The translations under genes were made by a program, and so were the position numbers. Positions 1 to 64,000 of a DNA stretch of 64,000 nt are shown in pieces. Position 1 is the stretch's first letter. Every line of letters starts with the position of its first letter. Under the pieces are notes generated by a model. That model was not told where the DNA came from, searched no databases, and saw only the letters and a program-made list of their open reading frames with translations. Source of the stretch: Hydra vulgaris (taxonomy: Eukaryota; Cnidaria; Hydrozoa; Anthoathecata; Hydridae); assembly GCF_038396675.1 (NCBI RefSeq), contig NC_088931.1, positions 40,285,001-40,349,000 on the forward strand, in the 5' to 3' direction.

Positions 1-1109
1 AGCTAGGGATCCGTAGTTCAACGCCTCTCTGGGCAAGTTTTATAACATCGGTAAGGAAGGAGGCATAAACTTCCTTTCAAATGCTCTTCCGCGGTGCTTT
101 GTGATAAGACTGTAAGGACTTCTTTAGACACCTAAAATTAAAAAAAAAATATTAAGCAATTTTTATCTCCCAATAACTCTAGCATTGGATCGAGTATAAC
201 TTTAGTGATGGTCATTCAAATATATTGACAATTTTCGCTAAATATAAGGAATAAGAGACAAAAAAGTAAATATAAGATACATAATTCGATGCTTATTTAT
301 AAGGAATTATTCATCTAGCTTAAAAATTTCACTTTTTATTACAAACCTGAATTTTACCACATTATAAGTATAAAGTCTTCCCCAGCTTGTGGTATGCTAT
401 TATAGTAGATTCAAGAAACTTGCTATTTATTTTTAGCAACTTTTAAATATTCTATAGAGAACATTCTTAAAGAATTTCGTTTAAATTTCTTGTAAAAAAA
501 AACTCATTCAAAGAAACCCATCTAGGGTTTTTAATGTGTACGTTGTACCCACTCGTCTGTTTGACGGGTACCCAACTTTCACAATTTGTACAACCCTAGT
601 CTTAAAAGTTAATTCTGCGATAATATATTCCGCAAAAACTCTTAGTGTAAAATCTTTCCTAGAAGTATATTATTTTATGTAAAAACAAAAATTCCTGTGC
701 ACGCATTTACATCCAAACTTATTCAAAAAAAAAGAAAAAAAAGTGATATAGTTCAACGTTAAGTTGCGGAAAAAAAAAATCTTTTTAAAGCTGCTTTTTT
801 GTTTATTTTGTTATAACTATAAGGGTAATATACATATATTTAATAAACATCTATATTTGAACGTCAATGACACTTTAGCTATTTCCAGGATCATTAATAT
901 TTTAAATTTAAAAAATACTAAAAAAAACAAACTACAATTTTATATATGCACTGCAATAAACAACTTCGTACAGAACATTTATGGTATCATTTTGATCACT
1001 TTTAATCTAAAATATTATTACAGCGAGAAAAAAGATTTATATTAACAAATTATAGCGTAAAATAAATATTTTCTAAATACAAATACAATATAAAGCACTT
1101 TTACTTTAA
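1..1109. other. Intergenic DNA downstream of PIGN
   Basis: No gene is supported here. Bases 1-120 are less AT-rich than what follows and look like the end of a dispersed repeat, but I cannot name the family. The rest is AT-rich with short A and T runs. The 93-codon open frame at 764-1045 is rich in Lys, Asn, Ile and Tyr, as expected from chance translation of AT-rich DNA, and shows no domain. The PIGN stop codon is at 1110. Confidence 0.5.
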
Positions 1110-9192
<8,083 letters not shown>

Positions 9193-9359
9193 AGTAATTA
9201 ATTGAAAAAAATGAATCGCATTTTAGAACCGAGATGGTTTAACCGAGATCGAGGTTTTGGAGATTTTAAATCGGGAATTAAGAGCTTAACTCAGAATTTG
9301 AATTACAGTAGAACTTAGGCAATTCGAATCCTCAACCGGGTCTAAAAATACGTTCGAAC
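9193..9359. promoter_or_regulatory. Immediate 5' flank of PIGN
   Basis: This stretch holds the PIGN 5' untranslated region and probably its promoter. It is less AT-rich than the introns and carries several CG dinucleotides and GAGATCGAGG-like words. No TATA box or other defined element can be called. The next feature upstream is a MITE starting at 9360. Confidence 0.35.
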
Positions 9360-9516
9360 CACTGGCGTAGGAAGAGGGGGTAGCGGAGGGGGCAATAACC
9401 CCCATAAATTTTGAAAAATTTCTGTTTTTTCCATTCAAATACTTATTTTGGTTGCTTTTCCCCTCATTAATTTCCGTTTCAACACCTCAAACTTAAATGA
9501 CCTTCCTACGCCAATG
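9360..9516. mobile_element. Short hAT-type MITE upstream of PIGN
   Basis: The terminal inverted repeats are CACTGGCGTAGGAAG on the left and CATTGGCGTAGGAAG on the right, differing at one position. They flank about 127 bases that start with a G-rich, C-rich stretch. The 8-base flanks GTTCGAAC and TTTCGAAT match at 6 of 8 positions, like a decayed 8-bp target duplication. TIR start and duplication length fit non-autonomous hAT elements. There is no coding capacity. Confidence 0.7.
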
Positions 9517-9589
9517 TTTCGAATTACAAGAGTTTTCAAATCTTGTGATTTGAAAACTCTTGTGATTTGAACCAGTGGAGAATGTCCTT

Positions 9590-10115
9590 GGTATCTTAAA
9601 ACACATCTTCATCAGCAGAGACATCTCATCAGCAAAATAAGGAACACCTTCATCAGCAAAATAAGGAAAAAGCTTTACATCACCTATATACGCCCACATC
9701 TCAAGTTCGGAGTTACCACCTGGTGTCCGTACCTTGAAAAGACATAAATACCATAGAACGCATCCAGCTTCCAAAGTATCGCACGAAATAAAGCGCTTCG
9801 ACTACAAGACGAGATGCATCAAACTTCACTACTCACTACTCAATAGACGTTTAAGCGGCGACCTCATCCAAAAATAAAAAACATCCCACCAAGCTACAGT
9901 CATCGCAAGCGCTTTCATTGTGACAACAAATCGTGAAATGGACAGCAAATCGTGAAATGGATAAAAACTGCTTAGTTCGATTCAATTTTTTCAACAACCG
10001 CGTCGCTCACCCATGGAACGCACTGCCAAACGAAGTTGTCAACGCTAATAATGACAACTGCTTCAAATCAAATTCGATTATAAGCTATCACTGTAATTAC
10101 CACAGCGCATCATCT
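9590..10115 (+). pseudogene. Non-LTR retrotransposon reverse transcriptase, C-terminal relic
   Basis: Frame-shifted plus-strand fragments match the region downstream of the RT fingers and palm in CR1-like LINEs. They include a RPHLEFGVTTWCPYL-like stretch near 9690-9735, a segment resembling RRLSGDLIQ near 9845-9875, and NFFNNRVAHPWNALPNEVV at about 9990-10040, which resembles the FxNRVVxxWNxLPxxVV end of such RTs. The catalytic motifs are absent and stops and shifts occur. It is a 5'-truncated dead copy. Confidence 0.7.
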
Positions 10116-10136
10116 TCTGTGCAAACATCCACAAGG

Positions 10137-10166
10137 ATAACAAGAATTAGATCTAATTCTTGTTAT
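10137..10166. repeat. Perfect 30-bp palindrome
   Basis: The sequence starting ATAACAAGAATTAGA is followed with no spacer by its exact reverse complement. It lies just past the degenerate LINE frame and may be part of that element's 3' untranslated tail. Confidence 0.85.
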
Positions 10167-10519
10167 TTTGTTTTAGAGAATTTTCAGGTGTATTTAAATA
10201 TATAAAAATATTTTTCAAAGTATTTTCAGAAACGTAATTTAATTGGGAAAAAAAACTATTTCCTTCTACCCTCATTTATACCTCATACCCCATGTTTGGG
10301 AGAATGAAACATGGAAGTTGATGGGTAATTAAAAGAATACTGATTTGAATCGGCTCATGCTAAAAGAGGAGTATTCAACATCACATTGATTGACATTTTT
10401 AGAAATTTAAATAAAACTTTGCATTATCTTCATTTTTATCCAAAAAGATTTAATTCTTTGTATATGAATTCTTTATAACCCCAGTTATCAAGAAACACAC
10501 TTCGTTAATGACATTTCCC

Positions 10520-10601
10520 GAGTAGCAAACAATATTGGCGCAATATTGTTTACAGTTTGTAAAGTATATAAATAATATTGCGCCAATATTGTTTGCTACT
10601 C
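10520..10601. repeat. Hairpin with perfect 28-bp arms
   Basis: Arm 10520-10547 (starting GAGTAGCAAACAATATTGG) is the exact reverse complement of 10574-10601. The 26-base loop lies between them. Each arm holds a smaller imperfect palindrome around AATATTGGCGCAATATT. It may be a tiny fold-back element. No TIR/TSD pair beyond the arms can be assigned. Confidence 0.85.
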
Positions 10602-10639
10602 AGGTTACAATGCTTTCAGATGAAAAAAAAATTGAAGTT

Positions 10640-11940
10640 GTTTGACTTATCTTCTTTTGGCATAATTTGAATAAAAGGACAGATAAATTTGTTTTAAAAT
10701 AATGTTATTTATTAAAAACAACAATGTTTCTTCAAATAAAAAATAAATATGTACTTCTATAAAAATATATATTACTTTTTCATTTGAAGAATATCTTCGA
10801 ATAAATCTCTTTAGTCTGAGATAATCAATAAAAATAACGACAAGTTTGTCATCATTTTCAACTTCAACAACCTCGGTTGTTGGCCACATATCAATTTCAG
10901 CATAAACTAATTAAATTAATACTAGAATGGCTTTAGTTACTTTATAACTGCTGTTTTTTTCATCTTTATTGGTACTTTTCCTGCAGGGTAAGCTTCTTTA
11001 CTTGTAAAACATAAGTTTGGGCGACCAATTGCTCTTAAGAAAAAGCTATGGTTCATTACAGAATTGATGAAAGGTCGGCCAATAACCTTAGAAGGAAATT
11101 TTATATCATGTACAGTGCTGAACTTGCTTATTGAAAAGTACTCTTTTCAAAATTAATTACGTTTGGTTTCATCGGAAACAAAAAATTTTTTTTGTAAAAT
11201 TGCGACCTTGAAGTTTAAAATTCATGAGGAATTTTAAACTTCAATGAATACTTTTTGTACCACAAATCTATCATTTTTGAAGGATGTTTTAAAAAGTAGA
11301 CATACTTGGTCTACTGTGTACAGCCTATCGTGTCGGTTTAATTTTTGCTTTATTATGCAAAAGTCCCTATCACAAGATAGGAAGGAGTGCCCTCTAATTA
11401 AGTAGACTTGCTCAATCTTTTCAAATTTATTTAAATCAGTATGGCTAATGAATAGTTTTTATTTTGGCTCCAACAATTATTTGAGAGTGGAGTTCGGTAA
11501 ACTGCTGCTCTAGTTTTATTAAATAGTTAAGTATAAAGGAACACACTACATCTGAACCTTACCTGCTGAGCCTTGGTGGTAAACAAAAACGTGTTTGTTG
11601 TGAGGACTTTAAATTGAGCTCTTTGCTAGTGCAGCGTATGTCAACTTGCGGCCTTGCAAAGGAAAATTATAATTTTCTTTAGAGTAGTTGAAAAACTTTG
11701 TTTCGCCAACTTACATTAAAAAGTGTTTTTCTTTAAACAGCTTTTACAAAGTTTTAACATTTAAAGTGGCATCTAGGTAGTATATAGGCTTTTCAAAATA
11801 GTTGTCATTAACAAAGTGTGTTTTTTTCTTATTTGGAAAGCTTTCAATGTGATGGATAATAAAAATTTTGGTTACTTCAGACAATGCTTGTTTTATATGA
11901 CGTCCCCTTTTATCCACTGGGTTTTTCCCAATCATTTTTA
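10640..11940 (-). pseudogene. Decayed transposon-associated gene (DUF7869-like)
   Basis: Read on the minus strand from 11935, broken frames resemble a repetitive protein family I associate with DUF7869-containing proteins of cnidarian and insect mobile elements: GKNPVDKRGRHIKQ at about 11930-11890, LIRGHSFLSCDRDF near 11385-11340, and VIGRPFINSVMNHSFFLRAIGRP near 11090-11025. Several frameshifts and stops separate them. The family name is from recall and uncertain. The tail at 10889-10647 is open but shows no motif. Confidence 0.45.
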
Positions 11941-11964
11941 AAGCTCACAATCTTTCAATTCGTA

Positions 11965-12990
11965 GCACCCTATAAATAAAATTTCGGACAAATTTTAATT
12001 GCATTTATTGTATAATTTATTTCATGTACGCAAAAAACCTTTATACTTATTTGAAAGAGGATTTTATAATCTATTTAAATTTAATTTAATTAAGTTAAAA
12101 ATATTATTTAAATATTGAAAATAAAATGGTCAAAGTAAAGGACCTTGAAAAAATTATGGAAATTTTTTTCCAAAAAAATTGAGAAAAAGGTAAGGCGTTG
12201 TTGCTAAGCAGTTTATGGAATAGGGTTTACCCAGATCAACTGCTTACGATAAAATCGTAAAATTGGAGAATGGATCTCTAAAAAGAAAAGTTGGAAATGG
12301 TCGAATCGTTAAGGTACTAAAAAGCTACTAAAGAAAATATTCCAAAGATTGCTGCATTTTTTGAAAATAAGTCAGGGTGCTCCCAAAAGAAAGTAGCTCA
12401 AGTTTTTAACTGTAGTCAAACTCGAATTTCCCAAGTATTAAAAACAATGACTAACATTCGAACTTTCAAAAAAACAAATTGTCCAGATCGTAGTCATCAG
12501 CAGAAGAAAGCTATGCGTCCTAAATGTCGTAAATTGTACGAAAATTATAAAAACTTGGATTTTGTTATGGATGATGAAAGCTATTTTACCTTGAACAATA
12601 GCACAAAAATTAAAAAAAATCAAAGTTGTAAAAAAATCAAAGATATAAACCCAGCTAACGTTCCAGAAGCAAGACCAATTGAAAACTTTTGGGGGATTTA
12701 AAACGGCTAGTGTACGAGAATAATTGGAGAGCTGAGAATTTGGAAGAGCTTGAAGCAAGAATTAGATATTGTTATTCAAAGATGAATAAAGAAATTTTCC
12801 TTACTCAAACAAAACATCTTTCAAAAAAACTTTATAATATTGCTAAATATGGTATTTGAAATAATTATTTTAATATATTTATAAACAACGTATACTAACA
12901 TATTAACAGTTGAAATATTAAATAATAAAACTTATTAGTTCTTAAAATATTAATTTTTAAATTTTGTCAAAAATTTCATTTATGAGGTGT
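11965..12990 (+). mobile_element. Tc1/mariner element, internally deleted, with TIRs and TA duplication
   Basis: The left end (GCACCCTATAAATAAAATTT) and the reverse complement of the right end (ACACCTCATAAATGAAATTT) agree at most positions over about 32 bases, and TA flanks both ends. The plus strand between them carries a transposase relic. It has an N-terminal helix-turn-helix region with shifts (12126-12440), VMDDESYFTL with the first catalytic Asp near 12567-12590, then a jump straight to NPANVPEARPIENFWG at about 12648-12695. The middle domain with the second catalytic Asp is missing. It is a dead deletion derivative of the lineage also seen at 22153-23460 and 41201-42533. Confidence 0.8.
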
Positions 12991-13805
12991 TATTTTTGAA
13001 ACAGCAGGTAAACTTAAAAAGGCTTTAAACCATACCTGCATTCGATCAAAATGCTCTATTTCTTGGGAATCAATGAAGAATTGTAGGAACAAACCCTGCT
13101 CATCTTTAGTGTTGAAGGCTTAGAAATGGTTTACTATACAGTAAACCGTTTCCATAGCGAAACCATTTCCATTGGATATATATCCATTTGATTCTCTTTG
13201 TTAATAGTCTTAGGATAGATGTTCCTCTTGCAGCGAAAAAACAAAAAGTACTTTTATACTGTGCATTATTAAAAATTTTACCTGTGAAAATGAAGTTGTA
13301 AAACTATTAGTAACATCGAATACGAAATAACTGCAGAGTAGCTAGTGTACTCTTGAGGTACAGTATTTCAAGAATCTCATTGTTTTTATCTGAACTTATA
13401 TCCATTTCCTTATTTATTATATAGCATAAGATTAAGAACACAAAACATAAAGTTAATTTATAAAGGAAATTCCTATTTAGGTTAAGCTCTACAGTACAAT
13501 ACAATAACTTAAGAACACAAGGTATAAATTTTGTCATAAAGTTAATTCCTATTTAGGTTAAGCTTTACAGTACAATAAACAAAAACAACAACTGCCTCAT
13601 ATTATCTGTTGCAGTCAGTTGCTACGTCTGCATACGTCGTAAGAGGAATTTTTATACTAAAAGTCAGTGACTTAACTCCTTCTAGCATAAACAGCTCTAC
13701 AATCGATTGTAGTTAGTTAACCAAGCGTCTCACATGTCTAATTTTATCATGAATAGTTGAAATCTATTCTTGAAATGTTAAAACTTAATTTTCAATTTTT
13801 GTAAC
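12991..13805. other. Intergenic DNA with a local duplication
   Basis: No gene is recognised. An imperfect duplication (AATTCCTATTTAGGTTAAGC followed by TACAGTACAATA) occurs at about 13468-13505 and 13541-13577. The 76-codon minus-strand open frame over this stretch has no domain and overlaps the duplication. Confidence 0.5.
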
Positions 13806-15420
13806 TTATTCCCTTTTAGCATGACCCAATTCAATTGAAAAATGCAACCAATGATAACAACTAAAAAAATAATCAATAACTTTTGTTGTTGGAGTCGTTG
13901 TTGTTGATTGATTTATCTTCTTTTCATCATCAAAGTCAAGCTTACGTTGTTTCCTAGCTTGATTTGCTGTTTTTTTGCTGTCAGCATCTTTGAATATTTC
14001 ATATTTTTTGAGACGCTCTCCATCACATCTTGGCACGCCTACATTTTTTTAATTTTTTTGTGTCAACGTGTTAGATGCAAAAAATTTGCTGCAAAGCTAC
14101 TGCAAGCAAATGGGCCGATTGCAATTATTTTAACTAACTTCTTTTTGGATTTCTTTCTGAACAGAGTTGACTGTAGAGTTAATTTTGGAAACGATGCTGT
14201 ACGACATAGACTGATGCTAGATGTTGTTGATGTAGATTTAGAAAGCAGAGGCTGAAATGGTGTAGCTAGTGGTGCTGGTAGTGGTGGCACTGGCATAGAT
14301 TCTAGTTGTTGAGATGATAATGCTCAGGTTAAGATGAAAGTGTTTCAATCATATTAGTATGTTGTATTTTAGATTGATTAGTTTTCTTTATGTTGACAGG
14401 AAACAAGCCAGAATTTTTAAGTCCAGTGACTATTTGCATGCGCGTTAAAAATTCATCAGAACTTAACAGTTTTACTTGCAGTTTACTAAAACATTTTCTT
14501 AACAAATTGCTAAACTTTGTCTCAGTGTATAACTCTTGAAGTAAATTGTGCCAAACCCTTTTGACGTGGTAATAAATACCGACATCTAGAGACTGCAGAA
14601 CTTGTGACAAATAAACTGGTAAACAAATTAACAAGATATTGTATTCGATATAAATAAGTACAACCCGTATCATGGGTCAAGTGTCCATCTCCGACTAAAA
14701 TATGAGTACCTGTAATTAAATAACCAAAGTTTAATTTATTTAATTAAATAAATTTAATTTATTGATTAAACCAATATTTAACAGGTTGACTAACCTATTT
14801 ACAGTGACTTTTTTTAATGGTGGGAACACACACGCCAGTGAAGCACTGCACAAATTGCTTATCTTCCATCCATCCGGATGGAAATGTTGGAGCATCGTCT
14901 AGACCATTTTAGCACCAATTTTTGTACAGACGTATGTGCTATACATTATTTTTTGATATAAAAATAATGTATAGCACATATGTTAATCAGGAGCATTGTT
15001 GCAATTTCCAACTGTATAATTGATTTTTTCATTATTACTAATCAATGGTTGTTTAGCACCACGTCGGGAAACTATGAGTTGCTTCCCTTGATCGCTAGAG
15101 AAGTCAGTTTCATTAAAAGTCCATAAATGCTTTGAAGTGTTTACTTTAATACCTGCTTTGTTAATTTCTATTTTCAGTGAGTTGAAGTACTTTGCTATTA
15201 TTTCTTGCGTGCAAGAAGCAGCTGTAAGTGATGAAATATTGCCAACGGCTCTGATGCTAGACCAGTTGAAAAAAAAAAAAAAGTTGGCGGATGATCTCTC
15301 TAGGTAATTCTGGATAATCAAGAAATGGCAATAATGCCCAACAAGTTTTCAAAAATGTAGAATAAACAGCCACAACTATTAGCGTTAAATTAGATAAAAG
15401 TTTAATTAAGATAATGCACG
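13806..15420 (-). pseudogene. pogo/Tigger-like (CENP-B/DDE_1 type) transposase relic
   Basis: Broken minus-strand frames follow the order of a pogo/Tigger transposase. At 15321-14983 there is helical N-terminal sequence, then HLWTFNETDFSSDQGKQ and INYTVGNCNNAPD, corresponding to the first catalytic motif (usually DET, here NET) and the next strand. Near 14690-14660 HILVGDGHLTHD resembles the second catalytic region. At 14625-14575 LPVYLSQVLQSLDVG resembles the LPPHxxHxLQPLDVG motif. A Lys/Gln-rich tail ends at 13806. The loss of the first Asp, several shifts and an inserted hairpin at 14935-14978 show it is inactive. Confidence 0.65.
14935..14978. repeat. Hairpin with perfect 19-bp arms inside the pogo-like relic
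   Basis: TGTGCTATACATTATTTTT (14935-14953) is followed by the 6-base spacer TGATAT and its exact reverse complement (14960-14978). A few further outer bases also pair. It sits between two pieces of the transposase frame. Confidence 0.85.
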
Positions 15421-15626
15421 TTGTGCTACATGTATTGTAATCTACTTTCGTAATTGATGCTGAAATGTTTAAAGGTGGTTTTCTAAAAACAGCACAGTTT
15501 TTTGGACTATTTTATCCCTGATAAATAAGTCACAAATTTTGAATTTTAATTTATATGGAACAAGTTGTAAATCAGCGGTTGTGTAACTCTTAAAAAAAAG
15601 TCATTATCTCTTTATTTATATGATAC

Positions 15627-15631
<5 letters not shown>

Positions 15632-15717
<86 letters not shown>
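15632..15717. repeat. (TA)n microsatellite
   Basis: An uninterrupted run of TA dinucleotides. The bases on to 16090 hold no recognised gene. Two copies of a GGCCACATGTGG-like palindromic word occur at about 15841-15853 and 15932-15945 in opposite orientation. Confidence 0.95.
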
Positions 15718-15722
<5 letters not shown>

Positions 15723-16090
15723 CAATATAATTCTTTATTAATATGATATACATTATATCATAATTAATTCTGTATAATTTAGAGCACTGTGCTTTGATAG
15801 ACTGTTGTTCCTGTAGCTGTCCGACAAGAAAGATATATGTGGGCCACATGTGGCTTTAGTGCTTACAAGTGGAATAAAAGTGTGAAAGTATATTCCAGTT
15901 GATGATTGATATATATGCTGATGATCAGTGTGGCCCACATGTGGAACACATAATACATCCACATAACTATTCAATTTAGTTTGGTATAATCCTTAAATAA
16001 ATACGCGCTAAATTAGATGCGGCTATCATATGGACCATAGATATAAAACACACAATCTTAACTCATTTTGAATTTTAAGTTTTAACCTAT

Positions 16091-16135
16091 TGTAAACTAC
16101 GATTCCATTGGATTGCAATGGAATCGTAGTTTACA
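16091..16135. repeat. Hairpin with perfect 20-bp arms
   Basis: TGTAAACTACGATTCCATTG is separated by GATTG from its exact reverse complement. No neighbouring gene is evident. The function is unknown. Confidence 0.85.
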
Positions 16136-16410
16136 ATTGTGGTAAACTCTCGAATATTCTATGATATCATGTGGTTTACAGTTTGATAGTTTTCAATTCA
16201 TAGTTGTAAGTATGTTTGAGCGGTTTTCTAATATATTTGAGAATTGTTATTCAAAGTATACTTTCAATAAAATTTGTAAATCAGAGTTACTCTTAACAAA
16301 TAAAAATTTCTTATTATACTTAACAAATTAATCTTAAGTTGTACTTATTCTAAACAAATTTATACTTAACGAAAAAAAAATTGCAATCAGAGTTATACTC
16401 AACAAAGATA

Positions 16411-16541
16411 ATAAGGCGGAAGTGTACTTGATTCACGTGCCAATAAAACAATGATTTATTTTAGCTGTTTTTTAATTGAAATCAACTAAGATATGCCACC
16501 CTCCCATAACCCTGTGAATCAAGTACACCTCCGCCGATAAT
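16411..16541. mobile_element. Small MITE-like element with about 22-bp terminal inverted repeats
   Basis: GGCGGAAGTGTACTTGATTC (from 16415) and the reverse complement of 16514-16535 differ at one base. About 77 bases lie between the arms. The outer GATAATA words on both sides extend the pairing. Non-coding; the family is unknown. Confidence 0.65.
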
Positions 16542-16973
16542 AATATCTTAATACGTTGTGTTTGCTACCAGAAAACATCGTTAGATTTTAAAATGGCGGG
16601 CAATGTAAGCAAACTTTCGTTATTATTGATTTTTTTCTCTCGATTTTGTTTGTACATGGATTTCATATGAAACTATCTTTAACTACTGTTCGAAGACATT
16701 TTAAGAATGCTAGATAAAGAATTTGAAGAAAATATTGCGTCTTCTTTGCATGATTCATCAGATAAGTTTTGTGTACAGCACTAATACAGAATGAATTTTT
16801 TTAATTTAATGAAAAGTTGTTGTACGTATATATTTATTTGTGAATAAAATTATAAATAAATGCAAAAAGTATGATGTTTTTCCATTTAAGTTTTTAAACT
16901 AGTATTCCTGTACAAGTACGTATACATACAGTATGATATTTATTTCTATAGGTATATATGTATAATTATTTGT

Positions 16974-17090
<117 letters not shown>

Positions 17091-17463
17091 GATGGGAATC
17101 GAACCCTTTTTTTAAAGTTCGGGTCCGGTTCGGTTCGGTTATATCTAATGTTCGAGTTCGGTTCAGTTCGGTCTTAAGCACAGTTCGGGTTCGGTTCGGT
17201 ATCAACAAAACTGTTTTTTTATTAGTTACAAAGCTTTACATCCACAATGATAAAACACAAATAAAATAAAGTAATATTAAGTAGTTAAAGCATTGCAAAT
17301 AACTTGAATAATAATAATTTGCAATGCTTTTATACTGCAACTTCAAAAGTTCAAAAAACAATGCAGTTGCTAATAGCTGCAGTTAAAGTGCACAAAACAT
17401 TAAAGCAGTAACTTTCTGAACACAGATAACGGTAGCTTAAGTAGCCTACTGTCAGTCTAGTAA

Positions 17464-19790
17464 TCAGGGCTGCATGTTGTATTTGAGAAATATCAGCATT
17501 TCCAATGTTTCTGGGTTTAGGCGAGCCCTGCGCTCACTCATCGTCACCCCACACACTGAAAACACTCTTTCACTGGCAGTACTTGTAGCAGGAATAGCCA
17601 ACAACTTTCTACCAATCAATGCCATTGTCGGAAGCTTATGTTCACGGTCATTGTCTTTCCAGAATTGCAATGCATCACACGCTGTCACGGGCAGTGCCAA
17701 GTATTTGTCAAGTTCATGTCTTGTGTCATTACTGTCGGCGTTAGACAATGGAGTGGCAACTGTTTTTAAGTCTGCCAGCAAATAATACGATTAAAGATCA
17801 GCTTTATTCTTCTTTGCAGGAGGCAGCTGATCTGAATGACTGCATTCACTAAAGCTGTCTATATCTGTATTGCCTGAGTCCTTTCGTATCACCTGATTTG
17901 GTGAAGAAGAAATAATTTTGTCCACCATACTACGCATTTCTGAATAAACAAAATTGCAATCGTCTGTGTTGACAAAAAACAAGTATTTGTAAAAAGGAAC
18001 AATAAGTGTTGATAGCTTGTGCAAAGGATGAATAACATACTTTTCATTCAAACTGGACAGAAAAACTGCCTTCAAATCACGCATACTGTCGCATACTGTC
18101 GAAGATAAAAAAGCATTGGCCATACATCAGGGGACGTCGGCACATTGTCATGTGACAATTGTACAGTAGCCTTGTGAAAGAGATGCAAAAATTCTACGAC
18201 GTCATGCAACAATTTTTCATTAACGTTGTTCAGTTGCTCAAGTTTGTCAAACTGCTTTGAATCAGCAAGAATTGACTTGACATGATCTAACTGGCATGAC
18301 AGTGATTGCAAAAGAAAAAATTGACTGTTCCAACGAGTCGCAACATCCTGTTTGAGAGTGTGATTTAGTTCCTGGTTTTTCCCACTATGTTTAAAGTAGC
18401 CCACCATTTCCTTTGAAGTCTTGATCATTTCATGAACTAAATTAGCACCAGGGGATTTCAAAGCTTTTTCAACAGCTAAATTAAGATTATGACCTGCACA
18501 ACTAAGTCTAACATCGTTGCGATAAGCCGACTTCATATTACTCCCATTATCAGTAACAAATACCAAATTGTCACTTTTTATAGTCTGAGGGAAAAGTTTT
18601 TTAAGTATTTCAGTTGTCTTTGCTTTTACGGCAATGCCAGTCTTAGACTCACTAAACTCAAACAATCCAACACACTTACTTATAAGGCAATAACTGCTGT
18701 TAATGTAATGTGCTGTAAAAGTTTGATAAGAGTATTTTAGAATGTCATCGGTCCAGTGATCAGTTGTTATTGCGATATGAGTAACCCCAGCAAGTTTGTC
18801 TTTCAGCTTTTGAACACATTCGTTGTAGAACTTTGGTAGTAGTGTCTTAGACAGCGTTGTTCGATCACACAAAATATCCTCAAGTTTCACTGATCCATAC
18901 TTCGATCCAATATCAATCATTGTTTGAGAAAAGTGACGGAACCCATCATCCTGAACACACGAGAATGGCTGAATGTCTTTTGCAATCATGTAAAGGGCTG
19001 CACGTTGAGCATATTCACAAATGTGTTTAGGAACCTGTAAAGTATAAAGCAATAAACAATAGACATTAAACACATAGCAATACATAATGGCCTTTTTTTT
19101 TTGTACTACAAAAAACATTGTATTTCTAAAATATTGCTAACAACTTGTAACAAATATATTTTGCTATCAATGGTAGCAAGTGAAAAGTTAAAACAGTAAA
19201 TAGGAAAGCAGGATGATCCGCAAACTATATTTATTAACCTCTGTCTTTTTAGGTAAAAAGCTTGTCATTTTTAATTGTCCAGGTTCTGAACTGATCTTAT
19301 TGATGTGTGATGTATTATGTCTTTGTAAAGTTGTAGTATGACCAATTGGCACTGACAACCATAATCCACACTGCTTACAAACGGCAAACTCCTTGACAAC
19401 CTGTTAATCATAACATGATTACTCACAGTAATACAAAAATCAAATAAAGTGTATTATAACTAAGGTCAATTGACTCTATTTAGCATTTGATATTCAATTA
19501 ATTATCAAACCTTAATGCTGCTCAGTTTGGCATTGTGTGCAATATGCAATGCCTGAGAGATGCAGGTGATTATTGATTTATTGAAATATTTATAAAACTA
19601 AATAATTTTATATGCAGTAAGTATAGCTACAAACCTCATCCCCAACTTCAACGCAACGGAAGCGTGTCCAGCATTCACTCTTTGTCCATGATGCAGGTAC
19701 TAAGCGAGCCGCTCCGTCTGTTATCAATTTCTCCAACACTTTTTTAGTCCATTTACGAGTTAATTTACTGTTACTCACTATTACTACAAT
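17464..19790 (-). pseudogene. hAT transposase with BED zinc finger, intron-containing, frame broken
   Basis: Exons inferred on the minus strand: about 19790-19635 (SWTKSECWTRFRCVEVGDE), 19400-19239 (FAVCKQCG ... TTLQRHNTSH, which completes a BED-type C2H2 finger) and 19034 onward (catalytic RNase-H-like domain). The borders are GT at 19634 and 19238 and AG before 19400 and 19034. The catalytic region shows ITTDHWTD, FVTDNGSNM, CAGHNLNLAV and DVATRWNS. The C-terminal dimerisation domain has LIGRKLLAIPATSTASERVFSV. The frame breaks near 18095 beside a duplicated 10-mer, GACAGTATGC, and at an in-frame TAA near 17791. With those repaired it would be a standard-length hAT transposase. Confidence 0.88.
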
Positions 19791-20357
19791 ATTATGTAAT
19801 TATTGCAATCATTAATTACTAAGATATGAATAAAAACTCAGAACATTAACAACACCTCAATATTGCAAATGTTTAGAAACAACATTTCCATTTTGGTTGG
19901 TAATGTTATGAATTGTAGACTTATCGCGAGGTTAGAATTATTTTGTTCTATTTCCCATTTTAAACGTTGGGAGAAAATTTTTCATTTTTTTCTAAAAGTA
20001 AAAATTACTTAAAATTTTAGCTAGTTTTTAAAGAAATAATAACTTATGCTTTAAATAATTTTGATTTAAACAAATTATTTAGAAGAAATTTAAAAATTAA
20101 AATATATTTTAAAAGTAATTATTAATTACTAAAATTACTAACTCATTTTCTTCCAACACTTAATATGAGAGATAGAACAAAATAATTCTAAACTCGTGGT
20201 ATGTTATACATTAGGTAATGAATTATGTTATGTATGTTACACATTAGGTAATGTAGCATGTTATGTATTGTAGTGATGTGTGAATTGCAAAATTTTCACT
20301 TTTTCAAGCCTCTATTTAGCTTGGTTAGGGCAAGAACAGTTGGTTTGATTCGGTTCG

Positions 20358-20480
20358 TTCACAACAGTTTTAAAGTTCGGGTTCGGTTCGGTTTAGTAAC
20401 AACTAAAGTTCGGGTTCGGTTCGGTTCTGTCGTAGATAAGGTTCTAGTTCGGTTCGTTCGGTTCGGGTTCGGTTCGTTTC
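20358..20480. repeat. GTTCGG subterminal repeat array of the hAT element (right)
   Basis: At least six GTTCGG-type words, most as GGGTTCGGTTCGG, lie within 130 bases of the right terminus. A matching array lies at 17114-17205 near the left terminus in the same direction. Subterminal repeats of this sort are known transposase-binding sites in hAT elements. That role is inferred here. Confidence 0.8.
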
Positions 20481-20485
20481 CCATC

Positions 20486-20622
<137 letters not shown>

Positions 20623-21039
20623 CAGCATTCTCTTACATGTTATATATAAATTAGTAAATGTAGCAGCACTTTCATACATGTATCCCCAAATCAGTAATAT
20701 ATCAGTAAGAAAAATTATCTTAAGTAATAAACAATGTTAATAAAATGCGAAGAAATTTTTTCTAATTTAAAATTTCACACATTTACATAGTTATATAATT
20801 TCATCTTTAGTTTTGACTTTAACATCTAAAATACAAAAATTGATATTTTCTTATACTGAGTAGAAATGTTATTAAACCAAACAAAGAATATTAGATAAAT
20901 TTTATTTAAAATTGTTAACAAAATCTGCAAACAAGCAAACCACTATATAAAACTTTTATAAATCTTTTATAAAATAGTATACTATATATATTATAAGTAG
21001 TAGACAATTAAGCAAACTTTTAAGAGATTTTTAAAACCT

Positions 21040-21600
21040 TTAGTGCAGGCTTTTGCCAGATCTTAGAGTGACAATGGTGCATAGATTTTTTAAAAAAATG
21101 TTGCCTAATATTTTACGATGATGTTCTTCCATATCCGATAAATAATAGTCTGATATAATCATAAAAATTCTACTTAAAGATTTTCGACAAACATGATCTT
21201 CAGTTATTTGAAAAATTAAAAAACAAAAAAATGTCCATTGGCACGAATTATCAGTTGGAATTTTTAATCCATCACAATCCAAAAGTTTAGAAAACTGACC
21301 ATATTTCTGATAATAGAACGTTGTTTGATCTAAAAGTTCATGATCAATTCGTTCTTTATCATTTTGTGTAACATAACCAGCAATGTGAATAAGTGACATT
21401 TTGACATCACCAGCAAAAGAAGATTCCAGATCTTGCAATTTATCAAGAATTTCGCAGCAGTCTTCAGACAATTTGTATTGGCATAATGCACATTGATGAC
21501 CAGACTTCACAATGTTAAATATTTGGTGCTCTATAGAGCAGTTATAACTGCAATGAAAAAATTGAATTTTATACTTCAAAGACAGCTCTAGGAAAAAAAC
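21040..21600 (-). CDS. Transposon-associated protein of unknown function, probably partial
   Basis: An open minus-strand frame of about 185 codons ending at 21040. Near its N terminus it has a Cys-rich stretch (GHQCALCQYKLSEDCCEIL), then SLIHIAGYVTQNDKE and CQWTFFCFLIFQI. The open frame extends upstream to 21699, but 21612-21699 is better explained as antisense to the Mutator-like transposase, so the real start is unclear. I recognise the pattern as belonging to repetitive cnidarian proteins but cannot assign a function. It lies head to head with the Mutator-like gene and may be the second gene of that element. Confidence 0.45.
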   Translation of the reverse strand, partial: VFFLELSLKYKIQFFHCSYNCSIEHQIFNIVKSGHQCALCQYKLSEDCCEILDKLQDLESSFAGDVKMSLIHIAGYVTQNDKERIDHELLDQTTFYYQKYGQFSKLLDCDGLKIPTDNSCQWTFFCFLIFQITEDHVCRKSLSRIFMIISDYYLSDMEEHHRKILGNIFLKNLCTIVTLRSGKSLH

Positions 21601-22152
21601 TTTTGATGTGAATAATAGAATAGTATCAGCTGATGGTAGTTGGCAACGTCGTGGGTTTTCTTCATTAAATGGAGTTGTTACAGTAATATCAACGGACACA
21701 GTTAAAATCCTTGATTGCGAGTCAATGAGTCAGTCATACAAAGCATGTAGTCTAAAATTAAAACTTAAAGAAAATAAACCTTGCGCATTTGAAGCTTGAA
21801 AGTCATCACATGTATTTAAATTAAATTATCGTGGCTCTGCTCCTGGCATGGAAGTAATTACGCACAAAGAATATTTAGTCGTTTTTTTTTCACAAAATAA
21901 ACTAAGGTATGTTAGCTATTATGGTGCTGGCGATTGTAAAAGCTATTCTTATGTTAAGGATACTTATCCTGGTATAACAATGTGTAAGTTGGAGTGTATT
22001 GGACGAGTGTACAGAAACGAGTCTGTAGTAGATCAAAAACTATGAAAAAAACCGTTAAAGGAATTGGAGGCAAAGACAATTTAACGAATGCTATTATTGA
22101 CCACCAACAAAACTACTATAGAATTGTTGGCAGGCGAAATGCCAATGAATTA

Positions 22153-23460
22153 ACATGTGATTCCAAGAAATCTGGACAAATTAAATTCTAAAATATTTTT
22201 AGAAAGATGACTTATTTTTTAAGTTTTGAACGATGTTTCAAAAAGAGCAATGTTCATAGAGTAATATTACAAAAAATTACAAATTTTCCATTCCTTGTCT
22301 ACGAACTGTATCAACTCTTGTAAAACTCTCCTTACCAAGTCGATGTACGGGCTCAATGTAGACATGTTTGAAGCAGTAGTTGATACGATTCCTCAGTTGG
22401 ATCAAATTTTTAGCTTCCCAACAATTAGCATATACTGCTCTCTTGATTTCATTCCAAAAATCTTTAATAGGTCGCAATTCTGGTACGTTTGCAATATTTT
22501 GACTTCTGGGCACATATTCGACATTTTTGAACCTCAAAAATTCTTGAACTTTTTTTTAGTAGTGAGATGATGCAAGGTCAGGCCAAAAAACTATTTCATC
22601 ATCTTTATGAACAGTCTCTATAAATGGGAGCAAACACTTGTCTATGTACACATTTTCATTGACAGCTTGACCGGAAGGTGCAACATAATGCTTTGACAAT
22701 CCCTTTGGAGAAATTGCAACCCAAACCAATAATTTTTGTTCAAATTTTGATTTTCTTTTTAATTTAACATCATTTGGTGTCGTAGTAACATCTGATGAAT
22801 AAAATCCACTGTTTCCTGAAATATTACTATTACTTAATCCAACATATGATTCATCGTCAATGATCACTTGTTTTTTTCGAAAAATTTCAACCAATTTAGA
22901 GCACTTTGGACGAACAAGAGATTGTTGTTCAGGAGTTCTTTTTGGAGCCTTAATTTTTTTATGATAATGAATGATTGTCTTCTGCTTTATTTTTTTGCAT
23001 ATGTATGATTGATTGCAATGAACTTTTTAGCAAGAGAACGTTGACTGATTCCATGTTGATGGTCGATTTTTTTTTCCAATTGTTTGGTCTTCTTTTTTGT
23101 CATCTTAACTGCTTTCCTACCGCTTCCAACTTGTCGTTCGGGTAATATGTTGCTGTCTTTTCGTTTTAGAATATTGTAGAGCGTAGATCTTGGAATACTT
23201 TCCATCATAAAATGTTTTACAATTGCGTTTTTGGAAAGTTCTGGGTTAATTTCAATAAACTCGTACACTCGCTTTCTTACGTCATCTTGTTTCGAAATAA
23301 CTTTTTTCATCATTTCAAATTTGTTGCTCAGTATAAAATTAATGAGTTTTGTAGAGAATTTAATTCTCTACAAAATGGCGTGCGAACCAATCAAAATTGA
23401 TAAAATTACGCGGAGAAAAAATTGGCGGGAAGTTTGTCCAGATTTTTTTGAATCACATGT
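22153..23460 (-). mobile_element. Tc1/mariner element (1308 bp) nested in the Mutator-like gene
   Basis: The left terminus ACATGTGATTCCAAGAAATC and the reverse complement of the right terminus ACATGTGATTCAAAAAAATC run on into CTGGACAAA and agree at about 26 of 29 positions. TA lies on both sides (22151-22152 and 23461-23462). Size, TA duplication and TIR length fit Tc1/mariner. The minus strand carries a broken transposase. Confidence 0.9.
22277..23313 (-). pseudogene. Mariner-type transposase, broken
   Basis: Starts at the ATG at 23313. The N-terminal segment (MMKKVISKQDDVRKRVYEFI and on) contains paired helix-turn-helix-like sequence. A disruption near 22985 separates it from the catalytic part. 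There VIIDDESYVGL holds the first catalytic Asp, [10 protein letters not shown] the second, and NVPELRPIKDFWNE the third region, with Lys where many relatives have Glu. An in-frame TAA directly after ASSHY and the earlier break make it inactive. A short perfect palindrome (23347-23375, GTAGAGAATT arms) lies in its 5' leader. Confidence 0.85.
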
Positions 23461-24061
23461 TAGAAGGTATGAAAAAGGCCATACTTGCAACATTGTTCCA
23501 TGTTGCATCATCAGCTGAAAATAATTGGCATGCTTATTGCCCTGATGGTATCATACATAGTTGGTGTCATTATAAACAGGACAAAGCTAATTCAACATCT
23601 GCTTACAAGCCAAGTGCTGGTCTTCCAATCTCAGTCATCAGTCATATGAAGCCTATATATATATATCAATCTATCTCAAGAAGAACTCTCAAAAAAAATG
23701 CCGTCATGGTAAGATGCAAAACCAGAATAAAAGTTTTAATGGAATGATATGGCAGCGCATACTTAAAACAAAGTATGTATCGTTGACGGAGTTAAGTGTA
23801 TATGATGCTGTTTCAAATTTTAATATTGAAAGAAAAGCAAGTACACTTTTATTTGAAAAATTGAATATGATTCCTGGTATATATACACTTCAAGGCTGTT
23901 CAACCATGAACAAAAAGCGTTTAGTTTTCGCAGAGTATCAAAATCGACCAACATCTAAAAAGCGACGACAAGTTATTCGTAGATGCAAAAAAAAAAAAGA
24001 TGACGCAGAGAATGACCAAGAAGGTTGTTTATATGATCCTGGTTCTTGTTCTTATAAATAA

Positions 24062-24776
24062 CAGATTTTAAATTGAGTATTTGACATTATTATTTGGTAA
24101 AATTGTTAATGTAGTATTTAACTACTTTTTTCTCAAGTTGTTAATTTTTAACCTCCCGGCCGTTCTATCTCATTAAACGTATGTCAGATTTGCATGAAAT
24201 TTTTATCAAATGTTTATTGCATCTAGTTGTAAAATTGGAACTAAAAGTTTTACAATAATGTTTGTAGTTTTTGATTTGTAGAAGATTTAGTTCACAAAAA
24301 TGCTTTAAAAATTCCCTTATGAAAAAATCAGCATAACTTAAATACTTTGTTTTTTAGAACAATTTTAGTTCAGTTTGTAGATTACTATGTTGTTAATCAT
24401 ATGCCAAAAAATCATATTCTATAAGCTTTCGGTTACTGAGAATTAGAATGGCCGCGAGTTACCTAAGCATTTTTGGATGTCTGCCATTTTGCTTGGTAAC
24501 CATGGCAACTAATGAATTTATTTTGCATTACTTAGAATTCTGTTATGTTGTAGTTTCTCAGGATATTTTTTGTGTTTTTGTTAAAAAGATTTTTCTTATA
24601 AAAAATTTTTTTGAGGGGTCTTATACCTTAAATCGACAATAGAAATTTGACTAAAAGATGTGCATTTTTCACTTGTGGCTTTTATCTTTTTGGTTTCATA
24701 TTTTATGTTAAAATATTTAATGAATACCCAAATACTACGATGATAAAACGTATACTTTTGAAACAAAGGAATAATT
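24062..24776. other. Intergenic DNA between the Mutator-like and LINE relics
   Basis: Nothing is recognised. The 64-codon open frame at 24448-24642 encodes a hydrophobic peptide without a known domain and is probably chance or repeat-derived. Confidence 0.4.
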
Positions 24777-26840
24777 TTTTTTTTTTTTTTTAAACCTTCG
24801 CTTCCAACAAGACTGCAAGAACCACTAATTAGAGTTGTAAGTTACTGGAAGAGAAAAGATGAAGTAAAGAGTATAGGGCCAAGGATCGAACCTTGAGGAA
24901 CCCCTGAAGATATAGAATAAGAAGAAGAGAGCTGTCCATCGAGGACAAATTTTATACTACGATTGGAAAGTAAGGATTCAATAATCTTAAAGATGTTACC
25001 AGATACACCGTAAGAAGAAAGCTTATGGAGAAGACCAGCATGCCAAACTTTATTAAAAGCTTTAGAAAAATCAAGAGCGATGGCCTTAACCTCTCCACCT
25101 TTATCTAATGCATGATAAAACCTATCGGTTATTACTATTAGCAAATCAGCTACAGAACGAGAAGATCGAAATCCATATTGATGATCAGAAAGTAAGTTAT
25201 TAGATTTAAGATAAGAGATTAAGTGTTTGTTAATTAAAGATTCAAAAACCTTGATTATGATAGGAAGAAGACTAATAGGACTATAGTTAGACAAATCGGA
25301 TCGCTCTCCACAATTTTTGAAAATAGGTATAACAGATGCCGCTTTCCAGCAGGCTGGAAAACAAGACTGATAAGCACTTGTTGAATAGTTTTGAAAGTAT
25401 AGACGATAGCTACGGAGAACACTTCTGCAAGACAATAACAGGTATGTTGTCCGGGCCACAAGCTGTAGAAGAGTCTAAGCAGGAAATCGCTTTAGATACA
25501 GAAGCTGGAGTGATACGAATGTCAAGCAATGGATCAACCTATTTGACAACTATATCAGGTAGAACGCAACTATTGGAATCAAGAGATAATATTGATGAAA
25601 AGTTCTTAGCAAACAATTCAGCTTTGTCTTTAGGTGAGGTGACAAAGTCTGAACCATACAAGAGAGGTGGAATTAAAGATTTGCCCTTTATTATTGATAT
25701 TAATAAAGATTCTCCAGAAGTCACGAGAGCCTAATTTTTGAGGTGAGATACGAGATTTCATGACCTGAGAATAGCGGGTTTTGGCGTTAGACAAAGCCTT
25801 TTTACAATTGTTTCTAGCAGTGATAAACAGACGTCTGTTTTCTGGAGAATTATTTTGCTGATAGATATAGAAGTAACGGTTTTAATTGGCAATTGCAGCA
25901 GCACAATGCGAGGAAAACCATGGAGAGGAGTGAGGCTTGACCTGGAATTGTCGAGAGGGAATAAAAGATTCCATGCCAGCCTGAATCCACAAAGTTATGA
26001 AAGAAGCACATTTGTCAACAGGAAGATGAAAGATTTCTACCCAAGGGCCATCACAAAGAAAATCACGGAAAGAGTCCCAGTCAGCTTTAAGGTAGTTGTA
26101 AGAGGTACGATAATAGGGGGATTTAGATGATGAAGAAGAATGAGATATTAGTTTTAGAGAGATCAAACCGTGATCAGAAGCACCTAAGGGTGAATGTGGA
26201 GAAACTGAGCACTGACTAGGATCAGAAACAAGACATAAGTCGAATAGAGAAAGTAAATGATTTGGGTTGTCTGGAAAGCGAGTTAGAAAGTTAAATACTT
26301 GAGTTAGGGATTGAGAGATGCAAAAGTTGTGGGCTTTAATGCCTGCAGAGTCACTGACACTAGAGCCAAGCCATTCAGTGTGATGGGCATTTAAGTCAAC
26401 CACAACAACAATATTGGCTGATGGATAAAGAAAGAGGGCTTGGTTAATATGATTAGAAATAACATCGAAAAGAGTGCAGTCTTGAGATGAAGGAGAGCGA
26501 TATAGAACGAAGAGAAAGGCGGTAGAGTGAAGTGGTGCTAAACGAAAGCACATAAAATAATAGTCCGTGGATTCAAACCTAGTTTCCCGACAAATGGGCG
26601 AATTCTTGCGAATGTAAATGCCAAGCCCAAACAAGTGGCTACAGGACTCTTAACGAATTAAACGAAGATAACCATCAACACTAAGATCACCAGGTGAGAT
26701 TCCTGAACTAAATTAGTCTCACAAAGAGCAAGTAAGTCTGGTGAACTTTGAAAGAGATAAGACTCAACAGAAGAAAAGTTACTTTGAAGACCACGAATAT
26801 TAGTGAATGATAGGTTTAGAGAACTTGGTAACGATGGTTT
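24777..26840 (-). pseudogene. Jockey-like LINE with endonuclease and RT, 3'-deleted but with an A-tract
   Basis: On the minus strand from about 26840: an apurinic-endonuclease-like domain (LTNIRGL-like start; VVVVDLNAHHTEWLGS; LGASDHGLISLKL at about 26190), a linker (ISPQKLGSRDFWRIF-like), then RT motifs GERSDLSNYSPISLLPIIIK, FGFRSSRS-like, IALDFSKAFNKVWH and SSGVPQGSILGPILF near 24880. The catalytic box that should follow (YADD type) is missing. About 60 bases later a 15-base A-tract (minus strand, 24777-24791) ends the copy. Frame changes occur near 26640, 25880, 25740 and 25430. It is a dead, internally deleted insertion. Confidence 0.82.
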
Positions 26841-27667
26841 TTTGTTTTATAGTTTTTGATATTTTATTCATTTTTAAATTTGTTAAAGAACTTGACTCAA
26901 AGCATAGATAGTATTCAGTACACTGTTGTATGTAATACATTTTATAAAACTATAAGATTATTGCAATAACAAATTTTAAAAAATTCCCCGGAAATTTTCG
27001 ACCATACACATCTCACTCGTTAATTGAAAAAAGTTATTTTTAAAGTACTTACAATTCAGCACATAAGATCTTGTATATAACAGGATCATATAATATTTAA
27101 TTATTTTCGTCCATTTAAATTCACTTTTTGGATATTTGTATAAAATCACTTTTTAAAGATCTAAAAACTTTTCCTAACAATTTATTTCTGCACTGAGCAT
27201 TTAACCTGGTTTTACGTATTTACCTGGTTTTAGATAATTGTATTTGAGCGGATTTTACAACGCTTTTTTTTTATTACTCAAAGATAAAATTTGACAAGTT
27301 TAGGTACAGTTAAATATTAAAAATAATTCAAAATATTTCACATACCTCAGTTAACACGAATAAAAAGTCTTTTTAATTTGGTAATAGCGTACATTTTGCA
27401 TTCTTTTGAGACCCATAATTTTGTTTTTGCTGACCTCTAGAAATATTCCTTAATGCGCATATTATTTCTTATTTTTCTCCGTTCAAAATTAAGTCGTACA
27501 TGAAATAAAAAATAGATTACACAGTGCACATCTCGCACGTAAGTCATGGATTTATTTTAAAAATTGCGTATATAGGTGGCGGGTTTTATTTAAAAAAATC
27601 GCGTAAATAGGATTTATTTAAAAATCAAAAAACCTTGATACATGTTTTATTCGGTATTTAAATTTAA
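26841..27667. other. Intergenic DNA downstream of DNTTIP2
   Basis: AT-rich, with no coding sequence recognised. The DNTTIP2 stop codon is at 27668, so the 3' untranslated region lies here on the minus strand. Confidence 0.45.
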
Positions 27668-29343
27668 TTAAGTTCTTGCCCAAGTCGGCTTAGATTTATT
27701 TATTTTTTGTTTGTAAAATTTTTTTCCTCCACTCATTTTTTTTTTTTGAAGTTGAAGAAAGTTCTTTTTATTTTTGCGTCGAAATTCAGCATCATTAAGA
27801 AGCTCGTCGACAATTGTTGCTTTTCGTTTTTTATTAGGCACTCTAGAATTGTAGAATTCGTGAGCTCCTTCAACAATAGTTCCAATCTGGAAATATTTCG
27901 GTAATTTATTTGAATCATTGCGTTTGTAATGATGCTTGCCGTCTAATACCCCTCTCATTTTTATTATTTGCAAATCTCTTTTGATCTCTTCTGTTACCTC
28001 TGTTTTTGGCAAGTTATACCAACCTTTACCAGCCGTTTCTTCTGCAATTTTTTTTCGTTTCACCTGTTTCGAATGTTTAGATTCAAACATTTTGGGAGCA
28101 CAAACTCTTTTCTCTAAATCACTTGTGAGAACACTCTTTTCCATAACCGCCTCAACACCGTTTTTTTGTTTTTTCTCTCTCGTCAAACCATTATAGAAAT
28201 TCGAACTTGAAACACCAATACTATATTGTATGGAGGATGTAAGACCACACTTACTTAGAGTATCAGGAGCTGGATCTAATAACACTTTATCTAATCCACA
28301 TACGTCCATCTTCTCATGAGGTAAATGTGATTTTGTAGGATTATGCAGCAAATTCTTCAAAAACGAATTAGCTTTAAAACCAGCAGCGTCTTTCGTTAAA
28401 TCGCTATTGTTATCAATATTAATTTGAACATAATTCAATGGATTCAAAGATACATATTTCTTTTGGGATTTTTTAGGACTGTTATTAAGTAGAGACAACT
28501 CTGCACTCTGACAACAATTTTCAGCAACAATTACTGGTTTTAAACATATGTCGTCGTCTTGGATTTTTTTGTTTATTTTTAAACGAGTTTCGTTATTGTT
28601 TTCAAAATTTTCACACGATTTATTCGAATTCATACTAATTTTTGATTGATTATTATTAAACTCAGAAACAGACAAAATAACCTTTTGCGGCTTTTCTTTC
28701 AATGCGTTTAATGTTTGTTCAGCATTAATTTTTTTATTGCTTAGCTTAGGTGATTGATTAAAACTACTCTGAATCTTTGATTCTGACTTCACTGAATCTT
28801 TGAGATTTTCCAATTGCAAATCTTCACTTTCTAACATCTCACTCTCTTTGCTTTCAGTTAATTTTTCTTTTGTAAATTCTAGAGGTTTTTCAATTACTAA
28901 TGGTATTATATCGACAAAAATATCATTTTCGTTTAACTCCAGTTGATTAATGCTTTCAGTTGTTTTAACTTGAGTTGATACTATTGGAATAAAGGTCACA
29001 GGGCTGCTATTTAAACAGTCAGTTTTACATATTTCTTTTTCTGAGCTAGGATCGGTTTCAATAAAATTTAAGAATTTTTGTTTCAGCTTTACACTATTTT
29101 TACTAGACTTTTTTATTTGAATTGTGGTTTTCTTTTTAGCTTTAGACTTTTTAGTAGAAATCGAGTTTGATTTAAGCTCAGTGCTGTTCTCTTCATCAGA
29201 AGAATAATTATTCTTTAAACATGATTGGACTTGATGTGACACTGTATTCTCAATCAAATCATTGTGAGAGGTCAATTTTTCATCTGCATCAGAAAGATTA
29301 GTTGGTGCATCAGGTGGTGCATTAAATGCACTTTGACTCAAAT
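27668..29343 (-). CDS. DNTTIP2: DNTTIP2 exon 2: disordered region and Fcf2 domain
   Basis: The reading frame stays open up to 29380, but the part above 29343 translates a T-rich acceptor tract. Coding therefore begins at the AG border at 29345-29344. The exon includes all of the low-complexity region and the Fcf2 domain. Confidence 0.92.
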
Positions 29344-32300
29344 CTAAAAAAAAAATTACTGTAATTAGCAGTAACTGCAACTGTACTAAAGTTGATTTCC
29401 AGATTTATATTTTAACTTTTAACTTTGAAGACCTAAAATATGTATTAACTTTAAAAAAATTTCAATATTAGAAATCTAAAATTCTAAACTAATTATTTTG
29501 TTATCAAATACCTAATTTGGAATTAATAAAGTGATTAATAAAACGCTGAAAAACCAGAAATATTTGTAAATTTAGTATTTTTAAAAATTATTATTTGAAC
29601 TGTCGCACAGTGGAGTATTTGTATAACAAAACTGCTCAAAAGCCAAAAAATTAGGTTAGGATAAAAATCTTATTAATGTTGTTATTTTCAAGCTAGATAA
29701 TTGCTTCATTAGATTACATCATAGAAAATTCTCCTTGCTTTTCCTGCCAAATTTTATTCAGAATGTGGCATTGTTGTTTGAATTTTCGTGAGAAAAAAAA
29801 ATCGAGAATTTGTGACACTTGTTATTCCAGCTATTGTTATCGTATTGTTCAGTTTTGAAAAATTAAACTTCTAATTATGGCAAATTATGTTTTTGAGATA
29901 CCCCTCCTCCTCCCCTAATTAAAACCAGTGCCGCGACGATGATTTTTAACCATCATTTTCTTAATCATCATTTTAATCATTTGTGTTTATCTAAATTTAA
30001 TAGTTTGTGTTTATCTTGTTTAGTTTTATGCGAAGGTAAGGAGTTGATTTAAAGTATACCTTTGAACACACAAATATAACCGGTGGACGTAACAATGCTA
30101 CTTTAGTTAAGATAAGAAAACTATGTTAGTTTAAAAATTTAATAAACGCTTTTGTTGCAATTACCACTCTATTTGTAAATAATTATTGAAATTATTAAAA
30201 GTATTTTAAACATTTATTTACTATATTTTAGTAAATTTAATTCTAGTAGTTACTAATCTTTTAAATAATTAGTAATTAAATGTTTAAATACTTAAAACAA
30301 TTTTTAATCAAAATTGCATAACTTATTTACACATATTGAATCGCATAATACTTTAAAAATTAACAAAATAGTTTTAAGTCTTATATTCAAATAACAATTT
30401 GAATAAAAAACATAAGCATTTAACAGTCAGAGAAAAAGAATGAAACTTAATTGAATGGCGCAAAACATGAGAATGAATTTTTATTAGATGGCACAAGAGA
30501 CTCTAGCTCTTTAGAGCAGTGTCCATTATATTATTTGTAGAAAAAAGAAAGAGAAGCAACATTTTAACAATGTGATAATGGTTGACTGCAAGAGCAAGTC
30601 CAACTATTTTTACAATGCTTTTTTGCACCTTGTCTAAAAGAGAAAGGGCATCATTAGAAGATCCGGCCCAGATATGACAACAGTATTCCATACAAGGTTG
30701 GATTTGAGATTTAGAAATAGAGAATAAAATCCGGAGTAAGAAAGTGTAGAGCTCAATAAAGATATGCAACATTAGCAGATGCTAATTTTGCAACAGATTT
30801 GATATATGGTTTCCAAAAAGATCGTAAGTAAGAGTTAATCCTAAAAGATGAAGGGTAGATGATTCATCGAGTACATTACTGTTCATAAATATAGGAAGAT
30901 TTAAATTGTTGCAATAATTTCTTGCAAAATAATATCCTTTAATAGAATTTCTTGCAACTTCTATGCTTTATAACAAAAAAAAAAAAAAAAAAAAATGTCA
31001 AGTATATATGAAAACATTCTTACAGTATTACATATATTCCTTTATATTACATTGTTATATTGATGTTTGATTTTATATTGATTTTTTATATTGAGTCTTT
31101 TAAACGTCATTGGAGTGTTTTTAACATCTTTAGAACGTTTTGGACGTCTTTTGAACATTACATCCAAAGATATTGTTTGCTACGCCAACGATATCTTTGA
31201 ATGTAAGAACATTGTATAGAAAAATATAGCATGAAAATTCAAATAAATAGATAAAAAATAAATAAAATAATACATTAACCTTGTAATCATGAAAGTTGGT
31301 TAAAAATGAATTTCTGTAATTGGTTTAGATTTGGGTTGGCAAATGTGATCAAAAAAATATTCCAAAATTTGTGGTTTTTGTTCATAAAGTATGGGAGCCA
31401 GAGCTGAGCCTTAAAAAAACTTTCGGCTCCACAAGCCTGATCGTATTTACTGTTATTTTAATTTCAAAATCTTGATTTAAATATTAGCAAATCTGTTTAT
31501 TTAACTTTTACTATTGATAATAATTTTTAAAGTGATGTTACGCTGACAATATTTTGTCTGACTTTTTTTAGCCTGTGAACCAGTGGTGTACGACTCGCTC
31601 GTTTTCTTGTAATTTAACAAACGGGGATTCAGGGATGTCTAGTACAGTCAGATTTATAAACAATAATATTTACGTTAAGACGCTTTGTAAGATTCTTAAA
31701 GAAAAATGCTTTTTCTTTAAGAATCTGTTTTCTTTAAAAAAATTGTTTAACTTATTTTAAACAATAATGTTTAAATAAAATATAGTAGTTATTTTACTTA
31801 AAATTCAAATGGTTTATTTTGAAAATGGTGAAATATATATGTATAAAAAAAGCTTTTTATGGCATATTTAATGTTTGTATTTTTGTTATATTTTGAATAA
31901 TAACAACAACATTCAATGTTATTTTTATTACTCAAAATATAAAAAAATACAAACATTAAATGCCATAAAGTGCTATTTTTTTACTTATATATTCCAAAAG
32001 TTTATAATTTAATAAGTTAATAAAAAAGCAACCAAAAATATGGTTTTAATATCAAAATTGGACTGTGATGGAGTGCAACAAGCAAAATTTAAGCAAACAT
32101 TTCATAACAATATGCTACAAATATTTTTCAAAATTCTTAAGTAATTTTGAGAATGATTGTTAAAGTTAATGGTGAACAGGAAAAATTATATGCCAAAACC
32201 TAGTCATCTCTTTTCCAAGGTTCTGCATGGTACAAGGTGCACACCCATTCAAATAAATTTTATTAGTGACAAAAAGTAAAGCGTGCAATGCTGCAACTGG

Positions 32301-35300
32301 TACTACAACTACTAAGGAGCAAATTTGTGGAGAAACATCAAAAGATTTAAATTCATTTAAAAAGAGCATATCAATACAGAAGTCTTCTCATTTGGACTCT
32401 TGATTATTCATGCAAGGACCCGCTTCTTCAAATTGCTTCTTCATTTAGCTTATAAAATGCCTTTACAAAAGAGGCAAACTCAATCAGACAAGGAAAAAGT
32501 TGCCAAAGAAGCAAAGAAGAAAATACAAACATCCTTCAAAGAAGTATTAGGGCTTCAAGTGGATATACTTTAAGCAGGGTTCAGGAAACAAATGATGGCA
32601 ATACGACAATATAACAATGAAGATTTTTTTCACACCTAGAATTATCTTCACAAATAACTTGGTAAAATGTTTACATGTTATTCTTAAAGTCATTTCAAGC
32701 GGATATAAAACTGATGCTTTTGCTCATAAAACTGCTAAAATATTTATCTGTATGGTTGATGTCCCATGTCTCCAACCATGCATAAAGCTTTGATGCATGA
32801 CATCAAAGTAAAAACTCATGCAACCCTCCCTATTAGCCAGTTATCTGAGGAGGCAGGTGAAGCCCAAAATAAACACTTTCAGCAGTACAAACACAATTTT
32901 AGCCGACAATTTTCTTGTATCTACTGCAATACAGACATATTAAATAGACTGCTATTGAGTTCAGACCCATACATTATTGTTCTAGATCAAAATGGCACAA
33001 AAAACTTTTTTTTAAATAGAAGCAGTCATGATGATATCAGTATGAAGACTTGACAAGTGAGTAACTGATCTTAATATCTTGTGTGATCTTCTTGAAAATA
33101 AATTACTTTTCAAAATTCTTTTTTTTTTAAATTAAACAATTAATTTTGATAAAATACTGTTTCAAACTAATAAATTGAAAAAAAATCCAAAAAATATTTT
33201 TTAGCGGTTTTGTCACAAATACTCCACTGTGCATCTTTATAAAAATGATGCTATAAGATATAATAAATGATGCAATAAGATATAATAAATGATGCAATAA
33301 GATACAATAAAAGAAAAATTTAAGCAAATAACTAGAGTTTAACTTTTAAAAATGTTTACAGGTAATTGTGTTATAAAAGTTTTAAAAATGTTTACAGGTA
33401 ATTGTGTTATAAAAGTTTTAAAAATGTTTACAGGTAATTGTGTTATAAAAGTTTTAAAAATGTTTACAGGTAATTGTGTTATAAAAGTTTTAAAAATGTT
33501 TACAGGTAATTGTGTTATAAAAGTTTTAAAAATGTTTACAGGTAGTTGTGTTATAAAAGTTTTAAAAATGTTTACAAGTAATTGTGTTATAAAAGTTTTA
33601 AAAATGTTTACAGGTAATTGTGTTATAAAAGTTTTAAAAATGTTTACAGGTAATTGTGTTACATAACTGAAAAGTTTTAATATTAAATTTTTAAGAATTA
33701 TTAGATTAGTCTTCAAACTCTAATTTTCATTTTTAAATATTAATAAATTCATTAATAAACTTTCACTTATAATTTCATTTCTAAAAAAAATATAAAGTAG
33801 TATATAAAGATTAAAAAAAAAATTAATTATAAACTAGTAAACAAAAAGGTTAAACACCTTATCATTTATATAAAATCAGAAATAGTGATAAAAAAACATA
33901 TAATAAAGCAAAATGTTTAAAAAAAAAATTTCATATGCCTTAATTCTGTCAAAATGCTTCTTTAAGACAAAGCAGACAACTAAGGTGGTGAAAAACTGAT
34001 TTAAAGAGATTATATCAATTATGTTCTGTTAATAGAATAGCTGATAAAAGTCATAGGAGTGATAACACGCATCAATAAGTTTCTTGGAGGGCAGTTTCAA
34101 AAACAGAATTTTTTTATAAGTACAAAATTATCTTAAGAAAGAAGTAGTTTATCTTGTAAAGAGGTTTATTTTTTTTAAATATTTGTATTTCAACCAAGTT
34201 TAAAGTTACATGCTACCTATTTTCCACAAAGAAGCTGAATCCAAAAATAAATAATTTTCAAAAAGTTTATAACTTGTGTATTTGCCTCCCTCTCAGCCTC
34301 TCTATGGCCTAGGGAGCATCTATAGCTGCTTATTTTTTGAATGTGAATAAAAATGAATGCAAAGTAGGAAAATAACAAAAGTAAGATTTATTATAAGTTA
34401 ATAAATAAGTTTTATACTTTTTTATTTAAAAATTGTGAGCAGAATATATTAGTACCATGTGAATAAATCTTCAATAGTGTATATATATATGCATATATAT
34501 TTTAATCTCAAACACCTAGTAACTTGACTTTTCTTAAATGGTTTAAAACATAGGACACAAAGAAGGCTACTATAAAATTGCTACGAAATAGAACACATTA
34601 AAAGAAATCATTGTTATAATTTTTTTATAAATGTTTCTTTTTGAGTGTACAATAGGGATATAAATTTTCAACTTTTTTTTTAATTTTCAAATTCAATTTT
34701 ATTTTTGGATGTATTTTTACAATAACTTTAAAAAAAAAAAAAAAGTTATTTTATAACTTTAAAAAAAAAAGTCATGCACTAAGACACCCAGCGACATGGT
34801 GGGTGCCATTTATTATCAAAAATATTCACCCAAAGTATATCAAGATGGGTTTCAAAAGAAGTAAAATTTTACAGAGATTTCATAAATATTGATCTTTCTT
34901 TAATAAAATCTTCTTAAAGAACATATTGTTGAAAAATGTCTTTAAAAAACCTCTTAAATTTTTGTTCAAAATCGTTAGTTTTTTACAATAAACTAAAAAA
35001 CAATTTTTTGAAACTATGAAATTTGCTCCTTTTGAGACCCAACTTAATATTGGAAAAATTTTTTTTTGGTAATATATAGCACACAAAATCATGTTGGATG
35101 TCTTGGTGCATTACTTTATTTTTTTGAATATTGTATTGTGCGTTTTTTTTTTAACTAGATGTAAAAACTTATCCAAAAATGATATTGGTACTTAAAAATT
35201 AAAAAAAATTAAAAATTTAAATCCATAGTGAACAACATGACTCGTTTTTTGTTTATTTTAACTCAAAGTTTGTAATATAGTTATGTTATCTAACCTTAAA

Positions 35301-35883
35301 TAATATCGTACCAATAGTATTAATGTTTTAATCAAAACTACCTCAAAGCTCAAACTAATGGAGCAAGGTGAAATTAGGTCACATAAAGCCCATTATAGAG
35401 TATTTTCTGGTAAAAAATTGATAGACGGATAGAAAAATTTTATTTTGAAGTTCTCTATTTTGAATGCAAAGATGTTACTTAAGGAAAAGTGAAAACCAAA
35501 ACTATTATAACTGTCTAGCGAAAGTCACTATTTAAGAGATGTTTGCCAATCTTTTGCTAATTAATAATGATTATTTAAGGATCTTAAGATATAAAAAGAT
35601 AACGTATGATGAAGAAACTATAAATAACTAATAAAACTACAATTGCTTACAACTCCATACTATTCATAATATTCATTACCTACTAGAAATAAAATATTTT
35701 GACAATAAAAAAAATTTGGAGCAAAACTAACAACTGAGATTACATAAACTCTGGAGAATCACATAATAACATGACTCGCTTTAGCCTATATACTATACCT
35801 TTCTTTGCAATTTGTTCACTTTGCAATTGGGAATTTCCATGACCAACTTCCGCTTTACTTTTGATTCTTGTACTTCTTCTCAT
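27668..35883 (-). CDS. DNTTIP2: DNTTIP2 / Fcf2-domain pre-rRNA processing protein, 2 exons
   Basis: Fcf2-domain proteins (yeast Fcf2, vertebrate DNTTIP2/TdIF2) are nucleolar factors needed for early pre-18S rRNA cleavage. Exon 1 is 35883-35799 (28 codons plus one base; MRRSTRIKSKAEVGHG start, donor GTATAG). Exon 2 is 29343-27668 (acceptor TTTTTTTTAG). The split codon GAT restores frame, for 586 residues plus stop. The long middle is acidic, serine- and lysine-rich and low in complexity. The C-terminal Fcf2 domain (about residues 465-575) shows GKGWYNLPKTEVTEE, RDLQIIKMRGVLD, HYKRND, KLPKYFQIGTIVEG and DAEFRRKNKKNF. The 6.4-kb intron holds a Transib relic. The basic N terminus resembles the MVVTRS-type start of the vertebrate protein. 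Intact as far as can be read. Confidence 0.9.
30470..30960 (-). pseudogene. Jockey-like LINE fragment inside the Transib relic
   Basis: Minus-strand frames match the region after the RT catalytic box: SNLPIFMNSNVLDESSTLHLLGL-like near 30890-30840, and KSQIQPCMEYCCHIWAG at about 30710-30660, then LSLLDKVQKSIVKIVG. It appears to be the same family as the LINE at 24777-26840 and supplies the part that copy lacks. Stops break the frame. Confidence 0.72.
31840..31982. repeat. Fold-back repeat with about 65-bp arms
   Basis: The left arm (TTATGGCATATTTAATGTTT within it) and right arm (its reverse complement near 31945-31975) pair over some 65 bases with a few mismatches and about 10 bases of loop. 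It lies inside the Transib relic, upstream of its coding part. Non-coding. Confidence 0.7.
32390..33051 (+). pseudogene. Transib transposase (RAG1-core homologue), C-terminal relic
   Basis: Broken plus-strand frames line up with Transib transposases: LLIIHARTRFFKLLLHLAYKMPLQKRQ (32396-32470), then a degenerate stretch where relatives have a GNTARRFF-type motif, and from 32766 SPTMHKALMHDIKV followed by LPISQLSEEAGEAQNKHF, SRQFS and NTDILNRLLLSSDPYI. The Glu-rich SEEAGEAQNK stretch corresponds to the region that carries the last catalytic acid of Transib and RAG1. Shifts and stops near 32570-32765 show it is dead. The family assignment is from recalled motifs. Confidence 0.65.
33343..33666. 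repeat. 36-bp minisatellite, about 9 copies
   Basis: Near-identical tandem copies of a unit starting ATGTTTACAGGTAATTGTG, with three single-base variants. Because 36 is divisible by three and the unit lacks stops in certain frames, both strands are open. The 12-residue peptide repeats MFTGNCVIKVLK (plus) and ITQLPVNIFKTF (minus) are therefore by-products. No gene is claimed. Confidence 0.92.
34750..35133. mobile_element. Possible MITE with imperfect inverted ends
   Basis: GTCATGCACTAAGACACCC near 34771-34789 pairs imperfectly (about 20 of 24) with the reverse complement of GATGTCTTGGTGCATTAC near 35097-35114. The internal minus-strand open frame of 70 codons has no domain. Target duplication is unclear. 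The remaining DNTTIP2 intron sequence, 33670-34749 and 35134-35798, is AT-rich with no other feature seen. Confidence 0.45.
35799..35883 (-). CDS. DNTTIP2: DNTTIP2 exon 1
   Basis: ATG at 35883-35881, then 28 codons rich in Arg, Lys and Gln, ending AAG-AAA-G before the donor GTATAG at 35798. The single leftover G joins AT at 29343-29342 to make Asp. The frame match and basic start support it. The join over 6.4 kb has not been tested against RNA. Confidence 0.8.
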
Positions 35884-36180
35884 AATTAACTTATTTTCAC
35901 TGAAATTATAAAAAGAAAGAGCTATATTGTACTATACTAGCTATTATATTATCACTATTATTATTGTTTAAACTAGCTATATTATACTCTCCTAAATTAA
36001 TTGTTAGACTAAAAACATTGGAACTAAAGATGAAGAACATGTGCACTATTTACGTTACACATTCGGAAACATATATTTGACGGAACCCGGATAATCGATC
36101 AAAACGTTTAATGGCCGAGAAATCCGATTGTCGGGAAATCCGATTTTGTCGGGATGGAGCGGAAAATCCTAATAAACAAT
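35884..36180. promoter_or_regulatory. 5' flank of DNTTIP2 with CG-containing stretch
   Basis: From about 36061 to 36175 the sequence is unusually rich in CG dinucleotides for this window (ACCCGGATAATCGATC; repeated AATCCGATT and TCGGGA words). It lies directly upstream of the DNTTIP2 start on the minus strand. It may be the promoter or a repeat fragment. Confidence 0.35.
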
Positions 36181-36469
36181 CATTAAACATTAAAAAATGA
36201 CTGATTTAATCCATATACAACTAAAATAATTCATTTCTTAATTAAAATGAATAATTGAAATTATAAAATAATTCATTGAATAGATCACATATCGATAGAT
36301 AGATATTTATTAGAAACATCAAATACATGTTCTAAAGGCCCATACAAAGATGGACACTAACAGCGTGCCCATAAAAAAATTCAAAAAAATGCACCACTAC
36401 AAAACCAATAACAAAGTTATAAAATTACAAATATTATAAAGAAACACAATTATAAAGAAACAAATAGTT

Positions 36470-36800
36470 GTTCCTTTTAGAATAAATATTCGTTTAAGCC
36501 AATAGAGTTAATCTTATTTTTAAATGATAAAATATTTTTAATATTCATAGCATCCGAGGTCATATTGTTCCACATGTCAGCAACTCGGAAAGAAAAACTA
36601 TATTTTCTTGAATCCAAGCGACAAAATTGTTCGCGTACTTTATAAATATGACCCCGGGGGTGGCTATTGTTGTCAATCTCAAAGAACAAAGATTGTTCTG
36701 TACAAATAAGCTTACGGAAAATTTTATAACACGTTACCGTTACATAATACAAATGAAAATCACAACGAAAAATAACGTGAATACTAAACATGCGTGAGTT
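36470..36800 (-). pseudogene. LINE reverse transcriptase C-terminal fragment
   Basis: An open minus-strand frame of 104 codons. IYKVREQFCRLDSRKYSFSFRVADMWNNMTSDAMNIKN resembles the end of CR1-like RTs (KxFFSxRVVxxWNxLPxxVVxA). It lacks catalytic motifs and a start. It is a different lineage from the Jockey-like copies at 24777 and 30470. Confidence 0.65.
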
Positions 36801-37048
36801 GTATTTCTTTCCGAAAAAATCCTAAAAAACTCAAAGCATCAATTGTTTTATCGTTTAATCGTGCTCAGTTTTAAAAGTTCAGCTACTTAGAATGTTCTTT
36901 CGGGCTCCACACTTGTTGGCTGTACAAATCAATAAGTTTTGTGTATCAATACGACTTTAATTCTAAAGTCAAAATTTTAATGTGAAGCGTTTTTTTTTTT
37001 TGAATGAAATAAATGTTCTTAATACGTTTCAACTTGAACATTAAAACA

Positions 37049-37109
37049 ACAAAGAACATTAAAAACATATACTTGAAACTTTCAAGTATATGTTTTTAAT
37101 GTTCTTTGT
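37049..37109. repeat. Perfect 30-bp-arm palindrome with 1-base centre
   Basis: ACAAAGAACATTAAAAACAT begins a 30-base arm (37049-37078) whose exact reverse complement occupies 37080-37109 around a single C. Such a perfect cruciform-capable sequence is rare by chance. No TIR/TSD beyond it is seen. Confidence 0.9.
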
Positions 37110-38781
37110 CTTATACTTAAGTGTAAGATCAACTTAATACCTAAGAATTCTCAACATCTATATGCATGTCCAAAAATAGTTATTTCTAAAATAAGTAAAC
37201 CTAAAAATTGAAATCTTGATCATCATTACAAATGCAGAATCTGGCTCTGGCAGAAATTTTTTAGACTAAAGTTAAACTGCAAAAAGTTGTTTTCACAATA
37301 TACTCTGGTGGTTTCATTTTTGGCAGGGTTTAATAAACGTACAGTTGGATTGTTGTAAAGATTTTTTTACGATCTAATAATTATATAAAACAATTTGAAG
37401 ATGTGTTAATGTTTATTTTATTGAAAGCGTCGTGATTCTGTAAGATGCGTTTACCGTCTTTATTTATTTTTTCTATTTTTTTGTATGTTGAGGTGATAGC
37501 GTTTCTTAATAAATGAGCATAATTTTCTTTAGATATATTATATAAATTCGATGTTTTATCGGCAAATGTGTAAGTAAGGTTACTATTATTTATTAGATAT
37601 AAACCTCATTCTTTATACTTTATTTCGCGTTCCTTAAACTTTATTTATTATATTTTAACAATACCTGCTCTTGTAATTTTTCTTCGTTTATTTAAATCTT
37701 TATCTTATAGATTGTAATAGAGGAAAAAAAGTTATTTTGATTGTGCTTCTTCTAACTGATTTGTGTAGGTTGAAGAAAAATGCTAATCACTTAAGCAGAG
37801 GCCGCCTCAAAACTAAAATTCATTCGACTGATTTTTATTTAATACCCGACTAAGTTCGTCAAAAAACCGACTATAACTTGAAAATCACCTTTTTTTTGGT
37901 GTAGGATTAAAGAAATTTATTACTTTAACATTGGTTTCTTATTATTTTTATGAGGGCTCTAAAGTCTACTTTTTGAACTATTTTCTTTAGTTTAAAAACT
38001 AGACTTTATCACTAGTTATATGTACGCTGATTCTAACTATCCACATCAAACGATAAAGGGAATTTTATCAACTATCGAGCTAAGAGTGTCAATCACATCT
38101 TCAAATGAAGTTATTTATAAACTTCACTTTTATTTATAAAAATACTTTGGAAAAATTTATATTTGTAAGCCCTAGCATGCCAACCAATTATAAATACTTA
38201 TCAATACAATCTGGTGAAGTCTTTAACTCAGTAGAAATGTTACGACAAAAACTAGAAAACCTCTTTACACTAGTCAACCAGCATTGCCAGTCAAAATTTA
38301 TCAACCTCCCCAAAAATTAGACAAAAACGCTATTAAATAAGCTTCATTTGAATGCATAACACGAAAGCGATCGTTAACTTAAAGAAAAATATTTTAACTT
38401 TAAAAATATAAGTTATATTTTCCAATCAATAACCCTTCTCATCTAAAGTTATATTTCCCAATTAATAATTTCCCTTGTTTTGTAAAGTTACATTTTCTAA
38501 CCAAAAAATAATGTTTTATTTCTTATCATTGTTCGATTTATGTTCGGGTAATCAAACAATGGGTAATCAAGCAATAAGACAAAATTTTTTTAAATTTTGC
38601 TTATGCATTGTGTAATGACCCACAATAAATGTGTAATCTTAACACAAAATAAATGGTACAATAAAAATATTTTTTTTAAAATACAAAACGTTTTAAGCAA
38701 CAATGTTTTTACAAAAAAGCAAGAATTAAATTTCTTATATGTTCTTATTTGGAATTCAATTTATTGAATGTTAATAAAGGG
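37110..38781. other. Intergenic DNA between NUP98 and DNTTIP2
   Basis: AT-rich. The plus-strand open frame at 38105-38320 (71 codons, containing QSGEVFNSVEMLRQKLENLFTL) reads more like protein than most chance frames, but I recognise no family and see no splice partner. The NUP98 3' untranslated region lies just below 38782. Confidence 0.4.
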
Positions 38782-39381
38782 TTAAATTTCTTCGTGGTTG
38801 TTAAAATGAGAACTATCAATCTCTTGAGTGTAGTTAGCAAGTAACTCGCGTAGTTCTTTTAAATAATAATCTGACGGCAAAGGTAAATCAACAACATAAG
38901 ACGCAACTTTTAAAGAAGACCACTTTGGGTTTTCGTCATCGATATCATCTTCACTCGAATTCTAAAACGCAATTCAGTATACAAAAATCATTAACTTTGC
39001 ATCTTATGCTGAAATTTATTTAGCATAAATCTCCTTTACCGCGCATTTACCTGCCCTCTTAAACTACATTAAAAAATGATTCAAATAACAAAAATCATGT
39101 AGACATCATCATAATGATAAAAAATTGAGTACCATTAAAGAGAAAATTATCTTTAGCATATTAGAGCATGTACGGGCCATTTCTGATTGGCATAGCCTAA
39201 AAGATTTAAGAAATTAATTTAATGCCAAGAAAAAAAATTAGGTCATAACAAAAAAAAAAAAAAAAAAAAAATACTACCTTTCTCTTGAATTTTCAACTTT
39301 CATCATATTAATCCGATTTATCAAAGACACTATTTCATTCTCCATGTCTTCCAAGTGGTACATTGTAAAATTTGTATCTTT
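38782..39381 (-). CDS. NUP98: Nup96 C-terminal three exons
   Basis: 39381-39278 ([18 protein letters not shown]), 39196-39133 ([20 protein letters not shown]) and 38961-38782 (ending HEEI and TAA). Together they match the C-terminal helices of Nup96, including RLAQSDMAKRV-like and PMPEDYAMDELR-like segments. The stop codon is 38784-38782. They lie 3.2 kb from the previous exon because of the mariner element, a minisatellite and a MITE in between. Confidence 0.88.
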
Positions 39382-42300
39382 CTAATTATTTAAATAATTT
39401 TAATTTTAATTAAAAGTATATAACAAAAAATAAATAAAAAGACTGGCACTTGGAAATCTAAAATTAAATTCTTAACCCCAGAAATGAATATGGTATTATA
39501 TACTAAAAACAACTCATAAAGAACTTTAAGGACACATATTTTAAGTTATTTCTGAAAACTATATCCTCTGGTAAATCTTTTCCTAAACAGGGCTGTGCGG
39601 TGGCATGGAGTAATGGAGCAATCGTTCCAGGCGTCTGGGCTACGAAAGCGCCTTTTAAGTATTTCAAATTAGATTATTTATAACTTTATTATCATGTAAG
39701 CAACTTATTTATATTCAGTTCTTTATTTTACTTCTAATAAGTTTTCATGTTTTTTAATATTTTAGGGCCCTAGTAAAAAGTTTTTTTGGGGGAGGGTGGT
39801 GGGCTCGTACCGACTAGCCACGGCACTGAATTTATGACATCATTGGTAAACAAAAAAAAATACTGCATACGATATTAACTTTGTCAGCTAAACAAAAAAA
39901 TTACTTTCTAAAGATTTTTTTTTGCTAGGATAAAAGTGGAATTAAAAAACAACATTAAATTATTAAACATATATACATATATTTTTTATAATTATATATA
40001 AGATATATAAATATAAAAAATATATTTTTATACATTAAACGTTAGAAAGAAAAAATTAAATTTGTAATAAAATAACTGACTTAAAACTTAAAAAAATTAG
40101 CATAAAGAATATATCACAGAAATATAGATATTATTTATTATATGTTTTTGTAAACATTATTATACTTAACTAAAACTTTTAATTTTGATGGTAACAACTT
40201 TATGCTGTAGTAGATTAATGGTAGAGGACGTTCAAATTTACTCTATGCCACTGAAAAGTACTGCTCAACCTGGGTTCTCCATGCAGCAACCTTGTTTAAC
40301 AAGGTTGTCTCCATGCAGCAACCTTGTTTAACAAGGTTGTCTTCATGCAGCAACCTTGTTTAACAAGGTTGTTTCCATGCAGCAACCTTGTTTAACAAGG
40401 TTGTCTTCATGCAGCAACCTTGTTTAACAAGAGTGTCTCCATGCAGCAACCTTGATTAACAACGTTGTCTCCATGCAGCAACCTTGTTTAACAAGGTTGT
40501 CTCCATGCAACAAGGTTTCGTGTTTTAGAAAGAGTTGTAAATAAAATAAAAAAATATAAATAAAATTAAAAAAAAAAAAAATTCTTCTCGACGGTAGACT
40601 GCAGTAAAGAAAGTTACTTTAGCAGTCGTAGATTGACTTCTCTCTTCCAAATTTGGAGAACTTTATTATAGATTTATTTTGTTTTAGGAAGAACTCATAA
40701 GGCTTTAATAAAAATTTTATTTGTGAACTATTTTATTTAAACATTTAAATTATATAATACATTTCAGCATATACTACTGTGAATTTAAAAATTTTTTAAA
40801 TATAATCTTAAATTTTATTTTAAAATTTTATTTTTTTATTGTATTTACCTCCCCTAGGTTGAGGGATGATGACTGCTAGAGTCAATGATACTGTTGCCTT
40901 TGTCTTTTAAATTGTTAAATTAAATTATTACAACTCTGGACCCCATAGTTCTAAAATACTTGACATAAAGCAACTATACAAAGACCTTGGTAAGAACTTC
41001 ACAAACAAGGCGACTGCACTAAGAATTTGGGTAAAAAGTCCTTATCTAAAAACTTTAAAATGGGTCCTTTAAAATCCTTTATAGTAAGAACCAGAACCAA
41101 ATATAATACTGCCCTACACAGTATATACTGCCTATTACATAGTCCGCATAACCAATTACTTAGTACAAAATATTACCATTTAATAAGACATTAAACATTA
41201 ACGGGTGATGCAGAAGTTATCGGACAAAATAAAAACGTCAATAACTTATTTATAAATAAAAAAACAAACTACTATTATATTTTTTTTAAATAAAGCATTT
41301 ATCTTTTAATAAAAATATATTATTTTTTATATGAAAAAACACAACCATCTGCAACTGATCTCAATTTTGCTCTGACGCCTTTCATATGCGACTGTAAAAA
41401 GTTTAAATCAATTTCTTGTAGTTTTAGTTTAATGCGATCAATCAAAACTTGCTCTGTTGAAGCTTGCCAATCTCCCTCGTAAACCTTCTGTGGCAAATGT
41501 CCCCAAAAATTTTTAATTGGTCGAGCTTGAGGCACATTTGGGGGATTGGATTCTTTATCAACGTAATAGACATATTGGTCCATCCAATTTAGAGAATCTT
41601 TAGAATAATGAGAACTTGCTAAATCTGGCCAAAATAAATAGTTAAAGTCTCCATGATACTTGTGAATAAATGGAAGAAGTCGTTTTTCTAAACATTCATT
41701 AATATAGATTGATGAATTGATCGCTACAGCCTTGGAAGTGCGAAACAATGGCTCGGACATACCACGGTCAGATATGGCTATCCACATTAATAATTTTTTG
41801 GGAAATTTCTCTTTTCCTATAAAACGAACACTTTCTGGGCATGTCTTTTTGTTGTTTGTGTAGTATCCAGAATTTCCAGGCATGTTGTCCCCTGCAAAAC
41901 AAAAGTATTTTTCGTCATCAATGACTAGAAGTGATTTTGTGTTATAGAGTTGGTTAACTAGTTTCCTGCTTCTTTTCTTCGCCTTTTATTTGTTGTTCTA
42001 TAGTGTATTTTGGAGTCTTTTCACGTTTTCTATATTTAATATTCATTTTTTTTAACTGACGACTAATTGTCGATTGTTTACACTGAATTTAATACCTATT
42101 TTCTCTGACTGACCCCTTTTTGATTGTTGACAAGTCTTGTTAATTCGGCTTTCTTTTCTCTAGTCCAGGATGTCGGACAACCAGGGTGCTTTCTATCAGA
42201 AAACGATTGAACAGTTTCAAGTCTTTCTATCAGAAAACGATTGAACAGTTTCAAGTCTTTTTAGGTTATCATATATTGTACTTCGAGCAAATCCTTCCTT

Positions 42301-45300
42301 TTCAAAATGATTTTTTTTTTTTTAATATTAGGTTTATTTACAAAAAACATTTTTAGTCACTTTCGAAAAAATTCTCGTTCAGCTGCATTTAACCTTATTT
42401 TAAATAATTGTGTTTCAAATAATAAAGTTTACATTTTATAGAACATTTATGCCTACGCATAAAACCACAAAAACTAATTATTATGCTCAAATAATGAAAT
42501 TAGGATTTGTCCGATAACTTCCGCATCACCCATTACCTCATTCTGAGGAAACTTTGTTTTAACAAGTTATATATTTTATTTCATTATTAGACCAAAGTAA
42601 CTTACCATATGTATCTGGTTTAACTTTTCTTTTAACAAAATATAGTCAAGAAAGACCTAAAAACAACACAAATAAAATAATATTCTATTTATATATTATT
42701 TATGTAAATAATGACATAATGCCTTGATACCAAATAAAATTTATGATAAACTAAAAGAATTTAATAACAGATTACTTGTCCACCAAGTTTCCAGTTTTTT
42801 ATCGTACAACAGCGTTCAGGTAAACACAAATCTTTCAAAATGTTCTTCAAGTTTTCATAATCCTCTTAAAAATTTTTATCAGTATTTTTAATTTTTCAAC
42901 ATTTAAAAATAACAGAGTACTATTAAAATTGTGTACCTTCAATAATTGCATCCGCTGCCAAATTATCTATGGCAGCAACATGAGCTAATCCCCAATGCCC
43001 TGCTCTGATTAAATGAATAGTTTCTTCATATCTTCTGCCAATGTATTTTGCATGTAGTGCCTGATCAATAAAATCAATAAATTCCAACAAAAACAAAATT
43101 AACAAAAAAATGACTATAAACAAACAGAAAAACGACAGACCAACAGTTCAAATATTTAACCTTAGCTTCATGCATCCAATGTTCAGGTATTTGAAAATCT
43201 TTAATGATCATCTGCTCTTGTTCTGTGAACTGCATATCACCCTCCTTCTCATTTATTAAACAGTATCTTGAAAGAATGCGTTTTACAGAACTCTCTCGTC
43301 TAAAAATTAAACAAGAAAAAAAAAGAAGACATTTTAGAATATTAAATACTTTTTGCCAAAAAAACTTTTTTTTACTAAAAAATATCTGCAAAGTTTTTAC
43401 GTTTCATTATCTCTCAAATGCATGAGAACAAAAACTGCCCACTGCCATAAACCAATACTTTCTAGTTGTGCAGCATAACTATATTGCAATAGAGCATGGC
43501 GATCATCATTTAAGTGAGTGTAACCAAGATTTTCTAAAACTCTTTGAAGGTGCCAACTATAAAAAAAATCAATAAATAACTTCATATGAAATTAAAAAAA
43601 GAAAAAAAAAAAAGAAAAGAATAACTTAAAATTACCTGAGATGATAGTCGACCATATTATTGACATGGGTATTGGGTGTTAAAAGTTTTTCAAGTAAATG
43701 TTCTCGTTTACAATAAAGATTTAGAATATGATAACAAATATCCTTTGAGGTACCTTCTTCATCACTTTTTTGGTACGTAGGATGAGGGTAAGACGAATAA
43801 GATCCATATGTTTCAGTCCCCTTAAAATAAAAATCCACTTTTATTTATGCGTGAAATGAAATTACTAAAAATTAGTAAACCAATGTAAATTAACAAAAAC
43901 TTCAAAGGTTAAAATAACTCAATAAAAATAAAATATGATAACAAGTTTAAAAAAAAATGATTAAAAAAAAATTAAAACACACCTTAAATGAATATTGGTA
44001 TTCTTTAAAAGCATCATTAATTGTGGCTGTGGCTGGACAATAGTACCTATAATATTATATGTAGATTATCTTCATGCATTGCATTACCTGTACTGCATAT
44101 ATACACAAAATATAGATTTATATCATACACACACAGGTTTGGCAAAAACCCAGTTTTTTTTTGGATAAACTTGGGCTTTATTTTTATTTCGTATTTGTTA
44201 AACTTTTTTTTTTTTTTAATGGTATTGAAAATTAGTATAACTTTTAATACCATTGAAAATTATACTAATTTTTAATAATTTATAACAAGAACTTTTCAAA
44301 TTATTTTGAAAAAGATTTTTAAACATAATTTAAAACTGTATTTATTTAAAAAATAATACTAAACAAAGTTTTTTTGCTATAACAAAAGTTAATCAAGATA
44401 CACAAACTCTCAATCAATGACTGCAGCTATAAAAGTATGACATCATCAATGACTTTTACAATAATGACTTCATGTGTTAAAATTTTATTTTTTTGAGACT
44501 ATAAATGTATATAAGTCAAAATAATTAGATAAAAAAATGCTAATTAGATGCAAATATTTATCTTTCTATTTATAGTAAATAAGTTAAGTAAATAAATAAA
44601 ACAAATCATTTGAATGTTAACTTAAATATATGTGCATGATAACATAATTTAATCTAATTTAATTTAATAAAAAGCTTATAACAAAGTCTGGCATACTAGT
44701 TTTCTCTTTTCATGGGATGTATTTGGAAAAGTTATTAAATCTATTGAATCATTCTGATTGCAGTAGTAAAGTTGTCCTAGGTCCTAGATAGACAGCAATC
44801 TCTTTCTTTTCAAGTAATCTCTGGAATACCTCAAGGTTCCATCCTTAGTTTCTACTTTAGGTATCTTCTATCTTGATTTCATTTGCTACCTCTATTAATC
44901 CCCTTTCCATTCTTGTATAAAATACAACAAAGTTTTTATTTTTCATTTAGTGATAAAATAATCTTGCAGGAAAAACAAAACAACAACAAAACAAAAAGAC
45001 TTATTGTGTGTATATAGTATTGTGTGATAACATAAGGTATAACCAATAGTTTTGCTTGTTTATGATTTGGAATTATAATGATAAAAAAGAGGGTTGCAGC
45101 AACAATTAAAAAAAAAAGAAAGAAAAGAAAAGCTTCAACTAGATAAAAAATATTATATAATAATTGAGGGTTGTAAATATTCTAAATGTAATTATTTATA
45201 GGCACCACTAATTTAATTTCAAGCATCTACATTAATCTCTATTGGCATTATTCATGTTCTGTCTTTGCTTCCTAATTCTTAGCTCTACAGCTGCTTGTAA

Positions 45301-45581
45301 CCTGTAATACTTTAACTGCTTGTAACCTTGTAATACTTTAACTTTAAGCTTCCTTAACTGAAATAGCCCACTCAACCTTAACTAGTTAACAGTAATATCA
45401 ATTAAGTTGAATACAGTAATAAAATTAAAAAAAAATTACCATAAATGCAAAGCAAGACTTCTCTTCCAATTTAGTTTTTCACATAAACTGATAATGTTTT
45501 TTTTAGATTTCCAAACCATCATACCAGACATTAACACATATAACTTTAAACGATTTACATTCATGAACAAATCGATCTATA

Positions 45582-45673
<92 letters not shown>

Positions 45674-48600
45674 CTTTATACTAGAGATGTAATTAAAACA
45701 ATATTAAAAATAAGAAGTCTGCTATCAGCACTTTAATGTACTCTGTAAACCAAATATGCCTTGCTGAAGGGTTTTAATTTGTTTCAAACAAAATTATTAA
45801 TGACTAATTAAAAAAGGAAAATTATAGTGTTTTTTTTAATATTAAGATAATGCAAGATTTTTGTAAAGTTTTAGATAAACAATATTTATTATGCGGAATA
45901 ACCAAAATCTTTTTTAACAAGATAATAAGAAATTAAGAACATATTGTATATTTATATTTGCTTAAAAAAGTCATACCAATGACCACATAAAGTGAACTTT
46001 TGTAAAGTTTTTGGCAAAATTAATTTAACGTACTTTTGTAAAGTTTTTGGCAAAAGTAATTTAACATGTATTTTTAATCTTTTTAACATGTACACAATGA
46101 TTGGATGCTTACTTTCAAAAAGAAGCAATCATGTTGTACTTTTCTAAATACCAACCTTTTTTTTTCTAAACTTATAATTAGGAGAAAGAATAACAATTTA
46201 AAAAAAAAATTATTTGATTAAAGTCTTAACTATATTTACTGAATCCTATTAAGTTGAAAAAAAATAATTTAAAAAAGCACTTAAACTGAGTTTTATCATT
46301 ATTTGCATCTCCCCATGTTTACATCTTTCATTAGTTGTGTAGTTGATTATGAAACAAATAAAGATGAACATGCAAAAATCACGATGAAAACAAAGATAGA
46401 CATGCAAAAAAGATTGCTGAACTATAGTGTTACCTGTAAAAGGATATTTTATTTAATAACAGTTAAACAATAATAAACTACTCAGTTTTCTTATAGTTTA
46501 CTAAATTAAAAAGCTCTTTCAAATAATAAATATTTCAGTGAACTAGGAAAAATGCTAAATACAATTACAGAGCTAAACAAAAACAAAACTTTGAAAAAAT
46601 AACCACTTATAACCTTGCTTGACTGCATACTTAAGGATCTTTCTGCTGATCAGGCTCATGGTTACAAAAATGTAATAAAATACAGCTGAAGCATTACCTG
46701 AGAATTTATTAAACCTTGTCCCTAGGTTTATGACCAAAGTTTATTAAATAAGTCCTGTTTTTCATTCCAAATATAAGGAAAAATCTTCAAAATCTATATT
46801 TGATTCTCGAAATTATAGTGGTTGTGTATTTATCTGCTGGTGTATGGTGAATGGTGTATGTTTCAACTAAAAAGTTGTTACTATAGTAATAATAATGGTG
46901 AAGAGATCGGCATGGTGTTTGCATTGCATTATTCAGACTTTTTTGTATTCCAACAATAAAGAAAAAATTTAAGAATGCAACATGTGCTAAAGATTAAACG
47001 GGAAGAAAAAGATAATACTCAATTCAGAGACAATTCAATAAGATGTTGCAAAGCCATGAGTAAAAATACTAATGCTGATAAATTGACTAAACTAATTGAA
47101 TTAAAAGATTCAGTTTACAAATAACTTTTTCAACAAATCTCACAACCCATTTGGTGTACTTCTTTGTTTGAGTTTCAACTTGCAATAAATTTCCTGATTT
47201 ACTGCAATCGCTACCCCTGTGTGTCTACAATTAAGTAGTGTGCATGCAACAAGAAACTAAACTAAATCTGAATTAATGGGGTGAAGTGTAAAACTCACGA
47301 ACAAATTATTTTATTTAAATGTTAATGCAGACTTAGCAGTGATTCACTTAAATTATTGAGATCTCTTATTACCTAAAAAAGTAAGCAAAGCAAACTTAAT
47401 CAAGTATAAGTCAAACTTTGATTGTTTGGGGGTCGTTTAAGCCATAGTTCTGATTTTTTAATAATTAATAATCTATTGATATTATTTTTGCCCTTTTTGT
47501 CTTGTCTTGTTCATTAAGTTTTTGTTTATTTTGTTTATTTACTTTGTTGCTGGTTTTCAGCAAATGTTTCTTTCAAGATGCTTCATGTTTAGTTTTTATG
47601 AGTAGTAACCAAACCTTGTACACTTTAAAGTTTTGCACTTAGCTTCAAACTTATTTAGCTTTTCAAACATCGCTTTCTTAAAGATCAAGGATGATCTGAA
47701 ATCAAATATGAATTGAGAAATGTATGAGTAAATTAAAAAAAAAGATGAATATAAACAACTTTTAAACAGTATCATCCAAAGCTCACACTTGGTCTGCAAT
47801 CATGGTTCTATTTTCACAGCATACTGAACTATGATAACAAAAATAAAATATGAATTACAGAATGTTTTGGACAAAAGTTAACGCTCTTTTTAGTTGCTTT
47901 TCTATTGTTTATATATATTAAATATGCCAAAATTGAGTTGTTAAAAAAATAAATTTGTTTGAAATTTTAATTTCAAAAATGATATTCTAATTTCTTGTAA
48001 ATAAAGAAACTGATTCAAAAGAATTTTCTCAAAACTTCAATCTTCAACTTTTTCAAAATTTTTAAATTGATTTAGTTAAGTTTTTTTTATATTCAAATAA
48101 TTTGATTGGTTTGATTTTTGTCTTTTTTTGTTTGTTTGATTTTAACCATATAAATGGCTCACTTAACCATACTAAATATCAGAATGATATTAAAAATTGA
48201 TATTAAAACTAGATATCAAAATTTGATATTTCAGCTAAAATACTGAACTTATTTAAATGTAATTGAACAAATTGAAAATTAAAACTCTTCCTCCTAATTG
48301 ATCATTTTTATTTATTTAATAAAAAATATGATCAATCAGGATTTTTTTTTAAATTAAAAGCCAGATCTTTCAGGCAAAACATTTTTTTTGATGTGTGCAT
48401 GTGTGTGTATACATATAAACTTAATAGGTTTAAAACATAGTTTAGTACATTAGACTCTTCCCACTGAGTCAACTGACTTCGAAGGTAATGTTTTAAATGA
48501 TGATCACCAGCTGATTGAGAAAGTAATGATGCAAGTCGAAATTCTTTATTATCTTTTGCAACTTGACATGCAGAACATAATTTATTTCCAGAAAGAAAAC

Positions 48601-51600
48601 TGAAAATTACAGAGAGATGTCCATCATCCTTAAAAAAAATGATTCCAAAATTATTAATAAAATAAAGCATAGAAAAATGTCTCAATTAACTCAGTCCTAC
48701 AACCTTCTACCATTTTCTATTTACCTTAACTTTATTAGTCAATACTTCTTCATTAACCTCTTCTTCTAAAACAATTTCAAGCCATTTTGAAAGCGCAGTG
48801 CGTCGTAAAGATTGATTTTCATATTTAGAATTTTCTTCAACTAAAATAATGCAGATATAAATAGCTAATTAAAACAAAAATACTGGTAAGTGATGTTAAG
48901 TTGTAACACCACTAACACCACACCAGTAACAAAACAAAAAATTATTGCAGTAACAAGATAAAAAAAAAATGATGGAAGAAATGAAAAAATAATAACTAGT
49001 AGGTATTTTAAGAATAAACTTATTAATTTAAAACTCTTTGTGAAGATTTTTTTTTTTTTAATTTAATTAGTTAAAGATAATAACTGATAAAAGATTGATA
49101 GACTAAGATAATAACTGATAAAAAAAGATTTAAAATAATTTTGAACCAAAAAAGAAACAGATAAAATCAAGATTGTTATTTGTAATTATTTCCTTAATAA
49201 AAAAGAATTCTAAACTTTCTATAAGAACTCTGTTTCTTTAGTTTCAAATTTTCAAGACTTGATAAGTTTGCTGGAATGGAATCAGAAATAAGAAATTAGT
49301 GAGCACAATAAAGAGAGGCAATCTTAGCAGATGCTAATTTTAAAATGAATTAGATGTATGGTTTTTATGAGATGTTAATAGTGGAAGTTGAACTAAAAAA
49401 AAACATTAGGAAGGTTTTAATTCATCAATTTAGGAATATCAACATTATTCAAGAATGTTTAGTAGAAAACAACGTTTTTGGCTTCACTAGCCACAAAAAA
49501 TACTTTTGTTTGGGTTAAACAAGCCACTCAGCAGCCACTGGAAACAAGCTGTCACAGATTTAGCATCACTTTGAGGATTGGCTGCTTATTCTAATCAATC
49601 AAAAAATGATGAATTTTTATAAAGCCAGGTCTATATGGCTGTATAATTAACAAATAGAGGCACTCCACTCTACTCCAGATGTATGATTGCCACTCCACTC
49701 TACTCCAGATGTATGATTGCTAATAAGATCACTAATAAACAATATAATACAATACAAAAAATAAACAAAACAATACCATAGATGCAATCTTGTGGTACCT
49801 TATCATTTATTGAAAAAGAGTTATTTTCATCAAATAAAAAACATCAAATAGATCATAAAAGAGAGCTTCACTCAGCTTCATAGACTCAAAGGTATAATTT
49901 TTCATAATATTGATTAAATTTCCCGAAAATGTCATAACACAGAAACAGATTGACATAATACTGTATCAAAAATGTCATAACAAAGAAACAAAATGTTGTA
50001 ACAAAAATATATATATATATATGCATATAAAATATGTTCATCAACTTTACAGAAATATACAATGTTCATCAACTTTACAGAAATATATCATGTTCATCAA
50101 CTTTACAGAAATATATTATGTTCATTATCTTTAAAGAAATATATTATGTTCATTAACTTTAAAGAAATTTATTATGTTCATTAACTTTACAGAAATATAT
50201 TATGTTCATCAACTTTACAGAAATATAATTTGTTCATTAGATTTTTAGAAAATATTATGTTCATTAACCTTAAAGAAATAAATTATGTTTATTTATTTTA
50301 CAGAAATGTATTAAATTAATTTTACAGAAACTATATTCATCAACTTTAAACAACTACCATTGTTTGGAGAACTAAATGTAATAAATTGATACAACTAATA
50401 ATCTTCGAAATATTTATTATGTTTTCTGTTTTTCTTTTTTCTTCTATTATTGTTACAACATTAAATAACAATTTGAAATAAATGTTATATTTAAAAAAAC
50501 AAAACTTTAAATCTAAATTTTTTTATGCATTTATTATATAATAACAATTACAATAGGTTATATAAAAGCTTACCTGGATCTAGTTTACCCCAAAGAGCAT
50601 CAACCAATTGCCATACCTCAGAGTGAACAGAAAAAAACTTTTTTTCAAACTTTGCTAATAAAAAAAGAAAAAAAAAGATTCAAAATAACAAATAACAATT
50701 CAAAACACTAGCACTAACAAAATATACAAATAAATACGAGCAAGTACTAACAAATACTCAACTATTGCTAATTAAGTATTAATACTTACAAGTAGCTTGT
50801 TTAAACTGTAAAGACTTTTCAGCATAACTTTTAATAGCATTATAAAGAGAAGACAATTTTGGCTTTTTTAGAGAGCTACTTGAGTCAAAAGTAAATTCAG
50901 TGTTTTTTAATGCTATGTTCAAACAATCCTTAAAAAAAAATCATTTTACAAGTATAAAAAAGTATATATTGAATACAAACTTCTTTGGGCTACATATTGC
51001 TATTAAAAACTTACTGCAATAAACTGTGTACTTCCCTGATGAACATCAGAATTTAAACGTTCAACGTTAACAAACATATTGGAAAGACCAAATGGAGACT
51101 GAGTACAAGACTGAGTGAAGTTTCCTGAATATAACCCTTGCTTTAAAGTCTCTGCTTTAGGTATTCCAACACAGTCTCCCATGTGAACAAAACTTAACCC
51201 ATTATTCCATCGCACATGAAATTCTCTTCCATGTGTTAAACTAGCATCTGCCAAAAGCCATGTTTTTCTGTATAGCAATGACTTTTCGTAAGGTACTAAG
51301 CCATATGAACGACATTTAATAAAAATATTGGGATTTTCAGTATTATCAACTTGAATTATCTCTTTATCAGATGCTAAAAAAAACAAACAACCTGATTATC
51401 TCTCTTCTATTTTTTATTTATAAAAAAATTATACCAAATCTTAGAACAAAAAACTTACAAGCATAAATTTGCTGCTTTAAACTGCTTTTAAATAAATTGA
51501 CTTTTTTAGCTTTAGGTTCACTCTGAACTGTATTATCTAAAGTTAAGTTAAGAAACACAGAATTATTTAATGAGTCAGGTGGATTTTTTGATTTCGAAAT

Positions 51601-52193
51601 ATCAAGTTTCTGAAAAACAGAAGATGAGCGTCTCGACTCATTAAATATAGATGTATTTGAAAAGAGATGATTTTCTCTTCTTGCAGGTTTTTGCTTAACA
51701 TCAACCATATCCTCGTCATCACAAAGGATAGATGTTTTCATTCCTTGCAAAGTGAATGGCTTAACTTGAGACACTCGACCAAGTTGATGAGAAAATGGAA
51801 GATAATCTTGTTCCATTTGTGTTTCATAGTTAAACTCTATAAAAATTAAATACATTTTATAAAAAGCAAAAAAAAAAAAACTTTTTTTTTTGTATTTAAA
51901 ACAGAAACTGCAAATAATTCGAAAAACTTAAAATTTTATAACATCAATAGATTTCAATAGAACTTATTTTTAAATAGAACTTAATAATAAAATTCCACTT
52001 TAAATACCATTTTGAGAACTCATACTAGATTGCACTGGCATTTGATTGTCATCTTCTTTATCATCCATTTCAGTGTCAGATGTTTCTTTGCTTATTGTTA
52101 ATTCTAGTCCAGGATTAAAGCTTTTAATAGGAAAACGATCTTTTACTTCCTCTTTTACAAGTGATATAATCTCTTCCTAATAAATGAAAATGC

Positions 52194-52257
<64 letters not shown>

Positions 52258-55200
52258 GCATACTTAATAAATATTAAATTCAAGGGCGCCCATGGCACCC
52301 CTAAATTTTTTTTAGCAACCATTTACTTATATATATTTATTGTTATTGCATTACAAAATGACAATAATTGTAAACCATAGATATTGCTATTGTTTCTAAA
52401 AAAAATTAATACAATAACAATAGTTATTGTTTCTGTTATCGTTTTCATTACAATTACAATAGTCTAAAACCTAGTCACAAGTTTTGAATATTTTTAAATA
52501 ACCACAAAACAATTCTCTAAAAAAACATAAGTTTACCTGTTTTTAAATACATTGTTATTGGTTAGATGTCTCGTAAAAATTTTTTTTGTATATTTATTAA
52601 GTATAAGCTTATGTCAATTATAAAGAAAATATTATTAGTATGATAAAATCTCATAACAAATAAGTTATGACTGCAAGTTGACATTTTGCAGCAGTATGAA
52701 AAATGTGGACATCATTTTAAAAAACGTTCATTTTAATAATCCTACTTCAATATATTATCTTATTAATTCTTTTATTATTATTATCATTTTCTATTGTATA
52801 ATTTGAAGGGTAGGGGTGGAGGGGGTAGAATTATAACCAATACATTTAATATTCTATGTAAGTATGACTATTATATTATGCTAGTGGCTTTTTGCCTAGA
52901 TATTAGCATTACTTCAGAAGTCATGTTTGAAGACAAAATTTTGACATTTGAAGATTTCAAAAGCCATCTAATTATGGATGGCTTGTTGTGAAGCAGTGCA
53001 TTAATCTGATGCGCTATTATAGCAGTGTCATTTAAATTTGCATTTAAATCTAAAAAATATTTAACAAAATAAATGGATGTAAAAATGTTTGCACTGTTAG
53101 AACCATCTAGAATTAATTAGTGATATGGTGATCCCCTCAGGAATGTATTGCAATAACTAATGGTTATTGCAATACATTCAATAAATAATCTGACCTGCAT
53201 CTGACCTCAAAGACCTGCACTAAAGTCACTTGTCAGAGACCTTGCAGCAGGTCTGTTTAATATACATACACACACAATGATTATAAGTAGAAAAAGAAAA
53301 CTTATTGCAACAAGTTCATAAAAACTTTAAGAAAGCTTAAAAATGAACAACATGGAACCATAAAAACTTAAAGAAATATTACATTATTGACCATGATTGT
53401 TCCATAAAACACCATTATGGTTTCACAAAAATAAAAATACTAATGAGAAGCATGCGAACTTCATTATCAATCAAATAATAACTAACATCATTAAGAAAAA
53501 GTTCATGAAACAATATGATTGAATAACATAAATAAATTTATTTATTTTATATAAATAAAAATCTTTTTTAATTACAATTGAATTAACAGTTTTATTGAAT
53601 GCCAATATAACCAATAACAAAGAATCTATAAAATTATATACCTGTGTGCCAAACTTTTCAAAATGAATACTTTCATCAATAATATAAGAAAGTTCCTTTT
53701 CCTTCTTCAAACTAAGTAAAGATTTTTTTGTGTGCTCTATTTCTGCATCTTCGCCGATAAATTGCTCGTGCAAGCCATACCGTGTAAAGTGGTTAACCTA
53801 ACATTCAAACATATTGAAAGCATTGTGGTTTATTTTAGAAAAATTTATTCATTTAAAAATTTATTTTATAAAACTTTAGAACTTTAAAATATGATTTTTT
53901 ATTAATATAATTAAAAACTTTTTAATTATGTTATTGAAAATAACAATTGTCATTTGAAAATAAAAATTATGCTATTATTCATTACTAAACAAATTTGACT
54001 AAAATTGCCATTTTTTTATGTCAGCATTTTTAAAAAAACTTACTCTAAACACCCATGCACCTTCCTTTGGCTTGTAATCAAGAAACATAGCATCCATGGC
54101 AAGTGTTTTTTCTTCAATACGATCAATAAAACCACTTGCTTTCAATCTTTCTGGAGTCTATTGAATTAAAATATACTGCATACAGTTTATATATAATTTA
54201 CACATGTTTAGGGTCTCACTAACACTTTAGTTATTCGTTTCTAACAAAAGTGTTGAGCTCTATTTATTACTCTCTATTTAACAAGAAGCATGGTAACGAG
54301 GTTACGTTAACAAGAGGCTGTTATATCTTTAATATTTTATTTAAAGCTAATTGTATGCAACGTTCAAGAGTATTGTATTACAATGGTGAGTACATACAAA
54401 AACGAAGTAAGTTGCTGAGGTATCAACAGTTATACACCCTTTTAGACTTTTTTTTAAATTATAACACTTAGAAAACACAATAACCTCTTAAGTTATAGGG
54501 TTTTCAGTTCTTGACAAGGAGCTAACTATAAAAAAATTTATACATTGTTTAATGACCTAAATATTTAACAACTATTTTAAAATTTAATACCTAAGAAAAT
54601 TAATTTAATAACATTTTACAGTCCAAAATTTTTTTATTTTTAATATTCAATTTCGAAAAATAAAGCTTTCATCTGTGTAAGATGGAACTATTGCTAAGAA
54701 AGGTAAATTCTATTTTTAAAGAATACAGATAAATTCTATTATTAAAGAATACAGATAAATTCTATTCTTAAATAATACAGATCAATTCTATTCATAAAGA
54801 AAGGTACAGATTAATTCCATTCTTAATGAAAGGTAAAGATGCATAAACCTCTATTCTTTTCATTTTTATAATAAATCATTCTACTATTTAGTGGCAACAA
54901 CATCTTATACCATCATTAATAATGTATATAACATATCTCTTTAAAAATGATTAAACGAATTTGGATGATTAAACGAATTTTGTAGTCTTAAGTGGCGACA
55001 ACAATTTGAACCATCGGTAAATTTACAACTTTTTTGGAGATATCAAACACTTGGAATTACTTTGCAACTCATGTACAGGTCAAAATAAAAAAAACAATGA
55101 TTCATTTCCCAGATTTTCAAATTAGGAAATCAGTGGAGAAAGTTTGATTCAACCAAAACCTTTCCTCTGATTTCCTAACTCAAGATATTTTTTCCCAAAT

Positions 55201-58200
55201 TCAGATATGATTGGCCGAAAGAGACCATTCCTATCCTAAGTGTGGTAAAAATATTGGGTCTTACCAATTGCAAGAAAAATACTGGCTTTAGACTGGCATA
55301 AAATATTTAAAGCTGCTAAAAAAAAACCAAGTCCTTAAGATAATCCAAAATATGGTAACAAATGTCTCAGTTTTTAAATCTCTGTATAAAGCTGGATGTC
55401 TCGTAGCTATGAAACCTCTAAAAGAAATTATACTCTCAAGTAAATCACTTGAAGCAACAAATAATAGAGATTCATGGAATGTATCTATCCATAACATTAA
55501 GGATTACTAATTTGTCTAATGTTCAAATGTAACTTTTAATAGCGTTAATTAATGTTCAACAGCAATCCAATAATGCTGTTTTGTTGAGTCTGTAAAAGAA
55601 AAAATATCCTTATTATTACTTCAGTACCTGAAATTAGAACGATAATCTAAGAGATAATCTTTAAAAATTTCTTTGTTGTTTTGTTGGTGAGTTCTACTGA
55701 GTCCCAGCTCTGAAAAGTATCTGACATTACTTGGGCTAAAGTAAAGGATGCTAGTCAATGTTCTGAACACCTAACCCTCTAGTGAGCAATGGCCAAAAAA
55801 ATTGGTGATTTCGCAAATTGATTGCTGTTTCGATTCAAAAAAAATAATTCAAGTTTTTTGAAACATTTCTTTGTTTTTTACTGTTGTTTGCTATCATACA
55901 TACGTTGCTATCATACATACAGCGCTATACAAAGTTGTTAAAATATTAACATAAATTGAAAAACTCAGAGGTAAAGAAATTTTGTAACCTAATTTAATAA
56001 AAATAACTGCCGATTAGGGATTTAAACAGAGCTGATCGCAAACTAGTAACATGTAAACTGTTTAGTTAAATAAATGTTAAGTCTATAATTTTGCTTACTT
56101 TTCAACTTCACTTTCACTTAAAGTAATTTGAAATTTGAAAATGGAACTCATCTATGGAACCATTTAAAACGTGACCGTAAAAAGCTACACGAAAAAGCAT
56201 CTAAAAAGCACGCATCTGCTACAAAAAAAAATGCTGATAACATAATTGAAAAATCATCAGGCTCTTCATAAAACTCACATTTTATTGAACCTCGAATAAA
56301 TAAATAATGGAATAAAAAAAAAAGATCATGCAATGCTTAGATTTATTTGATCATTTGAGACAGCTCCTGGATCTGGCTTCATCAATTTGTGCTTGGTCAG
56401 GGGTGTACACTCGTTCTTTTGTCGGTCGGCAGAAGGGTGACTGAAAGTAATCAGTTCATTAATTTTGGTTGCTCCCCAATTTTTTGAGTCGCCCGTCACA
56501 ATTTTTATAAACATTTTTGCATTTAGCGGAGTTCTCGCATATTCTATTCATTTTTCATTATAGGGCTAAGTGTAGACTAGAAATATTTTGCGTAAATAAA
56601 AGTAATATTGTAAACTATTGATCACGTTCACTTTTCTACTTTCAGATAAAACACATGCCGATATATGTCATTAGGTTTTTCAATTGAGTTGAGCACTTTA
56701 TCAAAAATATATGCGCTCTTTTTTACAACAACAAAGTATTGACAGATATAAAAAAAAATAATTTACAAATACTTTAAGACCCTTTGCTTTTAATTAGTTG
56801 TAATTATTAAGATCATATTTGTTACGGTAGCCTGAATACTATTGATATTTTGAAAGTATTTTAAAGTACTGCATAATTAAATGTAAATTTAAACTGCATT
56901 AAAAATTTTAACTGATTTAACAAAAAATATTAATAGAATCTAGATTCGGTATTTGAAAATATTTACTTTTAATTTATTTCTTAAAACAATCTTATACTTA
57001 ACATTATCTTTTGTTTGTTTATTATAATTTATTTATTTATTTTAATTTTTACGTATTTAATGTAGTATTTTTAATATTATAAACAGATTATAAACAATTT
57101 ATAGATAAACTTTATAAGTTACCAATAAGTTATTTGTAAAGGTAATTTATGTTCATAAATATATTACTTTAAAAGAACTTTACACGATATTGAACTAGTA
57201 AGAAACAAAAAAATTTTAATATATATACAATATATAAATACATTGGTGAAAAGAATTCTCTTAAACAAAATCACTTCTATTTATAAGAAAAAAAATTATT
57301 ATAAGAAAAATATTTTTTTATAAGAAAAATAAGTGAATTAATAAAAAACAAAAATTTTTAAATTTATTGGTGAAAAGAATTCTCTTAATCAAAACCATTC
57401 CATTTTATAAGAAAAAAGAAACTTTTTTAATTTACTTTTGCATCTATGATAATCTATGACGGATTTTTTACGTAATAAATTAGTTTGCAGGCCATAAGAT
57501 AATAAAGAATATAAAAATAATAATAAATAACAAAGACCATAAAAAACTTTTTTAATAAAAGCTGCGAAACTATTTTACATTGATTTGAAATTAAATTTTA
57601 CATTCCTTCCAAACTAAATTTAAATCTTTAAAATCATTTTTAATTTAAAGTCTTTTAAAATTAATTTTTTTTTAATAAAACAAGTTGTTTCTTTAAAAAA
57701 CTTGTGGTTAAATATCTTTTTTTTACGACCTAATAATTTCTGAATAAATGTCACATAAACAATAATTTGAAAATTCCACAAAAAAAATTAGTTTTATTAC
57801 TTTATCTCTAAATCCTTAAATAAAATTTGTGAAAAAAAAATTAAAATAAAACAGTATTTTTGATTAAATGATAAAACTTTCGTTTTTATTTAGGAAGTAT
57901 TTTGTTAAATACATTTAAATGCTCGTACAATTTTCTAATTAATAATAGAGAAAATGGAAACAAACTTTGACACTTTTAAAATATAGTTTTATAGAACTAT
58001 TGAATCAGAAAAAAAAATCAATAGTCGCCTTTTTTGCATCAAAGGAATATTTTTAGTCACTCTTTACAAAATTCGGTTGTCTGGTACTGTCAGATGACCA
58101 CGAGTGTACATCCCTGTTGGTGTTTATTCAAGGGCAATATCTACCACCGCACCTAACCAACTTAGGAATTTGAGTGATATGGTTGATGATCTATATAATA

Positions 58201-59493
58201 GCTTCCAACAAAGTATAAAACGGCAGTGTATCACTAAACTTAGCACCACTTTTGATTAATTTAAGACCGACAATGGCGATAACTTTCTTGTTTTGACTTG
58301 TCATTATATTTCATCCTTGTGGGTTTTAGAATCATGCTGTTCATTAGTTGTAAATCTGGAAATAATAAATGCTTGTCACAAAGCTATTTCTACTAAAGAA
58401 ATTATAATACATGTGCTGTCAAAATTTGACTTAACTTCAGATAATATTTTACAAGCTACAACTGAAACTATTCCTAGTATGCATGACACAATTAAACTAC
58501 TTGGAATAGATTGGCTAGACTGTTGTGCTCATCTCTAACTCCAACACCCAACTCCAACACCCAACTCCAACTTGGTGTGAAATTAGCTATCCAATACTTG
58601 TGACATTAATTAGCATAGGGCATAAATTAGTTGGATTTTTTCACTCATCATTGTTTGGACAAGCAGCACTCAGAAAGTGACTCAGATTTCTCAAGGAAAA
58701 CCTGAGTCAAAGCCTCCAATGGAGGTGGAAACACGCTTTAACACCACTTCTAACTTAATGGGATGAAAAAATCATAGTTCTATAGAACTAGCTCTAGTTG
58801 TAGTGCTCACAATAAAAAAACTGTATGAAAATGTCACCGACTTGTCTAACTGAAACGCAAGTAAAATTTTTAACAATTGTTCTATTTTAAATTTGAAGCC
58901 ACTACTTGCGGAAAGCCACTAAGTGCGGAAAAAAAGCATGAGTGCTAATTTAGTTAATCCTTGTATTACAACTTTGAAAAGTAAATTTGTTAATTTTATC
59001 AATTTTCGAAAAATAAATTTGTTGATTATTTTACTACGCAGTTGGAAATCAGGTTTGAATTAAGTGAAGACCTATTTCTTTATCTCTACCTTCTTAGACT
59101 TATTTACTTACTTTTTAGAGTTAGCTTAAACCCTCAATTTAAATTAGCAATGCTTAACTTGGCAGAGATGCACATTGTGGAATCTTACTTAATAGTCTGA
59201 AAAAAAGCACGATTTAAGTATTTTGATGTATAAATCCCGATGAAACTCAAGGGAACAATTTCTCATCTGAAACAAATTGAAACTCAATATAAAAAGTTTG
59301 AACATTTTTCTGAACAATTTCTAAAAATTGTACCCTTTAGATCAGCAATTGAAATTTGAAATTACTGCGTACATTGAAAACATTGGGACGTTCAGATTGT
59401 CCTATAATCAAGTTGCACTTGATTTTCTTGCTGTACAAGCTATAAATTGTTCATCAGAAAGAGTTAACTCTGTGGGGGGAGAAGTAAAGGGGA

Positions 59494-59567
<74 letters not shown>

Positions 59568-60628
59568 TGTATGTATTTTTGTGTTCATTAACTTTATATA
59601 GTTTTTTAACTTTATTTAATTGCTTTTCTAGATTAAAATTTAGACTCTAGGTCGTGACATAACAAATACATCAAACTTAGCTGTAACAAATAATAAAAAA
59701 CAAAGGTTGCTAAAATATATATAAAACTGTGTGTGCAACAAAAATTTTTTTAAATTGAATAAAAATTTTAACCTTTATTGGTGTTTGGGTTGATTTATCG
59801 TTTGGCCAAACTTTGAGCAATGTAATTTCAGCTGGTTTATTTAATTCATTCCCAATCTCAGGCTTATTTACATAATTATCTGGGTAGACTTCAACTTCAC
59901 GCCGTCGAAAAAAAACTAAACAAACATTAAATTTGCAGTCTGAAAAAGTTTCTGAAAATAATTACTAAAAAACTAATAGCACAGCGCTGTTACATAAATT
60001 AATACTATTGTATATCTAAATAATTTTTATAAAAAACAACAAAAAAGATTTACCTATTTCATCAAGGTTCAAGCCGTAAACATTAGTAACACCAAGAAAT
60101 TTAACCTCTCCATAACCATCTCTTCCAACAATAAAATCTCGAATTAAACATTGTTCACTTTTTACCATTTCATCCAAATCTTTTAAAGGAGGCTTCGTAT
60201 AGTACTCAGGCCTATAAAAAAATAATGATCTACCAGCTCTATCAATTCCTTAAACCTAAAAATTTTAAAAATTTGCAAAAAGTGCAAAATTTTTTTTTGA
60301 AAAACAAATAAAATAACAACCTTGACAACTTAATATGACTCAATGGAAGTTCTTCATTCTCTGTCTGAGTATAGGTTACAACAGGAGACTCTTCTTGGTA
60401 GCTTTGCGAAAGAGGAGTCAATAGGTATCCTTTACGCTTAGTTGGTAACGGAGTCTGGGCATTATGATTTAATTCAGTTATAGTACTATCAAATACTTGT
60501 CCGTTCTGAGGTGAATCAACTGTGCTCTGAGGGCTCAAAACAGATTTCGGTTTAATATCAGGAGGAGGAGCAATAAGGTCATCATCTACAGTTCGAAATT
60601 TTAATGTAACATCATCTGCCACATTATC
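38782..60628 (-). CDS. NUP98: NUP98-NUP96 precursor, 3' 23 exons (autoproteolytic domain and all of Nup96); 5' end outside window
   Basis: The precursor is cut by its own autoproteolytic domain (APD) into Nup98 and Nup96. Nup96 is a scaffold subunit of the Y-shaped (Nup107-160) nuclear pore complex. Exons (minus): 60628-60321, 60211-60054, 59915-59773, 54157-54044, 53797-53642, 52176-52008, 51836-51459, 51373-51015, 50928-50790, 50654-50574, 48840-48725, 48628-48449, 45576-45440, 44046-43983, 43820-43636, 43556-43401, 43299-43161, 43060-42937, 42864-42776, 42656-42606, 39381-39278, 39196-39133, 38961-38782. All are GT/AG with matching phases. They sum to 3594 nt, 1197 residues plus stop. About 245 residues precede the cleavage point and about 952 form Nup96, close to the human size. 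The first exon has an AG acceptor, so FG-repeat and GLEBS exons must lie beyond the window. No break was found. Confidence 0.95.
39588..39828. mobile_element. Possible hAT-type MITE in a NUP98 intron
   Basis: A GC-richer island whose right end, read in reverse, starts CAGTGCCGTGGCTAGT. The left end is CAGGGCTGTGCGGTGGCATGG. The ends resemble hAT-type CAGTGGCGTAGC termini but pair imperfectly, and no clear 8-base duplication is seen. Confidence 0.4.
40276..40515. repeat. 32-bp minisatellite with a hairpin in every unit, 7 copies plus a partial
   Basis: The unit is TCTCCATGCAGC followed by AACCTTGTTTAACAAGGTTG. The latter contains the near-perfect inverted repeat AACCTTG/CAAGGTT around TTTAA. 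Copies 5 and 6 carry point changes in an arm. It lies in the intron 42605-39382 of NUP98. Confidence 0.92.
41201..42533 (-). mobile_element. Tc1/mariner element (1333 bp) with intact TIRs in a NUP98 intron
   Basis: The left end ACGGGTGATGCAGAAGTTAT and the reverse complement of the right end ATGGGTGATGCGGAAGTTAT agree except at two positions. Both continue CGGACAAA, and TA is duplicated at 41199-41200 and 42534-42535. It lies about 70 bases downstream (in the gene direction) of NUP98 exon 42656-42606 without harming the splice site. The minus strand encodes a broken transposase. Confidence 0.93.
41320..42330 (-). pseudogene. Mariner-type transposase, N-terminal part degraded
   Basis: The catalytic part is open from 41883 to 41320. 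IDDEKYF with the first Asp lies just upstream at about 41920. [32 protein letters not shown] (second Asp) and [15 protein letters not shown] follow, again with Lys where Glu is expected. The N-terminal helix-turn-helix region near 42330-42000 is split by shifts and contains an exact tandem duplication of about 35 bases (about 42190-42260). It is inactive unless supplied in trans. It belongs to the same lineage as the copy at 22277-23313. Confidence 0.85.
42606..48840 (-). CDS. NUP98: Nup96 alpha-helical core exons
   Basis: Ten exons. Conserved landmarks are [52 protein letters not shown] with [16 protein letters not shown] (joined by a W codon split TG/G between 45440 and 44046), [59 protein letters not shown] and [13 protein letters not shown]. 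Exons 45576-45440 and 44046-43983 are short and were found by similarity and phase. They close an otherwise missing stretch. Confidence 0.92.
44755..44935 (+). pseudogene. LINE reverse transcriptase scrap in a NUP98 intron
   Basis: One frame gives [17 protein letters not shown] at about 44819-44870, the RT motif SGVPQGSxLGP. Surrounding frames are broken. Only this motif supports it. Confidence 0.5.
45581..45672. repeat. (TA)n-(CA)n compound microsatellite
   Basis: A short TA run followed by about 35 CA repeats, immediately upstream (gene sense) of the acceptor of NUP98 exon 45576-45440. On the transcribed strand this is a long GT run ending in ATATATTATAG. Length changes here could affect splicing of that exon. 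Confidence 0.95.
45673..48448. other. NUP98 intron between exons at 48449 and 45576
   Basis: AT-rich, with no gene recognised. A near-exact 34-base duplication (CTTTTGTAAAGTTTTTGGCA words) lies at about 45994-46062. Near 46780-46830 the plus strand gives [14 protein letters not shown], faintly like the RT motif KSDPxNYRP, but this is too weak to call. The 67-codon minus frame at 47596-47799 shows no domain. Confidence 0.4.
49270..49445 (-). pseudogene. Jockey-like LINE fragment in a NUP98 intron
   Basis: The minus strand gives KPYI and [15 protein letters not shown] separated by a stop, corresponding to the segment just before the CMEYCCHIW motif of the copy at 30470-30960. No other part is present. 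The same intron (50573-48841) also has an exact tandem duplication of about 30 bases (CACTCCACTCTACTCCAGAT) at about 49665-49725. Confidence 0.55.
50030..50335. repeat. 28-bp minisatellite, about 10 diverging copies
   Basis: The unit is roughly TATTATGTTCATCAACTTTACAGAAATA. The first copies are nearly identical and later ones drift. It lies about 250 bases downstream (gene sense) of NUP98 exon 50654-50574. Each sense-strand unit is T-rich without a fixed splice-like AG. Confidence 0.85.
50574..52176 (-). CDS. NUP98: Nup96 N-terminal exons (linker and start of helical domain)
   Basis: Five exons. 52176-52008 and 51836-51459 encode a polar, poorly conserved linker with [21 protein letters not shown]. 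51373-51015 carries the conserved [42 protein letters not shown], matching the segment before the Nup96 Sec13-binding helices. 50928-50790 and 50654-50574 follow ([16 protein letters not shown]). Confidence 0.92.
52197..52258. repeat. (TA)n microsatellite next to a NUP98 exon
   Basis: A TA run starting about 20 bases before the acceptor of exon 52176-52008. The intron upstream (53641-52177) is otherwise AT-rich and holds a 17-bp hairpin at 53141-53179. Confidence 0.95.
53141..53179. repeat. Hairpin with perfect 17-bp arms
   Basis: GAATGTATTGCAATAAC, spacer TAATG, then the exact reverse complement. It lies in a NUP98 intron, and the function is unknown. Confidence 0.85.
53642..60211 (-). CDS. 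NUP98: NUP98 autoproteolytic domain exons
   Basis: Exons 60211-60054 ([37 protein letters not shown]), 59915-59773 ([18 protein letters not shown]), 54157-54044 ([13 protein letters not shown]) and 53797-53642 ([13 protein letters not shown]) build the APD fold. The cleavage tripeptide, HFS in the human protein, reads HFT here (CAC TTT ACA, 53791-53783). After it comes an acidic, Lys-rich linker that begins Nup96. The 5.6-kb intron 59772-54158 contains a hAT relic. Confidence 0.93.
54690..54845. repeat. 26-bp tandem repeat, about 5 copies
   Basis: The unit is TAAATTCTATTCTTAAAGAATACAGA-like with progressive drift. It lies in the 5.6-kb NUP98 intron. From 54850 to 56130 nothing firm is seen. 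A plus frame near 55320-55500 ([17 protein letters not shown]) faintly recalls Tc1-type transposases but is too short to call. Confidence 0.75.
56130..59500 (+). pseudogene. hAT transposase relic in a NUP98 intron
   Basis: Scattered plus-strand remnants in hAT order. At about 56150-56205 [19 protein letters not shown] resembles the end of a BED finger. At about 58293-58530 [17 protein letters not shown] and [10 protein letters not shown] match the catalytic-domain segments of ZBED-like hATs. At about 59400-59475 [27 protein letters not shown] matches the C-terminal dimerisation region ending SERVFS. Many stops lie between. It is a different copy from the one at 17087-20489 and is much older. 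Confidence 0.65.
59498..59564. repeat. (TA)n microsatellite
   Basis: An uninterrupted TA run abutting the end of the hAT relic's dimerisation-domain remnant. Confidence 0.95.
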
Positions 60629-62709
60629 CTTCAAAAATTTAAATAAATTAAATATAAGATGCCTAATGGTTTTTCTAGTTATTATTACATTGTAATAATT
60701 TTTAAAAATATCTAGTAATAATTTTTAAAAATAATTTTGATTAATAATTTATTAAGGCACCATCTTAATATAATTGCTACAGAAACGTTAAATGTTTAAT
60801 GTTTAACGTTGTTTCATTAGTTATTAGGCTTTGAAAGAGCGCGTTCTCAAAATGCATGCGGTCATTGGAGAAAGATCTTTTAAGCGAGTTAAAACTTTTT
60901 TCCTTTTGGAATTTAATTATTAGTTTAGATATATTACATAAAGAATCATATTAAGATAAATAATCATCGTTAAGATCATATTATAATTGAAGTAAGTATA
61001 TAAAATAGTTATATATACATTTTTATTAGATAAAGTAGAAAGGATTTAAATTTTTATTAGATAAACTAGAAAAGATTTAAAGTAGAAAGGATTTAAATTT
61101 TTATTAGATAAACTAGAAAAGATTTAAAGTAGAAAGGATTTAAATTTTTTAAATCGTTTATATTTTGTTTATTTTAGTTTTTCTTTTAGCAGTTTTATTT
61201 TTATTATTTTATTTTTTAGAAGGAAAATAGGGACATGAATGTTATTTAAAGTTATACTATTGCTATTTCCATAAAATGGTTATTACTACTTTGAAATTTC
61301 TGTGATGCTATTAACTATTTTTGCTCTTTTTAAGAAAATTTAGAAAAATAGATTAAAATTTTGTGCCAACACTGACATGCCATGTCACATGTTTTTGTAT
61401 GTAAAGGTTGAATTTTGTTATGATGATTACAGTTCTTATGAAAAAAAAAAAGGTAAAGAGTATTGTTTGTAAATATATATTTTGTTTACTTTGAATCTTT
61501 TTAAATTTTCTCACATCATTTTTAAAATTTTTGTTTGCACACATTTATTGTTTTACATATATGCTTTTTTGATATTTATGTGTATGTGGTAATAAGAGCT
61601 TTATAGTTGTTTTATCAATGTGTTTTTATAATAATGTAAAGTGTTTTTTTATTGTTTGTGTATGTGTTAATATGTGTTATATAACTGTTTAAAGATGTGT
61701 TTAAATATGTATATAAGGTATATATTTAACTTTATATACATATTTAAACACATTTATTGTGCTTATAGTTGGTACAATGTTTATATTATGTTGTTTCCGT
61801 GTTTTCAAAGTGCTGTGACTTGGTAAACGTTTAGAGCAAGATTTGTCAACTTTGCCAGCAAAGTGATGTACTTACAACAGAGGGTTACACGATAGTATTT
61901 AGTGTCAAACTGTTACTGCTTTAGGACTTGCTGTTTTCAAGCCTTTATTATTAATTATTCTAAAAATACATAATAATGTATTTTAATAACATTTTGCATA
62001 ATGTTGTTACTTATGTTCTGTTATATATGAATGTTTTCTTACTTAAGTTAGGTTATATACATATTATATTAACTTATGGTGTGTGCTATTATTGTGTGTT
62101 GTTGCTGTGATGTTTTTTTTGTTATCTTTTATATTGATACACATTTGGCTTGTCTTCATGTTGGTGTCTATTGTTAAAAATAGTAAATAGGTAATTTTAT
62201 CAAAAATCACTGCTTTTAATCATTCACTAAAAGCCAATATAAATTATTTTGCATATATATATATGCATTTATATTTGCATATATATATAAAATTTATTTT
62301 ATCTCAATTTGATTTTTTGTCTTTAGCGCTGTTTACTACATGATTTTGCTATAAATATATTGGAATCATGATGTTCCAGCATAAATTATTTTGTAAAAGC
62401 TAACATGAAATAGTAATATTTTACAACTACTACTCTGGTAAATCACAATAGCTTTTCTCTATAAGGTACACTGATTTTTATTTTTTGTATGTAATGTTTT
62501 TCTTATTTATTTACTTATTCATTACATTTTTTATTTTAGATTTATCAGATGATGTATTTATGTGGTATAGAAGAACAAAATATTGTAAAGTTTTGTGAAT
62601 TTTTTAAAAATGCTTACTTATAATTTTTTTGAAGAAATAATATTTAAGTTTGCATTAAAGGGTTTACAACGCTTTTTTTTTAAATTTTTCTTTGAATTGA
62701 ATTAATTGA
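60629..62709. other. NUP98 upstream intron / flank of the micro-exon gene
   Basis: AT-rich. Bases 61020-61150 are a tandem repeat built from TTTTATTAGATAAA and AAAGGATTTAAA words. Bases 61696-61752 form a hairpin. No FG-repeat coding sequence of Nup98 was found on the minus strand. Some TTTTAG-preceded stretches on the plus strand (about 61219, 62333, 62540) could be leader exons of the micro-exon gene, but none keeps a phase-1 open frame. Confidence 0.45.
61696..61752. repeat. Hairpin with perfect 21-bp arms
   Basis: TGTGTTTAAATATGTATATA begins arm 61696-61716. The exact reverse complement is 61732-61752, with a 15-base loop. Confidence 0.85.
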
Positions 62710-63891
62710 ATGTCCCAAATTGTTGACGATGAAGGTTTGTATTTATTTAGATGTGTATTATGTTACTGATTCGTATCATGTTATGTAGTTAGTTTTTAAA
62801 TATATCTTTATTTTTAGTCGCTGAATTACTAAGAAGTAAGTTTTGTTTTATTTTGTTATAATTAAATGTTACAAATTGCAGTTCGTATATGTTTGTTGAT
62901 TTAAATTAGCTTTACAATAATAAAATGGTTTAGATGAAAATTTTTGTAAATTAATTCAATCCAGAAAGATTAAATATCTATTTTAATATTGAAGTAATTA
63001 AAGAGGTTTAAGAAAGAATCAACTTCAATATTTGTTTGCTTTTCTGTTTAGATGACAACAGTATTATTGGAGAAAGTTAAAGCATTTTTACTTTTTAAAA
63101 AGGAAAAAAAATACTTTTTAATATATCTGTTTTTTTTAAAGTAGGTTTAAAATTTCAGGTTTTTAAAATCTTATGTATTATAATCTTAAATATTTTTTAA
63201 TTACTTAAAAAATATCTCTATGTTAAACTACACCAGGTTGTAGAAAATAGTTATAGTTAATGATAAGGTTGTAGACTGTTAGAGCAGATTAAATAGATCA
63301 AAGATCTATTTAATCTACTTAACCTACTGCCAAATTGAAAATTCACTATCAATTGTTTGTTTGTTTTTCTGTTTAGTTGACAACAATGAAGAGAGAGGTA
63401 GTAAGTTCAAAAGGATTTTTATTTTTTATAAAGTAACTAAAATGTTTTTTAAAATATTGTTGTTGACTTTAAAGTAAAACAGTATGTTTTTATAAATTTA
63501 TACAATAAGCCCAAGAACATAGGTCCTACTTAAAATTATATTCTCAATATTAAAGAGAAGAAATTTAAAATTCTTAGTAAAACAGATTTTTATCATTTTA
63601 TATCAAGTTAGTTTAATTAAGATTTTGTTTTCTTTAGTTGATCAAGAGAGAGCCAATAAAGGTATTAGTTACATTAGTTAAACGAATTTATCTTAAAAAA
63701 ATTATGTAGATATTTTAACGTCTATACATTTAAGTGCTTTTATTGTTTAGACACAGAATTGAAGAGTGAAATAAGTCAGTGTTTTTGCTATTAGATATTT
63801 GTTAATAGGAATTTGTTTATTCGTACTGTAACTGTAACTTTAAAACTTCAAGTACTTTATTTTCTTTTAGGAGAGTTGGAAAAAAAACTAA
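62710..63891 (+). CDS. Candidate micro-exon gene, 7 exons of 18-25 nt, continues beyond window
   Basis: Exons: 62710-62734 (ATG; MSQIVDDE), 62818-62835 (VAELLR), 63052-63075 (NDNSIIGE), 63377-63400 (IDNNEERG), 63638-63661 (IDQERANK), 63751-63774 (DTELKSEI), 63871-63891 (RELEKKL). Every intron interrupts a codon after its first base, has GT and AG ends and a T-rich TTTAG acceptor, and internal exons are all multiples of three. Introns are 83-301 nt. The chained frame stays open and encodes a very polar, Asp/Glu/Lys-rich, probably helical or coiled-coil peptide. Exons 3-5 have related borders (TTTCTGTTTAG then TGACAACA or TGATCAAG), suggesting exon duplication. I know no homologue. The start codon and anything upstream are less certain than the internal exons. 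It lies antisense to NUP98, within its upstream intron. The exons are so short that ORF-based annotation would miss them. Confidence 0.6.
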
Positions 63892-64000
63892 GTATAAGTT
63901 ATATGATTAGTATAGTTAAATAAATGAAGCATTTATATCTGTACCTCAAAAGTCAAAGAAATTGTCCAGGAGAGAGGAAATAATAAAATAATTAGTCTTT

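Follow-up and report, generated by a model that had tools for sequence, protein, structure and literature searches.

Helitrons carrying passenger genes have been described before, and the available portions of three reports already document that Helitrons capture genes, that their passengers can have several exons and that their transcripts can be alternatively spliced (PMC4067079, PMC3627910, PMC4528327). At its 3' end, a canonical element (Helitron1) has CTRR, a palindrome of 16-20 nt approximately 11 bp before the end, and a host T after it; its captures, in the part of that source accessible to us, are ordinary genes or gene fragments, e.g. histone fragments (PMC4067079). The Fanzor1 Helitrons of Chlamydomonas, members of the Helitron2 group, carry a multi-exon passenger of five or ten exons with EST support, which belongs to a TnpB-like family; the accessible text does not mention micro-exons (PMC3627910). 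In maize, Helitron-borne exons are alternatively spliced, and the elements combine exons from different pieces of captured genes, as the available part of the report describes (PMC4528327).

Genes built from short exons are known outside transposons. According to the excerpt available, the micro-exon genes (MEGs) of schistosomes combine short symmetric exons with protein variants produced through splicing, and their products are almost always secreted or membrane-anchored (PMC5825161). The bicycle genes of aphids have many small internal exons, almost all of which start at codon position 2 in the portion of the source at hand (PMC9168663). Among the literature matches listed, taken at the level of title and start of abstract and with most subscription journals outside the scope, there was no description of a micro-exon gene on a Helitron or in Hydra.

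The locus described here lies in a stretch of 64,000 nt from Hydra vulgaris (the window, C12:40285001-40349000). It shares with Helitron1 the 5' TC, the 3' CTRR and hairpin, and the insertion between A and T, and its longer copies contain Rep or PIF1-like helicase frames. Whereas Helitron1 captures ordinary genes or fragments, the Hydra passenger has nine internal phase-1 micro-exons, and in contrast to the exon mixtures of maize it is one family-wide gene made of uniform micro-exon modules. Fanzor1 differs in both the passenger family and the Helitron group. As in the bicycle genes, the internal exons begin at codon position 2. The resemblance to schistosome MEGs holds in architecture only, as the preliminary description had stated: the exons are short and symmetric in both, whereas about 80% of MEG coding sequence is in short exons and about 54% of that of the Hydra gene (235 nt in E1-E10, followed by a 66-residue last exon). 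Unlike the MEGs and the bicycle genes, the Hydra gene is transposon-borne, and unlike the MEGs it has a terminal exon of nearly half the coding length.

Structure of the micro-exon gene

Seven consecutive GT/AG-bounded phase-1 exons in a continuous frame had been proposed at 62710-63891, and re-derivation from the sequence confirmed them at exactly these coordinates on the plus strand. E1 (62710-62734, 25 nt) begins with ATG and ends in phase 1. It is followed by E2 (62818-62835, 18 nt), E3 (63052-63075, 24 nt), E4 (63377-63400, 24 nt), E5 (63638-63661, 24 nt), E6 (63751-63774, 24 nt) and E7 (63871-63891, 21 nt), the last micro-exon within the window. All six introns between them are of the GT/AG type and in phase 1, and the joined exons form one open frame encoding the peptide MSQIVDDEVAELLRNDNSIIGEIDNNEERGIDQERANKDTELKSEIRELEKKL. 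There are eight TTTAG sites on the plus strand between 62600 and 64000, six of which are preceded by a stretch with 12 or more pyrimidines among 18 positions, a limit set by the weakest acceptor among the six exons. All six of these pyrimidine-rich sites lead into an open symmetric phase-1 micro-exon (15-33 nt).

Several details of these exons vary. E2, E5 and E6 align across copies of the region, and the donor of E3 is damaged in the window copy, where a weak, shortened gttaaa stands in place of the gtaagtta found in 12 of 18 other copies. For E4 there is a choice of two in-frame donors, separated by 3 nt, so that it can also be read as a 21-nt exon; its module DNNEER is present in the database protein P0133, which agrees with the 21-nt form. 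Local alignment and a repeat search (93% over 30 nt) revealed an internal duplication on the plus strand, in which an intron-exon-intron unit containing E3 (62886-63174) is the first copy and a unit containing E4 (63213-63501) the second. An in-frame start, MSI..., is located further upstream in eight of 16 other copies matched by script, and likewise in RefSeq proteins such as P0122. The first start of the family may thus lie upstream of the ATG at 62710, in a stretch that a deletion has removed from the window copy.

The gene continues past the window, in coordinates extended from the copy's own numbering (L009 + 61000). The search for further exons of the same phase, suggested in the preliminary description, was fruitful: an alignment of 12 copies contains the phase-1 exons E8 (64424-64453, 30 nt, in 11 of the 12 copies), E9 (64536-64556, 21 nt, in all 12) and E10 (64746-64768), followed by the terminal exon E11 from 64851, all on the plus strand. 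E10 is 24 nt long in 10 of the 12 copies and 23 nt long in the window copy. In all, the gene consists of a single start exon, nine internal micro-exons (18-30 nt), each of which begins at codon position 2, and the terminal exon. The lengths of E2-E10 are multiples of three in the majority of copies, i.e. these exons are symmetric. By eye, the peptide of E5-E8 looks coiled-coil-like.

The Helitron and its copies

The 1182-base micro-exon region was compared with its own genome (911.5 Mb, 15 contigs), which includes the window. The 40 scored of 404 first-look candidates gave 47 matches on 13 of the 15 contigs. Besides the window copy there are at least 39 main places, 38 of them with an identity of 86-92% and one with 81%. 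Twenty stretches were read, two of them from the locus of the window copy, and homology between the copies begins and ends at fixed points. In the window copy, these shared ends delimit an element of 5526 bp on the plus strand, which runs from 60763 to the window's edge at 64000 and on to extended coordinate 66288 (L009:5288), 2288 bases beyond it.

At the 5' end of the window copy, a host A is directly followed by TCTTAATAT at 60763. The same TC after a host A is found in the C6 and C12 copies; the C10 copy has ATCTTAATAC near the start of the alignment, and the 5' end of the C11 copy falls at a simple repeat. The 3' end of the window copy, AACCCGCATTACGGGTT GCTTTCTACTAG/T, consists of a hairpin, CTAG and the host T. 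In ten copies compared, the 3' terminal bases are CTAG, CTGG or CTAA in nine and ATAG in one (L021), and the next base is T in all ten. The hairpin is altered in some copies, for example C10. Inspection of one site by eye revealed no repeat common to the flanks ...AAGGCACCA and TTAAAATAAT..., i.e. no target-site duplication. The micro-exon region is inside a canonical Helitron family with many copies, and its copy number together with the Helitron ends led us to reject a single-copy host gene.

Four longer copies (9.5-12.5 kb), which had been chosen for having the micro-exon region, contain frames for Rep or helicase that precede it on the same strand. Pfam identified Helitron_like_N in the C6 copy (1.7e-55) and PIF1 in the C12 copy (5.1e-35); similar Rep/helicase frames were recognized by eye in the C10 and C11 copies. 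The long C12 copy is without the Rep part, and the window copy has neither the Rep nor the helicase frames. In blastn comparisons of the window copy with the C6, C10, C11 and C12 copies, its 5' part (60763-62694) meets its 3' part at an internal-deletion junction with an overlap of about 20 bp (62674-62694), located just before E1. The C6 copy has approximately 7.2 kb more at this junction (2248 to 9476), and its frames for Rep and helicase fall within this segment.

The neighbourhood of the element contains several other features. The final portion of a NUP98-like gene, on the minus strand, lies below 60.7 kb; by eye, this NUP98-NUP96-like gene spans 43074-60634 (exon frames 60016-60249, 51003-51386 and 48332-48685). 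A search for its FG-rich N-terminal half at 60-78 kb found no minus-strand frame of at least 30 residues with three FG, so that nesting of the element in a NUP98 intron is no more than a possibility. Further away, a gene for PIGN (GPI ethanolamine phosphate transferase 1) occupies 1110-9192 on the minus strand, and the best relative of its 1110-2600 frame is 72% identical. Transposon frames (hAT-like, mariner-like, and pieces of reverse transcriptase and endonuclease) were seen by eye at 14329-26634 and 41320-41883.

The copies differ in their state of preservation. The E1-E7 alignment includes the 18 of the 39 other scored places that were fetched, and the E8-E11 alignment 11 of these plus the window copy. 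The exons align in all 18, with the exception of E3 in L025 and of E7 in L014 and L017. Among the 19 copies, the splice dinucleotides and lengths of E1-E7 are all intact in six, three of which (the window copy, L022 and L023) have no stop. The aligned exons of L023 join into a 142-aa open frame, though the donors of E8 and E10 are lost in that copy. The frame of the window copy is shifted because its E10 has 23 nt, as in L025. To judge by these features, the window copy is a decayed, internally deleted member of the family from which the full protein is probably no longer made.

The set of exons also differs between copies. Four of them (L033 and L036-L038) have E4-E11 in common with the window copy, and the homology ends inside intron 3 (63172-63191 in the window). 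Their 5' parts, read over 1.6-2.4 kb, gave no blastn match to the window copy or the four long copies. Other phase-1 micro-exons occur in these parts: all four copies have EVRNKMS, EVKTKMT and QLEGAEGLF, while ITSVAPATT is found in L033, L037 and L038, and ASGSTLNN in L033 and L037. In three more copies (L034, L035 and L039), the part in common with the window copy is limited to E8-E11 and the 3' end.

Exon modules in database proteins

RefSeq models served as a stand-in for transcripts; they belong to related copies and not to the window copy, and the matched proteins appear to come from another assembly. In a homology search with the 142-aa joined protein, 19 of 27 candidates had E<=10, and 18 of these 19 are uncharacterized proteins that bear the name Hydra vulgaris; for several of them there are numbered isoforms. 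The same search with the 53-aa E1-E7 peptide, lengthened by X residues to admit longer proteins as candidates, returned none of eight candidates at E<=10. The peptide across the E1-E2 join, DEVAELLRN, is present in seven RefSeq proteins, which represents the same join in related copies. Neither a known domain nor a solved relative was found, and no Pfam match came near the cut-off. Some of the RefSeq forms have a hydrophobic N-terminal stretch. The bicycle genes of aphids are characterized by paired Cys-Tyr-Cys motifs; by eye, there are none in the 142-aa protein or the matched RefSeq proteins.

In a blind scan, the DNA of the copies was searched for phase-1 exons of 15-36 nt and the resulting peptides were compared with the 18 named proteins. 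The plus strand yielded 391 peptides, 12 of which are present in these proteins (six micro-exon modules and six pieces of the last exon). The controls were clean: 0 of 331 peptides in phase 0, 0 of 202 in phase 2, 0 of 126 on the minus strand, and none against the reversed proteins. The scan identified ITSVAPATT, ASGSTLNN, DNNEER, SGRSIT and SSSSCEN in P0133, and SGGSIT and SSSSCEN in P0121. The order of modules in P0133 is VASSVGAN/IITSVAPATT/VASGSTLNN/VDNNEER/VSGRSIT/ASSSSCEN/ESLTFEEYK, which means that E4 in its 21-nt form directly precedes E9 in this protein, without E5-E8. P0121 contains NNFMDEMRGI/VSGGSIT/ASSSSCEN/ESLTFEEY, a near form of E8-E9-E10-E11. The predicted E7-E8-E9 peptide (NNFMEEMRGIVSGRSIT) occurs in none of the RefSeq proteins, and a near form of it is found in P0121.

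Symmetric exons can be skipped without loss of frame, and the isoforms anticipated on this ground are annotated. P0125 and P0126 (LOC124809685, X5 and X6) differ solely by eight residues, NVGDNIGT, and P0131 and P0137 (LOC105844623, X2 and X5) differ in several stretches. Two further isoform pairs are set apart by 18 residues that follow the E9 module and, judged by eye, extend E9. In the RefSeq pipeline, such isoforms rest on transcript evidence. The earlier notion of a gene built from phase-1 exons of 6-8 residues is supported: the modules, of 6-10 residues, can be included or left out without loss of frame, and the database proteins of related copies have them in different combinations. It has to be amended in that the gene is Helitron-borne and not an ordinary host gene.

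Origin of the gene and its last exon

Taken together, the sequences of the copies and proteins indicate that the micro-exon run very probably belongs to a gene that a Helitron family of Hydra carries as a passenger. How it came to be there can be explained in several ways. A host micro-exon gene could have been captured whole by the Helitron and spread as a passenger, in which case the parental gene would lie outside Helitrons and have a real function. Helitrons are known to capture genes, as the available parts of two reports state (PMC4067079; PMC4528327), and the proteins of LOC105846287 and LOC105850467 (P0136 and P0138), which have divergent N-terminal modules and nearly the same last exon, could be the products of host genes. 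However, no copy outside a Helitron was found among the places read, the ends having been checked for some of them, and the best of 150 scored matches to the last exon of P0136 is only 78% identical (C7:18720866); this copy, L040, is again an internally deleted element of the same family. We consider such a capture possible, if somewhat short of probable. In both P0136 and P0138, the last exon is preceded by two NHGDETEV-like repeats and by a long string rich in Thr and Ser.

Alternatively, the gene might be native to the Helitron lineage and encode an accessory protein for movement or its control. Its position on the same strand behind the Rep/helicase frames in the four long copies (two by Pfam and two by eye, all chosen for the micro-exon region) is consistent with this explanation. 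Furthermore, among the best 150 scored of 1178 candidate places of the last exon, which are 77-100% identical to L023, a hand count found no internal stop in 112 and at least one in 38, although stops are under-counted because the scored places are the best-scoring ones. On the other hand, no known domain was found in the protein, and copies without Rep exist, such as that in the window, so the gene is not needed together with Rep in cis. Some of the last-exon places form pairs with identical scores, as if duplicated together: C13:1618585/1621708 (3 kb apart), C7:33047429/33067169 (20 kb) and C3:56560636/57050012 (0.5 Mb). A 1787-residue open frame at C8:64409808 was discarded as an artefact of a run of N.

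Comparisons of exons and introns also bear on a native gene. In the 19 copies, nucleotide diversity (pi) is 0.085 in exons, 0.0865 in introns and 0.0895 in splice dinucleotides; the exons are not more conserved, and their variability matches that of the introns, as expected after insertion. We also compared the majority sequences A (10 A copies and the window copy) and B (four of seven B-like copies), skipping columns with a weak majority. They differ at 0 of 167 sites in the micro-exons E4-E10, at 4 of 365 in all exons and at 37 of 1289 in introns, with 0 gaps in the exons and 6 in the introns. This is the sole comparison favouring constraint (Fisher, p 0.017 for the micro-exons and p 0.057 for all exons). 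L040 speaks against constraint: it differs from the A majority at 26 of 297 exon and 55 of 890 intron sites (p 0.14), and from the B majority at 29 of 297 and 80 of 875 (p 0.73). The evidence for purifying selection is weak and mixed across four approaches, and we give a native gene somewhat less than an even chance.

The last exon might instead be kept for its hairpins, which would serve the element as a structure at the DNA or RNA level, with the protein as a by-product. The DNA at L009:3845-4040 (extended 64845-65040) is strongly self-complementary, with nested hairpins, and in the window copy it folds as RNA with -73.9 kcal/mol and a z-score of -7.7. The columns of the stems are less variable than those of the loops in 22 copies (0.080 vs 0.127). 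With a strong fold and less variable stems, conservation of the last exon has two possible causes, structure and protein, and a structured element could sit inside the terminal exon. However, hairpins leave the symmetric phase-1 exons upstream unexplained. The gap inside an exon that sets L040 apart from the A majority measures 3 nt, which also argues against this explanation; in the comparison with the B majority, a 34-nt gap is also counted as exonic. We therefore regard hairpins with a by-product protein as unlikely. Rfam returned no match at the gathering threshold in the window, and a MIR6024 match at the end of the last-exon stretch (25.5 bits vs a cut-off of 72) was taken as chance.

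That the agreement of borders and phases is unlikely to be a coincidence had been supposed from the beginning, and the counts agree with it. In the rest of the window, on both strands, a micro-exon follows 12 of 133 pyrimidine-rich TTTAG sites and the longest run is one; in 100 simulated windows of 64 kb the longest run was three, reached in six of them, and a run of six never occurred. A chance run of splice-like signals is hardly conceivable and was rejected: the window is indeed AT-rich and its TTTAG sites are numerous (159 on the plus strand), but the site counts, the simulations, the copies in the genome and the modules found in RefSeq proteins by the blind scan with its clean controls all speak against it.

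A possible mode of diversification

For the Helitron passenger gene, the following sequence of events can be envisaged. Each micro-exon would be defined by its T-rich TTTAG acceptor. Since every junction is in the same phase, inclusion and skipping of modules would yield proteins in which a constant basic C-terminal region is preceded by a varying series of N-terminal modules, each of 6-10 residues. Further modules would arise by duplication and by swaps within introns during copying of the element. Single copies would decay later; the window copy has lost the genes for Rep and helicase, and it also lacks one good donor and a base of E10. As for the protein, we would guess that it either has an accessory role for the element or is a host protein that was captured. 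Tentatively, then, and with less than even confidence, the Helitron could be described as a mobile self-diversifying cassette, in which interchangeable phase-1 micro-exons are duplicated and swapped in introns and combinatorially spliced before a constant domain to give a repertoire of proteins.

Genes made largely of symmetric micro-exons are known in schistosomes and aphids, and the Hydra gene ties this architecture to a many-copy rolling-circle transposon. With exon sets that differ between copies, a visible exon duplication and annotated isoforms, the birth, swapping and splicing of micro-exons can be followed from one copy to the next in a laboratory animal. In addition, a set of unnamed Hydra proteins can be explained as the products of one transposon family.
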